A stretch of 64,000 bases of DNA from Dolichospermum sp. DET69. Its GTDB lineage: Bacteria > Cyanobacteriota > Cyanobacteriia > Cyanobacteriales > Nostocaceae. Under the pieces are notes generated by a model. It was not told the origin of the DNA and made no database searches. It saw nothing but the letters and a program-made list of their open reading frames with translations. The translations under genes and the position numbers were made by a program. The stretch covers positions 2,769,501 through 2,833,500 of the forward strand of contig CP070233.1 in assembly GCA_017355425.1 (NCBI GenBank), in the 5' to 3' direction. Numbering within the stretch: position 1 is the first letter of the stretch; each line of letters begins with the position of its first letter. Of the stretch, positions 1 through 64,000 are shown piece after piece.

Positions 1-815
1 TTAAGAACGGACGGTTTTTTAATGACTTCGATATTAAACGTAGTAAAACAGTAGCCGTATTAGGTCCAGACTTAGCCAACAAATTATTTGACAATCAAAA
101 TCCTGTTGGTCAGAAAATACGAATTCAAAATACTACTTTTCAAGTAATTGGCTTAACAGTAGCTAAAGGTTCTTCCTTTGGAAATAATAATGATGATACC
201 GCATATATTCCTATTAATACAATGTTTAGTCGGTTGGTAGGGAGAACATCCCCCTTTGGTATTAATGTTTCTTTAATTTCTGTATCCGCTAAAGATGAAA
301 ATAGTATCTCAGCAGCAGAATTTCAAATGACAAACTTACTCCGTCGCAGACACAAAATTGTCCGTGAAGATGATTTCACTATTCGAACCCAAAAGAACCT
401 CTTAGAAATCACTAATACAATTACCGGAGCATTAACAATTATGTTGGCAGCAATAGCCAGTATTTCCTTATTTGTGGGTGGGATTGGGATTATGAATATT
501 ATGCTAGTTTCTGTCACCGAACGTACTCAAGAAATTGGACTGCGTAAAGCTATTGGTGCAACTCAAGAAGATATTCTTTTGCAATTCATGATTGAAGCCG
601 TGATATTATCAATAGCTGGTGGTGTAATCGGCATTGCTTTAGGCGGTGGCAGCATTCTTTTAGTTGGGATATTTAGCCCTTTACAAGCTACCATTTCACC
701 AAGTGCAGTTATATTAGCTGCTAGTGTTTCTGGTGGGATTGGTTTATTTTTCGGTGTAGTTCCTGCCCGTCGTGCCGCTCAACTTGACCCAATGGTGGCA
801 CTAAGAACAGCGTAA
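1..815 (+). CDS. MacB/FtsX-type ABC transporter permease, 3' part
   Basis: The 5' end lies outside the window; the open frame runs from base 3 to the TAA ending at 815. The first ~100 visible residues are the end of the extracytoplasmic MacB-type domain (NPVGQKIRI, FQVIGL). They are followed by the FtsX-like membrane domain with three hydrophobic segments, the conserved SVTERTQEIGLRKAIGA stretch between segments, and the PARRAAQLDPMVALR C-terminus that is hallmark for MacB permeases. It should form an exporter with the ATPase encoded 30 bp downstream. A membrane-fusion partner, usual for MacB systems, may lie upstream. The substrate cannot be told from sequence. Confidence 0.93.
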   Translation, partial: KNGRFFNDFDIKRSKTVAVLGPDLANKLFDNQNPVGQKIRIQNTTFQVIGLTVAKGSSFGNNNDDTAYIPINTMFSRLVGRTSPFGINVSLISVSAKDENSISAAEFQMTNLLRRRHKIVREDDFTIRTQKNLLEITNTITGALTIMLAAIASISLFVGGIGIMNIMLVSVTERTQEIGLRKAIGATQEDILLQFMIEAVILSIAGGVIGIALGGGSILLVGIFSPLQATISPSAVILAASVSGGIGLFFGVVPARRAAQLDPMVALRTA

Positions 816-845
816 TTTTTAATTAAAAAAGGAGGATAAATATTT

Positions 846-1610
846 ATGTCCAATACTTTGACTTTTAATGATACGAATATTCCCCAGGCTGCACCAGAAC
901 CAGTAATTATTCGTTTAGAGGATATTTCTAAACTTTATGGCATTGGAGAAATAGAAGTTAAAGCCCTTAATAATGTTAATTTGGTCATCGAAAAGGGTGA
1001 ATATTGTGCGATAATGGGGCCTTCTGGTTCGGGAAAATCTACAGCCATGAATATTATCGGTTGTTTAGATCGTCCTAGTACCGGAGATTATTATTTAGAT
1101 AATTTGAATGTTGCTCAAATGAGTGATACAGAATTGGCGCATATTCGCAATAAAAAACTAGGGTTTGTATTCCAGCAATTCCATTTATTAAATCAGTTAA
1201 CAGCCCTAGAAAACGTCATGTTACCAATGGTGTATGCTAGTGTTAAACCTGGGGAAAGAAAAGAACGCGCTACAGCCGCATTAATCAAAGTCGGTTTAGA
1301 AAAACGCCTCAATAACAAACCTACCCAATTATCAGGGGGACAACAACAAAGAGTAGCGATCGCTCGCGCCATTGTCAATAACCCCGTTGTCCTGCTCGCA
1401 GACGAACCCACCGGCGCACTTGACTCTCATACTACCCAAGAAGTATTAGACTTGTTTCATGAACTTAATAGCAGTGGTATCACCGTGGTAATAGTTACCC
1501 ATGAATCAGAGGTTGCGCGTCAAACCAAGCGCATTGTGTGGTTTCGTGATGGTGAAGTTGTTCATTCTCATCTTACTCCTAATGAATTACATCAAGTTGT
1601 CATATCCTAG
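846..1610 (+). CDS. ABC transporter ATP-binding protein, MacB/LolD type
   Basis: Cytoplasmic ATPase energising the permease directly upstream. Visible motifs are Walker [10 protein letters not shown] (near residue 58), a Q-loop in [10 protein letters not shown], the signature [14 protein letters not shown], Walker [14 protein letters not shown] and the H-loop in VIVTHES. Length (254 aa) is normal for the family, with a ~20-residue N-terminal lead. A strong ribosome binding site (AAGGAGG, about 829-835) precedes the ATG, and the 30-bp gap indicates one operon with the permease. A HIP1 octamer lies inside the gene near 1357. Confidence 0.95.
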
Positions 1611-1642
1611 TCAATTAAAACCTAAAAATTAAAACATATTTT

Positions 1643-2260
1643 CTAATCTTCCATTTGCAGAATACCAACCAATATATGACCAATTTCTTCAATATCATCA
1701 GGTATTCTTAAAAGTGTCATATCTTGGGTAATTTGTTTTTGTTGACGGTCTAATTTACCAAAACGCCAAATTTCTCCAGTAGTTACAGCACCATAAAATA
1801 TAGATTTATTTTCTTCAATTTCCGATAAAGCAATTAATTCCACAGCAAGCTGAGTAAATCCCCTAGATAAATCATCATTTTTAGCCTCAATTACTAATAA
1901 ACTTTGCTGAGAACGTAACAAATAATCTAGATTTCCTTTTAGCCAATTATTCACATTAACTGCGTATTCAATTTTCATCTGACATTGACAATAAGTAATA
2001 ATCTCTAATAAAAGAGGTGAAACTAAAGTTTCTCGTCTAGCAGTCTCATTATTTAAGCTAACTAATGGTAAAAAAGAGATAATTTTATGTTTGAGTTCGG
2101 CAATTTTTTCTAAAGTATGAGAAGTTTTGGGTAAATCAACTGCTTTTTTAACAAATGAGTAGCCTAATTCAGCTAAAATTTCCTCTATATCGTAAGGTAA
2201 TTCAAAATAAGAGCGAAAGGTGTAAGATTGTTCCTCTTGGAGTATTTTTTTCTTAGTCAT
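1643..2260 (-). CDS. conserved hypothetical protein, possible PD-(D/E)XK nuclease-like fold
   Basis: I do not recognise a named family. The ATG at 2260 (MTKKKILQEE) is preferred; the frame can be extended to a TTG at 2287. The 205-residue protein has a central stretch GNLDYLL...LLVIEAKND that resembles the D...ExK core of PD-(D/E)XK nuclease-like proteins, and the reading from 'NETARRETLVSPLLLEI' onward looks like cyanobacterial restriction-endonuclease-like hypothetical proteins. It is convergent with the ABC operon. Catalytic function is an inference from the short motif only. Confidence 0.6.
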   Translation of the reverse strand: MTKKKILQEEQSYTFRSYFELPYDIEEILAELGYSFVKKAVDLPKTSHTLEKIAELKHKIISFLPLVSLNNETARRETLVSPLLLEIITYCQCQMKIEYAVNVNNWLKGNLDYLLRSQQSLLVIEAKNDDLSRGFTQLAVELIALSEIEENKSIFYGAVTTGEIWRFGKLDRQQKQITQDMTLLRIPDDIEEIGHILVGILQMED

Positions 2261-2298
2261 AAGATATATAAGACCTCTAATTTTCAAAATATACTATT

Positions 2299-2550
2299 GG
2301 TGGGCATTGCCCACCCTACTTAAAATTTTTCAAATATCATTTATGATTCCTATATTGTTTACTTCATACTACCCAGAAATTTTCATAGATCATTTAGTAT
2401 TATTATATAGTTGGGTGGGCATTGCCCACCAAAACCCGGATATTGTGGGCATTGCCCACCCTACAATACTTAGATATTGTATGGCTACGCCACGCAAGCT
2501 ATCAGAAATAATTTAGGATTCCTATAGATCATTTAGTATTATTATATATT
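2299..2550. repeat. cluster of palindromic GGTGGGCATTGCCCACC repeats and a 25-bp direct repeat
   Basis: Three copies of the palindrome (G)GTGGGCATTGCCCACC lie at 2299-2315, 2414-2430 and 2445-2460. A direct repeat beginning ATAGATCATTTAGTATTATT occurs at 2385-2409 and 2524-2548. Downstream of the first palindrome the sequence (ACTTAAAATTTTTCAAATATCA) matches that downstream of the palindrome at 57189, so the repeat unit is longer than the palindrome. A piece of another dispersed repeat (ATGGCTACGCCACGCAAGCT) lies at about 2479-2500. The short open frame that can be drawn through here looks non-coding. Confidence 0.8.
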
Positions 2551-2589
2551 ATTTCAACTTCATTCTTCCATCTTTCCCATTTCCCCAAA

Positions 2590-4029
2590 ATGAATACTAT
2601 CCCTGAACCTATCCCCAACTGGGAAGAAGAACTAGATAACGCCATTTTTACCTTTGATGATATTCAAGCCGAACTTAACTATAAACAAGCTAAAACTGCA
2701 CTACGAAACTTAGTTAATAATATTGATCTTTCCTCTGCGGAAAAATCAGGTTTAGAAGCAGAAATTCACGATTTAGAAACCATGCTAGATAAACTAGAAA
2801 GCATGGTAGTCCAAATTGCTGCTTTTGGCATGGTAGGACGTGGTAAATCGTCTCTTCTGAATGCTTTAGTCGGTCAAGAAGTCTTTATTACCGGACCATT
2901 ACATGGTGTGACTCGTGATGCTCAAACCGTCAATTGGAGTATTAGCGAAGAAGCTTTAGGAACTTTCAAAGCCACATTACCCAGCAATGGCCAATCCCAG
3001 GTCGAATTAATTGATACTCCTGGATTAGATGAAGTAGACGGTGAAACTCGCGCAGCTTTAGCTGAACAAATTGCCAAACAAGCAGATTTAATTCTTTTTG
3101 TAATTTCAGGAGATATGACCAAACTTGAACAAGTAGCTTTATCACAATTACGAGAAATTGGGAAACCGATAATTTTAGTATTTAATAAAGTTGATCAATA
3201 TCCTGAAACTGACAGAATCACAATTTATGAAAAAATTCGAGATGATAGAGTGAGGGAATTACTTTCACAAGATGAAATTGTCATGGCTTCCGCTTCACCA
3301 TTGGTCAAAATTGCCGTACAAAATTCTGATGGTTCTAGAAATATAAAATTGCAAAAAGGCAAATCTCAAGTTGAAGAATTGAAATTGAAAATTATAGAAA
3401 TTCTCCACCGTGAAGGTAAAGCTTTAGTGGCTTTAAATAGTATGCTTTATGCTGATAATGTCAATCAGCAATTGGTACAGCGTAAATTAATCATTAGAGA
3501 AGAAAATGCTAATCAATTAATTTGGAAAGCAGTCATGACTAAAGCATTAGCGATCGCCCTCAATCCTGTTACAGTAGTTGATATATTAAGCGCTGTCATT
3601 ATTGATATTTCCTTAATTTTAGGTTTATCTAAACTTTACGGTATTCCCATGACAGAAGCAGGTGCTGTTAAATTACTCCAAAAAATCGCCCTGAGTATGG
3701 GTGGTATTGGTGCTAGTGAACTATTAGCAAATTTGGGTTTAAGTGGCTTAAAAACCTTACTGGGTATCTCTGCAACCGCAACCGCCGGCATGACAATTGC
3801 CCCCTATTTATCCATAGCCATAACTCAAGCAGGAGTAGCTGGTGTATCTTCTTATGGAATTGGACAAGTTACTAAAGCTTATTTAGCAAATGGTGCCACT
3901 TGGGGACCAGATGGACCAAAAGCAGTAGTTAGTCAAATTCTATCAACTTTAAATGAGACTTCTATTTTGAATCGGATTAAAGATGAATTGCTGATTAAAG
4001 TTAAACTCAGAAAAAAATATGAAGTCTGA
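2590..4029 (+). CDS. GTP-binding protein with C-terminal membrane (DUF697-like) domain
   Basis: Era/Obg-like GTPase followed by a hydrophobic domain. The N-terminal ~65 residues are helical. The G domain has the P-loop GMVGRGKSS (near residue 80), a switch I threonine in GVTRDAQT, G3 DTPGLDEV, and G4 NKVD. The last ~180 residues are hydrophobic and alanine/glycine rich, like the DUF697/YcjF C-terminal membrane domain. The length of 479 aa fits cyanobacterial proteins of this type. Its role is unknown; membrane association is inferred from the C-terminal half. It starts 40 bp after the repeat cluster and ends convergent with a DUF29 gene. Confidence 0.85.
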   Translation: MNTIPEPIPNWEEELDNAIFTFDDIQAELNYKQAKTALRNLVNNIDLSSAEKSGLEAEIHDLETMLDKLESMVVQIAAFGMVGRGKSSLLNALVGQEVFITGPLHGVTRDAQTVNWSISEEALGTFKATLPSNGQSQVELIDTPGLDEVDGETRAALAEQIAKQADLILFVISGDMTKLEQVALSQLREIGKPIILVFNKVDQYPETDRITIYEKIRDDRVRELLSQDEIVMASASPLVKIAVQNSDGSRNIKLQKGKSQVEELKLKIIEILHREGKALVALNSMLYADNVNQQLVQRKLIIREENANQLIWKAVMTKALAIALNPVTVVDILSAVIIDISLILGLSKLYGIPMTEAGAVKLLQKIALSMGGIGASELLANLGLSGLKTLLGISATATAGMTIAPYLSIAITQAGVAGVSSYGIGQVTKAYLANGATWGPDGPKAVVSQILSTLNETSILNRIKDELLIKVKLRKKYEV

Positions 4030-4070
4030 TCAAATTTTTATAACGCACCATCTTAATCTATAATGTAGAC

Positions 4071-4526
4071 TTAGGGAATGAAATCTGCATTGAGAACCTG
4101 AATTAAAGAGAAAGATGGCTCTTTGGGGAATAAAGTCGAGGGGAGTTGATATTTATTTATTGTATCATTTCTAGCATCTGTATAACAATCTAAAAATACA
4201 TCATTTAAAATCCCTTTTAAACTAGGACTATCTGCTAGAGTATAGGCTATTTGTCGTCTTTGTTCAACAACAGTATTCCGCCAGCCTCTAGCATTATAAT
4301 CTTTTTCCTGGGTCCAATATTGTAGTTTTAATAAGTGTTCAATTAAGACAACAAGGCGAGTTTTTAATTCTTTCTTTTCAGTCCTGCCCATACTATCAAT
4401 TTCTTCAATCAAATTCTCAATATCTAATTGTTCTAATTTTCCTTCTCTCAAAACTGTAAGTGTAGTTTGTATCCATAGGTAAAAATCTTGCTCATATAAT
4501 GTTTTATTAGTATCAATGGTCAGCAT
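4071..4526 (-). CDS. DUF29 family protein (copy 1)
   Basis: A 151-residue protein with the usual DUF29 layout: an N-terminal YEQDFYLWIQTT segment, the helix LDIENLIEEIDSMGRTEKKELKTRL, the hydrophobic-basic LIEHLLKLQYW, and the C-terminal FPKEPSFSLIQVLNADFIP. It is one of three complete DUF29 genes in this window (others at 16521 and 26680). Function is unknown. Unlike the other two, no duplicated junction sequence was found around this copy. Confidence 0.9.
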   Translation of the reverse strand: MLTIDTNKTLYEQDFYLWIQTTLTVLREGKLEQLDIENLIEEIDSMGRTEKKELKTRLVVLIEHLLKLQYWTQEKDYNARGWRNTVVEQRRQIAYTLADSPSLKGILNDVFLDCYTDARNDTINKYQLPSTLFPKEPSFSLIQVLNADFIP

Positions 4527-4574
4527 AACAAATTCTCCTGACTCGATAGACTGTTAAGGAAATTATACAACTAA

Positions 4575-5390
4575 CTAATTCAACTTAGCAAGTAATTGAC
4601 GAATTACATCTCCATCTCTAGCATCAGGAACTTTAATTAAATAAATTTGTAAATCTTCCGCAGCTTGAGAAAACTGTCCTAATTGATAATATAATAAACC
4701 TCTATCTCTTAATTCCGAACTTGTTCCAGGAAACAATAGTAAAATCCGTTCTACTATTCCCAAACTTCTTTCCAAATCTTGTTTCTGAAGATAAATATAT
4801 TTTAAATTTGTCAATATCCTTGCCAAAAATTGCCGATTACTCACAACGGCTAAAAATTCAGGTTTTAGCATCACTGATTGGTGATAAATTTGTGAAAGTC
4901 TTTCTTGGCAGTCTTGAGTAAACATCACCTCACCACCATTAAAAGCATCCACAAAAATTCCGATATCTTCCACATCTGGACGAATCAGGAAATGTCCCGG
5001 CATTCCTACACCAACCATGGGAAAATCAATCCTTTTTGCTATCTCCATATAAACTAATGCCAAAGTAATAGGAATACCCGTTTTTCTTTCAATGACATCA
5101 TTAAACAAACTATTGCGGGGATCATAATAATCAATTTTATTGCCATCAAAACCCAATTCTTCGTATAAATACTGATTAATACTTTGAATAATCCGCAGGG
5201 GATAGCGAGAAGAGGGCAAACGTTCCTCTAACTCCATTGCCATTGTATCAAGAGCATTTAAATATTCTTCAGTGTCAATATCTGGATATTCTTCCTGGGC
5301 AATATACAAAGCTGCCTTTGCGAGATTGATATCCTCGTCAGGTTGTTGAATCTCTTGGTAAAAATACTGTCGTGCTGACGAGAAAGTCAT
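4575..5390 (-). CDS. SirB1 family protein with tetratricopeptide region
   Basis: A 271-residue protein. Residues ~40-180 form the SirB1/transglutaminase-like N domain (YLYEELGFDGNKIDYYDPRNSLFNDVIERKTGIPITL is split over the core; also GMPGHFLIRP and IFVDAFNGG). The C-terminal ~90 residues form TPR-like helical repeats (LRDRGLLYYQLGQFSQAAEDLQ). This domain pair is widespread in cyanobacteria and proteobacteria, but its biochemical function is unproven. The ATG at 5390 is the only sensible start. It lies 48 bp downstream of the DUF29 gene on the same strand. Confidence 0.88.
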   Translation of the reverse strand: MTFSSARQYFYQEIQQPDEDINLAKAALYIAQEEYPDIDTEEYLNALDTMAMELEERLPSSRYPLRIIQSINQYLYEELGFDGNKIDYYDPRNSLFNDVIERKTGIPITLALVYMEIAKRIDFPMVGVGMPGHFLIRPDVEDIGIFVDAFNGGEVMFTQDCQERLSQIYHQSVMLKPEFLAVVSNRQFLARILTNLKYIYLQKQDLERSLGIVERILLLFPGTSSELRDRGLLYYQLGQFSQAAEDLQIYLIKVPDARDGDVIRQLLAKLN

Positions 5391-5485
5391 AAGTAATAAA
5401 GATGAAGCGACTGGAGGAGAGTACAGAGTTTTTTGTACCTACTCTTATTTTAGAGCATTCTGGCGATTTATTTCTCGTCTTCTCG

Positions 5486-5507
5486 TTCCCAGTCTCCAGA
5501 CTGGGAA
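5486..5507. repeat. palindromic dispersed repeat TTCCCAGTCT-CC-AGACTGGGAA
   Basis: A perfect 10-bp inverted repeat with a 2-bp loop, in the intergenic region between the divergent SirB1 and TIGR03643 genes. It has the look of a small dispersed palindrome rather than a terminator, because no T run follows. Confidence 0.6.
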
Positions 5508-5617
5508 TGCTATCTTAGAAGTTCTACCTCCTTAGAGAAAACAAGAGAAAAGAGAGTTGTGATAGTATAATCAATATAGATTTATAATTGTGACATTCTT
5601 ATTCAAATTCTTAAAGT

Positions 5618-5872
5618 ATGAAACTACCTGACTTAGATACTGAAACCATAGATCGGATCATCGAAATGGCCTGGGAAGATAGAACACCATTTGATGTCAT
5701 AGAAAAACAGTTTGGACTTTTAGAAAAACAAGTAATTGCTCTCATGAGAAGAGAAATGAAATCATCCAGTTTCCAAATGTGGAGAGAAAGAGTTACCAAA
5801 CGCAAAACTAAACATTTAGAAAAACGCGAATTTATTGCAGGTAGATTCAAATCTCAAAATCAAAAAACTTAA
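5618..5872 (+). CDS. TIGR03643 / DUF2805 family small protein
   Basis: An 84-residue basic protein. The N-terminal half DTETIDRIIEMAWEDRTPFD and VIEKQFGLLEKQVIALMRR is the conserved helix-turn-helix-like core of the TIGR03643 family, followed by the conserved FQMWRERV. The C-terminus is rich in Lys and Arg, consistent with nucleic-acid binding, though no function is established. The ATG at 5618 follows an A/T-rich leader. It is a stand-alone gene. Confidence 0.85.
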   Translation: MKLPDLDTETIDRIIEMAWEDRTPFDVIEKQFGLLEKQVIALMRREMKSSSFQMWRERVTKRKTKHLEKREFIAGRFKSQNQKT

Positions 5873-6052
5873 ATTCGTATAAAATAATCTCCCTGAAAAG
5901 GCATTTTTACTAATCCTTCCCAGGTTGACATAGAAGATAGGAATAGTTCATCTTTCTTTTGAGTGATTGTCAAAAGATTACTAAAATCACAGGTAAGGGT
6001 TTAGCACTGCTAAATCCCTAACTGATCATTATTGATTTTTATTTTGCAAAAT

Positions 6053-6997
6053 TCACACAAATCTAGCTAATAATTCTTCACGAGATAACTGTAAAAGCAA
6101 AGGAGTAAATTCTTCTCTACTCATAGCAATCAGAGGGTTAATAATTGTTGCTAACTGTGGATCAACTTCCCCAAAACGTACTTGTAAAATACTTTCAATC
6201 ATACCCCTTCTTTCTCTTTCTACACCTTCTTGTCGTCCTTCTTGTCGTCCTTCTTGTCGTCCTTCTTGAAGTCCTTGTTTCTTAAGTTCTTCCAATTGTT
6301 GCTGATATATTTCCGATAATTTCATAATTAACTCCTGATCATCCTTATCAATATTTTGTTCTTGACGCTGACGAGCCGATAACACAGCAATTAGGTTCTG
6401 TACTAATTGTATAATATCCCCAAGGAACGGACTATTATTCGCTAGTGCTTCTAATTCTTCTACTGCTTGTCTTTGTACTTTTCCTCTGCCTAATATCCGC
6501 AAAAACAGGGTTTGGGGTGTGCTGGGTAGCTGATGAATAACCACAAGTACAGTTTTAAATCCTTTTGGAAAAAAATAAATTCCTTGTCCCCAGTTTTCTT
6601 CATCCAGATTACCATTAAAGCTTTCTAAAATTTCTACTGATGCTGTAGGAGTAAAAATCCACAATTGGAATAATTTGGTTTCGTTGATTCGCGTATCATT
6701 GCGTTTAGCCTGCCGTTCTAGTTGTGCATGAGTGTCAAATAATTTACCTATACAACTGCGAATTTCACTTTTGCTGACTGGGTTACGGAATGGTTCAAAT
6801 ATGGCAGAAATTTCCGCCATTTTCCCTAATAAACCTAGTATTTCTAGGCTTTGTGTGGGTTGGGGTGAAGGTATAAATAATACGTCAATTTGTCTGACTT
6901 CGGCGGTAATATCTTTACTTGTTTCTACTTGTCCATAAGGTGTTAATAGTTCTGTGAGATACTGTTTGGCAAATTGATCATGTATAAAACGAGTCAT
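6053..6997 (-). CDS. Rpn-family putative nuclease/transposase-like protein with DUF4351-like C-terminus
   Basis: The 314-residue protein begins MTRFIHDQFAKQYLTELL and has the region VRQIDVLFIPSP, typical of the cyanobacterial branch of Rpn/PD-(D/E)XK proteins. Residues ~240-262 are Q-E-G-R repeats, encoded by about four copies of a 12-bp tandem repeat (6227-6274). The C-terminal ~50 residues resemble DUF4351 (ILQVRFGEVDPQL...SREELLARF). Rpn proteins have been linked to recombination-promoting DNA cleavage. No partner gene is visible. A related but broken gene lies at 22055-22665. Confidence 0.78.
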   Translation of the reverse strand: MTRFIHDQFAKQYLTELLTPYGQVETSKDITAEVRQIDVLFIPSPQPTQSLEILGLLGKMAEISAIFEPFRNPVSKSEIRSCIGKLFDTHAQLERQAKRNDTRINETKLFQLWIFTPTASVEILESFNGNLDEENWGQGIYFFPKGFKTVLVVIHQLPSTPQTLFLRILGRGKVQRQAVEELEALANNSPFLGDIIQLVQNLIAVLSARQRQEQNIDKDDQELIMKLSEIYQQQLEELKKQGLQEGRQEGRQEGRQEGVERERRGMIESILQVRFGEVDPQLATIINPLIAMSREEFTPLLLQLSREELLARFV

Positions 6998-7210
6998 TTA
7001 TAGGGTGCTTGAATAATACAGTATTGATTAATTTAACATTCTTTAGCTGATGGTTATCGCATCTTCGCAGCCCCGATAACCAACTTGCTCTAGAAATTGG
7101 GGATCTAGTTTTAATAATGAATTTAAGGCAAAGGTGGAGTCGTTAAGTGCTAACCTAAAAGATGATATCGCTTGACTTTTTGGTCTTTGACGACCGACTC
7201 TGAAAAATAG

Positions 7211-8678
<1,468 letters not shown>

Positions 8679-8680
<2 letters not shown>

Positions 8681-8717
8681 TGGGTAATGGGTAATGGGTA
8701 ATGGGTGATGGGTAATA
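8679..8717. repeat. heptanucleotide STRR (TGGGTAA) between atpD and atpC
   Basis: About five tandem heptamers TGGGTAA/TGGGTGA start within the atpD stop codon itself. They are followed to 8765 by the inverse motif (CCCAATTACC, ATTACCAATTACC), so the two could pair as a weak hairpin between the two genes. The same heptamer makes up the array at 35815-36092. Confidence 0.8.
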
Positions 8718-8788
8718 AATTTCTCCCAATTACCTTTTTCCCAATTACCAATTACCAATCACCTATTAATAAGTAGAAACTAAAAAAT

Positions 8789-9202
8789 ATGACTCTGACC
8801 GTTCGTGTAATTTCCCCAGACAAAACCGTTTGGGATGCTGAAGCTGACGAAGTAGTTTTACCTAGCACTACTGGTCAATTAGGTATCTTGAGTGGACACG
8901 CACCACTATTGACAGCTTTGGATATAGGTGTAATGCGTGTTCGTGCTAATAAAAATGCCAACTGGCAAGCGATCGCTCTTTTAGGCGGTTTTGCTGAAAT
9001 TGATGCAGATGAAGTCACAGTTTTAGTCAATGGTGCTGAACGTGGCGACAAAATTAAGATTGACGAAGCCCGAACTGCTTTGACGGAAGCACAAACTCGT
9101 CTAAATCAAGTTAAACCAGAAGATCGTCAAGCACAAATCCAGGCAACGAAAGCATTTAAACGCGCTCGCGCTCGTTTTCAAGCTGCCGGTGGTTCAGTAT
9201 AA
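8789..9202 (+). CDS. atpC: ATP synthase F1 subunit epsilon
   Basis: A 137-residue protein with the N-terminal beta-sandwich ([25 protein letters not shown], here quoted only in part: [19 protein letters not shown]) and the conserved [21 protein letters not shown]. The C-terminal two helices regulate ATP hydrolysis by F1. The partner is the beta subunit encoded upstream. Length is normal. A stem-loop terminator follows within 30 bp. Confidence 0.98.
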
Positions 9203-9227
9203 ATTGACAATTCAGATTTTTTTGCAA

Positions 9228-9262
9228 TTGCATGGTGGTATTGTCCATCATGCAAATTTTTT
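9228..9262 (+). terminator. probable Rho-independent terminator of atpD-atpC
   Basis: Stem TTGCATGGTGG / CCATCATGCAA with one mismatch and a 6-base loop (TATTGT), followed by A and six T. It starts 26 bp after the atpC stop codon. Confidence 0.75.
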
Positions 9263-9363
9263 GGCTGCTAATAATATCAGGAGGGACCAGATGCCCATCC
9301 TACAAGATTGAATCATCTTTTTTGTGCAGTCCTATTATAGGATAAATACCAATAAATAGAATA

Positions 9364-11460
9364 ATGTTGAAAATTTTTGCAGATAGAGGTGGCACATTTA
9401 CAGATATTGTTGCTGTCACCAATAATCAGACAATTATAGACAGATTATCAAACAATACAGAACGGTTTTTAATTGTTACTCTTCCTAACCAAGAATGGGT
9501 AATAGTCTATAAATTATTATCAGAAAATCCTGAACAATACGAAGATGCAGTTATTCAAGGGATTCGGGATATTATCGGCATTTCTAGTTATGAACCCATT
9601 CCCTATCAAACAATAGAAGTAGTGAAAATGGGAACAACAGTAGCTACAAATGCGCTGTTAGAAAGACATGGAGATAGGGTAGTTTTGCTCATTACTAAAG
9701 GCTTTCAAGATGCCTTGAGAATTGGCTACCAAAATCGCCCAAATATCTTTGCCAGGCAGATAATTTTACCTACTATGCTTTATGAACAAGTAGTTGAGAT
9801 AAATGAAAGATATGATGCTCATGGAAATGAATTAATTTCCGTCAATATTGAACAAGTTAGCAATGATTTACAAACAATTTACAACACAGGAATTAGAAGT
9901 TGTGCCATTGTTTTCATGCACAGCGATCGCTATCCCCAACATGAACAACAAGTAGCCCAAATTGCCCAAGAAATCGGCTTTACACAAATCTCCATATCCC
10001 ATCAAGTCAGTCCCTTAATGAAACTCGTTAGTAGAGGAGATACCACCGTCGTTGATGCCTATTTAACTCCTATTCTCCGTCGCTATGTTAACCAAGTAGC
10101 TAGTCACTTACCCAACGTTAGATTAATGTTTATGAAATCAGATGGAGGGTTAATCGACGCAGACCAATTTCAAGGTAAAGATAGCATTTTAAGTGGACCG
10201 GCTGGTGGTATTGTCGGTGCAGTTGAAACTAGCAAAAGAGCAGGATTTGATTTAATTATCACCTTTGATATGGGAGGAACAAGTACAGATGTGGCTCACT
10301 TTAAAGGAGAATATGAAAGAGAACTAGATTCAGAAATTGCAGGTGCAAGAATGCGAGTTCCCGTATTATCAATTAACACCATTGCAGCCGGAGGTGGTTC
10401 AATTTTATATTTTGATGGTTCGAGTTATCGTGTTGGACCCGAATCTGCGGGATCAAATCCAGGCCCTGCTGCTTATCGGCGTGGTGGACCATTAACAGTG
10501 ACAGATGCTAATATCATGTTAGGAAAAATTCACCCCCAATATTTTCCCGCAGTTTTTGGGAGTGAAGGTAAATTACCTTTAGATCAAGAAATTGTCATTC
10601 AGAAATTTAGAGAATTAGGAAAACAGATTAAATCTGTCACTAAAAATCATCAAACTTCTGAACAAATAGCATCAGGTTTTATTGCCATTGCTGTGGAAAA
10701 TATGGCAAATGCTATTAAAAAAATCAGCCTTCAACGAGGTTATGATGTTAGTGAATATGTACTTTGTTGTTTTGGTGGTGCAGGAGGACAAGTTGCTTGT
10801 TTAATTGCTGACACTTTAGGAATGAAAAAGATATTTCTTCACCCTTTTGCGGGAGTTCTTTCTGCCTATGGAATGGGTTTAGCTGATGTCAGAGTTAACA
10901 GAGTTACAGGAGTAGAACAACCTTTAAATCAAACATTAATTCCTCAATTACAGAAATTAATGGTATCTTTAGAAACCCAAGCTCGGAGTGAGTTAAACCA
11001 GCAACAAAAAACAGCACTTGAAGAAGTAATTAAAAAAGTTAATTTAAAATATGAGGGAACGAACTCTATTTTAACCGTTGCTTTTACCTTAGATATCACA
11101 GGAATGCAACAACAATTTGAAATTGAACATAAATCACGTTATGGTTTTATGCAAACAGAAAAAGTCTTAATTGTTGAATCTATTTCTGTAGAAGTAATTC
11201 AAAAAATGGATACTCCTGAAGAACCTATAATAATTCGTCAACGCCCTATAGAGGAAAAACCCCAACCTGTTAAAATCGTGAAAATGTTTACTGCTGAAAA
11301 ATGGCATGATACACCAGTTTATCTGCGAGAAAAATTACAACCAGGAGATAATATAAATGGTGCTGCAATCATTGTTGAAAAAATCAGTACAATAGTAATT
11401 GAACCGAATTGGCAAGCAAAATTAACTGAACGTAATCATCTAATTTTATCTAGAAAGTAA
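9364..11460 (+). CDS. hydantoinase/5-oxoprolinase family protein, A subunit
   Basis: An ATP-dependent amidohydrolase subunit of the HyuA/OplA family (698 aa). Visible are the N-terminal ADRGGTFTDIVAV nucleotide-binding motif, MGTTVATNALLERHGDRV, the internal FDMGGTSTDVA phosphate motif, the Gly-rich INTIAAGGGSI, GPESAGSNPGPAAYRRGGP, and CCFGGAGGQVACLIA. An extra segment of about 30 residues appears between the first motif and KLLSENPEQYEDAV, where relatives usually go straight on. The B subunit lies 840 bp downstream, separated by a Uma2 gene. The likely substrate is 5-oxoproline (glutathione salvage) or a hydantoin; sequence alone does not decide. Confidence 0.9.
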   Translation: MLKIFADRGGTFTDIVAVTNNQTIIDRLSNNTERFLIVTLPNQEWVIVYKLLSENPEQYEDAVIQGIRDIIGISSYEPIPYQTIEVVKMGTTVATNALLERHGDRVVLLITKGFQDALRIGYQNRPNIFARQIILPTMLYEQVVEINERYDAHGNELISVNIEQVSNDLQTIYNTGIRSCAIVFMHSDRYPQHEQQVAQIAQEIGFTQISISHQVSPLMKLVSRGDTTVVDAYLTPILRRYVNQVASHLPNVRLMFMKSDGGLIDADQFQGKDSILSGPAGGIVGAVETSKRAGFDLIITFDMGGTSTDVAHFKGEYERELDSEIAGARMRVPVLSINTIAAGGGSILYFDGSSYRVGPESAGSNPGPAAYRRGGPLTVTDANIMLGKIHPQYFPAVFGSEGKLPLDQEIVIQKFRELGKQIKSVTKNHQTSEQIASGFIAIAVENMANAIKKISLQRGYDVSEYVLCCFGGAGGQVACLIADTLGMKKIFLHPFAGVLSAYGMGLADVRVNRVTGVEQPLNQTLIPQLQKLMVSLETQARSELNQQQKTALEEVIKKVNLKYEGTNSILTVAFTLDITGMQQQFEIEHKSRYGFMQTEKVLIVESISVEVIQKMDTPEEPIIIRQRPIEEKPQPVKIVKMFTAEKWHDTPVYLREKLQPGDNINGAAIIVEKISTIVIEPNWQAKLTERNHLILSRK

Positions 11461-11543
11461 ACTTATAGCAATTTTATGGAAATCTGCGTTTATCTGCGTT
11501 CAATTAATGCTAAGATCAATAAACAACTACTTGGTATCATATC

Positions 11544-12224
11544 ATGATGATTACTCAAGAATTAGTATCTGAACAAAATATCTTCCCAGATGTAATTTTT
11601 CCTCCCAGCGATTTATATAGTGATGAACCTCCCGTGGAAACAGAACTACATTTAGAGCAAATTATGCTCTTAATCAAATGTCTTAAATGGTTATGGAAAG
11701 ATAGAACAGATTTCTATGCTGCGGGAAATCTGAGTATTTATTATAGTCCTCACCAAAGAAAAACAGAAAATTTTCGGGGTCCTGATTTTTTTGTAGTTTT
11801 AGGAACTGAACTTAAAACCCGTAAAAGTTGGGTAGTGTGGGAAGAGAATGGTAAATATCCTCATGTAATTGTCGAAATTCTCTCACCAACAACAGCAAAG
11901 ACAGATAGAGAATCTAAAAAACAACTTTATCAAGATACTTTCCGCACACCAGAATACTTTTGGTTTGACCCCTATACATTAGAATTTGCAGGTTTTCATT
12001 TAGTAGATGCTAAATATCAACCTATCAAAGCCAACGAGCAAGGACATTTATGGAGTGAACAATTAGGCCTATTTTTGGGAATTTTTAATGGTTTATTACG
12101 TTATTTCACCCCAGAATCAAGTTTAGTACCCACACCTGAAGAAACCGCAAAACGTGAAACTCAACGAGCAGAACGTTTAGCTGCAAAATTGCGGGAATTA
12201 AATATTGATCCAGATACCATCTAA
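11544..12224 (+). CDS. Uma2 family putative endonuclease (copy between hydantoinase subunits)
   Basis: A 226-residue protein of the cyanobacteria-expanded Uma2 (DUF820) PD-(D/E)XK family. The core is GPDFFVVLG (Asp), then VIVEILSPTTAKTD (Glu-x-Ile in place of ExK), and RTPEYFWFDPYTLEFAGF. The C-terminus has the usual coiled ETAKRETQRAERLAAKLRELNIDPD tail (residues ~200-226). The function of these proteins is unknown. It sits between the hydantoinase A and B genes in the same direction, 83 bp after A and 75 bp before B, which looks like an insertion into an operon. Confidence 0.88.
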   Translation: MMITQELVSEQNIFPDVIFPPSDLYSDEPPVETELHLEQIMLLIKCLKWLWKDRTDFYAAGNLSIYYSPHQRKTENFRGPDFFVVLGTELKTRKSWVVWEENGKYPHVIVEILSPTTAKTDRESKKQLYQDTFRTPEYFWFDPYTLEFAGFHLVDAKYQPIKANEQGHLWSEQLGLFLGIFNGLLRYFTPESSLVPTPEETAKRETQRAERLAAKLRELNIDPDTI

Positions 12225-12299
12225 AAAACAATTTGTAGGTTGGGTAGACGCTCATGTTACCCAACATATCCTTAATCTTAAAATTAATTTAGTCAAAAA

Positions 12300-13841
12300 A
12301 TGTCCACCACATCTCAACCAGATCCCGTTCGTTTAGAAATATTTAAAAATCTTTATCAATTTATCGCGGAACAAATGGGAATTGTTCTCCAAAACACAGC
12401 AACATCAGTCAATATCAAAGAACGACTAGATTTTTCCTGTGCTATTTTTGATGCTGCTGGTTTATTAGTTGCCAATGCTCCTCATATTCCCGTACATTTA
12501 GGCTCAATGAGTGATAGTGTTCGCAGTCTAATTAATGATCAAGGTGACAATATTAAACCGGGAAATATTTATTTATCAAATAACCCCTATAACGGGGGAA
12601 CACATTTACCTGATGTCACAGCAATTACCCCAATTTTTAATGCAGAAAATCAAGAAATTATTTTCTATGTTGCATCTCGTGGACACCAAGCAGATATAGG
12701 TGGCATTACTCCCGGTTCTATGCCTCCTCATAGTACCACAGTAGAAGAAGAAGGAGTTATATTTGATAATTTTCTCTTAGTAGAACAGGGAGAATTTCAA
12801 GAAACAGCCGTGAGAAATTATTTATTAAATCATCCCTATCCTAGCCGTAATCCTGACCAAAATATTGCCGATTTTAAAGCCCAAATTGCTGCTAATGCCA
12901 GGGGATTGCAAGAACTTGGCAAAATGGTTAATCAATATGGACTAGAAACAGTCCAACTTTATATGCAGTTTGTTCAAGAGAATGCAGAGGAATCAGTCAG
13001 ACGGGCAATTGATATTTTGCAAAATGGCTCATTTATTTATGAAATGGATAATGGGGCAAAAATTCAAGTTAAGGTAATAATTAATCGAGAAAATCGCAGT
13101 GCTAAGATTGATTTCACTGGTACATCTGCACAACTAAATAGTAATTTCAATGCTCCCAAGGCTGTAACCCAAGCAGCAGTTTTATATGTATTTAGGACAT
13201 TAGTTGATAATAATATTCCCCTCAATGCTGGTTGTCTCAAACCTTTAGAAATTATTATTCCTCAAGGTTGTATGTTGAACCCAACTTATCCAGCAGCAGT
13301 AGTAGCCGGAAATGTTGAAACTTCCCAAACTATCGTTGATGCTTTATATGGTGCTTTGGGTATCATGGCCGCTTCCCAGGGAACAATGAATAATTTCACT
13401 TTTGGTAATCAAAAATATCAATATTATGAAACTATTTGCGGTGGTTCAGGTGCAGGAATTGATTTTGATGGGACTGATGCAGTTCATACCCACATGACTA
13501 ACTCACGTTTAACTGATCCAGAAGTTTTAGAAACTCGTTATCCTGTCCAGGTAGAAAGTTTTAGTTTGCGTCCCCATAGTGGAGGAAAAGGCAAATATTC
13601 GGGAGGTAATGGGGTAATCCGTCGGATTAAGTTTTTAGAACCAATGACGGCTAATATTCTTTCGGGCCATCGTCGTGTTCCTCCCTTTGGATTACATGGT
13701 GCAGAAGCAGGAAAAGTAGGATGTAACTGGGTACAGCGTCAAAATGGCACTGAGGAGATTTTAAGCAGTACCGCAACTGTAGAGATGCAACCAGGAGATA
13801 TTTTCGTGATTGAAACTCCCGGAGGTGGGGGTTTTGGTTGA
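12300..13841 (+). CDS. hydantoinase B/5-oxoprolinase family protein, B subunit
   Basis: A 513-residue HyuB/oxoprolinase B subunit. Conserved stretches seen: [81 protein letters not shown], and the C-terminal [15 protein letters not shown] ending that is diagnostic. It should form a complex with the A subunit at 9364. A small inverted repeat (TTGGGTAGACG...TTACCCAAC) lies in the gap upstream. Confidence 0.93.
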
Positions 13842-13883
13842 TGCACATTTTGCACCATGATCTTATGAACCTTGATTCCGTAG

Positions 13884-13900
13884 GGTGGGCAATGCCCACC
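13884..13900. repeat. palindrome GGTGGGCAATGCCCACC
   Basis: The same 17-bp palindrome as at 2299, 2414 and 57189, 43 bp after the hydantoinase B stop. No T run follows. Confidence 0.75.
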
Positions 13901-13987
13901 ACACTGTTATGGAGAGGGGTAATATATGAGTTGATTCGTGACAACTTAGGTTTTCTGATTAATTGTTACAGTAGGGTTAAGAGTTAA

Positions 13988-14175
13988 GAGGTTGTTTGAT
14001 AGCGAAGCGTGGCGTTAGCCATAAAGTATTAGATGAAACCGATAATCTCCAAAAACCTAACCCCCCTGCCCCCCTTCCCTACTAGGGAAGGGGGGTTTCA
14101 AAGTCTCTCCCCGCTTCGCGGAGAGGTTTACAAGAGGGGTTTGTTTATACATTAAAAACTTTTTCATTCATCCTC
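13988..14175. mobile_element. MITE of the GAGGTTGTTTGA family (MITE-2), TAA target duplication
   Basis: The left end TAA|GAGGTTGTTTGA and the diverged right end CTTTTTCATTCATCCTC|TAA match the ends of the elements at 22282 and 61270. The interior holds two hairpins: CCCCCCTTCCCTA-C-TAGGGAAGGGGGG (14069-14095) and CTCTCC...GGAGAG (14105-14125). It has no coding capacity. This explains most of the 400-bp gap before the SPFH gene. Confidence 0.7.
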
Positions 14176-14242
14176 TAAGAAAAATCATTCCCTGCTCATG
14201 TAGTGATAACTTGGATAATTATTTGCTGAAAAAGGTACATAT

Positions 14243-16336
14243 ATGAAAAGCTTTCCATTTTCCCTTGGTAAAAGTAAGCAAAATAAATTTGTCACCTTGG
14301 CTACATCTGCAATTGCAGCCTTAGCCTTAGTAGGTGGTGTTAATGCTGCCAATGCCACTTCCATAAAAGTGCTGACAGAAAAAGAATTAACTTCCGGATC
14401 AATTCCCTATAATCAAAAGCAACCCGTAGTTACTCAATCAGTAACTCGCCAAATTCCCTATCAAGCCATGGGGATTGAACCGTTGATCATTATTCCTGTG
14501 ATCATTATTGGTGGTTGTTTCTTCTTTGGGGGACTGGTAGTTATCGGTGAACGGGAAGTGGGGATTGTGGTGAAAAAATTCACCCTTTCCGGTAAAGGAC
14601 TACCTCCTGGGAGATTAATCGCCCTCAATGGTGAAGCGGGTTTACAAGCCGATACCCTCGCCCCTGGTTGGCACTGGGGTTATTGGCCTTGGCAATATGC
14701 AGTTAAAAAAGAGTCGGTAATTGTTGTCCCCCAAGGTCAAATCGCTCTGATTGTCGCCGCCGATGGGGCTTCTAACCCACCAGAACGGATTTTGGGCAAA
14801 ATTGTCGAATGTGATAATTTTCAAGATGCTCGCAAATTTTTGACCAAAGGTGGGGAAAAAGGCCGACAAATTGCTTTTATCACCGCAGGTACTTACCGGA
14901 TCAATACCGCATTATTTAAAGTTATCACATCTGCAAATTCTAGTAGTGATGGTATGCGACCAGAACAATTGCATATTTATGAAATAGCACGAGAAAAAGT
15001 GGGTATTGTCACTACTTTAGATGGTTTACCAATTGCCACAGGTGAGATTGCTGGAAGGATTATTCCTGGTCATAATAATTTCCAGAATGGTCAAAAATTT
15101 ATTGATGCTGGGGGACAACGGGGTTTGCAAGAACAGGTATTATTATCAGGTTCTTGGAATCTTAACCCTTGGTTGGTAAATATTGAACAAGTGGCAATGA
15201 CGGAAATTCCTATCGGTTACGTCGGTGTGGTAATTTCTTTCGTAGGTGAAGAGCAAGAAGATGTCAGCGGCGCATCTTTCACTCATGGTAATTTGGTAAA
15301 TCAAGGACATAAAGGTGTTTGGGTAGAACCTCTGTATCCAGGTAAACATCCACTCAACACTAAGGTGATGAAAGTTGAATTAGTCCCAACAACTAACATC
15401 GTCTTGAATTTTACCGATAGAATTAGCGGTCAACATGGATACGATAGCAATTTAACGGCGCTAAAACTCCTGTCCTTTGATGGTTTCAGCTTTGATTTAG
15501 AGATATTCCAAATTATTCACATTGGTGCTTCAGATGCACCGAAAGTGATTTCTCGCTTGGGTTCAATGCAAAACGTCATTGATCAAGTTTTGCGTCCAAT
15601 TGTGGGTAATTATTTCCGCAACTCTGCTCAAGAATACACTATTTTAGATTTCTTGATTGCGCGCAGTGAACGTCAAGTAGAAGCATCTGAATATGTTAAA
15701 ACTGCCTTGCGTGCTTATGATGTACAGGCTGTAGATTCTTTAATTGGTTTGATTACACCACCAAAAGAGTTGATGCACACATTGACAGATCGTAAAATTG
15801 CGGAAGAACAAAAGAAAACTTACGAAGTTCAGCAAATGGCAGAAACCCAACGGCAAATGCTAGTGAGAGAAACTGCTTTAGCCGATATTCAAGAAGAGAT
15901 GGTAGAAGCAGAACAAAATGTGCAAATAGCAGAGTTGAAATCTCAAGCTGCAATTAAAGAAGCTAATGGTGAAGCCGAAGCAACTAAACTCAAAGACTTA
16001 GCTAAGGCAGAAGGTATTCTTGCCACCGGTAACGCCAAAGCAGAAACCTACCGGACAGGGGTACAAGCCTTGAGTTTACAGGGTTACACGGCTATGCAGT
16101 TAATGCAAATTGTAGGCGATCGCAATGTCCGCATTATTCCTGATATTATAGTTGGTGGTAATAATGGTAGTAATAACGGTTTAGCAGATGGTTTGTTGTC
16201 TATGATTCTTTTGAATCAAACTAATAGTAAAACCCATCTAGAATCGAAAATCCCTACACCCCCACCTCTTCCTAATTCTGTAGTTGCTAAAGCTGAACCA
16301 ACTCATCAGAATGGTCAGAATATAGGTTTAAGTTGA
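14243..16336 (+). CDS. SPFH/band-7 (flotillin-like) protein with N-terminal secretion-like segment
   Basis: A 697-residue protein. Residues ~15-40 (KFVTLATSAIAALALVGG...ANA) look like a signal peptide, and residues ~82-105 are a strong membrane segment (LIIIPVIIIGGCFFFGGLVV). Repeated SPFH-like beta regions follow, with REVGIVVKK, KVGIVTTLDG and IPIGYVGVVIS each starting a similar unit. The C-terminal third is a charged coiled coil with E-A-E/A-K-A repeats (EANGEAEATKLKDLAKAEG), as in flotillins. A Pro-rich tail follows. Role: probably a membrane scaffold. The gene is preceded by a MITE and stands alone. Confidence 0.85.
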   Translation: MKSFPFSLGKSKQNKFVTLATSAIAALALVGGVNAANATSIKVLTEKELTSGSIPYNQKQPVVTQSVTRQIPYQAMGIEPLIIIPVIIIGGCFFFGGLVVIGEREVGIVVKKFTLSGKGLPPGRLIALNGEAGLQADTLAPGWHWGYWPWQYAVKKESVIVVPQGQIALIVAADGASNPPERILGKIVECDNFQDARKFLTKGGEKGRQIAFITAGTYRINTALFKVITSANSSSDGMRPEQLHIYEIAREKVGIVTTLDGLPIATGEIAGRIIPGHNNFQNGQKFIDAGGQRGLQEQVLLSGSWNLNPWLVNIEQVAMTEIPIGYVGVVISFVGEEQEDVSGASFTHGNLVNQGHKGVWVEPLYPGKHPLNTKVMKVELVPTTNIVLNFTDRISGQHGYDSNLTALKLLSFDGFSFDLEIFQIIHIGASDAPKVISRLGSMQNVIDQVLRPIVGNYFRNSAQEYTILDFLIARSERQVEASEYVKTALRAYDVQAVDSLIGLITPPKELMHTLTDRKIAEEQKKTYEVQQMAETQRQMLVRETALADIQEEMVEAEQNVQIAELKSQAAIKEANGEAEATKLKDLAKAEGILATGNAKAETYRTGVQALSLQGYTAMQLMQIVGDRNVRIIPDIIVGGNNGSNNGLADGLLSMILLNQTNSKTHLESKIPTPPPLPNSVVAKAEPTHQNGQNIGLS

Positions 16337-16396
16337 AATATTACAGCACTTCCCGGTATTATCAAGCATAGATATTAAGGATAAAACTCTTGTGGT

Positions 16397-16413
16397 GCGG
16401 GCATCTTGCCCGC
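16397..16413. repeat. palindrome GCGGGCATCTTGCCCGC
   Basis: A 7-bp inverted repeat with a 3-base loop, preceded by TTGTGGT. It is related in style to the larger hairpin at 33634-33699 and lies in the gap between the SPFH gene and DUF29 copy 2. Confidence 0.55.
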
Positions 16414-16520
16414 TAATAGTGTACCTCACAAAAGATGAAATCCTCTGTAACTAGATTATACCAATTCACAAAAATCTTGATATACTAATAACTATCTACC
16501 ATCCAGGTGCGCCTATCCTT

Positions 16521-16973
16521 TTACACATCAATGGGTAAATAATTGTTATCTAATAATTGTGCCAGAGTGTAAGGACATTTTTCTGGGAAAATAGTTAAAT
16601 CAGTTTTAATTTTCACAAAATCAACCGCACTTTCATAAATATTTTCTAAATCATCCTCTAACTTATTCCTTAAATTCGTCGTTAAATGATTATTCAAATC
16701 ATATCTAAAAGTTTTAATTTCTCCAAGCCAATGACGATAGTTTCTTTCATATTCTACCTGCCAATATTGAAGTAATAATAAATGAATAATAATCTGTCTT
16801 AAAAGACTTTTGGCTTTAGCTAGATCTCTTTTACCCAAACTGATTAATTCCTCAATTAAGTTTTCTATATCGAGTTGATTAAACTGTTTTTGTTTTAATA
16901 ATTCAATAGTTTCTTCTAACCATAAACTATCATCGGTTTCATAAAGTTGTTTTAAGTTGGTAGTAATTCTCAT
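16521..16973 (-). CDS. DUF29 family protein (copy 2)
   Basis: A 150-residue DUF29 protein: YETDDSLWLEETIELLKQKQ at the N-terminus, the LDIENLIEELISLGKRDLAKAK helix, LLLQYW, and the C-terminal FPEKCPYTLAQLLDNNYLP. Function is unknown. The 5' part of this gene is repeated in decayed form at about 17916-17979, beyond the toxin-antitoxin pair. The DUF29-fabG junction was therefore duplicated around that cargo. Confidence 0.88.
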   Translation of the reverse strand: MRITTNLKQLYETDDSLWLEETIELLKQKQFNQLDIENLIEELISLGKRDLAKAKSLLRQIIIHLLLLQYWQVEYERNYRHWLGEIKTFRYDLNNHLTTNLRNKLEDDLENIYESAVDFVKIKTDLTIFPEKCPYTLAQLLDNNYLPIDV

Positions 16974-17121
16974 ATTTTTACCTTTTCAAATTCTCAATTA
17001 TCTGCAATCTCTATCAAAGAATCCTCTAGAATAAAGGAAAACAAGCATCGCTGAAACTGTTGTGTAGTTAAGATTCCAGTTTTAGCAGACAATTTTCCCG
17101 TTTTGTTCAAGTTATGTCCTC

Positions 17122-17240
17122 ACCAAATTATTCTAAAATAATTAGCGCGGTATCTCCAAGATTGAGGCAAAATAGATGAGTTTATTAAAAGATCAGGTTG
17201 CAATTGTCACAGGTGCATCACGAGGAATTGGTAGAGCGAT
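17122..17240 (+). repeat. left copy of duplicated DUF29-fabG junction (fabG upstream region and start)
   Basis: This stretch matches 18016-18135 over its whole ~119 bp, with roughly eight differences by eye. It includes the sequence upstream of fabG (ATTAGCGCGGTATCTCC) and the first 21-22 codons. The match ends at GCGAT, in the middle of what is a HIP1 octamer (GCGATCGC) in the intact gene. Together with the DUF29 remnant at 17916-17979 it makes a direct repeat of the old gene junction on either side of the toxin-antitoxin pair. Confidence 0.9.
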
Positions 17241-17250
17241 TTTTCTATAA
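17176..17250 (+). pseudogene. truncated fabG 5' fragment
   Basis: Reads [19 protein letters not shown] then RAIFL and a TAA. The first 22 residues are those of the intact fabG at 18071 (one substitution, V to I), including the NAD(P)-binding TGASRGIG. After the GCGAT breakpoint the sequence is unrelated. It may still be translated as a 24-residue peptide but cannot be an enzyme. Confidence 0.88.
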
Positions 17251-17289
17251 AATTAGACTGGCTTTAGGTTGGTTTCTCAAATAAGTGAT

Positions 17290-17310
17290 ATAATAATATT
17301 TAATTATTAT
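17290..17310. promoter_or_regulatory. possible autoregulatory operator of the toxin-antitoxin pair
   Basis: Inverted repeat ATAATAAT-5-ATTATTAT, 15 bp before the antitoxin ATG. Antitoxins of the Phd/YefM type commonly repress their own promoter by binding such palindromes. The assignment is by position only. Confidence 0.4.
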
Positions 17311-17324
17311 TTATCAACCAGAAT

Positions 17325-17588
17325 ATGTTAAAATACCTAACGATTACGGAAGCGCAAGAGCAACTTTTAGATTTACCAGATGATATAAAAGAAGAGCCAA
17401 TAATTATTACTAAACATGGTAAACCAGTAATAGCAGCAATTAGTTTTGAGCAATATGAATCTTTACTAGAAACTCTGGCAATTTTATCTGATAAAGAATT
17501 TACCCAGCAACTACAAGAAAGTATAGCTCAAGGAGAGAGGGGAGAAACTATTAATTGGCATGATGCAAAACTCAAACTCGGACTCTGA
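17325..17588 (+). CDS. Phd/YefM-type antitoxin
   Basis: An 87-residue protein with the YefM/Phd N-terminal fold: TITEAQEQLLDLPDDIKEEPIIITKHGKPVIAAI, of which ITKHGKPVIAAISFEQYESL is the diagnostic part. The C-terminal ~30 residues are the acidic toxin-binding tail. The toxin gene overlaps the 3' end by 26-29 bp, so the two are translationally coupled. The pair is enclosed by duplicated DUF29-fabG junction sequence. Confidence 0.9.
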   Translation: MLKYLTITEAQEQLLDLPDDIKEEPIIITKHGKPVIAAISFEQYESLLETLAILSDKEFTQQLQESIAQGERGETINWHDAKLKLGL

Positions 17589-17907
17589 ACTACCACAACC
17601 CGATAATATTGAATTTCAAATCCAGTTAACACCTCTAGCAATAGAGATGTTAGCAAATATTAAAGATAAACGTCACCAGCAAGCGATAAATTCACGTATT
17701 GATAAGTTAAAAATAGACCCAGAAAAACAAGGAAAGCCTTTAACTGGAAAGCTGATCAATTATCGCAGTGTTAGGGCTGTTAGTCAACGCTATCGGATAC
17801 TTTATAAAGTAGAACTTGATCAAGTGGTGGTTTTAGTAGTTGGTGTTGGCTTACGAAAAGAAGATGATAAAGGGGATGTTTATAATCTCCTTCAGAAATT
17901 ATTATAG
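17560..17907 (+). CDS. RelE/ParE-type toxin
   Basis: A 115-residue RelE-superfamily toxin: IQLTPLAIEMLANIKDKRHQQ, then INSRIDKLKIDPEKQGKPL, YRSVRAVSQRYRILYKVE and VVVLVVGVGLRKEDD. RelE members are ribosome-dependent or free mRNA interferases; ParE members target gyrase. The C-terminal region is of the 'YRILYKV...VGVGLRKE' kind common in cyanobacterial RelE/YafQ-like toxins. Two adjacent ATGs (17560, 17563) are possible starts inside the antitoxin gene. The stop at 17907 is immediately followed by the right junction repeat. Confidence 0.87.
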   Translation: MMQNSNSDSELPQPDNIEFQIQLTPLAIEMLANIKDKRHQQAINSRIDKLKIDPEKQGKPLTGKLINYRSVRAVSQRYRILYKVELDQVVVLVVGVGLRKEDDKGDVYNLLQKLL

Positions 17908-17915
17908 AAATTTTA

Positions 17916-18811
<896 letters not shown>

Positions 18812-18846
18812 TTTGTCAGTTGTCAGTGGGAAGAATTTATGCTTCT

Positions 18847-18927
18847 ATTCCCTATTCCCTGTTCCCTGTTCCCTGTTCCCTGTTCCCTATTCCCTGTTCC
18901 CTGTTCCCTATTCCCTGTTCCCTGTTA
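18847..18927. repeat. heptanucleotide STRR (TTCCCTG/TTCCCTA) overlapping a gene end
   Basis: About eleven tandem heptamers. They run into the 3' end of the minus-strand gene at 18852, where they are read as GNREQGIGNREQG-type residues. Confidence 0.9.
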
Positions 18928-20000
18928 TTTAACATTCTTTGCCAAACGGTAAGCCCTAATAGCAAGATAATACCAACGGCAGTAGTCAGCATTACTGCTA
19001 AACTCATACCCTGTACTCTCATAGCCAGCAAATTACAACCCAAAGTAATTGACCATAAGATAAAAGCCGCATTGCGTTGAGATAGTCCCCAAGCCAACAA
19101 GCGGTGATGGATGTGGTCTTTACCTGGTGTACTCAGAGGGTTTTTCCCTGCCATGAGACGGCGCACAAACACTTGAGTAGTGTCAATAACTGGCAACAGC
19201 AGAAATAAAACTGTAGGGATTAGGGCATAGATTGTATTGAGTTGGAGTTTGCCTAAAATGCTGGTTGCTGCTAAGACATAGCCAAAAAAGTATGCTCCAG
19301 CATCACCCATAATGATCTTTGAAGGATGAAAATTATGGCGTAAAAAGCCCAGTGCCGCCCCTCCCAAAGCCGCTAAAACTAAAGTTGCAGCGGCACGATT
19401 ATCAAACTGGGCAGAAACTCCTAACAAACTGATGGCAGTAATAAAGCTGATGCCACCAGCCAAACCATCCATCCCATCCATGAGGTTAACAGCATTAGTG
19501 ATCCCCACCACCCACAGCACAGTTAAAGCCATAGATAAGAGAGAATCAATGGGTGTACCAAAGGCAACTTTGATGCTAATACCATTACCAACCAGCAAAA
19601 GTGCTGTTGTTACCTGCGCCCATAACCGCACAGATGGAGGTAAGCCAAATTGGTCATCAATAAAGCCCACCAGCACTAAAATTGAACCACCGAGAAGAAT
19701 CGTTAACACCTGAGCCAAAACCCCTTGCAGTTCAATAGGCCGCAAGAGACTAGCTAAAACCAAAGCCGCAATTACCCCTGCGTAGATTGCCAAACCTCCA
19801 GCATTAGGTAAAGGTTCTTGATTCAACCGGCGGGCATTGGGTTGATCTGCCCAACCTACTTCTAAGGCAAATTTGCGAATTGTGGGAATTAAACGCCAGG
19901 TAACAATCAAGGCTAATAGAAACGTGAATACTACAGCTAACCAGCCGGAGCCGCTAGGGTCAGCAATGCCAAGGGATTTAAGGGAGTTTGCTAAGTTCAT
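18852..20000 (-). CDS. MraY/WecA family glycosyl-1-phosphate transferase
   Basis: A polytopic membrane enzyme (382 aa) transferring a sugar-1-phosphate from a UDP-sugar to undecaprenyl phosphate. Visible are VGFIDDQFGLPP (Asp-Asp motif), NLMDGMDGLAGG, the MGDAGAYFFGYVL loop, and the basic HIHHRLLAWGLSQ region of WecA/TagO-like enzymes. About ten hydrophobic segments are present. The last ~24 residues are repeats of (G)NREQGI/T, encoded by the STRR; the natural C-terminus probably ended near QRMLNN. More likely a WecA-type GlcNAc-1-P transferase than MraY, since the HIHHRL motif is of that subgroup. Confidence 0.88.
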   Translation of the reverse strand: MNLANSLKSLGIADPSGSGWLAVVFTFLLALIVTWRLIPTIRKFALEVGWADQPNARRLNQEPLPNAGGLAIYAGVIAALVLASLLRPIELQGVLAQVLTILLGGSILVLVGFIDDQFGLPPSVRLWAQVTTALLLVGNGISIKVAFGTPIDSLLSMALTVLWVVGITNAVNLMDGMDGLAGGISFITAISLLGVSAQFDNRAAATLVLAALGGAALGFLRHNFHPSKIIMGDAGAYFFGYVLAATSILGKLQLNTIYALIPTVLFLLLPVIDTTQVFVRRLMAGKNPLSTPGKDHIHHRLLAWGLSQRNAAFILWSITLGCNLLAMRVQGMSLAVMLTTAVGIILLLGLTVWQRMLNNREQGIGNREQGIGNREQGTGNRE

Positions 20001-20104
20001 CTGCTCCCAATATAATCATTAGTTTTATGGTCAAACATAAGTATCAACTGTTAATATTAATCAATTTTGAGATTTTGATTGTTAATCTAAATTGGGGAAA
20101 GGGA

Positions 20105-20131
20105 TTAGCACTCTTGGTCAGTGAGTGCTAA
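20105..20131. promoter_or_regulatory. CIRCE operator
   Basis: A perfect TTAGCACTC-N9-GAGTGCTAA inverted repeat, 32 bp upstream of groL. CIRCE is the binding site of the HrcA repressor, so heat-shock control of this gene is expected. Confidence 0.96.
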
Positions 20132-20160
20132 ATTGTCTAATGGAAGCAATAGAAAAATAA

Positions 20161-21855
<1,695 letters not shown>

Positions 21856-21889
21856 TTTGCCATTCAACCACATCCATAATTAATGAATT

Positions 21890-21923
21890 ACCCACCCCTG
21901 GAAACAGTAGGGGTGGGTTTTTT
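21890..21923 (+). terminator. Rho-independent terminator of groL
   Basis: Stem ACCCACCCCT / AGGGGTGGGT, loop of nine bases, followed by six T. It begins 34 bp after the groL stop codon. Confidence 0.92.
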
Positions 21924-22054
21924 ATTAATCTAATAGAGTCTTACAGCAAATTGTCATCAAACCTGGAACAAGAACCCCACCCCCAACCCCCTCCCCGCAA
22001 GCGATGAGGGGGCTAAGATGTACATTATATGATTGAAAATCGCTGTAGTTAAAA

Positions 22055-22665
22055 TTAAGATTCTTGAATTTCCTTTTGTAATAAACCAGGAACAGTTAGA
22101 AATTTATCTGTCGGTTGTTCCCACAAGCGAATAATATCAAACTCATGGTAAGTCCTCTCTAATTTAAAACTGTTTTCATTGGCTAATTCTGATCCTGTTT
22201 TTCGCAAATAGACGACTATTTGCCGCATTTGTTTGTGAGGAAAGCGGCGATACACCCTCACCCGATAATCTAACATCCTAAGAGGATGTTTGAAAAGTGG
22301 TATTCCGTAATTTTCATCACATTGCTACCCCCCTTAGTCCCCCCTTGTAAAGGGGGGAAACAATAAAAATCCAGTTCCCTCCCCTTTACAAGGGGAGGGT
22401 TAGGGTGGGGTAAAAAATATTTGATACATCAACCATAACTTTTCAAACACCCTCTAAAGGGCATATCTTCATCTGTGCCGGTTTGAAATTCAGTATGTAG
22501 AACTAATTGATCAGATTGTAATAAAATTAATGAATCGGCTCTAATTGGATCATTTGATAATTCGGTGGGGCTAAGTTCTGTTAATTTGATTGGTGAACCT
22601 AGTAACCATTTGGCTAAGTCTTATTTGAAGTTTTCAGCAAGGAATTTGCAGATGTTGTCATACAT
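22055..22665 (-). pseudogene. Rpn-family nuclease-like gene, broken by a nonsense codon and a MITE
   Basis: The N-terminal part starts at 22665 (MYDNICKFLAENFK), hits an in-frame TAA at 22621-22623, and goes on as DLAKWLLGSPIKLTELSP...HTEFQTGTDEDMP. A 173-bp MITE (22282-22454) then interrupts the frame. The sequence resumes on the other side as RMLDYRVRVYRRFPHKQMRQ and runs to a stop at 22055. Joining across the element restores the usual Rpn order DEDMPFRMLDYRVRVYRRFP. The C-terminal part of the family (about half the usual length) is also missing. Confidence 0.88.
22282..22454. mobile_element. MITE-2 copy, 173 bp, TAA target duplication
   Basis: Ends GAGGATGTTTGAAAAG and CTTTTCAAACACCCTC form imperfect terminal inverted repeats. 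They are flanked by TAA on both sides (22279-22281, 22455-22457). The interior has two GC-rich hairpins (CCCCCCTTGTAAAGGGGGG and CCTCCCCTTTACAAGGGGAGG). It lies inside the Rpn gene remnant, and removing it with one TAA restores the reading frame, which supports the boundaries. Confidence 0.88.
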
Positions 22666-22699
22666 GAGAATTTGAAAAAATGGGATCAGTTATTGTTGA

Positions 22700-22912
22700 T
22701 TAATAATGATTAATTATCGCTATATGTTGCCATTCACTTTCCCAACCTAATTCTAATTCATCAACCAAAGTGCAAGCAGCCGCTAGTGCTTTATCTTGTT
22801 GTTTTTCTTGCCATTGTTTCAAGAGGCTTTCAATCAACGCACTACGGTTTTCAACTTTTTGATCAATGTAATTTACTAGTTCATCTGGCAATGAAATTGA
22901 GATTTTAGCCAT
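22700..22912 (-). CDS. ribbon-helix-helix antitoxin, apparently without its toxin
   Basis: A 70-residue protein with the N-terminal RHH DNA-binding fold ISISLPDELVNYIDQKVE followed by RSALIESLLKQW. Such MazE/CopG-like antitoxins are normally followed by a MazF/PemK toxin. Here the C-terminus ends in an unusual IAIINHY and the next thing downstream is the broken Rpn gene, so the toxin seems lost and the antitoxin tail altered. A palindromic operator lies just upstream. Confidence 0.8.
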   Translation of the reverse strand: MAKISISLPDELVNYIDQKVENRSALIESLLKQWQEKQQDKALAAACTLVDELELGWESEWQHIAIINHY

Positions 22913-22927
22913 ATATTACCCAAGGTC

Positions 22928-22943
22928 ATACTATAAGTAGTAT
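22928..22943. promoter_or_regulatory. probable operator of the RHH antitoxin gene
   Basis: Perfect inverted repeat ATACTA-TAAG-TAGTAT, 16 bp upstream of the antitoxin ATG. RHH antitoxins typically bind such palindromes to repress themselves. Confidence 0.5.
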
Positions 22944-23191
22944 AGCTTGATTTTGATATTTTTAATCTAGTTTAGAATATGGAATTTGATTTTGATTTAG
23001 TTCGGGTGGTAATCCTCCCGTAAGATTAATTTTTCTATATGTATCCGTCATGGTTATATTTCTATATCTTCTCTTATTTACATGATAGTTGGTGATGGTA
23101 GTATGATGTATACTATATGTTATGCTTGTTTTTGTCTACGACTCCCGTAAGGGATATGTTTCTCAACTCAACCTACTGAAAATGTGAAGAT

Positions 23192-26100
23192 ATGAGTCAG
23201 CAAGTTTCTAAAGCTTTATTTCAGAAAAAGGTGTTAAAAAATGCCTTGGTTAATTTTAAGTTTCCTTCAGATTTAGAAGCACGTCACCAAATTATTACAA
23301 AATGGGTTGAGGCTTTAAATTCAGGGACTCTTAACCAAGAAAAAGAGGTTGCTTTACATGGTGATTTTCTCAAAGATATATTTCAAGATGTTTTAGGTTA
23401 TTCTTCCATTATTGCAGGTGGTGGTAAACTTTGGGAAATTAATGCTGAACAAACTATTGCTAATGGTAGGGGTTATGCTGATGCTGCTTTGGGATTATTT
23501 ACCGCAACGGAAAATAACAAGAGAAAGGTACAGGATAAAGTTGTTGCACCAATTGAGTTAAAAGGTACAAAAGATGATTTAGATAGACCCGCACCAGGCA
23601 GAAAAGAATCCGCAGTTGAACAAGGTTGGCGTTATGCTAATTATACACCTGATTGTCATTGGATTATTATTTCTAATTATCGAGAATTGCGATTATATCA
23701 TACTAATAAGACTCCGGCTTATTATGAAAAGTTTTTATTAGTTGATTTGGTAGATTTAGAGGAATTTAAAAGATTTTATTTTCTGCTTTGTCGAGAAAAC
23801 TTTTTACCAGTTAAAGATGTATCTAAAATTGATACATTGTTAGTAACTTCTGAAGAAGCACAAGAGGACATTACTAAACAACTTTATGAAGAATATAAAC
23901 AAGTTAGATTAAGTATAGTTAAAGATTTTTGGTTTCGCTTTGGGAGTAAGTTGAATATTCCTAATCCTGACCAAGTGTTAATTGAAAAAGCACAAAAGAC
24001 ATTAGACAGAATTTTATTTATTGCTTTTTGTGAAGATAGAGGATTATTACCAGAAAAGACAATTGCTAAAGCTCATGATAGCAAAAATGCTTATAATCCT
24101 CGGTCAATTTGGGAAAATTATCAAGCTGTTTTTCGCTGGGTTGATCAAGGTAATGAAGATCCACCAATTCCCGGTTATAATGGTGGTTTATTTAAACATG
24201 ATCCAATTTTAGATGAACAATTAAATATTCCAGATCCTTTATGTAAGCAACTTAAAGAACTAACGCGCTTTGATTTTGATTCGGAAGTTTCTGTAGATAT
24301 TTTGGGGCGGATTTTTGAACAATCAATTACAGATTTAGAAGAATTAAAAGCGGATGTTGCTAAACAGAAATTTGATAAAAAACAAGGTAAACGGAAAAAA
24401 TTAGGCGTATTTTACACTCCTGCTTATATTACTCAATATATTGTCGAAGTTGCGATTGGTGGATATTTACAAAAACGTGAAGATGACTTAAGACAAAAGC
24501 TTAAATTAGAGGAATTTGCAGATACACCCCAAAGCCAAAAAAAAGAAATTGAATTTTGGGAAAGTTACAGAGATGAAGTATTAGTAAAAACGCGAGTTGT
24601 TGATCCTGCTTGCGGTTCTGGTGCGTTTTTAATTGCGGCTTTTGATTATTTTGTAAGTCAGTATCAACGAGTTAATGATAATTTGCGATTTCTGAAACAT
24701 CAAATTACAGAAAATATTGAATTAGATAAAACTATTCTCAGTAATAATCTGTTTGGGGTGGATTTATCGCCAGAGTCGGTAGAAATTACTAAGTTATCTT
24801 TGTGGTTGAAAACTGCAACTCAGGGAAAAACTTTAACTTATTTGGATGATAATATTAAAATCGGTAATTCTATAATTGCTGATTTGCAATTTACAGATTT
24901 ACCTTTTGTTTGGGAAAGTGAATTTTCTCAAGTGTTTAGTGAAGGTGGTTTTGATGTGGTAATTGGAAATCCTCCTTATATTCGTCAACTTTTATTATCT
25001 GATATAAAATCTTATTTACAAGAAAAATATAGATGCTATCATGGGTCGGCTGACTTGTATGTTTATTTCTATGAGAAAGGTTTAAATCTTCTGAAATCGG
25101 AAGGAATACTTTCTTATATTGTGACTAATAAATGGTTGCGTTCTGGTTATGGTGAACCTTTACGACGCTTCTTTTCTCAGTCAAGTGTGTTTGAACAAAT
25201 TATTGATTTTGGACACGCACCAATTTTTGAAGACGCTGATACTTTTCCCTGTATTATCGCAGCGAGGAAAATCACCCCACCCCAACCCTCCCCGCAAGCG
25301 AGGAGGGAGGAAGAGAAGGTTTTAGTTTGTGCTGTTCCCCGTGAGGAATTGAAAAATATTAATCTCACTCAATATGTGCAGAATCAAGACAACAGTTACA
25401 CTATTTATTGGTCACGTTTTACTGCTAATGCTTGGAGTTTAGAACCTCCTGCGATTGATGATTTAATGCGGAAAATTCAACGGGTAGGAGTTCCGTTAAA
25501 GGAGTTTGCTGGAGTTAAACCTTATCGGGGAATACTTACAGGTTTTAATGAGGCGTTTTTAATAGATGAAGCTACTAAGAATAAGCTAGTTCAAGCTAAT
25601 CCGAAATGTGCGGAAATTATTAAACCTTATTTAAGAGGTCAAGATATAAAAAGATGGGTTTCTCAATGGGAAAATTTATGGATTATTTTTACTCGTCGTG
25701 GAATTGATATTGATGCTTATCCTACTATTAAAAATTATCTTAGTCAGTATCAAAAGCAATTAGAACCTCGTCCTAAAAATTGGAATACAAATAAAGATGG
25801 TAATTGGGAAGGACGAAAACCAGGTGTTTATAAGTGGTATGAGATTCAGGATAGTGTTGATTATTGGCAATTATTTGAACAGCCAAAAATTATTTGGAAA
25901 GACTTATCTACATATTCAGAGTTTTGTTTTGATAATAGTGGTATTTTTACTAATGACTTGTGTTTTATTTTTAGTTCAAGTGATCTTTGGATATTAGCAG
26001 TTCTGAATTCTCCTGTAATGTGGTACTACTTGTCTCGCACTACAATTCATGGACTTAATGAAACACTTAGGTTAAAAAACATTTATACAGAAAATATTCC

Positions 26101-26548
26101 TATTGCAAAACCTACAGAAGAAATTCGCGCAGAAGTAGAAGCAATTGTCATGCGGTTAATTGAAATTACCAAACTCAACGGACAAGTTTATAAAGATGTT
26201 CTCGACTGGTTGCAAGTAGAATACAAAATTGAGAAACTGGGAAATAAACTAGAAGATTTCGCAACTTTAGAATTTACAGACTTTGTAGAGGAAGTTAGAA
26301 AAAGAATGCCAAAACCAAAAACTGCTAAAAAAGCTTCAGATCCTTTAAGTATACCAGCATTTACAGCTTTACGTAAAGCACATAATGATTATGTTCCCGA
26401 AATTAAAAGCCGGAAAAATGAAGCTTTAAAATTAGAATATCGTCTTTCTGATTTAGTTAATCAAGCTTATCAAATCACACCGGAAGAAATTGATTTAATG
26501 TGGAAAACAGCACCACCAAGAATGCCGATTTCCAGAGTTGATAAGTAA
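23192..26548 (+). CDS. Eco57I-like fused restriction-modification protein (type IIG-like)
   Basis: An 1118-residue single-chain enzyme. N-terminal nuclease-like part: GYADAALGLF (Asp ~96) and VVAPIELKG (ExK ~121-123), a PD-(D/E)XK core. Then a helical linker, and an N6-adenine methyltransferase with the SAM motif DPACGSGAFLIA (~471) and catalytic NPPYIRQ (~592). The C-terminal ~400 residues should hold target recognition. No separate methylase or specificity gene lies nearby, as expected for type IIG. Residues ~694-709 (TPPQPSPQARREEE) are encoded by a dispersed repeat inserted in frame. An in-frame gene of full length suggests it may still work. Confidence 0.9.
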   Translation: MSQQVSKALFQKKVLKNALVNFKFPSDLEARHQIITKWVEALNSGTLNQEKEVALHGDFLKDIFQDVLGYSSIIAGGGKLWEINAEQTIANGRGYADAALGLFTATENNKRKVQDKVVAPIELKGTKDDLDRPAPGRKESAVEQGWRYANYTPDCHWIIISNYRELRLYHTNKTPAYYEKFLLVDLVDLEEFKRFYFLLCRENFLPVKDVSKIDTLLVTSEEAQEDITKQLYEEYKQVRLSIVKDFWFRFGSKLNIPNPDQVLIEKAQKTLDRILFIAFCEDRGLLPEKTIAKAHDSKNAYNPRSIWENYQAVFRWVDQGNEDPPIPGYNGGLFKHDPILDEQLNIPDPLCKQLKELTRFDFDSEVSVDILGRIFEQSITDLEELKADVAKQKFDKKQGKRKKLGVFYTPAYITQYIVEVAIGGYLQKREDDLRQKLKLEEFADTPQSQKKEIEFWESYRDEVLVKTRVVDPACGSGAFLIAAFDYFVSQYQRVNDNLRFLKHQITENIELDKTILSNNLFGVDLSPESVEITKLSLWLKTATQGKTLTYLDDNIKIGNSIIADLQFTDLPFVWESEFSQVFSEGGFDVVIGNPPYIRQLLLSDIKSYLQEKYRCYHGSADLYVYFYEKGLNLLKSEGILSYIVTNKWLRSGYGEPLRRFFSQSSVFEQIIDFGHAPIFEDADTFPCIIAARKITPPQPSPQARREEEKVLVCAVPREELKNINLTQYVQNQDNSYTIYWSRFTANAWSLEPPAIDDLMRKIQRVGVPLKEFAGVKPYRGILTGFNEAFLIDEATKNKLVQANPKCAEIIKPYLRGQDIKRWVSQWENLWIIFTRRGIDIDAYPTIKNYLSQYQKQLEPRPKNWNTNKDGNWEGRKPGVYKWYEIQDSVDYWQLFEQPKIIWKDLSTYSEFCFDNSGIFTNDLCFIFSSSDLWILAVLNSPVMWYYLSRTTIHGLNETLRLKNIYTENIPIAKPTEEIRAEVEAIVMRLIEITKLNGQVYKDVLDWLQVEYKIEKLGNKLEDFATLEFTDFVEEVRKRMPKPKTAKKASDPLSIPAFTALRKAHNDYVPEIKSRKNEALKLEYRLSDLVNQAYQITPEEIDLMWKTAPPRMPISRVDK
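25273..25319 (+). repeat. dispersed repeat inserted in frame into the restriction-modification gene
   Basis: The segment with CCCCACCCCAACCCTCCCCG followed by CAAGCGAGGAGGGAGG is GC-rich, unlike its AT-rich surroundings. It closely resembles the non-coding repeat at 21990-22015 (CCCCCTCCCCGCAAGCGATG then AGGGGG). Its in-frame translation interrupts an otherwise natural ARKI...VLVCAVPREEL sequence. Confidence 0.8.
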
Positions 26549-26574
26549 TAGAACTGGAAAGAATTAGATACCCA

Positions 26575-26604
26575 ACTCCCCCACTTATCAAAGAAGTCGG
26601 GGAT
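26575..26604. repeat. imperfect copy of the GATCCCCGACTTC hairpin repeat
   Basis: ACTCCCCCACTTATCAAAGA followed by AGTCGGGGATTT, then T-rich sequence, 27 bp after the restriction-modification stop codon. It could act as a terminator here. Confidence 0.6.
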
Positions 26605-26679
26605 TTATTTTATTTTCTACAGACTTAGAGTTAAAATAAGATTATTAATAACCCATCCAAACAAGATTGCAAAAATATC

Positions 26680-27129
26680 ATGGTTTCTATTTCCAAGACA
26701 GCAATCCGGTTGTATGATACTGATTTCGTAACATGGACACAGCAAACCGCTGAGTTAATCCGTGCTGGAAAATGGAATGGGGTAGATTGGGAAGCGGTTG
26801 TTGAGGAGATTGAAAGCTTGGGAAGGTCAGAGCGAAGAGAGTTAAAAAGCCGATTGGAGGTATTGTTACAGCATTTGCTAAAATGGCAATATCAGCCCGG
26901 TTTGCGAAGTGGCTCTTGGCAAAATACAATTACAGAACAACGAAACCGTATTGAAGATTTACTCCAAGATAGTCCCAGTCTTAATCCCTATTTAGAAGAA
27001 GTTTTAGTTGAGTGCTACCGCAGAGGAAAAAAACTCGCAACTAACGAAACTGGAATTTCTCAAAATACCTTTCCAACAGATTTACCTTACACTATCACTC
27101 AAATTCTAGATATAGAATTTTTACCATAA
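26680..27129 (+). CDS. DUF29 family protein (copy 3)
   Basis: A 149-residue DUF29 protein: LYDTDFVTWTQQTAELIRAG, WEAVVEEIESLGRSERRELK, LLKWQYQP, WQNTITEQRNRIEDLL, and FPTDLPYTITQILDIEFLP at the C-terminus. Function is unknown. The last ~60 bases of the gene, and the neighbouring phosphatase 3' end, are repeated beyond a small cargo gene (27621-27778), the same architecture as at DUF29 copy 2. Confidence 0.9.
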   Translation: MVSISKTAIRLYDTDFVTWTQQTAELIRAGKWNGVDWEAVVEEIESLGRSERRELKSRLEVLLQHLLKWQYQPGLRSGSWQNTITEQRNRIEDLLQDSPSLNPYLEEVLVECYRRGKKLATNETGISQNTFPTDLPYTITQILDIEFLP

Positions 27130-27226
27130 ACCATCACACAATTTGCAAAACAACTAATGTCATATCATCAGTATTTTGCCGCTCAGAACCGATAAATTGC
27201 TCAACTTGATCAAATAGATATTCCAC
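27068..27226. repeat. left copy of duplicated DUF29-phosphatase junction
   Basis: Matches 27621-27778. The phosphatase part (27134-27226) differs from the intact gene end at about five of 93 positions by eye; the DUF29 part is more diverged. The match stops abruptly at TTCCAC (27226 and 27778). Confidence 0.9.
27134..27226 (-). pseudogene. 3' fragment of the SpoIIE phosphatase gene
   Basis: Corresponds to the last ~30 codons of the intact gene at 27686 (VEYLFDQVEQFIGSERQNTD then DMTLVV region). It lies directly after DUF29 copy 3, in the same convergent orientation as the intact gene has to the DUF29 remnant at 27621. Confidence 0.85.
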
Positions 27227-27267
27227 TTCAAAAAATAATTGTTTTCCATCGCCAAAATAACCCTCGA

Positions 27268-27579
27268 TCATATTCTACCAACTGCTCCAATTTCATTCAA
27301 CCGAAACATACAATGTACAGCATGAGGATGTTTATCGCGTGCTTGTTGACTAGCAACTTCCTTATCTTGATCAAAGAAATAATCACCACTATCCGGTTCT
27401 ACGGCAATATACCAATTATAATGTTCCTTCATTAACTCAGGACGGACACGCTCAAAAATTGCTCGACAACGTTTATGAAAAGCTTCTTTTTCCGCTTTAC
27501 GTTTAGCTAGTTCTTCCGGTGATAATGTCAACTCAGGAAAGATTCTGCCTCTTCTTCTGGGTGGTTGTGATGTTAACAT
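27268..27579 (-). CDS. small hypothetical protein, possibly DUF5678-like (cargo between junction repeats)
   Basis: A 103-residue protein. The N-terminus is basic (RRRGRIFPELTLSPEELAKR), followed by a charged helix and a C-terminal beta-rich part YNWYIAVEPDSGDYFFDQDK and AVHCMFRLNEIGAVGRI. The C-terminal half recalls DUF5678-like proteins, which in cyanobacteria I associate with a neighbouring retropepsin-like protease gene; none is here. The gene sits between the two junction repeats, in the position the toxin-antitoxin pair has at the fabG locus. Function is unknown. Confidence 0.65.
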   Translation of the reverse strand: MLTSQPPRRRGRIFPELTLSPEELAKRKAEKEAFHKRCRAIFERVRPELMKEHYNWYIAVEPDSGDYFFDQDKEVASQQARDKHPHAVHCMFRLNEIGAVGRI

Positions 27580-27620
27580 ATTTGTAAACTCGCTTTTGAC
27601 AATTAACTATTTTAATAGTA

Positions 27621-27683
27621 ACATTTCCAGCAGATTTACCTGACACTGTTAATCAAATTATAGATATAGAATATTTGCGATAA
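27621..27683 (+). pseudogene. DUF29 C-terminal fragment (right junction repeat)
   Basis: Reads TFPADLPDTVNQIIDIEYLR-stop, the last 20 residues of a DUF29 protein, similar to TFPTDLPYTITQILDIEFLP of copy 3. There is no start or upstream part. It ends 3 bp before the phosphatase stop, so the ancestral convergent DUF29-phosphatase junction is preserved here. Confidence 0.88.
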
Positions 27684-27685
27684 AA

Positions 27686-29071
27686 TCACACAATTTGTAA
27701 AACCACCAACGTCATATCATCAGTATTTTGCCGCTCAGAACCGATAAATTGCTCCACTTGATCAAATAGATATTCCACAATTTCCTGGGGACTATTACAA
27801 TACTTACAAGCTGTGCGGAAAGAGGTAACAAAATTATCTTCATCAAAGCGATCGCCACCAGCCGCCGCCGCATCAGTTAAACCATCAGTATAATAAATAA
27901 CTGTATCCCCAGATTCTAACTGTGCCTGAGCATCTTCATATTCACTATTAGCATCTAACCCAATTAACATCCCCAAAGTATCCAACTGGCTTACAGTTTT
28001 TGTAGCTGCGTGCCACCACAAAGGCGGATTATGGGCGGCATTACTATAAGATAAAATCCGCGTTTGTGGGTCATATTCTGAATAAAACATAGTTACAAAG
28101 CGGTGGGAATTTTCCAAATCCGCATACATAACCCGATTCAAATTTTGCAAAATTCCTGCTGGGGAATTACCATGCAATACTTCACCCCGGAGCATTCCCC
28201 GCAGCATCGTCATAATTAAACCAGCGGGAACACCTTTTCCCATGACATCCCCAATTACCAAACCCCAACTAGCATTTTCTGTAGATTCTTGAAGCTGGGA
28301 TTTTAACTGGTTTTGACTAGTAGGAATAAAATCATAGTAGTCACCACCAACCTGATTAGCCGGTTTACAACGGGCTGCTAAAGATAAACCAGGAATATTT
28401 GGACATTGACGCGGTAAAAGTCGGCGTTGAATTTCCGCACCAATTTCTAATTCTTGGTCTAAACGTTCTTTTTTTCTTAACTCTACAGATAGTTCATCAT
28501 TATCAATAGCAACTGCTGTTTGGTCTGCCACTAACCGCACTAATTTCTGTCTAGTTTCTGTCCAACTATATTCAGGATCACGACTCAAAACATACAGCCA
28601 ACCCCGTTCTGTATGCTTGACTAAAATAGCTGTCCCAAAGATTTGTACATCTGGACCTAAAATAGCGTGCATCTGGTCATCTAAAATACCTGTAGAAATA
28701 GCAGCAGGCCCTGAGTTAGCCAAAAGAGTAACTTGACTACTAGCAGTTTCTAAGGCTTTTCTAATATTTTTTCTTTGCTGACTATCTTGCCAATGTAGTT
28801 GTTCTAATCTAATTTGTCCATTGGGTTTATAAAGAAAAAGTGCGCTACCTTCCGCATCTGTCACTCTGGTAGCCATGAGAGGAATCAATTCCAAAAACTG
28901 ATTTAAATTATTAAAACTTCTCAGAGCAAACCCCAAAGAACTTAGCAAGTCTTGAATTTTATTTTGTTCTCTGTGCAGCCTGGACACAAGTTCCTTAAGT
29001 GCCACCACAGGAGTGACATCTGTAGTGACGCTGCTATTACTATCAGTAGAATGAGGGGGAAATTGTGACAC
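27686..29071 (-). CDS. SpoIIE/RsbU-type PP2C serine phosphatase with GAF domain
   Basis: A 461-residue protein. Residues ~45-195 form a GAF-like sensor domain (GSALFLYKPNGQIRLEQL, LVADQTAVAIDN). Residues ~210-460 are a PP2C-type SpoIIE domain: ARCKPANQVGGDYYDF, GDVMGKGVPAGLIMTMLRGM, TMFYSEYD and YYTDGLTDA. The expected role is to dephosphorylate an anti-sigma-antagonist or other partner. The start is a GTG at 29071; no upstream ATG is in frame nearby. It lies downstream of ftsY on the same strand, but 1.2 kb of MITE-rich sequence separates them. Confidence 0.9.
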   Translation of the reverse strand: MSQFPPHSTDSNSSVTTDVTPVVALKELVSRLHREQNKIQDLLSSLGFALRSFNNLNQFLELIPLMATRVTDAEGSALFLYKPNGQIRLEQLHWQDSQQRKNIRKALETASSQVTLLANSGPAAISTGILDDQMHAILGPDVQIFGTAILVKHTERGWLYVLSRDPEYSWTETRQKLVRLVADQTAVAIDNDELSVELRKKERLDQELEIGAEIQRRLLPRQCPNIPGLSLAARCKPANQVGGDYYDFIPTSQNQLKSQLQESTENASWGLVIGDVMGKGVPAGLIMTMLRGMLRGEVLHGNSPAGILQNLNRVMYADLENSHRFVTMFYSEYDPQTRILSYSNAAHNPPLWWHAATKTVSQLDTLGMLIGLDANSEYEDAQAQLESGDTVIYYTDGLTDAAAAGGDRFDEDNFVTSFRTACKYCNSPQEIVEYLFDQVEQFIGSERQNTDDMTLVVLQIV

Positions 29072-29699
29072 AGGTTAATATTGCAGTTAAGAATAGCAAA
29101 TGTGGATTCTTTATAAATACTCTTTCTTGATAAATTGTGAAATCATATTGAACGAAATTCCTGATTTTAGCAAGAGTAGAATAACTGTTTAAAGTAATTT
29201 TTTAGGTCTTAGCTCATGCTGAGGACATTTTCAATGGTTAATTTTCCCTGCGGAGGAATTGTCTAATTTGTCAAAAATAAGTCTTTAGCAATCAGTGATT
29301 TTTATGATTAATTAGTAGCCTCTAATCTTTCCATAACTGAATTAGCTCTTCATATATCTTGAGAAATAAAAATTTGGAACTAGCAAAATCACCTCTATTC
29401 CTAAAAGAGTAGATATTAAGAATCATCAAACAAAAAACCAGATGGGTTTTGAGTAACTGGGGTTTTGGTCAAAACATAGATGTAATTATCCTTTTAATCA
29501 AAAATGTCCAAATATTGACTGTAAACATTTAACCTATATACCATAAATTCTCGAAATGTTTCCTTAGATAGATTTCTTTTATAGAAAATTTATCCCTTTT
29601 TCTAGAAAATATATATCAAACTTACTCAGCTACCAATCAATGATGAATAACCCCACCCCCGTTTTACTGGCGTAAAACTTCCTCTCCCCTCATGAGGGG
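29072..29699. other. intergenic region, no gene seen
   Basis: About 560 bp of AT-rich sequence without a convincing reading frame or RNA fold, followed from about 29650 by a GC-rich repeat (CCCCACCCCCG ... CCTCTCCCCTCATGAGGGG) that carries the MITE starting at 29700. Confidence 0.6.
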
Positions 29700-29864
29700 C
29701 TACGGTGTACACACATCTCTAGACAGGATGCTAAACGTGATCCGATCCCCCTAAATCCCCCTTAAAAAGGGGGACTTTGAAGAATTTAGCCCCCCTTTTT
29801 AAGGGGGGTTGGGGGGATCTAAACGTTGTGGGGCAACTTTAGAAGACTTGTGTGTACACCGTAG
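29700..29864 (+). mobile_element. MITE-1 copy A, 165 bp
   Basis: Begins CTACGGTGTACACACA and ends TGTGTGTACACCGTAG, a perfect terminal inverted repeat. The interior is a long GC-rich hairpin (CCCCCTTAAAAAGGGGG and CCCCCCTTTTTAAGGGGGG). Flanks CATGAGGGG and CATGAAGGG look like a target duplication with one mismatch. It sits at the apex of a CCCCTCATGAGGGG palindrome. Non-coding; three more full copies in the window. Confidence 0.92.
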
Positions 29865-29888
29865 CATGAAGGGAGGGGATTGAGGGGT

Positions 29889-30107
29889 CTGACAAGTGTA
29901 GGTTTTTTACATTGTCTTGAGGACAAGACTTGGTGGACAAGGTAGACAAGGTGACAAGGGAGGAAAACCGGACAAATGAATGTATAGTTAGTAACAAAAT
30001 AACCCATGAATTGAGTATTTTGTGGATAAAATCCTCCTTGTCTACTTTCCTTCCTTGTCTTCCCGGTCTTGCCTTTACAGAGAATATTAAAAACCTACAC
30101 CTGTCAG
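29889..30107. mobile_element. MITE-3, 219 bp, 11-bp target duplication
   Basis: Ends CTGACAAGTGTAGGTTTTT and AAAAACCTACACCTGTCAG form a 19-bp terminal inverted repeat with one mismatch. It is flanked by GATTGAGGGGT (29878-29888) and GATTGATGGGT (30108-30118), an 11-bp duplication with one difference. The interior is rich in GACAAGG/CCTTGTC motifs. Non-coding; the overlapping open frames on both strands are products of the inverted structure. Confidence 0.88.
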
Positions 30108-30253
30108 GATTGATGGGTGGGGTAGAATGGCTGTGGGACAACGGTTTGAGCTTGTGCTTTACCCCTACGGTAAATATGGTTTTTACAACCATACATATTT
30201 AGTTTTTTTGTCAATGCGTAAGTCCTAGTAATGATCAATTTTGAGCCACACTA

Positions 30254-31741
30254 TCAACCGCTTAACAATGCTTCTACAAATTCGTAACTAGAGAATGGAC
30301 GCAAATCTTCAATTCCTTCACCAGCGCCAATAAAGCGAATGGGTAAGCCTAACTGCTGGACAACGGCGAGCGCTACCCCTCCTTTAGCCGTTCCATCTAA
30401 TTTGGTTAAAACCACGCCACTCAGTTGGGCTGCTTGGGAAAATACTTCAGCTTGTCGCAGTCCATTTTGCCCTAAAGTAGAATCGAGAACTAAAAGCGAT
30501 TCAACGCGGGCATGGGGGGCTTTTTTAGCTATAGTTTTGCGAATTTTGCCCAGTTCGTCCATGAGGTTTTTCTTATTTTGCAGTCTCCCAGCGGTATCTA
30601 TTAATAGTAGTTCTGTTCCCCTGGATTGGGCTGCGGCGATCGCATCAAATACCACTGCGGCTGGATCTGTATTTTTCCCTGGATTGGCGATAACTTCTAC
30701 ACCGCTTCTATTTCCCCAAACTTTGACCTGTTCTACAGCCGCAGCCCGGAAGGTATCAGCCGCACCAATTAGGCATTTATAACCAGATTTTTGCGCTAGG
30801 TGAGAAATTTTACCAATGGTAGTAGTTTTCCCAGCTCCATTAACTCCTGTAATTAACCAAATAGTGAGTTGGTCTTTTTCCGGTGCAAAGCTAGGTTTTG
30901 TCTGGTTTTGCAAGGGTGTATCTAGCATATCCCGAAGAATTTCTTTGAGATAAGAAATAGCTTGTTCTGGTGGAGTAACTTCTGCGAGGAGTTTTTTCTG
31001 TAGCGCACTAATAATATAATCTGTTGCCTCTACACCAACATCAGCCTGTAAAAGCAAGGATTCAATTTCATTAACAGCATCTTGATTAAGAGGTCCTTGA
31101 CCAACAATTGCTTTAAGTTGGTTGAGAAGATTTCGCCGAGTCTTATCCAAACCTTGACGGAGTTTTTTCAACCAATTAATTTCTTCTATAGAAATATCTT
31201 CGGCTTTTCTTCCTTGGGCGGCTAAAACCTTTGCTGACCATTTAAACCCGTCATCAAATACTAGTTCTGGAATCTCAATTTCTGGTTCTGTCGTGATTAT
31301 TGCTGTTTCTGGTGCAACCGTTTCTATCGCACTAGCGATTAATTTGTCTTGTTTGGCTTGTCTTTCGGCCTCTGCTCGTTCTAAAAAAGATAAATTAGCT
31401 GTTTCTGGTTCTGGCGCTATTTCTGGTTGTAATTCACTGACAACATCTTCAGTAATTTCTGCGCCCGTTGCATCTATTTCTATTGGTGCAGTTAATTCCT
31501 CAACTTGAGTTTCTACTATTTCTTGAGTAGTAGTATCTTCGTCAATAGCTACAGATGATTCTGTTTCTATTTGTTGTTTTTCTTGAATATTCTTATAAGC
31601 AGCTTTAGCAAAAGCCAGCAAATCCGCAGTATCTGGAACTGTTATTTCTGGTTGAGTTGCTTCTACTGCTGGTGTTTCTTCCTGGGTTGGGGGAGTATCA
31701 GCAGGTTCATTATTTGGACGACGAAACCAATTAAAAGCCAT
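30254..31741 (-). CDS. ftsY: signal recognition particle receptor FtsY
   Basis: SRP receptor GTPase (495 aa). The N-terminal ~190 residues are an acidic A domain rich in Glu, Thr and Pro. The NG domain follows: WLITGVNGAGKTTTIGK (G1), ADTFRAAAVEQ, LLIDTAGRLQNK, VVLTKLDGTAKGG and the C-terminal GIEDLRPF membrane-contact region. It acts at the plasma and thylakoid membranes in co-translational targeting. It follows nusB on the same strand; an STRR lies in the gap. Confidence 0.97.
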   Translation of the reverse strand: MAFNWFRRPNNEPADTPPTQEETPAVEATQPEITVPDTADLLAFAKAAYKNIQEKQQIETESSVAIDEDTTTQEIVETQVEELTAPIEIDATGAEITEDVVSELQPEIAPEPETANLSFLERAEAERQAKQDKLIASAIETVAPETAIITTEPEIEIPELVFDDGFKWSAKVLAAQGRKAEDISIEEINWLKKLRQGLDKTRRNLLNQLKAIVGQGPLNQDAVNEIESLLLQADVGVEATDYIISALQKKLLAEVTPPEQAISYLKEILRDMLDTPLQNQTKPSFAPEKDQLTIWLITGVNGAGKTTTIGKISHLAQKSGYKCLIGAADTFRAAAVEQVKVWGNRSGVEVIANPGKNTDPAAVVFDAIAAAQSRGTELLLIDTAGRLQNKKNLMDELGKIRKTIAKKAPHARVESLLVLDSTLGQNGLRQAEVFSQAAQLSGVVLTKLDGTAKGGVALAVVQQLGLPIRFIGAGEGIEDLRPFSSYEFVEALLSG

Positions 31742-31814
31742 TGTACTTTATTAGATAAGAATTTAATTAGGAGTCAGGAAGAAGGAGTCAGGAAGAAGAA
31801 GAAGAAATAAAAGT

Positions 31815-31878
31815 CTTACCACTGACCACTGACCACTGACCACTGACTAATGACCACTGACTAATGACCACTGACCAA
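31815..31878. repeat. heptanucleotide STRR (CCACTGA) between nusB and ftsY
   Basis: Heptamers ACCACTG with interspersed ACTAATG units. They run into the end of nusB, where LVSGH and the stop are read from the repeat. The same heptamer forms the large array at 63007-63316. Confidence 0.85.
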
Positions 31879-32508
31879 TTTTTGTTCGCTAACTCGACGA
31901 AGAACACCATTAATAAAACGGTGGCCATCTTCTCCACTGTAACGTTTAGATAATTCTACAGCTTCGTTAATGGCGATGCTGTCAGGAACTTTCATAAATT
32001 TTATTTCTGCGGTAGCTATTTGCAGGATATCCCTGTCAATTTGAGCTAAACGGGTAACTTGCCAATCTATTAAGGCATGAGAAATAAATTCTTCGATAGC
32101 CTGACGGTTTTCGCTGACGGTAATAATAATTGCTTTGGCGTAATTACGAACTTCTTTATCTTGATTAGCTAACTGAATTAATTCAGGAAAATCAACAGAT
32201 GTACCTAATTGATTGATAGCCGTTTGCGTGTAGGAGATTGCCTCTTTCAGCATGGTTCTAGCTGTATTCAAATCGGCGGCTCTAGTTTCGCTAGTTAATA
32301 GGCGATCATTGCTCCGTTGCAGTTCTCCAGCGGCAATATTCAATGTGTCCTGTACTTCTACTGTGAGGGTACGGACTGCCCCTAAAACTAGTTTAGATAC
32401 CAATTGATCATCTGAGAGAGTTTCTAGTTTTTTGGGGTTGATTGGTAACTGGCTCAAGGCTAACAGTGCCAATTCACGGGCTATTTGTTGGGGTTTACGA
32501 CGTTGCAT
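31861..32508 (-). CDS. nusB: transcription antitermination factor NusB
   Basis: A 215-residue NusB, longer than the ~140 aa of proteobacteria, as usual in cyanobacteria because of an inserted helical region (residues ~45-105). N-terminal [21 protein letters not shown]-terminal [19 protein letters not shown] and [20 protein letters not shown] then RFINGVL are diagnostic. It binds boxA RNA with NusE. The final residues are encoded by the STRR. It lies 112 bp from the DUF502 gene and upstream of ftsY, so a DUF502-nusB-ftsY operon is likely. Confidence 0.95.
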
Positions 32509-32620
32509 AGGTTGGGATTATAAAAAATATGTGAGTTCTAGTACAGATGAACAATTAGCTTATCTATTTTTTTACAGCAAAGCACTCTGTAGTAATTACT
32601 TTACTAGGTTGCTGTCAAAT

Positions 32621-33322
32621 TTATTCTGCGGCGGGAATTTCCTGCGGTTTGATTTCTAAATTTGACACTGCTGACAGTGCAGGGACGTGAGATGACTGGA
32701 TATTGGGGGCAACTATCCCACCGGAGACAACTATTTTAAAAGCATCTTCAACGGATATGGAGAGGTTGATCACATCTGCTTCTGGTACTACTGCATACCA
32801 TCCTGTTGTTGGGTTGGGGGTAGTGGGGATAAATAGGCTAATTACGGGACGAGACATTTGATTTTGGATTTCATTGCTCATTGCTCCTGTCACAAATGCG
32901 ATCGCCCAAATACCCACACGAGGATATTCTACTAAGACTACTCGGCGAAATTTACCATTAGAATCTTTTAGGAGAGTTTCTAATAGTTGCTTGAGGGTTT
33001 TATACACTTGTCCAGCTAAAGGAATCGCCTGTAATAACCGTTCACCTAAATCTAGTAACCATCGCCCAGCAATATTTCTGGCCATTAAGCCAATAATGAG
33101 AATACTTAATAATGGCACGGCTAAACCTACCAAAAGATTAAGTACATTCACCAATATTGGGTTTAAACCGTCAAAGGGATTGAGTTGCTTAGGAACTTGG
33201 GTGAGAAAGTTAATTACCCAGGTGGCTATGGTAATTGTTAACCAGATAGTGGTTGCAAGGGGAATTACCACCAACAAACCAGCAATCAGGTCATTTTTTA
33301 AGTCTTGTTTCAACCGTTCCAT
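32621..33322 (-). CDS. DUF502 family membrane protein
   Basis: A 233-residue protein with two membrane segments (DLIAGLLVVIPLATTIWLTI and LVGLAVPLLSILIIGLMARN), then the conserved IPLAGQVYKTLKQ, VVLVEYPRVGIWAIAFVTG and FIPTTPNPTTGWYAVV. These are the hallmarks of DUF502, a membrane family of unknown role found in cyanobacteria and plant chloroplasts. The ATG at 33322 (MERLKQDL) is preferred over the TTG at 33328. First gene of the probable DUF502-nusB-ftsY operon. Confidence 0.92.
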   Translation of the reverse strand: MERLKQDLKNDLIAGLLVVIPLATTIWLTITIATWVINFLTQVPKQLNPFDGLNPILVNVLNLLVGLAVPLLSILIIGLMARNIAGRWLLDLGERLLQAIPLAGQVYKTLKQLLETLLKDSNGKFRRVVLVEYPRVGIWAIAFVTGAMSNEIQNQMSRPVISLFIPTTPNPTTGWYAVVPEADVINLSISVEDAFKIVVSGGIVAPNIQSSHVPALSAVSNLEIKPQEIPAAE

Positions 33323-33842
33323 TACCAAACTCTGATTCTCCTTGTTTAGCTGAGTAAAACTGTTATGATGATTTTCTATACCAGCAAATTATTCATATTG
33401 CGAATATCAGAAACTGATAACAGCAGGTTTCAGTATCTTACAACAGGCTATTTCTCACTGCTAAAAAATGCCTTTCATCCTTTTCTCTAAGGGTAAAAAG
33501 TCAAACTATTACTACAAAAGTCCGCAATTTTCCTAGTCCAACGTAAATATAGGTATCAGTCCACCGTGATGATGACTGGTTAATCTTTTAAGTAGATGGG
33601 CTGAAATAAATATCAAAATAATATTGTTGATTAGGGCAGGCTAGAAGCCCACCCCACAATAAGTATAATATTTTTGTGGGGTGGGCATCCTGCCTGCCCA
33701 TATTATATTTAATTGTGCCTATCTACTTATCTTCGTAATACTTGTAATTGATTGTTGCAAGTCTGAGAGATATTATCTATCCTACCGCGCCATATCACCA
33801 AATGCTCATAATTTGGCAATAGTGATTTTTAGCTAATAGGAA
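33323..33842. other. intergenic region between murG and DUF502 genes
   Basis: About 520 bp with no gene seen. It contains the 66-bp hairpin repeat described separately; the rest is AT-rich. The promoter for the DUF502 operon should be in its upper part. Confidence 0.6.
33634..33699. repeat. long two-part hairpin repeat
   Basis: Outer arms GGGCAGGC / GCCTGCCC and inner arms GCCCACCCCACAA / TTGTGGGGTGGGC are separated by 5-base spacers (TAGAA, ATCCT) and close on a 14-base AT-rich loop. Both arms are perfect. Not followed by a T run. Confidence 0.85.
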
Positions 33843-34916
33843 CTAATTTTCCAGCACTTCTCGGACTAAAGTTGCCAATTTATCGGCACTATCAGGAACA
33901 GAGATCGCTTTGGACTTCTCTCCCATCTTCGCCAATTCTGCTGGAGATTGCAACAAATTCAAAACCTGAGTTGTAAATATTTCCTGGGTCAACTCCGATT
34001 GTTTAAAAGACAAAGCCGCACCAGCCTTAGTAAACACTTCTGCATTATAAGATTGATGATCTTCCGCTGCAAAGGGATAGGGAATCAAAATTGCTGGCTT
34101 ACCACAAACTGCTAATTCTGTCAAGCTACCAGCGCCAGAACGACTAATTGCTAAATTAGCCCTTCGCAACAACGCCGCCATATTATTATAAAAAGGCAAG
34201 GCGATATACTGAGGATGTTGAAGACTGTTAATATCGGGATCATTATCACCCGTTAAATGCACTATGTAAGCCCCAGCTTCAAACAAAGCAGCCGCAGACT
34301 GACGCACCAACTTATTTACAGCTACAGCCCCCTGACTGCCACCAAATACCACAATTAGGGGAACACCATTAGGGACAGGTAAGTCTAAGGTGTTATTGCT
34401 GCCCTCATCCAAAAATTGAGAACGGACAGGAGTACCCACACAGACAGTTTTAGTCTGAGGTAAGTATTGAGTAGTAACATCAAATCCTATCGCCACGGCA
34501 TTACACCAAGGACCAAAAAAGCGGGTGACTTTACCTGGGAGAGCATTAGATTCATGGAAAACCACAGGTAAACCCAAAGAACGCGCCGCAATCACCGCAG
34601 GACCTGCAATGTAACCCCCTGTTGTGAAAACCCCTTGGAACTTGCCCTGTTTGAGAATCCGTCTGACTGTCAGCACCGACCTGATAAGTTTGAATAAAAT
34701 GCGGATAGAATTAAGACTCAAACTTTGCTGAAAACCCTCGACAGCGAGCGTATTTAAAGGATATATCTCTGGAACTAACTGAGTTTCTAGCCGATTTGGC
34801 ACACCCAGCCATTCAATATTGTATTCTGGCAATTTTTCAGCCAAAGCGATCGCGGGAAACAAGTGTCCACCTGTCCCACTAGCTGCTATAAGTAATTTAA
34901 TTGGTGGATTTACCAT
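33843..34916 (-). CDS. murG: UDP-N-acetylglucosamine--undecaprenyl-pyrophosphoryl-MurNAc-pentapeptide transferase
   Basis: Makes lipid II from lipid I at the inner face of the plasma membrane (357 aa). Visible: the N-terminal LIAASGTGGHLFPAIALAE glycine loop, GVFTTGGYIAGPAVIAA, FHESNALPGKVTRF, the second Rossmann start VVFGGSQGAVAVN, and SRSGAGSLTELAVCGKPAIL with PYPFAAEDHQ, which binds the UDP-GlcNAc. Length is normal. Confidence 0.97.
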   Translation of the reverse strand: MVNPPIKLLIAASGTGGHLFPAIALAEKLPEYNIEWLGVPNRLETQLVPEIYPLNTLAVEGFQQSLSLNSIRILFKLIRSVLTVRRILKQGKFQGVFTTGGYIAGPAVIAARSLGLPVVFHESNALPGKVTRFFGPWCNAVAIGFDVTTQYLPQTKTVCVGTPVRSQFLDEGSNNTLDLPVPNGVPLIVVFGGSQGAVAVNKLVRQSAAALFEAGAYIVHLTGDNDPDINSLQHPQYIALPFYNNMAALLRRANLAISRSGAGSLTELAVCGKPAILIPYPFAAEDHQSYNAEVFTKAGAALSFKQSELTQEIFTTQVLNLLQSPAELAKMGEKSKAISVPDSADKLATLVREVLEN

Positions 34917-35001
34917 TCCCGGCTATACCATTTATCTCCCAGTTTCATTAAGATAAAACAAATTCCTTATCTTGTATCATCAAATCAGTAAAATCTTACT
35001 T

Positions 35002-35814
35002 ATGGCTAAAATTATCCCTTTATTAATGAAACGTAACAACACATTAACAGTTAGTATATCTCTTATTTCCAGTTTACTAGCAATGAGCTTATCCAGCACT
35101 GGGGAATTAGCTCAAGCGGGTCAACCCGGAACCGCACCTGCTACACTCACCAACCTATTAACACAAATTGACAGCGCCGCTAATCAAGGTAATGTTAATG
35201 GTGTCATGCAATTTTACAGTCCTACATTTACTCATGGTGATGGCTTAGATCGTAAAGCAATGGAACAATCCTTAACAGGACTGTGGAAGCGATATCCTAA
35301 ATTACGTTATACCACCAAACTAGAATCTTGGAAATCTGAAGGCAATACGATTATTGCGGAAACAGTTACCAACATTAGCGGTGTAACTGCATCTGGTAAT
35401 AATAATTTAGCTCTTCAGTCTACAATTAAATCGCGTCAAAAAGTCACAGGTTCAAAAATAGTTCATCAAGATATTTTATCAGAACGGACTCAACTAACCA
35501 CTGGTAATAAACCACCCCAAGTAGAAATTAAATTACCACAACAGGTAAAAGTTGGTGAGAAATATAGTTTTGATGCCATTGTTAAAGAACCATTAGGTGA
35601 GGATCTTCTGCTGGGAACAGCTATGGAAGAACCCATTCAAGGTAATAAACTTCTCAACCCCACAATTGCAAATTTAGAATTTCTTAATTCTGGAGGACTG
35701 TTTAAAACAGGACGCGCACCTTCTACTCCTGGTCCTCAATGGGTTTCCGCAGTAATTCGCAGAGGTGAAGATATGACTATTATTACACAGCGATTACAAG
35801 TAGTTAAAAAGTAG
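35002..35814 (+). CDS. secreted NTF2-like protein
   Basis: A 270-residue protein. Start chosen at ATG 35002 (MAKIIPLLMK), with a second candidate at 35026; the open frame extends to a TTG at 34972. Residues ~9-40 form a signal peptide or membrane anchor (TLTVSISLISSLLAMSLSS). Then an NTF2/SnoaL-like domain: LLTQIDSAANQGNVNGVMQF, YSPTFTHGDGLDRKAMEQSL and a Trp-rich beta region. The C-terminal ~100 residues look like a beta domain starting PPQVEIKLPQQVKVGEKYSF. No catalytic residues were identified; function unknown. An STRR begins at the stop codon. Confidence 0.78.
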   Translation: MAKIIPLLMKRNNTLTVSISLISSLLAMSLSSTGELAQAGQPGTAPATLTNLLTQIDSAANQGNVNGVMQFYSPTFTHGDGLDRKAMEQSLTGLWKRYPKLRYTTKLESWKSEGNTIIAETVTNISGVTASGNNNLALQSTIKSRQKVTGSKIVHQDILSERTQLTTGNKPPQVEIKLPQQVKVGEKYSFDAIVKEPLGEDLLLGTAMEEPIQGNKLLNPTIANLEFLNSGGLFKTGRAPSTPGPQWVSAVIRRGEDMTIITQRLQVVKK

Positions 35815-36092
35815 GTAATGGGTAATGGGTAATGGGTAATGGGTAATGGGTAATGACTAATGACTAATGGGTAATGACTAATGACTAATGACTAATGGGT
35901 AATGGGTAATGGGTAATGGGTAATGGGTAATGACTAATGACTAATGACTAATGACTAATGGGTAATGGGTAATGACTAATGACTAATGACTAATGACTAA
36001 TGACTAATGACTAATGATTAATGACTAATGACTAATGATTAATGACTAATGACTAATGACTAATGACTAATGACTAATGACTAATGACTAAT
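35815..36092. repeat. long mixed heptanucleotide STRR (GGTAATG and ACTAATG)
   Basis: About 39 heptamers in a row, blocks of TGGGTAA alternating with blocks of TGACTAA and a few TGATTAA. It begins at the preceding stop codon and ends by supplying the ATG of the next gene. Each upstream ATG in the array opens a frame that closes within five codons (ATG ACT AAT GAC TAA). Confidence 0.95.
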
Positions 36093-36848
36093 AACCAAAT
36101 TGTTTTAATTACTGGTGCAAGTAGTGGTATTGGTGCTGCTTGTGCCAAAATTTTTGCTCATGCTGGTGCAAAACTGATTTTAGCTGCACGACGGTGGGAA
36201 CGGTTACAGCAATTAGCTGATTCTTTGGATATTGCCTCTGACAAAATCCATTTATTACAACTTGATGTATGCGATCGCGTGGCGGTAGAATCTGCTATTA
36301 CTAACTTACCTACCTCCTGGTCGAATATTGATATTCTGATTAATAATGCTGGTTTAAGTCGTGGTTTAAGTAAATTGCATGAAGGCGACTTTCAAGATTG
36401 GGAAGAAATGATTGATACTAATATCAAGGGTTTGCTTTACCTGACTCGCTATATTGTACCAGGAATGGTGGAACGGAATTTTGGTCATGTCATCAATATC
36501 GGTTCTATTGCTGGACATCAAACCTATCCCGGTGGTAACGTCTATTGTGGGACAAAAGCGGCAGTTAAAGCCATTTCTGAAGGGTTAAAACAAGACTTAT
36601 TAGGAACTCCTGTGCGGGTGACTTCTGTTGACCCTGGAATGGTAGAAACAGAATTTAGCGATGTGCGTTTTCATGGTGATACAGAACGGGCTAAAAAGGT
36701 TTATGAAGGAATTAAACCCTTGACTCCTGATGATGTGGCTGATGTAATATTTTTCTGTGCTACTAGAGCTAGTCATGTTAATATTAATGAAGTCGTACTT
36801 ATGCCAGTTGACCAAGCCAGTGCGACTTTAGTTAATCGGCGGGTGTGA
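36084..36848 (+). CDS. SDR family NAD(P)-dependent oxidoreductase (YdfG-like)
   Basis: A 254-residue classical short-chain dehydrogenase: VLITGASSGIGAACAKIF cofactor motif, LILAARRWERL, NNAGLSRGL, catalytic Ser in NIGSIAGHQTYPGG, the YCGTK Tyr-Lys pair, and DPGMVETEFS. The sequence around YPGGNVYCGTKAAVKA is typical of the YdfG/serine 3-dehydrogenase branch, which oxidises 3-hydroxy acids; the true substrate is unknown. The ATG is the last unit of the heptamer array, and there is no ordinary Shine-Dalgarno. Confidence 0.9.
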   Translation: MTNNQIVLITGASSGIGAACAKIFAHAGAKLILAARRWERLQQLADSLDIASDKIHLLQLDVCDRVAVESAITNLPTSWSNIDILINNAGLSRGLSKLHEGDFQDWEEMIDTNIKGLLYLTRYIVPGMVERNFGHVINIGSIAGHQTYPGGNVYCGTKAAVKAISEGLKQDLLGTPVRVTSVDPGMVETEFSDVRFHGDTERAKKVYEGIKPLTPDDVADVIFFCATRASHVNINEVVLMPVDQASATLVNRRV

Positions 36849-36864
36849 ATAAACTCGACTGCTA

Positions 36865-36924
36865 ATAGACATCTCCAGAAATAAATGTAGAGACGTTCCA
36901 TGGAACGTCCCTACAAAGGTTTTA
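36865..36924. repeat. one-ended relative of the TAGACATCTCC element
   Basis: Starts TAGACATCTCCAGAAATAAA, then the palindrome GACGTTCCATGGAACGTC (36892-36909) within GTAGA...CTAC, then CTACAAAGGTTTT. This matches the left two thirds of the element at 49115, but no right end is found. A short heptamer run (TTCTAAA) follows at about 36929. Confidence 0.75.
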
Positions 36925-37010
36925 GCTAAATTCTAAATTCTAAATTCTAAATTCCGCCCTGCGGTACTAGTATGTCAAAATAAAAATAACTGACTACCCC
37001 AATGTGAGCA

Positions 37011-37496
37011 ATGGCAGAAGAAACCAATCAAAATCAAGCGGGAGATGTAGCTTCTAATCCTGCTGCAACCGCCTCAGAAAACCCTCCAGCAGAGGCTAAA
37101 GCTGCCAAAAAGGAAAAAGCCCCAGCCTTGGAAGATAAGCCTTTTGAGGAATTTATGCAGCAACACTATCTACCAGCGTTGCAAGAAGCAATTACTAAAG
37201 AAGGTGTGCCAGATGTCAAGTTGACTTTTGCCAAACAGAAGTATTCTATCATTGGTTTTAACTCAACGGAAGAATGCTGGCAAGTTATCGGTTCTTGGCA
37301 AGGGGGACAGCGCCAGTTTAACGTATATTTCCCTGATGAAAATATTCAAGGTAAAAAGGGATTTTCCTGTAATGAGGGTAAAAAAACTAGTACCTTAGAA
37401 TCATTTTTAATTGATGAGCGGAAGACTACCCTAGAATTGTTGGTATCTCGCTTAGTGTATCGTTTGAATGGTCAAAAATGGCTAGGTAGAAATTAG
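37011..37496 (+). CDS. DUF2996 family protein
   Basis: A 161-residue cyanobacteria/plastid family. The first ~45 residues are a low-complexity Ala/Pro/Lys/Glu tail (disordered). The DUF2996 domain follows: FEEFMQQHYLPALQEAITKE, DVKLTFAKQKYSIIG, CWQVIGSWQGGQRQFNVYF, FSCNEGKKTSTLESFLIDER and LLVSRLVYRLNGQKWLGRN. The function is not known to me with certainty; plant relatives are linked to chloroplast assembly. Stand-alone gene. Confidence 0.93.
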   Translation: MAEETNQNQAGDVASNPAATASENPPAEAKAAKKEKAPALEDKPFEEFMQQHYLPALQEAITKEGVPDVKLTFAKQKYSIIGFNSTEECWQVIGSWQGGQRQFNVYFPDENIQGKKGFSCNEGKKTSTLESFLIDERKTTLELLVSRLVYRLNGQKWLGRN

Positions 37497-37511
37497 TCAG
37501 AACTAGCGACT

Positions 37512-38003
37512 TTACAATTCATCAAAATAATAAGTCACGACTCCAGAAATGGGGTCGTTACCTATTCTAATATGATTTGATTTTAGCATTTCTCTGAGTG
37601 CATTTTCCACTTCTAGAAAGCTGGTTTGTGTAGCCTTGACACCTTGAGTTACAGTTAAACTACCACCGTTAGCCTCTGCGGCTTCTATCAGTTTGACAAT
37701 GAATGGTTTCTCAGCGGGTTTGTAAACTTGGGAAATAAATATCCGTTCATTAGATATACCTACAGATGATAAACCTGCTTTTAGTCGCAGTTTTTCCTCA
37801 TATTCGTCAACCATATTCGGTATAATCAATAGATCAAAAATTTGCCCCATGTAAAAGAAACCGCAGGTAAATAGCCATAATAAACCAGTAGCGGTTTTGC
37901 CATTATATAATCTATGTAACCCGGCTATACCAAAAAAACCAGCACCACATAAAATGTAAGAGGCAACAAGACGGTCTTTATTTTGATTATTTTTTATAGT
38001 CAT
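37512..38003 (-). CDS. TM2 domain-containing membrane protein
   Basis: A 163-residue protein with a TM2 domain in the first ~70 residues: VASYILCGAGFFGIAGLHRL, YNGKTATGLLWLFTCGFFYMG and QIFDLLIIPNMVDEY. The C-terminal ~60 residues form a small wHTH-like domain (FIVKLIEAAEANGGSLTVTQ, ALREMLKSNHIRIGNDP). Function unknown. It is convergent with the DUF2996 gene, 15 bp apart. Confidence 0.88.
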   Translation of the reverse strand: MTIKNNQNKDRLVASYILCGAGFFGIAGLHRLYNGKTATGLLWLFTCGFFYMGQIFDLLIIPNMVDEYEEKLRLKAGLSSVGISNERIFISQVYKPAEKPFIVKLIEAAEANGGSLTVTQGVKATQTSFLEVENALREMLKSNHIRIGNDPISGVVTYYFDEL

Positions 38004-38113
38004 CTTAATTTATGCCCATTAGGATTTACTGCATTAAGAATCCACACTCTAAGTAACTACCTCTCCTCAATCCTCGATTCCCTAATTAACGATTGTATTT
38101 TTAATTCTAAACT

Positions 38114-39169
38114 ATGATTTCCCTTTCTCCTGAACTCCAAGCTAGACTTTCCACCCCTTTGAAAATTGGCTCATTTGAGGTTAAAAGCCGTGTTTTACAG
38201 TCTCCTTTGTCGGGGGTGACTGATATGGTGTTTCGGCGTTTGGTGCGGCGTTATGCGCCAGAATCAATGATGTATACAGAAATGGTTAATGCTACGGGTT
38301 TACACTATGTTAACCAATTACCAAAAATCATGGAGGTAGATCCCAAGGAAAGACCTATTAGTATTCAATTATTTGATTGCCGTCCTGATTTTCTCGCGGA
38401 AGCTGCCATAAAAGCGGTTGCAGAAGGTGCGGATACTGTTGATATTAATATGGGATGTCCTGTTAATAAGATTACTAAAAATGGTGGGGGTTCTTCTTTA
38501 TTGCGTCAACCGGAAATTGCTGAAGCAATTGTACGAGAAGTGGTAAAAGCGGTAAATGTTCCTGTAACTGTGAAAACCCGTATTGGTTGGAATGATCATG
38601 AAATTACCATCCTTGATTTTGCGAAAAGAATGGAAGACGCGGGAGCAAAAATGATTACTGTTCATGGACGCACTCGCGCTCAAGGTTATAATGGTAATGC
38701 TCGATGGGAATGGATAGCTAAAGTTAAAGAAGTGCTATCCATTCCTGTGATTGGGAATGGAGATATTTTTTCTGTGGAAGCTGCGGTAAAATGTTTAGAA
38801 CAAACTGGTGCAGATGGGGTAATGTGTTCTCGGGGAACTTTAGGTTATCCGTTTTTAGTTGGGGAAGTTGATCATTTCTTAAAAACTGGAGAACTATTAC
38901 CAACACCCAATCCAGTTCAACGTTTAGAATGTGCGCGAGAACATCTTTTTGCTTTATGGGAATACAAGGGAGATAGGGGAGTCCGTCAAGCTCGTAAACA
39001 CATGACTTGGTATGCAAAAGGCTTTATGGGTGCGGCTGATTTGCGGGGTAAGTTAAGTTTAGTAGAAACTGTCCAACAGGGTTTAGATTTGATTGATGCT
39101 GCTATAGAAAAACTCGCTCATGGTTATGAAATTGAGGAAGACACTGTAGATAGTATTATCTTAGTATAA
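38114..39169 (+). CDS. dusB: tRNA-dihydrouridine synthase
   Basis: FMN-dependent enzyme reducing uridines in tRNA D-loops (351 aa). Visible: LQSPLSGVTDMVFRRLVRRY, the ISIQLFDCRPDFLAEAA strand, catalytic Cys in DINMGCPVNKITKNGGGSSL, the VKTRIGW strand, TVHGRTRAQGYNG, VIGNGDIFS and MCSRGTLGYPFL (FMN phosphate). A C-terminal helical domain follows (RKHMTWYAKGF). Best fit is DusB, the usual bacterial form; subfamily is by motif only. Confidence 0.93.
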   Translation: MISLSPELQARLSTPLKIGSFEVKSRVLQSPLSGVTDMVFRRLVRRYAPESMMYTEMVNATGLHYVNQLPKIMEVDPKERPISIQLFDCRPDFLAEAAIKAVAEGADTVDINMGCPVNKITKNGGGSSLLRQPEIAEAIVREVVKAVNVPVTVKTRIGWNDHEITILDFAKRMEDAGAKMITVHGRTRAQGYNGNARWEWIAKVKEVLSIPVIGNGDIFSVEAAVKCLEQTGADGVMCSRGTLGYPFLVGEVDHFLKTGELLPTPNPVQRLECAREHLFALWEYKGDRGVRQARKHMTWYAKGFMGAADLRGKLSLVETVQQGLDLIDAAIEKLAHGYEIEEDTVDSIILV

Positions 39170-39205
39170 TGCAATACTACAAGTTTAAGTATTTGTAGTA
39201 TTTGT

Positions 39206-39284
39206 AGGGTGTGTTAGGCATAGCCGTAACGCACCTTAAGCTTGATAAACGGTGCATTACGCTGGCGCTAATGCACCCTACGTA
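39206..39284. repeat. tandem hairpin repeat built on GGTGCATTA/TAATGCACC
   Basis: Two neighbouring hairpins: GGTGTGTTAGGC...GCCGTAACGCACC (imperfect) and GGTGCATTA-cgctggcgc-TAATGCACC (perfect), flanked by TAGGGT and CCCTA. It lies between the convergent dus gene and mrpB. Confidence 0.8.
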
Positions 39285-39312
39285 CTACCATATTTAATAC
39301 CAATAGCTTCTT

Positions 39313-39975
39313 TTACAATAAACCCCGATAACGAATAAAAATCAAAAGAACTGCCCAAGAACCCAATGCTACTTTAACAGCAACTAGGATATTTAATATC
39401 GGCAAAATTCCGCCACTAAAAAGCGTTCCTAATTCACCGTGTGGTAACTCAAATCCTGATAAAGTTATCACTGCTAAAACAATAAAAACTAATACCGAAA
39501 TCTTTTCCCACATTGCAGCGTGCCAACGTTGATAAATATCCTGCATCCACTGATATGATGAAGTAATTGCGATTAATCCAATTGCTGTTCCCCCAGCCAC
39601 ACCAGCCGCAAAACCACCCCCAGGACTCAAATGTCCTCTAATTGCTAATTCTATAGCCACTAACGCCGCAATTGTTGCCCCTAGACGAGCTAAAATGATG
39701 GATGGTTGATCTTGGAATTGATAGATACTACAAGATGGTTTTTCATTGGCTAGTAAAAAATTTGCTCCGAGAATGGCGATAGTAAATACAATTACTTCAA
39801 AAATAGTATCATATAGCCGATTTCTAAAAATAATCCCTGATACTGCATTGGGAACACCACTTTCTTTAACCACTGTTTCCACAATGGAAATATCTAATAT
39901 GTTTGGTTCTGAATCAGGCATTATTAGCATTTTTACAAATAAAGCTATTCCGGCTAAAATATAAACCCATTTCAT
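39313..39975 (-). CDS. mrpB: Na+/H+ antiporter subunit B (MnhB domain)
   Basis: A 220-residue membrane protein. The first ~100 residues include a membrane anchor and NRLYDTIFEVIVFTIAILGA. The MnhB domain follows, with LGATIAALVAIELAIRGHLS and the conserved PGGGFAAGVAGG, then IMPILNILVAVKVALGSW-like C-terminal helices. Last gene of the Mrp operon; its ATG overlaps the preceding stop as ATGA. Mrp complexes use the proton gradient to export Na+ and help pH and salt tolerance. Confidence 0.9.
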   Translation of the reverse strand: MKWVYILAGIALFVKMLIMPDSEPNILDISIVETVVKESGVPNAVSGIIFRNRLYDTIFEVIVFTIAILGANFLLANEKPSCSIYQFQDQPSIILARLGATIAALVAIELAIRGHLSPGGGFAAGVAGGTAIGLIAITSSYQWMQDIYQRWHAAMWEKISVLVFIVLAVITLSGFELPHGELGTLFSGGILPILNILVAVKVALGSWAVLLIFIRYRGLL

Positions 39976-40538
39976 AGATATTTCTCCTCTGAATCTAAAA
40001 CATTGATATAGTTTAAACTTGTTTTTTCTGTGGAAAGTGCGCTTTCCATAATGTTATAAATGCGTTGAACTCTAATAGTAGTTTGATATTTTTTGTGGGT
40101 TTGCTCAGTTTCTTTTATTAGCGCACAAGTTGCATGAATCTCTTTTTCTATTAATGCCCGTTGTAAAGTTTCCCTATTGCTATAAGGTACAAGTTCCAAC
40201 CGCAAATAATATTTATTGAAAACGTTACGGAACTCGTTTATAAGTTGTTGAAAATCGCCATCTTGATTTTTGGCAATTGTTTGATTTGCCATGACTCCTA
40301 AACGCAAAACTAAAGATGAACGGACTGCTACTGCATATAAAGTAATTGATAGCATCGTTCCCATTAATGCTTCTGTTAAAGCTACATCTGCTGCACCTAA
40401 AACTGCCTCTACCATTGCAGCTACCGCACCAAGTACCCCACGAATTACTAAGGCATGATAGGGGTTAGTTTGAGTGATTAATATCCCCGCAGTTAAGGGT
40501 AATAAAGCAATGATTAAATAGAGATAGGTATCATTCAT
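39972..40538 (-). CDS. mrpA: Mrp antiporter subunit A-like, DUF4040 fragment-type protein
   Basis: A 188-residue protein whose N-terminal ~85 residues are the DUF4040/MbhD membrane domain: ALVIRGVLGAVAAMVEAVLG, AADVALTEALMGTMLS and LYAVAVRSSL. In large MrpA proteins this domain follows a NuoL-like core of 14 helices. Here it is a separate short protein with a soluble ~100-residue tail, as in cyanobacterial Mrp clusters. Overlaps the preceding gene by 8 bp. The symbol follows cyanobacterial usage and should be read as 'A-like'. Confidence 0.8.
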   Translation of the reverse strand: MNDTYLYLIIALLPLTAGILITQTNPYHALVIRGVLGAVAAMVEAVLGAADVALTEALMGTMLSITLYAVAVRSSLVLRLGVMANQTIAKNQDGDFQQLINEFRNVFNKYYLRLELVPYSNRETLQRALIEKEIHATCALIKETEQTHKKYQTTIRVQRIYNIMESALSTEKTSLNYINVLDSEEKYL

Positions 40539-40809
40539 TTTTTGCGTCCTCAGTTGAACAGTATGCTAATACATAACCCAGCATAGTATTCCAAATTGCT
40601 AAGGAAATAATGCCCAAAATAAGTAATGGCCATTCGCTAGGTATTTTCAGTAGAAGTCCCACAATAATCATCATTGAACCTAGTGTATCAGCAACAGAAA
40701 GACCATGTAATTTGAATAATATTGATCTGTCACTGACTAAATGAAAAGTTCCCCAAAACCAAAAAACTATGCCTATGAATATACAAACATAACTAATAAT
40801 GTTGATCAT
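40531..40809 (-). CDS. mrpG: Na+/H+ antiporter subunit G
   Basis: A 92-residue protein with three membrane segments. The sequence IGIVFWFWGTFHLVSDRSIL, FKLHGLSVADTLGSMMIIVG and PLLILGIISLAIWNTMLGYV matches the MnhG/PhaG family, whose conserved core is the R-x-H-x-x-S/T-x-x-D-T-L-G pattern. It overlaps mrpF by the ATGA arrangement. Confidence 0.88.
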   Translation of the reverse strand: MINIISYVCIFIGIVFWFWGTFHLVSDRSILFKLHGLSVADTLGSMMIIVGLLLKIPSEWPLLILGIISLAIWNTMLGYVLAYCSTEDAKNE

Positions 40810-41063
40810 GCTTCATTCACTCTTCTCAAAATATGTGCTAATAACATTAAACCCGCATTTCCTACACTCAAAATAATTGATGCTACTACACCAATCATCC
40901 AATCGTCTCGTAAAACTGAAATCACGAGAATCATGATTGATACTTTACTAGAAATACTACCAAAAGCTAACATTTTCTGCCAGGTATCATCACTTTTCCA
41001 GGCTTCATAAATGGGAATAAGTAATGCTAAAATCATGGCTATTAAAACTATTTCTAAGTTCAT
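40806..41063 (-). CDS. mrpF: Na+/H+ antiporter subunit F-like
   Basis: An 85-residue protein with three hydrophobic segments (IVLIAMILALLIPIYEAW, SSKVSIMILVISVL, ASIILSVGNAGLMLLAHIL). Length, position between E and G, and the third helix with VGNAGLMLL fit MrpF/MnhF. Identity rests mainly on context. The gap to mrpE is 2 bp. Confidence 0.8.
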   Translation of the reverse strand: MNLEIVLIAMILALLIPIYEAWKSDDTWQKMLAFGSISSKVSIMILVISVLRDDWMIGVVASIILSVGNAGLMLLAHILRRVNEA

Positions 41064-41065
41064 GA

Positions 41066-41446
41066 TTATTTTTTCCTTGGTTTAATTTGGTGAACCTCAT
41101 ACCAACCTTCTTGGTGATATTTTACAACTATAGTTTTTGGTGTGAAGGTAATCAAAAATATATCTAGAAAAATCAGCAATGGTGATCTTTTTAATTTGAC
41201 TTTTTCCATGATTATTTCTTCTTGATTATGGGGACGCAAGATAATTTCAAATGCCTCTACAAAAGCTACTGGAATAGCAATAAAGATTTTAATGATCACC
41301 TTTACCCAATCTTTTAGTTTTTCTGGAGATGTATAGCCACGTGGTAATACCAAGGCAATAATTACACCGATGATAATATTTGTTAGACTCACATCAGATG
41401 TGAGTAAAAACCAAATTGATAATCTTAATATGAGATGTCCAATCAT
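41066..41446 (-). CDS. mrpE: Na+/H+ antiporter subunit E
   Basis: A 126-residue MnhE-type protein starting at ATG 41446 (MIGHLILRLSIWFLLTSD); the frame can be drawn to a TTG at 41461, but the ATG overlaps the mrpD stop as ATGA, matching the rest of the operon. Conserved: SLTNIIIGVIIALVLPRGYT, VKVIIKIFIAIPVAFVEAFE and LRPHNQEEI. The soluble C-terminal part ends in FLITFTPKTIVVKYHQEGWY, which carries the family's TPGT-like segment as TPKT. Confidence 0.88.
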   Translation of the reverse strand: MIGHLILRLSIWFLLTSDVSLTNIIIGVIIALVLPRGYTSPEKLKDWVKVIIKIFIAIPVAFVEAFEIILRPHNQEEIIMEKVKLKRSPLLIFLDIFLITFTPKTIVVKYHQEGWYEVHQIKPRKK

Positions 41447-42876
41447 GGGAAAGCCATCCAAAATAGCAGGATTAAAGTTAAACTCATGACACCAACTAAA
41501 TGTTCAAATTCTTCAAACACACGGGGTAAATAAATTGATAACTTTTTAAAGATGAGATGATATGCTAACCAACCAATGGCAATAGTCGTAATTGCTTTAG
41601 TAATATCAGCAATGTCATAAGCTTGCAAATATATCAAATTTACTGCAATTAGACCAGTAATCAAAAATATAATTGCTGTCCAAAAACCAGATTTTATATT
41701 CTGTTCCGCATCTTTTATATGGGGTAAGAAAATGAATTTTGCAAAAGATATAGAAGTTCCCACTGCGGCAACATTCATAGCAATAAATTGCCAGGATTCT
41801 AAATTTTTCATAGTTAGGACTTTTGCCCCAAATCCTGCCAATAAAGGAAAACCAGAAATTGATAAACTCGCTATGACTAAAGGTATCCAAATTGTTGTAT
41901 TAATCGGTTTATTTTGTAGTTCTTTAAAATTACGACTGGGCAAAGAACCTGCAATTAGAAATAAAGATGATTTGACTAATCCATGAGTAAGTGCATAAAA
42001 CCCACCTACTGCCGGTGCAACCAAAATAAAGCCTAATTGGGATATTGTATGAAACGCTAACATTCGCTTTGTATCTTTTTCTAAAACTGCATAGGATACA
42101 CCCATTAACGCAGTTCCTACACCGAAAATACTGACTATACTATTAATTTCCTCGGAAATTAAAGCGCAACGCAACAAGGGTAAAACACTGGCTTTTACAA
42201 CAATTCCTGACATCAATGCGGAAACTGGCGTTTCTGATTCTGAATGCGTTAAAGGTAGCCATAATCCTGATACAAAAATTCCAGCTTTAATGAATAAACC
42301 TAGAAAAATTAATGCTAATGCTTCTGGGGGTGATCCCTTTAAACTTGCAAAACTAAAGGAATGATGTGTTTGATAAACTAGCACCGCACCAACTAGATAA
42401 AATAACATGGAGGTATTGCTAACAAAAAGATAGCGTAAACCTACCCAAATTGAGCGATCGCTTCGAGGATAAGCAATTAATAAAAAAGCCGCAATACCGC
42501 TTACTTCTAAAGCGACATATAAACTCACAAAATCCGCACAAATAAAAGCAGCATTTAAGCTACCATGAACAAGAATAGTTTGGGCAAAGAAAAAAGCAGT
42601 TTTATCACTATGCCAACAATAAATAACAACAGCAGCAGTTACTAAAGCATTAGTCAAAATAAAATAACCGCTTAACTGATCAGCTATTAAGGTCACACCA
42701 AAACTATCGAGTAAATTCAGTTTTATCGGTGATGGTTCAAGAAATAACTGGAACGCATAAGCAGCAGAAGCAATAGTCCCCCAAAGTGTCAAATGTCGGT
42801 TAAGTTTGGGGATTAAAAAAATCATGAACCCTAGAAAAAATGGTATTGCAACCCAAATAATAGTAATCGTATTCAT
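41443..42876 (-). CDS. mrpD: Na+/H+ antiporter subunit D (NuoN-like)
   Basis: A 477-residue polytopic protein of the proton-translocating NADH-quinone oxidoreductase-like family. Visible: VSLYVALEVSGIAAFLLIAY (with the conserved Glu), LFIKAGIFVSGLWLPLTHSE, SALMSGIVVKASVLPLLRC (conserved Lys in the antiporter module), KRMLAFHTISQLGFILVAP and ALTHGLVKSSLFLIAGS. About 14 hydrophobic segments. It overlaps mrpC upstream and mrpE downstream by ATGA. It is the only large antiporter-like subunit in the cluster. Confidence 0.92.
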   Translation of the reverse strand: MNTITIIWVAIPFFLGFMIFLIPKLNRHLTLWGTIASAAYAFQLFLEPSPIKLNLLDSFGVTLIADQLSGYFILTNALVTAAVVIYCWHSDKTAFFFAQTILVHGSLNAAFICADFVSLYVALEVSGIAAFLLIAYPRSDRSIWVGLRYLFVSNTSMLFYLVGAVLVYQTHHSFSFASLKGSPPEALALIFLGLFIKAGIFVSGLWLPLTHSESETPVSALMSGIVVKASVLPLLRCALISEEINSIVSIFGVGTALMGVSYAVLEKDTKRMLAFHTISQLGFILVAPAVGGFYALTHGLVKSSLFLIAGSLPSRNFKELQNKPINTTIWIPLVIASLSISGFPLLAGFGAKVLTMKNLESWQFIAMNVAAVGTSISFAKFIFLPHIKDAEQNIKSGFWTAIIFLITGLIAVNLIYLQAYDIADITKAITTIAIGWLAYHLIFKKLSIYLPRVFEEFEHLVGVMSLTLILLFWMAFP

Positions 42877-43208
42877 GGTGTATTATTTTTCTCGATTTCG
42901 TCGCATTCTAATGTAGGATTATCTCGTGCTAATTTCATCACACCAACAAGCATTAAAGCCTGAATAGAAAAGCCAATAACTATTGCTGTTAAAATCACTG
43001 CTTGAGGAACGGGATCAGCATAAGCAAAATTTTTTACTTCGGAAATAATGGGAGTAAATAAACCATCTCGTGATGCAATTAGTACATAAAAGGCAATCAC
43101 ACCTGTACTCATTACATCCATAGAGACTATTTTCATTACCAGGTTTCTCTTGAGAATAATCCCAAAAAATCCGCATAATATGGTTGCCAGTACACACGCT
43201 TCTAACAC
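42873..43208 (-). CDS. mrpC: Na+/H+ antiporter subunit C (NuoK-like)
   Basis: A 111-residue NuoK-like protein with three membrane segments: ACVLATILCGFFGIIL, VSMDVMSTGVIAFYVLIA and PVPQAVILTAIVIGFSIQAL. The VILTAIVIG stretch is characteristic of MnhC/NuoK. The start is a GTG at 43208 (protein begins MLEACVLA). First gene of the operon mrpCDEFGAB. The promoter should lie between 43209 and about 43320. Confidence 0.9.
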   Translation of the reverse strand: MLEACVLATILCGFFGIILKRNLVMKIVSMDVMSTGVIAFYVLIASRDGLFTPIISEVKNFAYADPVPQAVILTAIVIGFSIQALMLVGVMKLARDNPTLECDEIEKNNTP

Positions 43209-43465
43209 GGGAATTATTGAATTTTAGGATAAAGTGCTAATTCAATATAAGCACGAATTTTTAGTGCTGAAACAATATCAACACTAAAATATTCTTATGA
43301 TTACGATATTTATACTTAATGGTTTAAGTGCGGGTCTTTTAGGAAGACAATTTTAATCCTGGTACAAGGGCTATCCATTACCCAACAACTTTCTGAACAT
43401 AAAATTTGACAAAAGCTAGAAATTGTGTATTTTATATGTCAGTCCCTAACCCTCCCCTTTCTAAG

Positions 43466-43630
43466 CTACGGTGTACACACAAGTCTTCTAGAGTTGCCCC
43501 ACAACGTTTAGATCCCCCCAACCCCCCTGAAAAAGGGGGGCTAAATTCTTCAAAGTCCCCCTTTTTAAGGGGGATTTAGGGGGATCGGATCACGTTTAGC
43601 ATCCTGTCTAGAGATGTGTGTACACCGTAG
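43466..43630 (-). mobile_element. MITE-1 copy B, 165 bp
   Basis: Perfect CTACGGTGTACACACA ends, interior identical in plan to copy A but inverted. It is flanked on both sides by CCTTTCTAAG, a 10-bp target duplication. The target is the apex of CCCCTTTCTAAGGGG. Confidence 0.95.
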
Positions 43631-43678
43631 CCTTTCTAAGGGGACTTGATTTTATTTTCTGTTATCCCCTTTCCAAGG

Positions 43679-43843
43679 CTACGGTGTACACACAAGTCTT
43701 CTAGAGTTGCCCCACAACGTTTAGATCCCCCCAACCCCCCTTAAAAAGGGGGGCTAAATTCTTCAAAGTCCCCCTTTTTAAGGGGGATTTAGGGGGATCG
43801 GATCACGTTTAGCATCCTGTCTAGAGATGTGTGTACACCGTAG
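43679..43843 (-). mobile_element. MITE-1 copy C, 165 bp
   Basis: Same length, orientation and nearly the same sequence as copy B, 48 bp away. It is flanked on both sides by CTTTCCAAGG (10 bp). The target is the apex of CCCCTTTCCAAGGGG. After it, 43844-43886 ends with ACTTTTCAAACAGCC, which resembles the right end of MITE-2, so both copies may lie in one decayed MITE-2. Confidence 0.95.
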
Positions 43844-43919
43844 CTTTCCAAGGGGGGTAAACAATCATAGCTGATATCACTTTTCAAACAGCCACTCAAG
43901 CTATCACCCAAAGATGGGA

Positions 43920-45566
43920 TTAAATGCTGATGCTATTGAGAACAAGTCTTGGTTGTAGATATTCGTAATTTACTAAACGTCCTTTATTGCTCAACTCAAT
44001 TTTTCTCTGTACCAAATTCAATTCTTGCTGGAATTTATTCACAACATTGTCAGCATTGGGATCTGCAAATTCTTCATCTTCATAATATCCCAATCTGTCA
44101 TAACGATAGGCTGAGAGAGTAAATACAGTTGTCAATTGGCTACTTGTTAGCTTCGCAGGTGGAAGAAAATCTATGAGGGCTTGACGGTCTTTAAGATCGC
44201 CCTTTTCTTGAATTGGTTTATAAGCAGCCAAAGGCATATTAGGAATAAAACCCATGTATTCATATTGGGGGAAATTCACCGCCGAATGCAGGGGTCCACA
44301 GGTGTAGAGGATAGTAGTAACAATCTCAACTAATTGTTCTAAGGTATCAATGCTATTTTTCATCCCCTTAACTCTACCACCATCTTGAGCAACTAATTCT
44401 CGCGCCCAAGCTTGCAATTCCACATCTGCTTTCAAGTCTGCGGGACTCTTGTAGTAAAGCTCCAAATAGTTAAACACATACTTGTTAATCGCGTTCCACA
44501 ACAAGATTCCATCATCCCGATAAGGATAGTGTGGCAAGTTTTTCACATCATCCATACCGCGATTTTTAAGTTCTCTTGGTAGGGCAAACTGATCCAAACT
44601 CCAATCTTTATAAGTATCTACAACAATTTGTAGTGATTCTGCCAGAGTTCCCGCTAATAATTCATCAACAGGACCACCCCTAATAACCAGACGTTTACGG
44701 GCTAAGTCATTGTTAGCCAACATGAACCGGAAATGGGGTTTTAGTAATATTCTCAGAGGATGGTTTTGGGCTAGTTGACGAGGGGTAACAACAGCAAAGG
44801 GTTCCATGACAAAGTGAGTCCGGCATAAATGGCTGCTCATTTCATGATGATTACTATCAGCAATTTGCACACAGGACTTGGCATAAAACCAGGTTAAAGC
44901 GTCATCAAAAGGAGTCAGCAATGGGCTGGCTTTACCCAAATTTGGCTTGATTTGAATGGCTATAGGGACCAATTGACCACGATCTTGAAAGCCTGAACTC
45001 CGCCAACAGAAAAAGGCTATGGGGGCTGGTAGGTACTTTTTACCTTTAGCGAAAGTGCCACCTTGAATGAATGTCAATGGTCTATAATCAGCTACATAGA
45101 GATTTCCTGTTGCCAGTCTTTCTATCAAATTGATAGAGTTGCCAAACTTAGCTTGCAATTCTTCGATAGTAAAGGCAAAGTTAACTGGCATTTGCTTAAT
45201 CTGCCGTATAACCACAGGATTTACCCCACAAAGCCGTTGTTCCGCGAAGGAATCATCGGTTTCAAAAGTTTTCATCACATTGGGTTTAGGCAAAACAGGA
45301 AAAAAGTCTTCATAGTCTTGCAATTCGTCTAGAGGATCCCAAATAGCATGAGCTTTAACGCCCATCATATTGACACCAAGTTCGGCTGTCTCTAATGTCC
45401 GTTCAGCAATATACTTGGTAGAAAAATTCTCTGAAGGAGGTACGCTTTTGAGCATGGCCAGGGGAGGCAAGAAATCATACCTAAATTCATACTCTTTCCG
45501 GCCTTTCTCTAGGGAAGATTGGCGTTGTGCCTTGTTGGGATCATTTTGAGGCAGAAATGGCTTCAT
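43920..45566 (-). CDS. lipoxygenase family protein
   Basis: A 548-residue lipoxygenase catalytic domain without an N-terminal PLAT domain. Iron ligands visible: HHEMSSHLCRTH (around residue 240), CGPLHSAVNFPQYEYMG (third His and Asn) and the C-terminal Ile of VLNSISI. It dioxygenates polyunsaturated fatty acids to hydroperoxides, the first step to oxylipins. The ATG at 45566 (MKPFLPQNDP) is preferred over a TTG at 45596. It stands alone between the Mrp operon and an insertion sequence; no hydroperoxide lyase-type partner is next to it. Confidence 0.93.
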   Translation of the reverse strand: MKPFLPQNDPNKAQRQSSLEKGRKEYEFRYDFLPPLAMLKSVPPSENFSTKYIAERTLETAELGVNMMGVKAHAIWDPLDELQDYEDFFPVLPKPNVMKTFETDDSFAEQRLCGVNPVVIRQIKQMPVNFAFTIEELQAKFGNSINLIERLATGNLYVADYRPLTFIQGGTFAKGKKYLPAPIAFFCWRSSGFQDRGQLVPIAIQIKPNLGKASPLLTPFDDALTWFYAKSCVQIADSNHHEMSSHLCRTHFVMEPFAVVTPRQLAQNHPLRILLKPHFRFMLANNDLARKRLVIRGGPVDELLAGTLAESLQIVVDTYKDWSLDQFALPRELKNRGMDDVKNLPHYPYRDDGILLWNAINKYVFNYLELYYKSPADLKADVELQAWARELVAQDGGRVKGMKNSIDTLEQLVEIVTTILYTCGPLHSAVNFPQYEYMGFIPNMPLAAYKPIQEKGDLKDRQALIDFLPPAKLTSSQLTTVFTLSAYRYDRLGYYEDEEFADPNADNVVNKFQQELNLVQRKIELSNKGRLVNYEYLQPRLVLNSISI

Positions 45567-45679
45567 GGGTGTTGATCTCAGTAATTTAATAGGCAATATC
45601 TAATGCTGGTATGCAATAGACTGTATTAAATTGTCTAACATCATGGTTACTGATATAAATGTAACTTAATAAATATTTA

Positions 45680-47202
45680 CAGTAAACCAAAAAGTTTTTT
45701 CCTGAAGGGAGATCGCCAAATACTGTGTAGTATAAAATACTTTTTTATTCCCGATACTCTAATCAGCAGACATAGTATAGATAATAATTACTTATGATTA
45801 GCTGGTTAATAATTTCTTGACGCTAACCGGATGGAATATAAATGCTTTCAACGACTTGATATTTCTTCTGTAGGGCTTGAGATAAAAAGGCTAACATCTG
45901 TTTGAGTGTAAAAAGTGTGCGATAAATTAATCTACTACCTTTCCTTTTACGACTGATTTTGAGCCATAGTAGATTCACCCAGATGTTAATTAGAAGAAAG
46001 GATATTCCAATGAATAGTAATCTCAAGACTGGATTTTTGTTATTCGTCTTAATTCGACAAATATTTTTCAGACGATAACTGGTTTCAATGCCAAATCTTT
46101 TTCGATAATCTTGATAGATATAATTTAAATTTGTTTTGACCTTATAAGCAACATAAACAAAGTATTGAACCCCATGCTTTTTATGCTTTCCCTTTCTATA
46201 TTTACAGACGATCCATAAATCAAATGTGACAAAATCATCTTTGTCTCTTGTAATAGTATAGGTAGTTTTATAACTTTTTTTACCCTTGAGGAATTGTTTG
46301 ATTCCTCCTTTTTTTCCAGTCTTGATAGCAGGCATAAGAAAGGGAATATCTAATGCCTGTAACCATCTAATTACAGGAGTATTAAAAAATCCCCTATCCA
46401 AATAGAGTTTTTTTACATTTATTTTTAGGGATTCAAGTTCTGCTAATAAATAAGTAATTAAAGCCACACTAGTATCTAATTGGCGAACACCTCTTATTGC
46501 TAGAGTTACACGCTTATTATTACTAATAACATATAAAGTGGCATAGGCATAAAATGAATTAGTACCAGATTTAGCTTCACTTCGATATATGTAGGGTAAT
46601 TCTGACGATGTTGGTTGACCATAATAACAAATTAAATTTAAATCAATCGCTATTTTCAAACACCCTTTTTTTAATCCTAAAGGAATTCGACTTTTTAATG
46701 CTTGATTTATTTGCGCTTCTAATTCCTCAAAATTGTTAATTTTATTGAGATGATATCTAATATCATTAGCTGTCGGAATATTTTTTAACAATTTAGCTGT
46801 GTTTTCAATACTGTCTCCAGTGCTGGCTGCTTTAACCAGAATCTCGAATAAAGTTTGTTGGTCACAGGCTCCTTGCGTTTCAATCGAAAAATTTTCTACT
46901 AAACACTGAATAACCTCATCAAGAGTTTCTGAGTCGGTTAAAACGAGTTCTTCTGTAGACTCGCCCCGCGTGGCTTTTGTTAGAGATGAAACAGTCAATT
47001 TTTTCAGCCAATATGCTACACACTACTTTCATCATTTCATATTTTGATCCAGTGCAAATTATGATAACTATTTCTTATATATTTGGTATTCTATAGTACA
47101 TGAGTATCTGTCGTATTTTGTTAGTGATGCCTGCTGCGTCTGTAGCAATAGCGTCAGCACTCCGTAAAAATCACTCTTTGGGAAAAACTTTTTGGTTTAC
47201 TG
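45680..47202 (-). mobile_element. complete ISH3-like insertion sequence, 1523 bp
   Basis: Terminal inverted repeats of 23 bp starting CAGTAAACCAAAAAGTTTTT have one mismatch. A 5-bp target duplication ATTTA lies at 45675-45679 and 47203-47207. It holds one transposase gene on the minus strand. Size, the 5-bp duplication and the transposase fit the ISH3 family (formerly in IS4). The exact repeat of the flanks and an uninterrupted gene suggest a recent, possibly active copy. Confidence 0.93.
45823..46998 (-). CDS. DDE transposase, ISH3/IS4-like
   Basis: A 391-residue transposase. Catalytic candidates: Asp in LKIAIDLNLICYYG, Asp in LYLDRGFFN, and Glu in YRKRFGIETSYRLKN, the last being the Y-x2-R-x3-E pattern of the IS4-like superfamily. 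The C-terminus is very basic with a hydrophobic helix. The start appears to be a TTG at 46998 (MTVSSLTK), since an in-frame stop lies a little upstream and there is no ATG near the N-terminus. The gene is complete. Confidence 0.9.
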   Translation of the reverse strand: MTVSSLTKATRGESTEELVLTDSETLDEVIQCLVENFSIETQGACDQQTLFEILVKAASTGDSIENTAKLLKNIPTANDIRYHLNKINNFEELEAQINQALKSRIPLGLKKGCLKIAIDLNLICYYGQPTSSELPYIYRSEAKSGTNSFYAYATLYVISNNKRVTLAIRGVRQLDTSVALITYLLAELESLKINVKKLYLDRGFFNTPVIRWLQALDIPFLMPAIKTGKKGGIKQFLKGKKSYKTTYTITRDKDDFVTFDLWIVCKYRKGKHKKHGVQYFVYVAYKVKTNLNYIYQDYRKRFGIETSYRLKNICRIKTNNKNPVLRLLFIGISFLLINIWVNLLWLKISRKRKGSRLIYRTLFTLKQMLAFLSQALQKKYQVVESIYIPSG

Positions 47203-47272
47203 ATTTAAGTATTTTGGATAAATAAGGCTGGAAATAATACTTTTCTTTTGTAGTACAGATGAAAGCATCCAA

Positions 47273-47842
47273 TTACCAATTACCCGTTACCACATCTTCA
47301 TAAATATCTGCTATTGTTAAAGTTAAATCTACTGAATCTAAACGTAATTTATCATCTTTTCCTAAAACTTCCGTTAACCAATTTCCTTGATCATCTTGAC
47401 GATAAACTTCTACTTTTATTTGGCTTTGGTAGACTAAAATATATTCTTTTAAACTATCTATAGTTTGATAATTGATGCGTTTTTCGCGTTTGTCTGTTTT
47501 TACTGTAGAACTAGATAAAACTTCTATAATTAAGTTCGGACGAGTTTTAAAATACCTTTCATTATCTTCAGGATCACAAGTGACAATCAGATCAGGATAG
47601 TAGAATATATTAGCGTTTCTGATTTTGACTTGTACTTTCATATCTGAAACAAAAGCACGACAGGAACTTCCGCGCAAATGAGGACGTAATATGGCGTAGA
47701 TATTACCTGCTATCAAGTTATGTTCTTCGCTTGCACCCGCCATTGCGAAAATTTGTCCGGCTACATATTCATGGCGAATATCGCTTGATTCTTCTGCTTC
47801 TAGGTATTCTTCTACACTAAGAATATTTAATGGAGATTGCAT
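47273..47842 (-). CDS. Uma2 family putative endonuclease
   Basis: A 189-residue Uma2 (DUF820) protein: VEEYLEAEESSDIRHEYVAG, IFAMAGASEEHNLIAGNI, YYPDLIVTC (Asp), NLIIEVLSSSTVKTDKREK (Glu) and SLKEYILVYQSQIKVEVYRQ. The domain is complete, with the PD-(D/E)XK residues in place. Its start is close to a GATCCCCGACTTC hairpin in the divergent promoter region. Confidence 0.92.
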   Translation of the reverse strand: MQSPLNILSVEEYLEAEESSDIRHEYVAGQIFAMAGASEEHNLIAGNIYAILRPHLRGSSCRAFVSDMKVQVKIRNANIFYYPDLIVTCDPEDNERYFKTRPNLIIEVLSSSTVKTDKREKRINYQTIDSLKEYILVYQSQIKVEVYRQDDQGNWLTEVLGKDDKLRLDSVDLTLTIADIYEDVVTGNW

Positions 47843-47900
47843 AATTTTGATTTGCTGCTTGAGGAATTATTGTATGCTTTTATTATAGTCAATTCATTCA

Positions 47901-47931
47901 GATCCCCGACTTCTTTAAGAAGTCGGGGATC
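47901..47931. repeat. GATCCCCGACTTC hairpin repeat (perfect)
   Basis: GATCCCCGACTTCTT-T-AAGAAGTC GGGGATC, a perfect 15-bp inverted repeat with a 1-base centre. It lies between two divergent genes, so it is not a simple terminator here. Other copies are at 52030 and 61753, with worn copies at 26575 and 55605. Confidence 0.9.
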
Positions 47932-47970
47932 TATGTTCTCAAATAAATTCAAAGAATTAAAAAACTTCCC

Positions 47971-48639
47971 ATGAGTCAAACTGCCATAAATCTTGTTGCT
48001 ATCTTTGTCTTCTTGATGACTTTTTCTAGCCTATTAGGACCATTGATCCATCTTTCTCCAACAATTCCAGCTTTAGCTACGGTGACATTTTTGGGAATTG
48101 CGACTTTAGATAATTTCAGCTTTCAAGGAAAGGGAGGAACGATAGTATTAGACTTCATGGCGCGATTTTCTCCAGAATATAAAGAACGAATTTTACATCA
48201 TGAAGCAGGTCATTTTCTCGTTGCTCACCTGTTAGGAATTGCGATAACTGACTATACTCTCAGTGCTTGGGAAGCTTGGAAAAAAGGACAACCAGGACAA
48301 GGGGGAATAAGTTTAGAAGATAGGGAATTAACAGCGCAAATAGAAACAGGTCAAATTAGCGCCCAAATGCTCGACCGTTATTGTACTATTTGGATGGCGG
48401 GAATTGCTGCGGAAACTTTGGTTTTTAAATCATCTGAAGGTGGCAATGATGATAAATTTAAGTTAACTGAAATGTTGCAAGTTCTGGGTTTCTCAGAAGC
48501 AGTTTATCAGCAAAAACAACGGTTTCATCTTCTCCAGTCTAAAAATCTGATTGAGGAAAATTGGGATAGTTATCAAGCTTTGGTGACAGCAATGAGAAAG
48601 AGGGTTAGTGTTGAGGAATGTACAAAAGTTATTGGGTAG
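47971..48639 (+). CDS. FtsH-like M41 peptidase-domain membrane protein without AAA domain
   Basis: A 222-residue protein. Two N-terminal membrane segments (residues ~5-50) are followed by a zinc protease motif ILHHEAGHFLVAHLLGI (HExxH-like HEAGH). The helical region WMAGIAAETLVF corresponds to the second part of the M41 domain, and GGNDDKFKLTEML to the third metal-ligand region (Asp). The AAA+ module of FtsH is absent. Such proteins are conserved in cyanobacteria; the role is unknown. Confidence 0.85.
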   Translation: MSQTAINLVAIFVFLMTFSSLLGPLIHLSPTIPALATVTFLGIATLDNFSFQGKGGTIVLDFMARFSPEYKERILHHEAGHFLVAHLLGIAITDYTLSAWEAWKKGQPGQGGISLEDRELTAQIETGQISAQMLDRYCTIWMAGIAAETLVFKSSEGGNDDKFKLTEMLQVLGFSEAVYQQKQRFHLLQSKNLIEENWDSYQALVTAMRKRVSVEECTKVIG

Positions 48640-48651
48640 TGCATAAATCAA

Positions 48652-48879
48652 TTAAGCTACATGAATCAATTGTTCTAAAGATTTAGCTAGAGGTAAAGGT
48701 TTTCCATCTTCTTGATATTCAGCAATTAACATTTCTATCACTTCTTGAGCATTTTTAACAGCTTCTTCATAAGTATCACCATGAGTATGATATTTTTGCG
48801 TAGGAAATTCAGGTAAATGAACTAAATAACATTTATCTTCACTACTCCATTGAATAATGATAGTATAAGGTAAATTCAT
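48652..48879 (-). CDS. HicB-family antitoxin
   Basis: A 75-residue HicB-type protein: YTIIIQWSSEDKCYLVHLPEFP, HTHGDTYEEAVKNAQEVIEM and LIAEYQEDGKPLP. This is the partially degraded RNase H-like fold of HicB. A short C-terminal stretch replaces the DNA-binding domain of longer HicB proteins. Its partner hicA, just upstream on the same strand, is a pseudogene. Confidence 0.88.
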   Translation of the reverse strand: MNLPYTIIIQWSSEDKCYLVHLPEFPTQKYHTHGDTYEEAVKNAQEVIEMLIAEYQEDGKPLPLAKSLEQLIHVA

Positions 48880-49100
48880 GCTTCTAACTCCTCTTCTTGA
48901 ATTGATTTTAATTTCGCTAACTTCTAGTTAACTTCCTTTTCTATATAGAGTTTAGCCTCATCTCTATCTTTACCAGATATAGTAATAGGATGTCCTGGTA
49001 ATAAAGGATGATATCAGCGGGTATGACTTCCCTTTGCTGAACGGTAAATAAACCCGGCTTTTTTAAGTAAACTTTTTAATTCTCTGATTTCTTTGGGCAT
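48876..49100 (-). pseudogene. hicA toxin gene with two nonsense codons
   Basis: The frame from ATG 49100 reads MPKEIRELKSLLKKAGFIYR, SAKGSHTR, then TGA at 49014-49016 (codon 29), YHPLLPGHPITISGKDRDEA, KLYIEKEVN, then TAG at 48924-48926 (codon 59), and ends at the hicB start as GCATGA. The catalytic His (GSHTR) is intact and no frameshift is seen. Both stops look like single-base changes, from Trp or Arg at the first and Gln or Lys at the second. Confidence 0.9.
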
Positions 49101-49114
49101 TTTTGCAACGGCAA

Positions 49115-49205
49115 TAGACATCTCCAAAAAAGAATGTAGAGACGTTCCATGGAACGTTTCTACAAAGGTTACGGGTCACGTATATTTAATTTTTGGAGAT
49201 GTCTA
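49115..49205. mobile_element. MITE-4, 91 bp, TAGACATCTCC ends
   Basis: Perfect 16-bp terminal inverted repeats TAGACATCTCCAAAAA / TTTTTGGAGATGTCTA. Between them is a palindrome GACGTTCCATGGAACGT and the sequence CTACAAAGGTTACGGGTCAC. The ends begin and end in TA, which fits TA-targeting elements (IS630/Tc1 type). A one-ended relative lies at 36865. Confidence 0.9.
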
Positions 49206-49380
49206 ATATTATCAAAATATATCAATTGATATTAATTTGATACCAATGAGCAATGAGAAAGCCTGACGCAAGAGACTGAAAGCTGACTATATTTCTTATT
49301 TCCTGTCATAAGTTATAAACTAGAAAGGATGCTTTTTGCAGATTTTCCCCATTTAATTAAATTTGATTTCTTAAAAACTC

Positions 49381-52023
49381 ATGTCTTCAATTCCCCAGTA
49401 TCTTAGCGGTAACGATATTCGTCAATTATTCCTCGACTTCTACAGCCAACGGGGACACCAACCGCTTCCCAGCGCTTCCCTTGTACCAGAAGATCCGACT
49501 GTTCTGCTAACTATTGCGGGAATGTTGCCATTTAAGCCGATTTTTCTGGGACAGCGCACGCCGGAATTTAAACGCGCTACGACATCGCAAAAGTGTATTC
49601 GTACCAATGATATCGAAAATGTGGGCCGGACTCACCGCCATCATACATTTTTTGAAATGTTGGGTAATTTTAGCTTTGGTGATTATTTTAAACCACAGGC
49701 GATCGCTTGGGGTTGGGAATTATCCACTCAAGTCTTTGGTTTCTCTCCTCAAAATCTCGTTGTCAGTGTGTTTGAAGATGATGATGAAGCTTTTACCATC
49801 TGGCGCGATACAATTGGTGTAAATGAAAAACGCATTAAGCGCATGGGTGCAGATGATAATTTTTGGGTATCTGGAATTACTGGACCCTGTGGACCATGTT
49901 CGGAAATTTATTATGATTTTCATCCAGAACGAGGTGAAGATAATATTGATTTGGAAGATGATACCCGATTTATCGAGTTTTATAACTTGGTATTTATGCA
50001 ATATAATCGGGATGCGTCAGGAAATTTAACCCCGTTACAAAACAAGAATATTGACACGGGAATGGGTTTGGAAAGAATGGCGCAAATCCTGCAAAAGAAG
50101 CCGAATAATTATGAAACAGATTTGATTTTCCCGATTATTGAAACTGCGGCGAAAATTGCCAAAATTGATTATTACGAAAGTGATGAAAATACAAAAGTTT
50201 CTTTAAAGGTAATTGGTGATCATGTGCGTTCTGTGGTTCACATGATAGCCGATGAAATTCGCGCTTCTAATGTTGGTAGAGGTTACGTTTTACGGCGTTT
50301 GATTCGTCGCGTTGTTAGACATGGCAGATTAATTGGTATTTCTGGGGAATTTATTAACCAAGTTGCAGAAACCGCAATTTCTCTTTCTGAATCAATTTAT
50401 CCCGATTTACGACAACGGGAAACTGCTATTAAGGCTGAATTACAAAGAGAAGAAGTTAATTTCTTAAAAACTCTGGATAGAGGAGAAAAACTGTTAGCAG
50501 AAATTATCCAAACGGGGAAACAACAAGGACAAACTTCTATTAGTGGTGAAAGTGCTTTTACCCTTTATGATACCTACGGTTTTCCATTAGAATTAACCCA
50601 AGAAATTCTAGAGGAAAATAACCTCACTGTTGATGTCGATGGTTTCAATGCAGAAATGCAAAAACAGGTAGAACGGGCAAAAGCAGCACACGAAACTATT
50701 GATTTAACTGTACAAGGTTCTTTAGATAAACTTGCAGAACATATTCACTCTACACAATTCATTGGATATACCCAATTAACAACAACTGCAAAAATTGAAG
50801 TTTTATTAGTTGCTGGTGTTTCTGAAGAAGCAGCAGAAGCAGGAACAGAAGTGCAAATTGTTTTAGATAAAACACCTTTTTACGCTGAATCAGGTGGACA
50901 AATTGGCGATAAAGGATATATTTCCGGTGATGGTGTTTTAGTCAGAATTGAAGATGTGAAAAAAGAATCTGATTTCTTTATTCATTTCGGACGTATTGAA
51001 CGGGGAACAATTAGAATTGGTGATGAAATTACCGCGCAAATTGATCGGGGTTGTCGTCGTCGCGCTCAAGCTAATCATACAGCAACTCATTTATTACAAG
51101 CTGCTTTAAAAAAAGTTGTTGATGAAGGAATTTCTCAAGCTGGTTCTTTAGTTTCTTTTGATAGATTGCGCTTTGATTTTAACTGTCCTCGCGCTTTAAC
51201 TATTGAGGAAGTTATCCAAATTGAAGAATTAGTAAATAGTTGGATTTCTGAAGCTCATCCTGCTACAATAGAAGAGATGCCCATAGCAGCAGCAAAAGCT
51301 AAAGGTGCAGTAGCAATGTTTGGGGAAAAGTACGGTGATCAAGTGCGGGTGATTGATTTCCCTGGAGTTTCGATGGAGTTATGCGGGGGAACTCATGTTA
51401 ATAATACTGCGGAAATTGGCGTTTTCAAAATCATTTCTGAAGCGGGAGTTGCTTCTGGGGTGAGAAGAATAGAGGCGGTTTCCGGGGCTGCGGTGTTGGA
51501 TTATTTGAATGTGCGTGATATAGTTGTGAAGGATTTGTGCGATCGCTTTAAAGTCAAACCAGAAGAAATACCCGACAGAATCACAACTCTACAAACTGAA
51601 CTTCGCAACAACGAAAAAGAAATTCAAAGCCTGAAATCACAACTAGCAATAGTCAAATCTGACAGCTTATTACAAACTGCGAAAATCATCGGAGAACATA
51701 AAATTATTGTTTCTCAACTGGAAGATATTGACGCAGAATCATTAAAAGCTGCTGCGGAAAGATTGCTGCAAAAAATCGGTAATGGTGCAGTGGTTTTAGG
51801 TTCTATTCCCGAAGCAGGAAAAGTGAGTATCGTTGCAGCTTTTAGTTCTGAAGTGAATAAAAAAGGTGTCCAAGCTGGGAAATTTGTGGGAACTATAGCT
51901 AAAATTTGTGGTGGTGGTGGTGGTGGAAAACCCAACCTCGCGCAAGCTGGGGGAAGAGACGCAAGTAAGTTACCGGAAGCTTTGGAAACTGCGAAAAATG
52001 ATTTATTAGCAGGGTTGAAATAG
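49381..52023 (+). CDS. alaS: alanine--tRNA ligase
   Basis: An 880-residue class II synthetase of normal length. Aminoacylation core: VLLTIAGMLPFKPIFLGQ, TSQKCIRTNDIENVG, HHTFFEMLGNFSFGDYFK and GPCGPCSEIYYD. Editing domain: HTATHLLQAALKK (~565) and ELCGGTHV (~668), which together bind zinc. C-terminal glycine-rich KICGGGGGGKPNLAQAGG is the C-Ala domain. A GATCCCCGACTTC hairpin follows 6 bp after the stop. Confidence 0.99.
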   Translation: MSSIPQYLSGNDIRQLFLDFYSQRGHQPLPSASLVPEDPTVLLTIAGMLPFKPIFLGQRTPEFKRATTSQKCIRTNDIENVGRTHRHHTFFEMLGNFSFGDYFKPQAIAWGWELSTQVFGFSPQNLVVSVFEDDDEAFTIWRDTIGVNEKRIKRMGADDNFWVSGITGPCGPCSEIYYDFHPERGEDNIDLEDDTRFIEFYNLVFMQYNRDASGNLTPLQNKNIDTGMGLERMAQILQKKPNNYETDLIFPIIETAAKIAKIDYYESDENTKVSLKVIGDHVRSVVHMIADEIRASNVGRGYVLRRLIRRVVRHGRLIGISGEFINQVAETAISLSESIYPDLRQRETAIKAELQREEVNFLKTLDRGEKLLAEIIQTGKQQGQTSISGESAFTLYDTYGFPLELTQEILEENNLTVDVDGFNAEMQKQVERAKAAHETIDLTVQGSLDKLAEHIHSTQFIGYTQLTTTAKIEVLLVAGVSEEAAEAGTEVQIVLDKTPFYAESGGQIGDKGYISGDGVLVRIEDVKKESDFFIHFGRIERGTIRIGDEITAQIDRGCRRRAQANHTATHLLQAALKKVVDEGISQAGSLVSFDRLRFDFNCPRALTIEEVIQIEELVNSWISEAHPATIEEMPIAAAKAKGAVAMFGEKYGDQVRVIDFPGVSMELCGGTHVNNTAEIGVFKIISEAGVASGVRRIEAVSGAAVLDYLNVRDIVVKDLCDRFKVKPEEIPDRITTLQTELRNNEKEIQSLKSQLAIVKSDSLLQTAKIIGEHKIIVSQLEDIDAESLKAAAERLLQKIGNGAVVLGSIPEAGKVSIVAAFSSEVNKKGVQAGKFVGTIAKICGGGGGGKPNLAQAGGRDASKLPEALETAKNDLLAGLK

Positions 52024-52029
52024 GATTTA

Positions 52030-52060
52030 GATCCCCGACTTCTCAAAGAAGTCGGGGATC
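52030..52060. repeat. GATCCCCGACTTC hairpin repeat after alaS
   Basis: GATCCCCGACTTCT-CAA-AGAAGTCGGGGATC, a perfect 14-bp stem with a 3-base loop. It is 7 bp past the alaS stop and just past the hicB stop on the other strand; it could stop transcription from both sides, though a T run is lacking. Confidence 0.88.
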
Positions 52061-52065
52061 TGGAT

Positions 52066-52281
52066 TTATATAGTCACTGCAACTTTACCAACTTCTGTAG
52101 AAGGTCTAGGTATAGGTTTTCCATCTTCTTTCAATACTTCCAAATACAATTCTATAGCTTCTTTAATATTTTCCTGTACTTCTGCTAAAGTATCCCCAAT
52201 GCTGACACAACCGGGTAAGTCAGGAACATAAGCACCCCAGTTTGTTTCACCACGTTCATAAATTACTGTGTACTCAATCAT
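52066..52281 (-). CDS. hicB: HicB antitoxin
   Basis: A 71-residue protein from ATG 52281: MIEYTVIYERGETNWGAYVP, DLPGCVSIGDTLAEVQENI and KEAIELYLEVLKEDGKPIP. This is the classic HicB fold; the open frame extends upstream, but the ATG overlaps the hicA stop as TAATG. Neutralises HicA and probably represses the operon. Confidence 0.92.
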   Translation of the reverse strand: MIEYTVIYERGETNWGAYVPDLPGCVSIGDTLAEVQENIKEAIELYLEVLKEDGKPIPRPSTEVGKVAVTI

Positions 52282-52472
52282 TATATTTCTCCTAATTTTG
52301 CTTGTTTCCAAATTGATGAAAGTGTACCTATGGGAATATCATCACTTGGTTTTCCAGGTACAACTACAATACCTGATTTATTTTCATTTTTGAGGATACG
52401 GTGACTACCTCTAATGCGATCTATATACCAACCATCATCTTCTAGGATTTTCAGAACTTCTTTAACTTTCAT
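52281..52472 (-). CDS. hicA: HicA mRNA interferase toxin
   Basis: A 63-residue double-stranded-RNA-binding-like toxin: MKVKEVLKILEDDGWYIDRI, RGSHRILKNENKSGIVVVPG and PIGTLSSIWKQAKLGEI. The catalytic His is in GSHR. It cleaves mRNA when freed from HicB. An AT-rich region with short inverted repeats upstream (52500-52550) is the likely promoter. Confidence 0.93.
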   Translation of the reverse strand: MKVKEVLKILEDDGWYIDRIRGSHRILKNENKSGIVVVPGKPSDDIPIGTLSSIWKQAKLGEI

Positions 52473-52601
52473 TGTTTACTATCATAGCGTGATTAGTAAT
52501 TTGATAAATTAAGCGTAATAACACTAATTTATTAAGTATAATGTATTTAATCTACAGAATAGAAAATTTTAGTTATTTATTAAATTAGTTTAAGGAGTTG
52601 T

Positions 52602-53045
52602 ATGATTTTTAATCAGGTGGAAATGGAAGATATAAAACTTGTAAAACTCTATAACAGAGGTGAGAGAGATTTTAGTAATCAAGTATTATACAAAATTTAT
52701 CGAAGAAACTCTAAAAGACGTTCAGTGAAAGCTGGCAGTATTCATGAACCTCCAAATTTTAGCAATAAAATATTGACAGAAATTAATTTAAGTTATTCAA
52801 CCTTAAAAGGAGCAAATTTTACTGGTGCAAACCTTACTGATGCAAATTTTACTGGTGCAAATCTCACTGGTACAGATTTTACTGAGGCAAACCTATCTGG
52901 GGCTGATTTAACGGATGCTTGTTTAGATTATGCTCTTTTAAAAGATGCAATTTTTGATGAGCAAACTAAAATCCATGAAAAATATTATTTAATTTGGGAA
53001 ATTATTAATAATAAAGCAATAGGATGCTCTAGGATATCATTGTGA
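52602..53045 (+). CDS. pentapeptide repeat protein
   Basis: A 147-residue protein. Residues ~60-115 are about ten pentapeptide units of the A(D/N)LxG kind (KGANFTGANLTDANFTGANL, TGTDFTEANLSGADL), which fold into a right-handed beta helix. The first ~60 residues are basic and not recognised. The last 30 are unrelated. Function unknown; gyrase mimicry is known for some relatives but cannot be inferred. A Shine-Dalgarno-like AAGGAG lies 12 bp before the ATG. Confidence 0.88.
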   Translation: MIFNQVEMEDIKLVKLYNRGERDFSNQVLYKIYRRNSKRRSVKAGSIHEPPNFSNKILTEINLSYSTLKGANFTGANLTDANFTGANLTGTDFTEANLSGADLTDACLDYALLKDAIFDEQTKIHEKYYLIWEIINNKAIGCSRISL

Positions 53046-53142
53046 GCAATGTAATTGGATAGATAAGCGACTTCTTGAATAAGTCAGGGATCTGATATAA
53101 TAAACTTGGTCATTATTTCTCTATTATCTTCATTGATAAACC

Positions 53143-54237
53143 ATGCTAAAAAGTGTAAAAATAGAGAACTTTCGCTGCTTCAAATCTTTTGAACTTCAAC
53201 AACTAGGAAGAATTAACTTACTAGTTGGTGAAAATAATAGCGGTAAAACATCAATACTCGAAGCTATTCAGCTTTTATGTTCACGTTGTAATTTAGAAAT
53301 ACTGCGTGAAAGAATGAATAACCGCAGTGAATATTTTTATGATGATGAACTGAGGAGAGAAGGTGAAATTGGAAGAGATGGAGAACTTGATATTCGTCAC
53401 TTGTTTTATGGTCACGAAATTGAACCAGGAAGTCAATTATCTATCATAGATAATAATCAAAATAACCTAACTTTATCAATAGAATTACTTCCTAGTGATG
53501 AGGAAATACCAGATGAACTTAAAGAACTTCAATTTAGAGTTTCTTGGATTCCTGAATTAGAAGATGAACCTTTAATAATATTACCTGTATCATCCAATGG
53601 TGGACTTCCCGCATTTTATATACGTAAATCTCGTACAAAAAATGGTAAAAATCCAATAACAAAAACACTATTTATCACATCATCATCTTTGAAAACTGAT
53701 CAAATGATAGAGTTATTTAATCAAGTGGTACTAACACCTGATGAAAAAATTATTGAGCAGATACTTAATAAAATAGATTCAAAAATTCAACGGATTGCTA
53801 CGGTTAATCCTCAAAGATTAAGATATTCACCATACTCACGAAGTGGTTTTGTTCTACTTCTTGGAGACAGTAATCAGCGTGTACCTATTGGAAGTATGGG
53901 AGATGGAATTTGGCGAATTTTAGGACTCGCATTAGCTATAGTATCAGTAAAAAATGGATATTTATTTGGAGATGAAATTGATACTGGACTTCATTTTACT
54001 GCAATGTCTGATATGTGGAAAATGATTTGGGATACAGCGAAAAAATTAAATGTCCAGGTTTTTGCAACTACACATAATAGTGATTGTTGGAAAAGTTTAG
54101 CTGAAATTGCAGAACAAGAAAATGTAACTGATGATGGTATTAGAATTCATAGAATTGAAAAAGGTAAAGAAAAAAGCATAGTCTTTAATGAAGCACAAAT
54201 TGTCATTGCTGCTGAAAGAGAATTAGAGGTACGATAG
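53143..54237 (+). CDS. AAA family (OLD/AAA_15-type) ATPase
   Basis: A 364-residue SMC/OLD-like ATPase. N-terminal MLKSVKIENFRCFKSFELQQ, Walker A LLVGENNSGKTSILEAI, signature-like VPIGSMGDGIWRILGLALAI, Walker B GYLFGDEIDTGLHF, and the His-containing VFATTHNSDCWKSL. The long coiled-coil middle of SMC proteins is missing. The next gene, 2 bp downstream, encodes the N-terminal part of a TOPRIM-like protein. ATPase-TOPRIM pairs of this kind (OLD, PARIS, Gabija) act in phage defence; here the pair is truncated. Its role in this strain is therefore inference. Confidence 0.9.
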   Translation: MLKSVKIENFRCFKSFELQQLGRINLLVGENNSGKTSILEAIQLLCSRCNLEILRERMNNRSEYFYDDELRREGEIGRDGELDIRHLFYGHEIEPGSQLSIIDNNQNNLTLSIELLPSDEEIPDELKELQFRVSWIPELEDEPLIILPVSSNGGLPAFYIRKSRTKNGKNPITKTLFITSSSLKTDQMIELFNQVVLTPDEKIIEQILNKIDSKIQRIATVNPQRLRYSPYSRSGFVLLLGDSNQRVPIGSMGDGIWRILGLALAIVSVKNGYLFGDEIDTGLHFTAMSDMWKMIWDTAKKLNVQVFATTHNSDCWKSLAEIAEQENVTDDGIRIHRIEKGKEKSIVFNEAQIVIAAERELEVR

Positions 54238-54239
54238 CA

Positions 54240-54557
54240 ATGGCAAAACATTATCACCCCAAAAGGCTATTAGTTGAAGGTCAAGATGATTTACGAGTCA
54301 TACCAGAATTAATTGAAAAAAATGGAATTTTTTGGGGAGCGAAAAAAGAAGAAGCAATTATATCAATTCAAGAATGTGGAGGTTATGAAAATATTACTTA
54401 TGACCTGATATATACAGAATTACAAACTGGGAGATGTACACATTTAGGTTTGATGGTAGATGCAGATGATAATGCTTCTTTACGTTGGCAAAGTATTAGA
54501 AATGCTTGTTTGCAAAAATTTAAGGATAACAATATCACCATAAATTTTTTGTCTTGA
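54240..54557 (+). pseudogene. truncated DUF3226 TOPRIM-like protein
   Basis: Reads 105 residues: KRLLVEGQDDLRVIPELIEK (TOPRIM Glu motif EG.D), then ITYDLIYTELQTGRCTHLGL and MVDADDNASLRWQSIRNACL (Asp-rich motif). DUF3226 proteins are about twice this length. After KFKDNNITINFLS the frame stops, and no downstream part in any frame was found before the Uma2 gene at 54664. Either a 3' deletion or an early stop removed the C-terminal half. The TOPRIM core may still fold. Confidence 0.72.
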
Positions 54558-54663
54558 TCACTCATTTTTTGTCAATTCCAACAAACTGCTAGACTATAAT
54601 TATAACCTAGTCGAGAAATTTGTAGAAGCGATCGCTCACCCATAAAACCTATAAATTAAAATT

Positions 54664-55248
54664 ATGACTCTTGCACAAGAAACACGCTACTATTCCCCTG
54701 AAGAATACCTAGAATTAGAGGTAAATTCAGAAATACGTCACGAATATATCAACGGATTAATTATACATAAGACAGGTGGAACACCCAATCACAACCAACT
54801 TGCACTTAATTTTAGTGGTACACTCAATTATCTTCTTAAACGTCAACCGTATCAAGTTTTTGTCACAGATCAACGTCTTTGGATTCCTGCCACAAAAATT
54901 CATACATACCCTGATATTATGGTTGTGAAAATCCCCTTAGAATATGAACAAGGAAGAAAAGACACCTTAGTAAATCCTGTGATGATTGCAGAAGTATTGT
55001 CAAAATCTACCAAAAGCTATGATAGAGATGAGAAATTTGCAGCTTATCGGACAATTCCCAGCTTACAAGAATATATTTTAATTGACCAATATACAATGCA
55101 CGTTGAACAGTATTTTAAAACTGATAATAACAAATGGATATTTTCTGAATTTACAGATGCAGATGTTAGCTTAAATCTAGCTTCTATTTCCTGCCAAATT
55201 ATGTTATCAGATATTTATAATAAAGTAAATTACAACACAGAAGAATAA
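54664..55248 (+). CDS. Uma2 family putative endonuclease
   Basis: A 194-residue Uma2 protein: YYSPEEYLELEVNSEIRHEY, HKTGGTPNHNQLALNF, VFVTDQRLWIPATKIHTYPD (Asp of the core), VMIAEVLSKSTKSYDRDEKF (Glu) and SLQEYILIDQYTMHVEQY. Complete. A HIP1 octamer lies just upstream at 54628. Immediately after the truncated TOPRIM gene. Confidence 0.92.
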   Translation: MTLAQETRYYSPEEYLELEVNSEIRHEYINGLIIHKTGGTPNHNQLALNFSGTLNYLLKRQPYQVFVTDQRLWIPATKIHTYPDIMVVKIPLEYEQGRKDTLVNPVMIAEVLSKSTKSYDRDEKFAAYRTIPSLQEYILIDQYTMHVEQYFKTDNNKWIFSEFTDADVSLNLASISCQIMLSDIYNKVNYNTEE

Positions 55249-55320
55249 AAAACTCAATCTTCCTCTCTGCGCCTTTGCGTGAGATAATCATAATTATAAA
55301 TACCCAAGGAGTCAATAAAA

Positions 55321-55581
55321 ATGAGTCGCATCAATCCTTACACATTACAAATGCAAATTACCCAAATGTTTGCCCAAGGACAATCATTTTTTGCCCTTAC
55401 CAAAGTTCAAGATTGGTTAAAAGAACATAATCAAAATCCCTTAGATTTTGAGATTATCTTTCATAAAAAACCTGCACCTCCTGGTTCTAAAGAAGTCATG
55501 GTAATAGAAATAGAATTAAAACGTAGAGACGGACAACCTGTAGATCCTTGGTTACAAGAACAGGCTAATTTACACGCTTAA
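55321..55581 (+). CDS. small conserved hypothetical protein
   Basis: An 86-residue protein: MSRINPYTLQMQITQMFAQG, QSFFALTKVQDWLKEHNQNP and EVMVIEIELKRRDGQPVDPW. I do not recognise the family. A purine-rich AAGGAG lies upstream of the ATG, supporting translation. The composition looks like a real small soluble protein. Confidence 0.7.
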   Translation: MSRINPYTLQMQITQMFAQGQSFFALTKVQDWLKEHNQNPLDFEIIFHKKPAPPGSKEVMVIEIELKRRDGQPVDPWLQEQANLHA

Positions 55582-55601
55582 TTTGTGAAAAAGGATCATT
55601 T

Positions 55602-56540
55602 CTAGATCCCCGACTTATGGGATAAATCAGGGATCTTATTATTCTGATTTCCTTGTAAACCTCCAGTATGAATTAACAATAAAGATTCTGACTTAAAAAA
55701 ACCTTTAGCGATTAAATCCATAACTCCATAAAACATTTTCCCTGTATATATATAATCTAAAGGTATATCATGTTGTGCTTGAAAATCTTGACAAAATAAC
55801 TTTAATTCATTATTTACCTGAGCATAACCACCAAAATGATAATTAGATACAAGTTGCCAAGGTGCAGGAGAATTAACAGGTGCAGGTAAGCCAGAATTCA
55901 GATAACTTGTTAATAAGTTATTGATATCTTCTTTGAGAAAATCACCACCTTTCAAAACAGGAAAACCAATTACCTTTTGTTCTGGACTTAATGATAATGT
56001 CATACCTGCTAATGTTGTTCCTGTGCCGCAAGCTAAACAGATAGTATTAAATCCTTTAACTGTTTGTAATATCTCTATACAACCACGCATACCATTTAAA
56101 TTACCACCCCCTTCAGGAATAATAAATACTTCCCCAAATTGTTGTGTTAACTGATTTTGTAATTCCTTTGTATGGCGTTTTTTATATGTTTGCCGATCAA
56201 TATATACTAATTCCATACCCTGTGCTACTGCAAATTGTAAAGTAGGATTGAGAGGGATATTTTCCTCTCCCCGAATTACCCCAATAGTCCGAAAACCAAA
56301 TAGATTTCCTGCGGCTGCGGTAGCATAAATATGATTAGAATAAGCACCACCAAAAGTAAGAATTGTGGATAAATTTCTCTCTTTAGCTTCCACAAGATTA
56401 TATTTCAGCTTAAACCATTTATTACCGTTAATTTGCGGGTGCATGATATCCAAACGTAAAACGTATAATTCAACACCTGCATTAGTCCCAATATCACTAT
56501 TAATTTGTTGAATAAGTGGAGGAAAAAAAGTTGAGGACAT
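55602..56540 (-). CDS. PLP-dependent ACC deaminase/D-cysteine desulfhydrase family enzyme
   Basis: A 312-residue fold-type II PLP enzyme: VLRLDIMHPQINGNKWFKLK (PLP Lys in GNKWFK), FGGAYSNHIYATAAAGNLFG, IPEGGGNLNGMRGC (Gly-rich PLP phosphate loop) and CLACGTGTTLAGMTLSL. In this family the Lys forms the Schiff base. The precise substrate (D-cysteine or ACC) is undecided. The last ~11 residues (IPDLSHKSGI) are encoded by a worn GATCCCCGACTTC hairpin, so the natural C-terminus has been replaced. Confidence 0.88.
   Translation of the reverse strand: MSSTFFPPLIQQINSDIGTNAGVELYVLRLDIMHPQINGNKWFKLKYNLVEAKERNLSTILTFGGAYSNHIYATAAAGNLFGFRTIGVIRGEENIPLNPTLQFAVAQGMELVYIDRQTYKKRHTKELQNQLTQQFGEVFIIPEGGGNLNGMRGCIEILQTVKGFNTICLACGTGTTLAGMTLSLSPEQKVIGFPVLKGGDFLKEDINNLLTSYLNSGLPAPVNSPAPWQLVSNYHFGGYAQVNNELKLFCQDFQAQHDIPLDYIYTGKMFYGVMDLIAKGFFKSESLLLIHTGGLQGNQNNKIPDLSHKSGI
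55605..55635. repeat. worn GATCCCCGACTTC hairpin inside a coding end
   Basis: GATCCCCGACTTATGGGATA then AATCAGGGATC, an imperfect stem. It makes up the last codons and stop of the PLP enzyme gene on the minus strand. Confidence 0.8.
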
Positions 56541-56609
56541 TTTCCAAAAAAAGTTAAGATTTATGAGAATAGTATAAAATACTAAGGTTACAAAAAATAT
56601 CCATCAATT

Positions 56610-57173
56610 ATGACTAAAGTTTTTGACTTTATCACAGAAGAATTAGAAAAATTTATTGTTACTCAAAAGATGTTTTTTGTCGGTACTGCACCTCTAAGTT
56701 CGACAGGCCATGTCAACCTTTCTCCCAAGGGTTTAGAAAGTTTTCGCATACTCTCCCCCCACCGAGTGGGTTATTTAGATGTTACAGGTAGTGGTAATGA
56801 AACATCTGCTCATTTGCAGGAAAATGGGCGGATAACCTTGATGTTTTGCGCTTTTCAAGAACCTGCTTGTATTCTTCGTCTTTATGGTCAAGGACAAACT
56901 ATTTTACCAGATTCTCCTGAGTGGAATTCTCTCTATCCGTTATTTCCTCCTCTTCCGGGAACTCGACAAATTATTATTGCAGATATTGAACGAGTCCAAA
57001 CTTCTTGTGGTTTTGGTGTCCCGTTGTATGAATATCAAGGACAAAGAGAAACTTTAGTTAATTGGGCTAGTAAAAAAGGAGAAGAAGGAGTTAAGGAATA
57101 TCAACAAAAAAACAATCTTATCAGTATTGACGGTTTATCTACTCCTTTGAATAAAGCTCAGAATTCGGTTTGA
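56610..57173 (+). CDS. pyridoxamine 5'-phosphate oxidase family protein
   Basis: A 187-residue flavin-binding split-barrel protein: MFFVGTAPLSSTGHVNLSPK, VGYLDVTGSGNETSAHLQEN, RITLMFCAFQEPACILRLYG, and C-terminal SCGFGVPLYEYQGQRETLVN. The last motif is typical of a bacterial/cyanobacterial PPOX-related group annotated as FMN-binding. It is divergent from the PLP enzyme, 69 bp apart. The substrate is unknown; it is not a canonical PdxH. Confidence 0.88.
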   Translation: MTKVFDFITEELEKFIVTQKMFFVGTAPLSSTGHVNLSPKGLESFRILSPHRVGYLDVTGSGNETSAHLQENGRITLMFCAFQEPACILRLYGQGQTILPDSPEWNSLYPLFPPLPGTRQIIIADIERVQTSCGFGVPLYEYQGQRETLVNWASKKGEEGVKEYQQKNNLISIDGLSTPLNKAQNSV

Positions 57174-57188
57174 TTTTTGAAAAGGTAG

Positions 57189-57205
57189 GGTGGGCATTGC
57201 CCACC
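57189..57205. repeat. palindrome GGTGGGCATTGCCCACC
   Basis: Same 17-bp palindrome as at 2299. The similarity continues downstream (ACTTAATATTTTTCAAAAATCA, CCTATAGAT), as at 2316-2355. Confidence 0.85.
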
Positions 57206-57276
57206 AGACTTAATATTTTTCAAAAATCACTTACAATGCCTATAGATTAATTAGAGGCTTAATAAAATTTAAAAAA

Positions 57277-57684
57277 ATGAATTACCAAGTTATAAACCAA
57301 TTAGATGAAAGTCAAGTTTCTCAACTGGTGGAATTATACAAAAATGAATTCTGGAGTCATAACCGCACATATCAAGGAGTTGTCAAAATGTTGGCTGCAT
57401 CTGATATGATTATCGCTTTAGTAAACGAACAAAAAGAACTAATTGGTTTTTGTCGGATTCTTACTGATTTTGTTTATCGCGGAGTTATTTATGATGTTAT
57501 TGTGAAACCAAGTTATAGAAAAATGGGATTTGGTGCTAAATTATTAGATGAAGTCGTTAATCATCCCCAATTAAAAGAAGTTGAAAATATTGCTTTGTTC
57601 TGTTTACCAGAGATGATACCATTTTATCAACGTTGGGGTTTCACTGATATTGTGAAATTGGAATTAATGTACCGTTATCAATAA
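57277..57684 (+). CDS. GNAT family N-acetyltransferase
   Basis: A 135-residue GNAT protein: IALVNEQKELIGFCRILTDF, GVIYDVIVKPSYRKMGFGAK (motif A, R-x-x-G-x-G/A) and ENIALFCLPEMIPFYQRWGF (motif B). The acceptor is unknown. It is close to the length of stand-alone GNAT domains. It is 33 bp upstream of rnhA. Confidence 0.9.
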   Translation: MNYQVINQLDESQVSQLVELYKNEFWSHNRTYQGVVKMLAASDMIIALVNEQKELIGFCRILTDFVYRGVIYDVIVKPSYRKMGFGAKLLDEVVNHPQLKEVENIALFCLPEMIPFYQRWGFTDIVKLELMYRYQ

Positions 57685-57717
57685 TATAGCAATCCTTGAG
57701 AAATTCATAATTTGATC

Positions 57718-58626
57718 ATGTCTAATCAACGCATAATTCAAAGTATATATACAGATGGTGCTTGCACAGGCAATCCTGGACCTGGTGGTTGGGGTACAGT
57801 TGTCTATTTTCATGATGGTTCAGTGCATGAAATGGGTGATTCATCTCATCACACCACCAATAATAAAATGGAAATGCAAGCTGCGATCGCTGCCTTGGAA
57901 TTTTTCAAATCATCTCAACAAAATGAACCTATTACTCTGTACACCGATAGTAAATATGTAATTGATTGTGTGACAAAATGGGTGAAAGGCTGGAAAAAGA
58001 ACGGCTGGAAAAAGTCAGATGGGAATCCTGTACAAAACCAAGACCTTTTAGAAATCCTAGATGAACTCAACAGCCGACTGGTACAATGGCAACACGTCAA
58101 GGGGCATTCTGGTAATGTTGGTAATGAACGTTGTGATGTCATTGCTCGTTCCTTCGCAAACCATAAAATCCCCCACCTCAAACAGTCATTACCCGAATTT
58201 CTTCACGAAACTTTACCTAAAATTGGGCAAACAAGCGTAGTCAAAGTATTAGATGATCCCATAAACTCTACAATAACCAATAAAAATACACTGGAAAGCA
58301 GTCCGTCTGCATTAGATACAAGCACTATGGAACCATCTACTACACCAACTGCGACTACAACCAACGAACAACCCACTGAAATTAGGGTTTTACAACTTCG
58401 CAACTTGGTGGAAACTTTGCGTATTGCGGACGAAATAGCCACAAAAGGCTATTTAATTACCAGTTCAGAATTAGCAGACTTGATGAGTGTCCACTCTAGC
58501 GCCGTTACCAGCCGGGGTGACGAATGGCGTTGGCGAAATTGGATAGTTTCACGGGTAAGACGGGAAGGTAATCAAATTCTCTGGGAACTTGAACGTGGGG
58601 ACAAAGTAGAAACAGAAGTAGATTAA
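57718..58626 (+). CDS. rnhA: ribonuclease HI with C-terminal extension
   Basis: A 302-residue protein from ATG 57718 (MSNQRIIQSIYTDGACTGNP); a TTG at 57712 is not preferred. RNase HI domain in the first ~155 residues with all four acidic residues: YTDGACTGNPGPGGWG, NKMEMQAAIAALEF, LYTDSKYVI, GNERCDVIA, and the basic handle WKKNGWKKSDGNPVQ. Then a Ser/Thr-rich linker (~165-215) and a C-terminal helical domain (ADEIATKGYLITSSELADLM, DEWRWRNWIVSRVRR) also seen in cyanobacterial relatives. It degrades RNA in RNA-DNA hybrids. Two-domain form is known in cyanobacteria; role of the tail is unknown. Confidence 0.93.
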   Translation: MSNQRIIQSIYTDGACTGNPGPGGWGTVVYFHDGSVHEMGDSSHHTTNNKMEMQAAIAALEFFKSSQQNEPITLYTDSKYVIDCVTKWVKGWKKNGWKKSDGNPVQNQDLLEILDELNSRLVQWQHVKGHSGNVGNERCDVIARSFANHKIPHLKQSLPEFLHETLPKIGQTSVVKVLDDPINSTITNKNTLESSPSALDTSTMEPSTTPTATTTNEQPTEIRVLQLRNLVETLRIADEIATKGYLITSSELADLMSVHSSAVTSRGDEWRWRNWIVSRVRREGNQILWELERGDKVETEVD

Positions 58627-58630
58627 TTGG

Positions 58631-58790
58631 GAATTTAGAATTTAGAATTTAGAATGAATACAGCATAAGCTTTTCATAGATTCGGAATGGTTCATTAACT
58701 TACGCCCTACTGTACTAGGATATAAATATTTTTATATCACTGAGGTACATTTTTCAACCCCAACAACGTAGGGGCGCAGGGCCTGCGCCC
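58631..58790. repeat. short repeats after rnhA
   Basis: Three AATTTAG heptamers at about 58633-58653 and the perfect palindrome GGGCGCAGG-G-CCTGCGCCC at 58772-58790. No gene is seen in this 193-bp gap. Confidence 0.7.
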
Positions 58791-58819
58791 TGAATTGCGT
58801 CCTGAATTGTGGCCTGTAA

Positions 58820-60700
58820 TTAAGCTCCTAACATTTGTAAATTGTGCAAAGTGGCATAAAATCCTTGTTGTTGTAACAATTCTTCATGACTTCCCTGTTC
58901 AATCAATTCCCCTCGTTTCAACACAAAAATCCGGTCTACATTGCGAATTGTAGACAAACGGTGAGCAATAATAATAGATGTCCGTTGAACTAACAACTGA
59001 TTTAAAGCTTCTTGAACCAAAGCCTCCGTCCCCACATCCAAACTAGCTGTAGCTTCATCTAACACCAAAATTTGGGGGTTACGAATAGCCGCCCGCGCAA
59101 AGGCTAAAAGTTGTTTTTGTCCACTAGAAAGATTTGTCGCCCGTTCCCGCAATTGAGTATCATATCCTTGTGGTAATTGGTTAATAAATGTCGCCACATT
59201 GGTTTTTTCTGCTGCTTGTTGAATTTCTGCAAAACTGTAATTATCACCCAAGGTAATATTACTTTTAACATCACCAGCAAACAAAAATGCCTCTTGCAAA
59301 ATTACCGTCATATAACGTCGTAATTCCACTTGGGGAATCTCACGGATATCCACACCATCTATCAGAATCCGTCCTTGAGTTGGTTCATAAAGACGACACA
59401 ACAGACGAATAATTGAACTTTTACCCGCACCAGTCGGACCAACTAAAGCCACCTTTTCTCCGGGGTGAATAGTGAAGTTTAAATTCTTAATAACGTAATC
59501 ATTATCCTTATAAGCAAAAGCAACATCTTCAAACTTAATTTCTCCTAAAGCCGGAATAGGCGTAAAATCTTGAGATTCTAACTTAGGAACTATCTGATTT
59601 ATATAGCCAAATTCAGAATTTACATTTGCAGCTTGAGTCCGAAAAGAATCTTTAATTTCTATCGGTTCATCTAAAATATCAACTACTCTTTCAATAGCCG
59701 TAAACCCAGATTGAATCACCGTAAACTTTTCCGCAAAATTCCGCAAGGGTTCAAAGAATTGTTGGGCATATAAAATAAATGCTGATAAAATCCCAAAAGA
59801 GATTTGTTTATCTAACAACAACCAACCACCTAACCATAAAACTCCAGCAATAGCCATTAAACCAACCCATTCCAAAGTTGAAGAAACTGCTGAATCATAC
59901 CAAATGCTAGTATCTACTTCTTTGACATAACGTTGATTGGTAGCCCGAAATAACTCAGAATTAAATTTTTCGCGGCGGAATAATTGGACTACATTAATCC
60001 CGACAATATTTTCTTGCAGTTGAGAATTGAGTTTAGAAAGTTCTTCCCTGGTTTTATAATTAGCACTTCGATATTGCTGTTGAAAATAAATCATCAACCA
60101 AGTTACTGGAAACAGAATTAATATCAACAAAGAAGCAAGTTGCCATTGAATTGAAAACATCAATCCCACAATGACTACCATAGATAGTAAATCAGAAACA
60201 ATGCCTACAGCCCCAGTGGAAAAAACATCTCCTAAACTTTCCACATCACTTGTTAATCTAGTAATCAACTTCCCTACAGGTGTGCGATCAAAAAAACGTA
60301 CAGCTAAAGATGTAACGTGATGAAATAAATCCTCACGAATAGCCGCCGTCATTTTTTGTCCTAGTTTCTGAACTAAATAACCTTGTACACCTGTTAAGAC
60401 TAAACGGAGAGTAGTTGCTATTAGCAACATGCCAATGAGAATATTTAAACCTTGCCATAAAGGTATATTTTGGAGAAATTGATATGTGTTAGGTTCTTTA
60501 CGAATTAAAGAAATTGCCTGTCCCACTAATAGGGGTTTGATAGCACTAGCCACAGCAATAGGAACAAGCAGCAACATGGATACTGCTAATAGTTTGCCAT
60601 GACGACGACCATAGGGGACCAAACGCAAAAATAACCGCCAGTCATTTTCTCGACGACGATATTCTGGATCTGATTTAACTGGAGATGGGGAGATGCTCAT
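58820..60700 (-). CDS. ABC transporter, fused permease and ATPase (MsbA/type IV exporter)
   Basis: A 626-residue half-transporter. Six membrane helices in residues ~40-340. Then an NBD: Walker A VALVGPTGAGKSS, Q-loop in VILQEAFLF, signature LSSGQKQLLAFARA, Walker B ILVLDEATASLD and H-loop in IIAHRLST. It should work as a homodimer exporting a lipid or hydrophobic compound; the substrate is unknown. Stand-alone gene; starts with ATG at 60700. Confidence 0.93.
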   Translation of the reverse strand: MSISPSPVKSDPEYRRRENDWRLFLRLVPYGRRHGKLLAVSMLLLVPIAVASAIKPLLVGQAISLIRKEPNTYQFLQNIPLWQGLNILIGMLLIATTLRLVLTGVQGYLVQKLGQKMTAAIREDLFHHVTSLAVRFFDRTPVGKLITRLTSDVESLGDVFSTGAVGIVSDLLSMVVIVGLMFSIQWQLASLLILILFPVTWLMIYFQQQYRSANYKTREELSKLNSQLQENIVGINVVQLFRREKFNSELFRATNQRYVKEVDTSIWYDSAVSSTLEWVGLMAIAGVLWLGGWLLLDKQISFGILSAFILYAQQFFEPLRNFAEKFTVIQSGFTAIERVVDILDEPIEIKDSFRTQAANVNSEFGYINQIVPKLESQDFTPIPALGEIKFEDVAFAYKDNDYVIKNLNFTIHPGEKVALVGPTGAGKSSIIRLLCRLYEPTQGRILIDGVDIREIPQVELRRYMTVILQEAFLFAGDVKSNITLGDNYSFAEIQQAAEKTNVATFINQLPQGYDTQLRERATNLSSGQKQLLAFARAAIRNPQILVLDEATASLDVGTEALVQEALNQLLVQRTSIIIAHRLSTIRNVDRIFVLKRGELIEQGSHEELLQQQGFYATLHNLQMLGA

Positions 60701-60747
60701 AAATGAAGATTTAGAAGGAAAATAATTTTAAATTCTGCCCTGGGAGA

Positions 60748-61212
60748 CTAGTTTTTTTCAAAATTTAAGCCATTGATTTCTTGACATTTTGCCTGTGCTG
60801 CTTGATAAGCTGTCAAATATTCTAGACCTCCCAACATAACATCACCATAATAATCATAGGGGGCTTCACCATAAATAGGTAAAGGATCATCTTCTGGATA
60901 ATCTTCTTTGGATTCTTCAATGATAGCTTTTAGCTTTTTGGCACTGAAACTTTGAGCAGAAAAATAATAAAGTTCCTGGGGATTTTTTTGCAGATAAGGG
61001 AATGTAGGATCTATGATCACATCATTAACTTCAATCCAACCATGTTCAATGGGTTTATATGGTTGACCAGCAAATACTAAAAAGCCTTGGACATACTTTG
61101 CCCCCTCAGTTATTAAAACAGCTTTATAAGCATTATCAAAAGGTTTTTTGGCCTTGCTTTTGATGGTTTTAGCAATTTCTTGGGATAGGGTTTCATCTAA
61201 TAATTTGTTCAT
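60748..61212 (-). CDS. hypothetical protein, 154 aa
   Basis: I do not recognise a named family. The protein has AYKAVLITEGAKYVQGFLVF, IEHGWIEVNDVIIDPTFPYL and VMLGGLEYLTAYQAAQAKCQ. The W-I-E-V-x-D-V-I-I-D-P-T pattern recalls the His/Asp half of transglutaminase-like or NlpC-like folds, but no catalytic Cys with the right context is evident. It is 47 bp upstream of the ABC exporter on the same strand, so the two may be co-transcribed. Confidence 0.7.
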   Translation of the reverse strand: MNKLLDETLSQEIAKTIKSKAKKPFDNAYKAVLITEGAKYVQGFLVFAGQPYKPIEHGWIEVNDVIIDPTFPYLQKNPQELYYFSAQSFSAKKLKAIIEESKEDYPEDDPLPIYGEAPYDYYGDVMLGGLEYLTAYQAAQAKCQEINGLNFEKN

Positions 61213-61372
61213 GGTTCAAGTTTTCCTTAACTTATCTTCCTAATCATTTCATAATTTCTGCTTCTCTAAGAGGTTGTTTGAAAACTTTTTCGTGTGGTAT
61301 CTAACACCCGCAGATCCCCCTAAATCCCCCTTAAAAAGGGGGACTTTGAGGAATTTAGCCCCCCTTTTTAAG

Positions 61373-61476
61373 CTACGGTGTACACACATCTCTAGACAGG
61401 ATGCTAAACGTGATCCGATCCCCCTAAATCCCCCTTAAAAAGGGGGACTTTGAGGAATTTAGCCCCCCTTTTTAAG
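61373..61476 (+). mobile_element. partial MITE-1, 104 bp, in tandem with the full copy
   Basis: Identical in plan to the first 104 bases of the full copy that follows directly at 61477: CTACGGTGTACACACA through CCCCCCTTTTTAAG. It lacks a right end. Either a tandem duplication of the left part or insertion of one MITE-1 into the hairpin apex of another with loss of the far end. Confidence 0.88.
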
Positions 61477-61641
61477 CTACGGTGTACACACATCTCTAGA
61501 CAGGATGCTAAACGTGATCCGATCCCCCTAAATCCCCCTTAAAAAGGGGGACTTTGAAGAATTTAGCCCCCCTTTTTAAGGGGGGTTGGGGGGATCTAAA
61601 CGTTGTGGGGCAACTCTAGAAGACTTGTGTGTACACCGTAG
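61477..61641 (+). mobile_element. MITE-1 copy D, 165 bp
   Basis: Full copy with CTACGGTGTACACACA ends. The right flank CCTTTGTAAG and left flank CCTTTTTAAG differ at one of 10 bases, consistent with the target duplication of copies B and C. Confidence 0.93.
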
Positions 61642-61752
61642 CCTTTGTAAGGGGGGTTGGGGGGATCTCGATTAATTCTGATACTTTTCAAACATCCTCT
61701 AACTGATTTTAGATGATTAGGTTTTTAACCTACATGATCAGGATTATACCCA

Positions 61753-61783
61753 GATCCCCGACTTCTTGAAGAAGTCGGGGATC
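61753..61783. repeat. GATCCCCGACTTC hairpin repeat (perfect), upstream of chlI
   Basis: GATCCCCGACTTCTT-G-AAGAAGTC GGGGATC, a perfect 15-bp stem with a 1-base centre, about 70 bp before the chlI start. Confidence 0.9.
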
Positions 61784-61853
61784 TAATCTACCTCCTCAGC
61801 CCAAATGTGTCAAAATAAAGAATTGTAATAAAAAATATTGTTAAGGTAATTTA

Positions 61854-62972
61854 GTGACTTCAACTGCTCAAATTAATGCAAGTGCGCGTCGTGCGGTCTT
61901 TCCATTTACAGCCATCGTCGGTCAAGAAGAAATGAAACTGGCATTGCTGCTAAACGTCATAGACCCCAAAATAGGTGGTGTAATGATTATGGGCGATCGC
62001 GGCACCGGAAAATCTACAACTATCCGCGCCTTGGCGGATCTTCTTCCAGAAATCCCTGTTGTCGCCAATGACCCCTTCAACAGTGACCCCAGCGACCCAG
62101 ACTTGATGAGTGATGAAGTTCGTCAACAGGTAGCCCAAGGGTTAGAAATTCCCATTGCACACAAAAAGGTGCAAATGGTAGATTTACCATTGGGCGCTAC
62201 AGAAGACCGGGTTTGCGGCACAATTGACATTGAAAAGGCGTTATCTGAAGGTGTCAAAGCTTTTGAACCCGGACTACTAGCCAAAGCTAACAGAGGGATT
62301 TTATACGTTGATGAAGTCAACTTGTTAGATGACCACTTGGTAGACGTACTCCTCGATTCTGCTGCTAGTGGTTGGAATACTGTAGAACGGGAAGGAATTT
62401 CTATTCGTCACCCAGCCAAGTTTGTCCTTGTCGGTTCAGGAAACCCAGAAGAAGGGGAATTGCGTCCTCAACTCCTCGACCGTTTCGGAATGCACGCGGA
62501 AATTCGCACGGTGAAAGAACCAGCTTTACGGGTGCAAATTGTGGAAGAACGAGGAGAATTTGACCAAAATCCTCCTGTGTACTTAGAAAAACACCAAGCC
62601 CCTCAAATAGCATTACAAGAGAAAATTGTCAATGCCCAAAACTTATTACCACAAGTTAATTTAGATTATGACTTCCGGGTAAAAATTTCCGAAGTTTGTT
62701 CAGAATTAGATGTGGACGGTTTGCGGGGTGATATCGTTACCAACCGCGCTGCTAAAGCTTTAACCTCCTTTGAAGGCCGGACAGAAGTTACAGTTGACGA
62801 TATCCGCAGAGTAATTACTTTATGTCTGCGTCACCGTTTGCGGAAAGACCCCTTGGAATCCATTGATACTGGCTATAAAGTGGAAAAAGTCTTTTGTCGC
62901 GTATTTGGTGTCGAACTACCTGAAGATTCCACACAGAAAAATGGTGCAGGGATGAAAGCCGGAGTTCGTTAG
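61854..62972 (+). CDS. chlI: magnesium chelatase ATPase subunit I
   Basis: AAA+ subunit that drives Mg2+ insertion into protoporphyrin IX with ChlD and ChlH, first step of chlorophyll synthesis (372 aa). Visible: [20 protein letters not shown], Walker [37 protein letters not shown], Walker [19 protein letters not shown], sensor [20 protein letters not shown]. The start is a GTG at 61854. No other chelatase gene is adjacent. The stop is immediately followed by a large heptamer array. Confidence 0.98.
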
Positions 62973-63006
62973 TTAAGATAGATGTAAGTCAGTGATTAGT
63001 AAAATA

Positions 63007-63316
63007 ACCACTGACCACTGACCACTGACCACTGACCACTGACCACTGACCACTGACCACTGACCACTGACCACTGACCACTGACCACTGACCACTGACC
63101 ACTGACCACTGACCACTGACCACTGACCACTGACCACTGACCACTGACCACTGACCACTGACCACTGACCACTGACCACTGACCACTGACCACTGACCAC
63201 TGACCACTGACCACTGACCACTGACCACTGACCACTGACCACTGACCACTGACCACTGACCACTGACCACTGACCACTGACCACTGACCACTGACCACTG
63301 ACCACTGACCACTGAC
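63007..63316. repeat. uninterrupted heptanucleotide array, about 44 copies of ACCACTG
   Basis: 310 bp of perfect heptamers without a single substitution seen. Because seven is not divisible by three and the unit has no stop on the minus strand, all three minus frames are open and give the same periodic peptide (VSGQWSV). These are not genes. The array lies between the chlI stop and the next ATG. Confidence 0.98.
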
Positions 63317-63325
63317 TAATAAATT

Positions 63326-63643
63326 ATGAGAACGTGGAATTTTTGGTTAAATAGCTTGATTTTATCTAGTCAATATCATCCACCGCGATTTGTGGAATTA
63401 TTAATGTTGACATTAGCGATCGCTATGTTGACAATCTCCATTATCGTACCAGACCGACCTTATATAATCTTAGGTTTAAGTTTTGTAATTGGGGCATCAA
63501 CTTCTATATTAGTCCGGGAAGCAATTTCTCCCCATGGCCACAGCCATACAGCTATAACTCAACAACGCATTACCCAATTAACAGCATTACTCTTATTAGG
63601 AATTAGCATTTACGGTTTTGCAGATTTAATTCACACGCTATAA
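63326..63643 (+). CDS. small conserved membrane protein
   Basis: A 105-residue protein with three hydrophobic segments (FVELLMLTLAIAMLTISIIV, YIILGLSFVIGASTSILV, LTALLLLGISIYGFADLI) and a His-rich loop SPHGHSHT. I recognise the style of a cyanobacterial conserved protein but no named family. The gene begins 10 bp after the heptamer array, and its stop overlaps the end of the convergent Uma2 gene. Confidence 0.75.
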   Translation: MRTWNFWLNSLILSSQYHPPRFVELLMLTLAIAMLTISIIVPDRPYIILGLSFVIGASTSILVREAISPHGHSHTAITQQRITQLTALLLLGISIYGFADLIHTL

Positions 63644-64000
63644 ATTTTCAGGATCAACACCTAATTTCTTTAATATTTCTGTTAATTTATGAGCTTTTTC
63701 CTCACTTTGTAGAATCCGTTCTTCCGGTGTTAAAAATCTTTTCCCAGTTTCATCAAACCAATATAACCATTCCCTAGTTATACCTTGATAAGTTCCTATT
63801 TCTTTACCAATTCCTAAACCTATTTCGGGTAGCCAAACGGGATTTCTTGGTTGTAAGATATATTCTCCATTTGTTAATTTATAAACCTCTAATTTTTCTT
63901 TTATTGTTCTTAGGGGACAATATATTACATAATATAAAATTCCTATTTCCTGAGCATATATTCCCCCTTTAGTTATATGTTCTTCTCGATAAGTTTTAGA
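63638..64000 (-). CDS. Uma2 family putative endonuclease, C-terminal part (runs off the window)
   Basis: The minus-strand frame ending with TAG at 63638-63640 reads ...YAQEIGILYYVIYCPLRTIK, LEVYKLTNGEYILQ, NPVWLPEIGLGIGKEIGTYQ, GITREWLYWFDETGKRFLTP and ILKKLGVDPENL. The WLPEIGLGIG and TREWLYWFD stretch with the LxxLGVDPE tail is typical of the C-terminal half of Uma2 proteins. The catalytic part is beyond the window edge. It is the fourth Uma2 gene here. Confidence 0.88.
   Translation of the reverse strand, partial: SKTYREEHITKGGIYAQEIGILYYVIYCPLRTIKEKLEVYKLTNGEYILQPRNPVWLPEIGLGIGKEIGTYQGITREWLYWFDETGKRFLTPEERILQSEEKAHKLTEILKKLGVDPENL

Follow-up and report, generated by a model that had tools for sequence, protein, structure and literature searches.

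Animal mitochondrial gene orders provide known examples of tandem duplication followed by random loss. Insertion with long target duplication goes back to Nobusato, Uchiyama, Ohashi and Kobayashi (Gene 2000), as cited in passages of PMC1643837, PMC3874152, PMC3154945 and PMC3031569, and transposed Arabidopsis genes with flanking genic repeats are described by Woodhouse et al. 2010 (PMC2869330). Here, we analysed a 64,000-nt window of Dolichospermum sp. DET69 (G000; GCA_017355425.1, CP070233.1), in which the scar at a phosphatase locus looks like a case of such an already known kind of recombination scar. All coordinates are positions in the window, and the host is a bloom-forming cyanobacterium.

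The DUF29/phosphatase junction and its congeners

The junction between a DUF29 gene and a SpoIIE-type phosphatase gene is doubled as a direct repeat of 160 bp around a 103-aa gene (Table 1). The repeat was recovered as two pieces in one register, with 84% identity (27067-27130 and 27621-27684, offset 554) and 95% identity (27133-27226 and 27685-27778, offset 552). A second, truncated gene (MIEGYFGDGKQLFFEV...) begins in the spacer at 27227-27267 and runs in frame into the phosphatase tail. Scanning ~1.34 Mb of G000 for single-copy, non-intragenic direct repeat pairs of 100-400 bp returned just four pairs, two of them in the window, and the close congener G002 has the same scar in its own assembly, so that a chance origin is not credible. 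The duplicated junction described in the sequence-only reading is confirmed by both repeat pieces and by G002. Matching DNA for the phosphatase is present in 16/16 genus genomes (window genome counted).

Table 1. Parts of the phosphatase and fabG loci in the window.
Feature	Position	Strand	Evidence or remark
fabG locus, left copy: upstream region and 5' fragment of fabG, stopping within a HIP1 octamer	17117-17240
fabG locus cargo: Phd-type antitoxin and ParE/RelE-type toxin	17325-17907	+	PF02604, PF05016
fabG locus, right copy, continuous with the intact fabG; HIP1 at 18131	18011-18135
DUF29 gene, intact outer copy (left neighbour)	26680-27129	+	PF01724, E 5.4e-56
Left junction-repeat copy: DUF29 3' end and 94-bp phosphatase 3' fragment	27067-27226		repeat search and alignment
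Chimeric frame of 45 codons: the second gene (aspartyl-protease-like) contributes its first 16-17 codons, in frame into phosphatase tail	27134-27271	-
Insert (cargo) between both repeats, 394 bp	27227-27620		not at G004 junction
103-aa cargo gene, first in two-gene unit	27268-27579	-	ORF list and relatives
Right junction-repeat copy: 64-bp DUF29 remnant and end of intact phosphatase	27621-27778		repeat search and alignment
SpoIIE-type phosphatase, intact (right neighbour)	27686-29071	-	PF07228, E 7.6e-57
HIP1 octamer GCGATCGC within phosphatase	27848-27855		G002 left phosphatase fragment stops exactly here

Besides the 103-aa gene, no ORF of at least 50 aa was present in the 394-bp insert, and hence no transposase-like ORF or integrase gene. 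Inverted repeats of at least 40 nt were absent from 15000-42000, and those of at least 10 nt in 27180-27670 amounted to a single 12-nt palindrome inside the left repeat, with none bounding the insert. This agrees with the earlier claim that neither a transposase nor inverted ends accompany this cargo.

Comparison of the inserts of G000 and G002 revealed 98.9% identity over 369 bp. The right junction is common to the two genomes, whereas they differ at the left junction and in some of the insert content. The left phosphatase fragment of G002 extends 77 bp beyond that of G000, to HIP1 (GCGATCGC), and is followed by a DUF1802-like 3' end, which the G002 insert contains together with a dispersed repeat. 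In G002, at least 64 bp from the 3' end of DUF29 and 171 bp from that of the phosphatase occur in two copies, making a repeat of ~235 bp compared to 160 bp in G000. The agreement at the right junction and the differences at the left junction and in content suggest that later deletions trimmed the insert. The congener G004 has a single junction copy and lacks the insert, its two matches overlapping by 160 bp; this single copy could reflect secondary loss through recombination between the repeats rather than an ancestral empty site.

In the phosphatase part, the left copy of G000 matches the right copy of G002 at 94/94 bases, whereas the right copies of the two genomes differ at 5/176, which indicates exchange of sequence between the two repeats by gene conversion. 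The motif GCCGCTC is shared by the four copies of G000 and G002 and occurs in 0 of the other six aligned sequences. Between left and right copies, the DUF29 halves differ at 10/64 positions and the phosphatase halves at 5/94 (G000) and 7/174 (G002). This uneven divergence counts against a simple recent duplication, from which even divergence would be expected. G010 carries a DUF29 remnant that starts within ~5 bp of the start of the right-hand remnant and has no insert, suggesting that the right DUF29 remnant may be older than the insertion. Informative sites, read by eye from the alignment, were divided 3:2:1 between the right remnant with G010, the left with the right copies, and a third grouping. 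Distances place G010 (11/62 differences) no closer to the right remnant than G004 (10/64) or the left copy (10/64), and so do not group the remnant with G010. The right remnant may be a direct copy of the left gene made within this lineage, a reading for which the split of the informative sites speaks neither clearly for nor clearly against.

Cargo, related scars and the DUF29 link

The 103-aa protein has 110-aa relatives that are up to 91% identical across the matched part. At the thresholds applied it had no match in Pfam, NCBIfam or PADLOC, nor did it match a known toxin or antitoxin family, and a sequence search against solved structures gave nothing convincing (best E 0.22). The second gene of the pair has a sub-threshold match to the clan AA aspartic protease family TIGR03698 (40 bits; cut-off 57) and is intact in loci L044 and L043. 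Such two-gene units occur together with DUF1802-like genes in L043, L045, L048 and L049. The cargo relatives in G000 sit at a DUF1802/aspartyl-protease array ~2.4 Mb from the phosphatase, where the array locus G000:C1:5181753 retains a 95-bp remnant of the cargo gene (95% identical). A comparable unit lies ~100 kb from the phosphatase in G010 and ~80 kb from it in G013. The array adjoins DUF29 or the phosphatase in no relative examined, and an origin by capture or from a neighbour was thus not seen directly. The insert is the eroded remains of an array-related stretch and not a discrete cassette.

Inside each of the four G000 scars lies a small module of two genes or what is left of one, of known or predicted toxin-antitoxin types at three of them, and the cargo families differ between scars; similar scars in G000 tend to surround toxin-antitoxin-like gene pairs. 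The topology shared by the fabG and phosphatase loci is real, and it recurs elsewhere in G000 and in congeners, which makes a common process plausible. Two scars lie in the 64-kb window, which was chosen because of its scars, compared to two in 1.28 Mb sampled elsewhere. For scars that have comparable loci in relatives, the pattern is consistent with target duplication and a small toxin-antitoxin-type pair inside. The target of L239 is single (214-217 bp) in G012, G013 and G014; the cargo includes a DUF29 fragment, and similar DUF29 sequence is found near the target gene in G008, G009, G010, G012 and G014. The target of L243 is single (135 bp) in G003, G004, G005, G006, G012 and G015, and directly 3' of the target gene lies a UPF0175 gene in G005 or a 21-residue piece of one in G012. 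At L380, the order is A - UPF0175 gene - segment - gene in G010 and G005, where the partner toxin gene is truncated or missing, and A - segment - gene fragment - UPF0175/DUF3368 pair - gene in G015. Tandem duplication and subsequent loss is the best reading of these orders, with a presumed direction of change.

In a survey of UPF0175 genes, 6/83 loci were enclosed by repeats compared to 2/323 control ORFs of 80-200 aa (P 0.0012). The sample, a subset of the tabulated matches, comprised 83 of 85 loci (two were too short), with controls from G000 only. After seeing this result we dropped L396, since its repeat belongs to a dispersed family (29 hits), and removed two control ORFs, as these make up the UPF0175/DUF3368 pair of L243; with these post hoc exclusions the counts were 5/83 and 0/321 (P 0.0003), and 2/17 for G000 alone (P 0.002). 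The five enclosed loci represent four events, as L320 and L426 are orthologous, and at L417 the right repeat copy stops at the contig end. Among 38 Phd and ParE loci surveyed in G000, the one clear case was the fabG locus, which the window had already shown. Twelve loci with some straddling pair (L321, L323, L334, L336, L341, L345, L347, L352, L353, L354, L361 and L367) were not counted, and a closer look among these covered L321, L334 and L361 only. Among the literature matches listed, no title or abstract described cyanobacterial toxin-antitoxin pairs flanked by long target duplications.

HIP1 was found at 3/10 junctions listed by eye, namely the ends of the fabG left fragment and the G002 phosphatase left fragment and the start of the G010 remnant, at an octamer density of 1 per 2.9 kb (post hoc binomial P 5e-6). 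The ends of large syntenic matches with G002 in 12000-31900, also read by eye, did not coincide with HIP1, and HIP1 as a general rearrangement site therefore stays a lead. It is conceivable, though we judge it unlikely, that addiction-type pairs in heterocyst-forming cyanobacteria relocate without a transposase through local duplications seeded at HIP1, an over-abundant octamer, with addiction forbidding loss of the last copy while the duplication erodes and leaves the scar as its footprint.

The sequence-only reading further proposed a common mechanism that carries small genes into DUF29-linked junctions. The common process gained plausibility from the recurring topology, but the suggested enrichment at DUF29 did not emerge on G000 regions: with repeats of at least 100 bp, scars were present in 1/29 other DUF29 regions (260 kb) and 1/51 control stretches (1.02 Mb), a low-power comparison (Fisher P 0.60; per base P 0.36) in which one control stretch, L254, itself contains a DUF29 match. 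DUF29 as target or driver is thus unsupported by this weak test. DUF29 is abundant in G000 (40 matches), and the match nearest to the scar G000:C1:170523 is 45 kb away. Since three of the four G000 scars (L239 and the two in the window) involve DUF29, as a gene or a fragment, and a 60-bp limit gave 3 scars in 260 kb of DUF29 regions compared to 4 in 1.02 Mb of controls (per base P 0.15), a weak DUF29 link may still exist. Passages of PMC3710099 that match 'DUF29' concern DUF294 and are uninformative.

Origin of the scar

We consider it probable that the locus is a decaying recombination scar with a long target duplication, formed by duplication of the junction with capture of, or beside, an array stretch and reshaped by lineage-specific deletions. 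The duplicating event, an illegitimate recombination, would predate the split of G000 and G002. Later deletions in each lineage may then have taken a large share of the duplicated DNA and most of the pair's second gene, so that the 103-aa gene would have become an orphan. This explanation needs neither a dedicated mobility function nor a role for DUF29.

Two more specific routes are each possible, though doubtful as full accounts. The array may once have stood beside DUF29 or the phosphatase, with the block doubled and complementary deletions leaving the order DUF29 - phosphatase tail - array remnant - DUF29 tail - phosphatase. Such pure tandem duplication with differential loss, which the sequence-only reading had named as evidence against its own proposal, is the best reading of L380 and fits both L243, with the UPF0175 gene or piece 3' of the target gene in G005 and G012, and L239, with DUF29 sequence near the target gene in five relatives. 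The unlike left fragments of G000 and G002 are also as expected of later deletion. At the phosphatase locus, however, it meets an array that adjoins the junction in no relative examined, the nearest units being ~80-100 kb away (G013, G010) or ~2.4 Mb away (G000). Ectopic repair is given the same tentative standing: a broken end at the junction would have switched template to the array stretch, copied it and rejoined at a point upstream of its departure, thereby duplicating the target. The cargo relatives in G000 do sit at a distant locus, there is precedent for restriction-modification genes in passages of PMC1643837, PMC3874152 and PMC3031569, and the HIP1 octamer at the end of the G002 left fragment could act as short homology; yet a donor with matching ends was not found, and a direct mechanistic trace is absent.

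Natural transformation would have brought an intact left DUF29 gene and phosphatase tail from a G004-like strain into a strain already having the truncated right remnant. The left DUF29 end is indeed closest to G004 (5/66 differences), and three states are common to the right remnant and G010, but this comparison rests on 62-66 bases only and the left phosphatase fragment has a state private to G000 and G002 instead of that of G004, unless conversion erased the latter, leaving this route improbable. Least likely is the dedicated mobile small-gene cassette targeting DUF29-linked junctions envisaged in the sequence-only reading. Two loci 9 kb apart, both beside DUF29, and the DUF29 fragment at L239 speak for it; against it are the lack of significant excess at other DUF29 regions (at low power), the differing cargo families, and an insert whose content and left end vary between G000 and G002. 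A discrete mobile cassette was rejected because only the right junction is common to these two genomes and the G002 insert carries the DUF1802-like 3' end and dispersed repeat.

Comparison with known systems

A decaying recombination scar offers a testable account of how toxin-antitoxin pairs and other small modules may move in cyanobacterial chromosomes without a visible mobile element, and would show that a pattern known for restriction-modification genes also applies to another class of addiction module. A further lesson is that a duplicated gene junction need not mark a new mobile cassette, since one junction varies between close strains. The short fixed target duplication, inverted ends and transposase of a transposon or IS are all lacking here, and unlike an integrase-dependent element the insert has no integrase gene and its left end differs between G000 and G002. 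The 103-aa/protease pair also differs from known type II toxin-antitoxin modules in belonging to no known toxin or antitoxin family.

As in tandem duplication-random loss, gene fragments lie beside moved genes and gene order differs at L380, but the ancestral neighbour order is not demonstrated for the window locus. As with the transposed Arabidopsis genes (PMC2869330), direct repeats from genic host sequence surround a moved gene, with tandem duplication proposed as a source; that system is eukaryotic, and the circle re-insertion proposed there has no evidence here. The locus resembles insertion with long target duplication, as far as the citing passages describe it, in its direct repeats of at least ~100 bp from the target flanking an insert (160 bp in G000, ~235 bp in G002), in a related genome (G004) with one target copy and no insert, in the lack of IS, transposase or terminal inverted repeats, and in the addiction-type cargo of its sister scars. 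It differs from those passages in its host, a cyanobacterium rather than Helicobacter, in an insert trimmed by later deletions, and in its cargo, which instead of restriction-modification genes is the orphan of a 103-aa/aspartyl-protease pair, with toxin-antitoxin-type pairs at the sister scars.

Structure and history of the scar

The sequence-only reading had described a DUF29-phosphatase junction duplicated around a small gene at 27068-27778, with no inverted ends around the cargo, and both observations held. Two repeat pieces in one register, 84% and 95% identical, form a single repeat of ~160 bp at an offset of 552-554 (Table). Between them is an insert of 394 bp, bounded by no inverted repeat, whose minus strand carries a 103-aa gene. 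Directly behind this gene lies the start of another, which continues in frame into the fragment of the phosphatase and so gives a 45-codon chimeric frame. The locus is a real, well-delimited rearrangement scar, and its mechanism is, as far as can be seen, ordinary.

Coordinates of the present scar, its sister scars and related features
Feature	Position	Contents	Families or orthologues
Left repeat copy	window 27067-27130, 27133-27226	end of intact DUF29 gene; 94-bp phosphatase fragment	
Right repeat copy	window 27621-27684, 27685-27778	64-bp DUF29 remnant; end of intact phosphatase	
fabG locus	window 16875-18135	Phd/ParE-type pair between duplicates of DUF29 (minus strand) and the fabG 5' region	PF02604, PF05016
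L239 scar	L239 3469-5429 (G000:C1, from 3702668)	220-bp direct repeats around UPF0175/DUF3368 pair, DUF29 fragment and ~200-bp dispersed repeat	
L243 scar	L243 6023-7234 (G000:C1, from 170523)	135-bp direct repeats around UPF0175/DUF3368 pair	orthologues in G002, G010
Restriction-methylase gene	window 23192-26548	large, Eco57I/TaqI-type; left of DUF29 in G000	
Array locus of G000	G000:C1:5179500-5185000	one diverged unit; 95-bp remnant of cargo-type gene	
L193 remnant	L193 1398-1513 (G009:C63)	3' remnant of 103-aa gene	
Arrays of 7-bp units	window 35746-36158, 18831-18933	ACTAATG/GGTAATG; CTGTTCC/CTATTCC	

The right junction is common to the window's own genome, G000, and a close congener, G002, whose insert is 98.9% identical over 369 bp. 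The left phosphatase fragment of G002 is 77 bp longer, reaching the HIP1 octamer GCGATCGC; next come a DUF1802-like gene's 3' end, a dispersed repeat and, of the second gene, no more than a short stub. The G000 insert lacks the DUF1802-like end but retains more of the second gene. As there is no simple route from one state to the other, we infer a longer insert, once common to both genomes, that was shortened separately in each. A left end that varies in this way speaks against a discrete cassette.

In G004, an intact DUF29 gene directly adjoins the phosphatase, and the two matches overlap by 160 bp, equivalent to one junction copy. No DUF29 match was found beside the phosphatase in G005, G006, G013 or G014, where the neighbour differs in each, and G010 has only a DUF29 remnant there, starting within ~5 bp of the start of the window's right-hand remnant. 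Because the neighbours vary among these genomes, the 3' side of the phosphatase is a labile junction within the genus. The genus was assigned from sequence matches, of which the best with a name are Aphanizomenon flos-aquae FACHB-1287 and Dolichospermum planctonicum NIES-80. The restriction-methylase gene probably arrived after the scar, since G002 and G004 hold a different gene at its position.

In the phosphatase tails, GCCGCTC was present in 4/4 tail copies of G000 and G002 and in 0/6 other aligned sequences. The left tail of G000 and the right tail of G002 were identical at 94/94 bases, and the right tails of the two genomes differed at 5/176. Our interpretation is gene conversion between the repeat copies (window 27685-27778 and L038 4722-4815), by which the 3' end of the functional phosphatase of G002 seems to have been replaced with left-copy sequence; the phosphatase changes would be synonymous in the frame as we read it. 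Between the two repeats, the DUF29 portions differ at 10/64 sites in both G000 and G002. The protein states PDTVNQ are common to the right remnant and G010, and PYTxTQ to the left copy and G004. The informative sites, however, divide 3:2:1, and by distance G010 (11/62) is no closer to the right remnant than are G004 and the left copy (10/64 each). The right remnant may be older than the insertion.

The cargo gene and its relatives

Congeners carry the counterpart of the 103-aa gene as the leading member of a two-gene unit that encodes a 110-aa and then a 120-aa protein, the stop of the first gene overlapping the start of the second. The 120-aa protein matched the clan AA aspartic protease model TIGR03698 below cut-off, and the 103-aa protein had no family match in Pfam, NCBIfam or PADLOC. 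The pair is no known toxin-antitoxin family. Some units stand alone (e.g. loci L044, L046 and L053); others form arrays, of three units in L045 and two in L048. In L043 and L045 they are flanked by a gene of putative Sua5 type and a putative DUF1802-like gene. The G000 array locus lies ~2.4 Mb from the scar, and its cargo-type remnant is 95% identical. The remnant in L193 stands almost directly after a DUF1802-like 3' end; the array there may have collapsed by deletion.

Sister scars, DUF29 and addiction-type pairs

Four repeat pairs were present in ~1.34 Mb of G000: the present locus, which encloses remains of the 103-aa/protease pair, the fabG locus, L239 and L243. The L239 target is single (214-217 bp) in three congeners (G012, G013, G014), and the enclosed pair matches PADLOC candidate PDC-S70. 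At L243 a single 135-bp target was found in six congeners, and the insert is carried by G000, G002 and G010. PMC2701414 lists UPF0175 among PIN-associated predicted antitoxin families. A second copy of the L243 target gene, 83% identical, adjoins a ParE-type gene at G000:C1:199138. The left copy of the fabG locus retains a fabG upstream region resembling that of G002 and G013. At L417, the end of G002:C264, a 168-bp repeat surrounds a UPF0175/DUF3368 pair. Its right copy stops precisely where the contig does, perhaps a sign of an unresolved tandem duplication.

At L380, around G015:C1:35995, the order in G010 and G005 is A, UPF0175 gene (partner truncated or missing), segment, gene, versus A, segment, 136-bp gene fragment, UPF0175/DUF3368 pair, gene in G015. 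Tandem duplication with complementary losses afterwards is the best reading, because such steps give exactly the G015 order, with the direction of change as we infer it. In the case of L243, the position immediately 3' of the target gene is occupied by a UPF0175 gene in G005 and by a 21-residue piece of one in G012. In the case of L239, five relatives have DUF29 sequence resembling that in the cargo close to the target gene. For the present locus, capture from the distant array and an origin from a neighbour, the array having once stood beside the junction, are equally possible.

Three of the four G000 scars touch a DUF29 gene or fragment, and enrichment of such scars at DUF29 genes had been put forward as a check on a DUF29-linked mechanism. 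We compared 29 regions around other DUF29 matches of G000 (260 kb) with 51 spread 20-kb control stretches (1.02 Mb, one also holding a DUF29 match), counting repeat pairs of 100-400 bp with at least 80% identity, 300-2500 bp apart, neither intragenic nor in families. One scar was found in each sample (P = 0.60 per region, 0.36 per base), and a 60-bp limit gave 3 in DUF29 regions versus 4 in controls (P = 0.15 per base). Enrichment was not demonstrated, but the numbers are small and most scars in G000 do, as noted, involve DUF29.

HIP1 occurs 349 times in 1.02 Mb versus 4.3 expected. Left fragments end at HIP1 in the phosphatase locus of G002 and, inside the octamer, in the fabG locus; the G010 DUF29 remnant begins at one. 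HIP1 at scar junctions is a post hoc lead, and large syntenic breakpoints against G002 showed no HIP1 coincidence. According to passages of PMC4390886, HIP1 has been linked to site-specific recombination, but no evidence connects it with homologous recombination.

Repeats enclosed 6/83 usable UPF0175 loci in 16 genomes versus 2/323 small control ORFs, all drawn from G000 (P = 0.0012). Both enclosed controls are members of the L243 pair, and L396, among the six loci, is a dispersed repeat; corrected post hoc, the comparison was 5/83 (four events) versus 0/321 (P = 0.0003). In these genomes, small addiction-type pairs seem to lie within direct-repeat scars more often than other small genes do, and the interest of the present locus lies in this pattern reached from it.

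Comparison with insertion with long target duplication

'Insertion with long target duplication' was described for restriction-modification genes of Helicobacter pylori (Nobusato et al. 2000, in citing passages of PMC1643837, PMC3874152, PMC3154945 and PMC3031569). The present locus has the structural features that those passages describe, but its cargo lies outside the original restriction-modification class. According to a review (PMC2654758), addiction and apparent mobility are traits that restriction-modification systems have in common with toxin-antitoxin systems. Toxin-antitoxin pairs are likely a wider cargo class of insertion with long target duplication.
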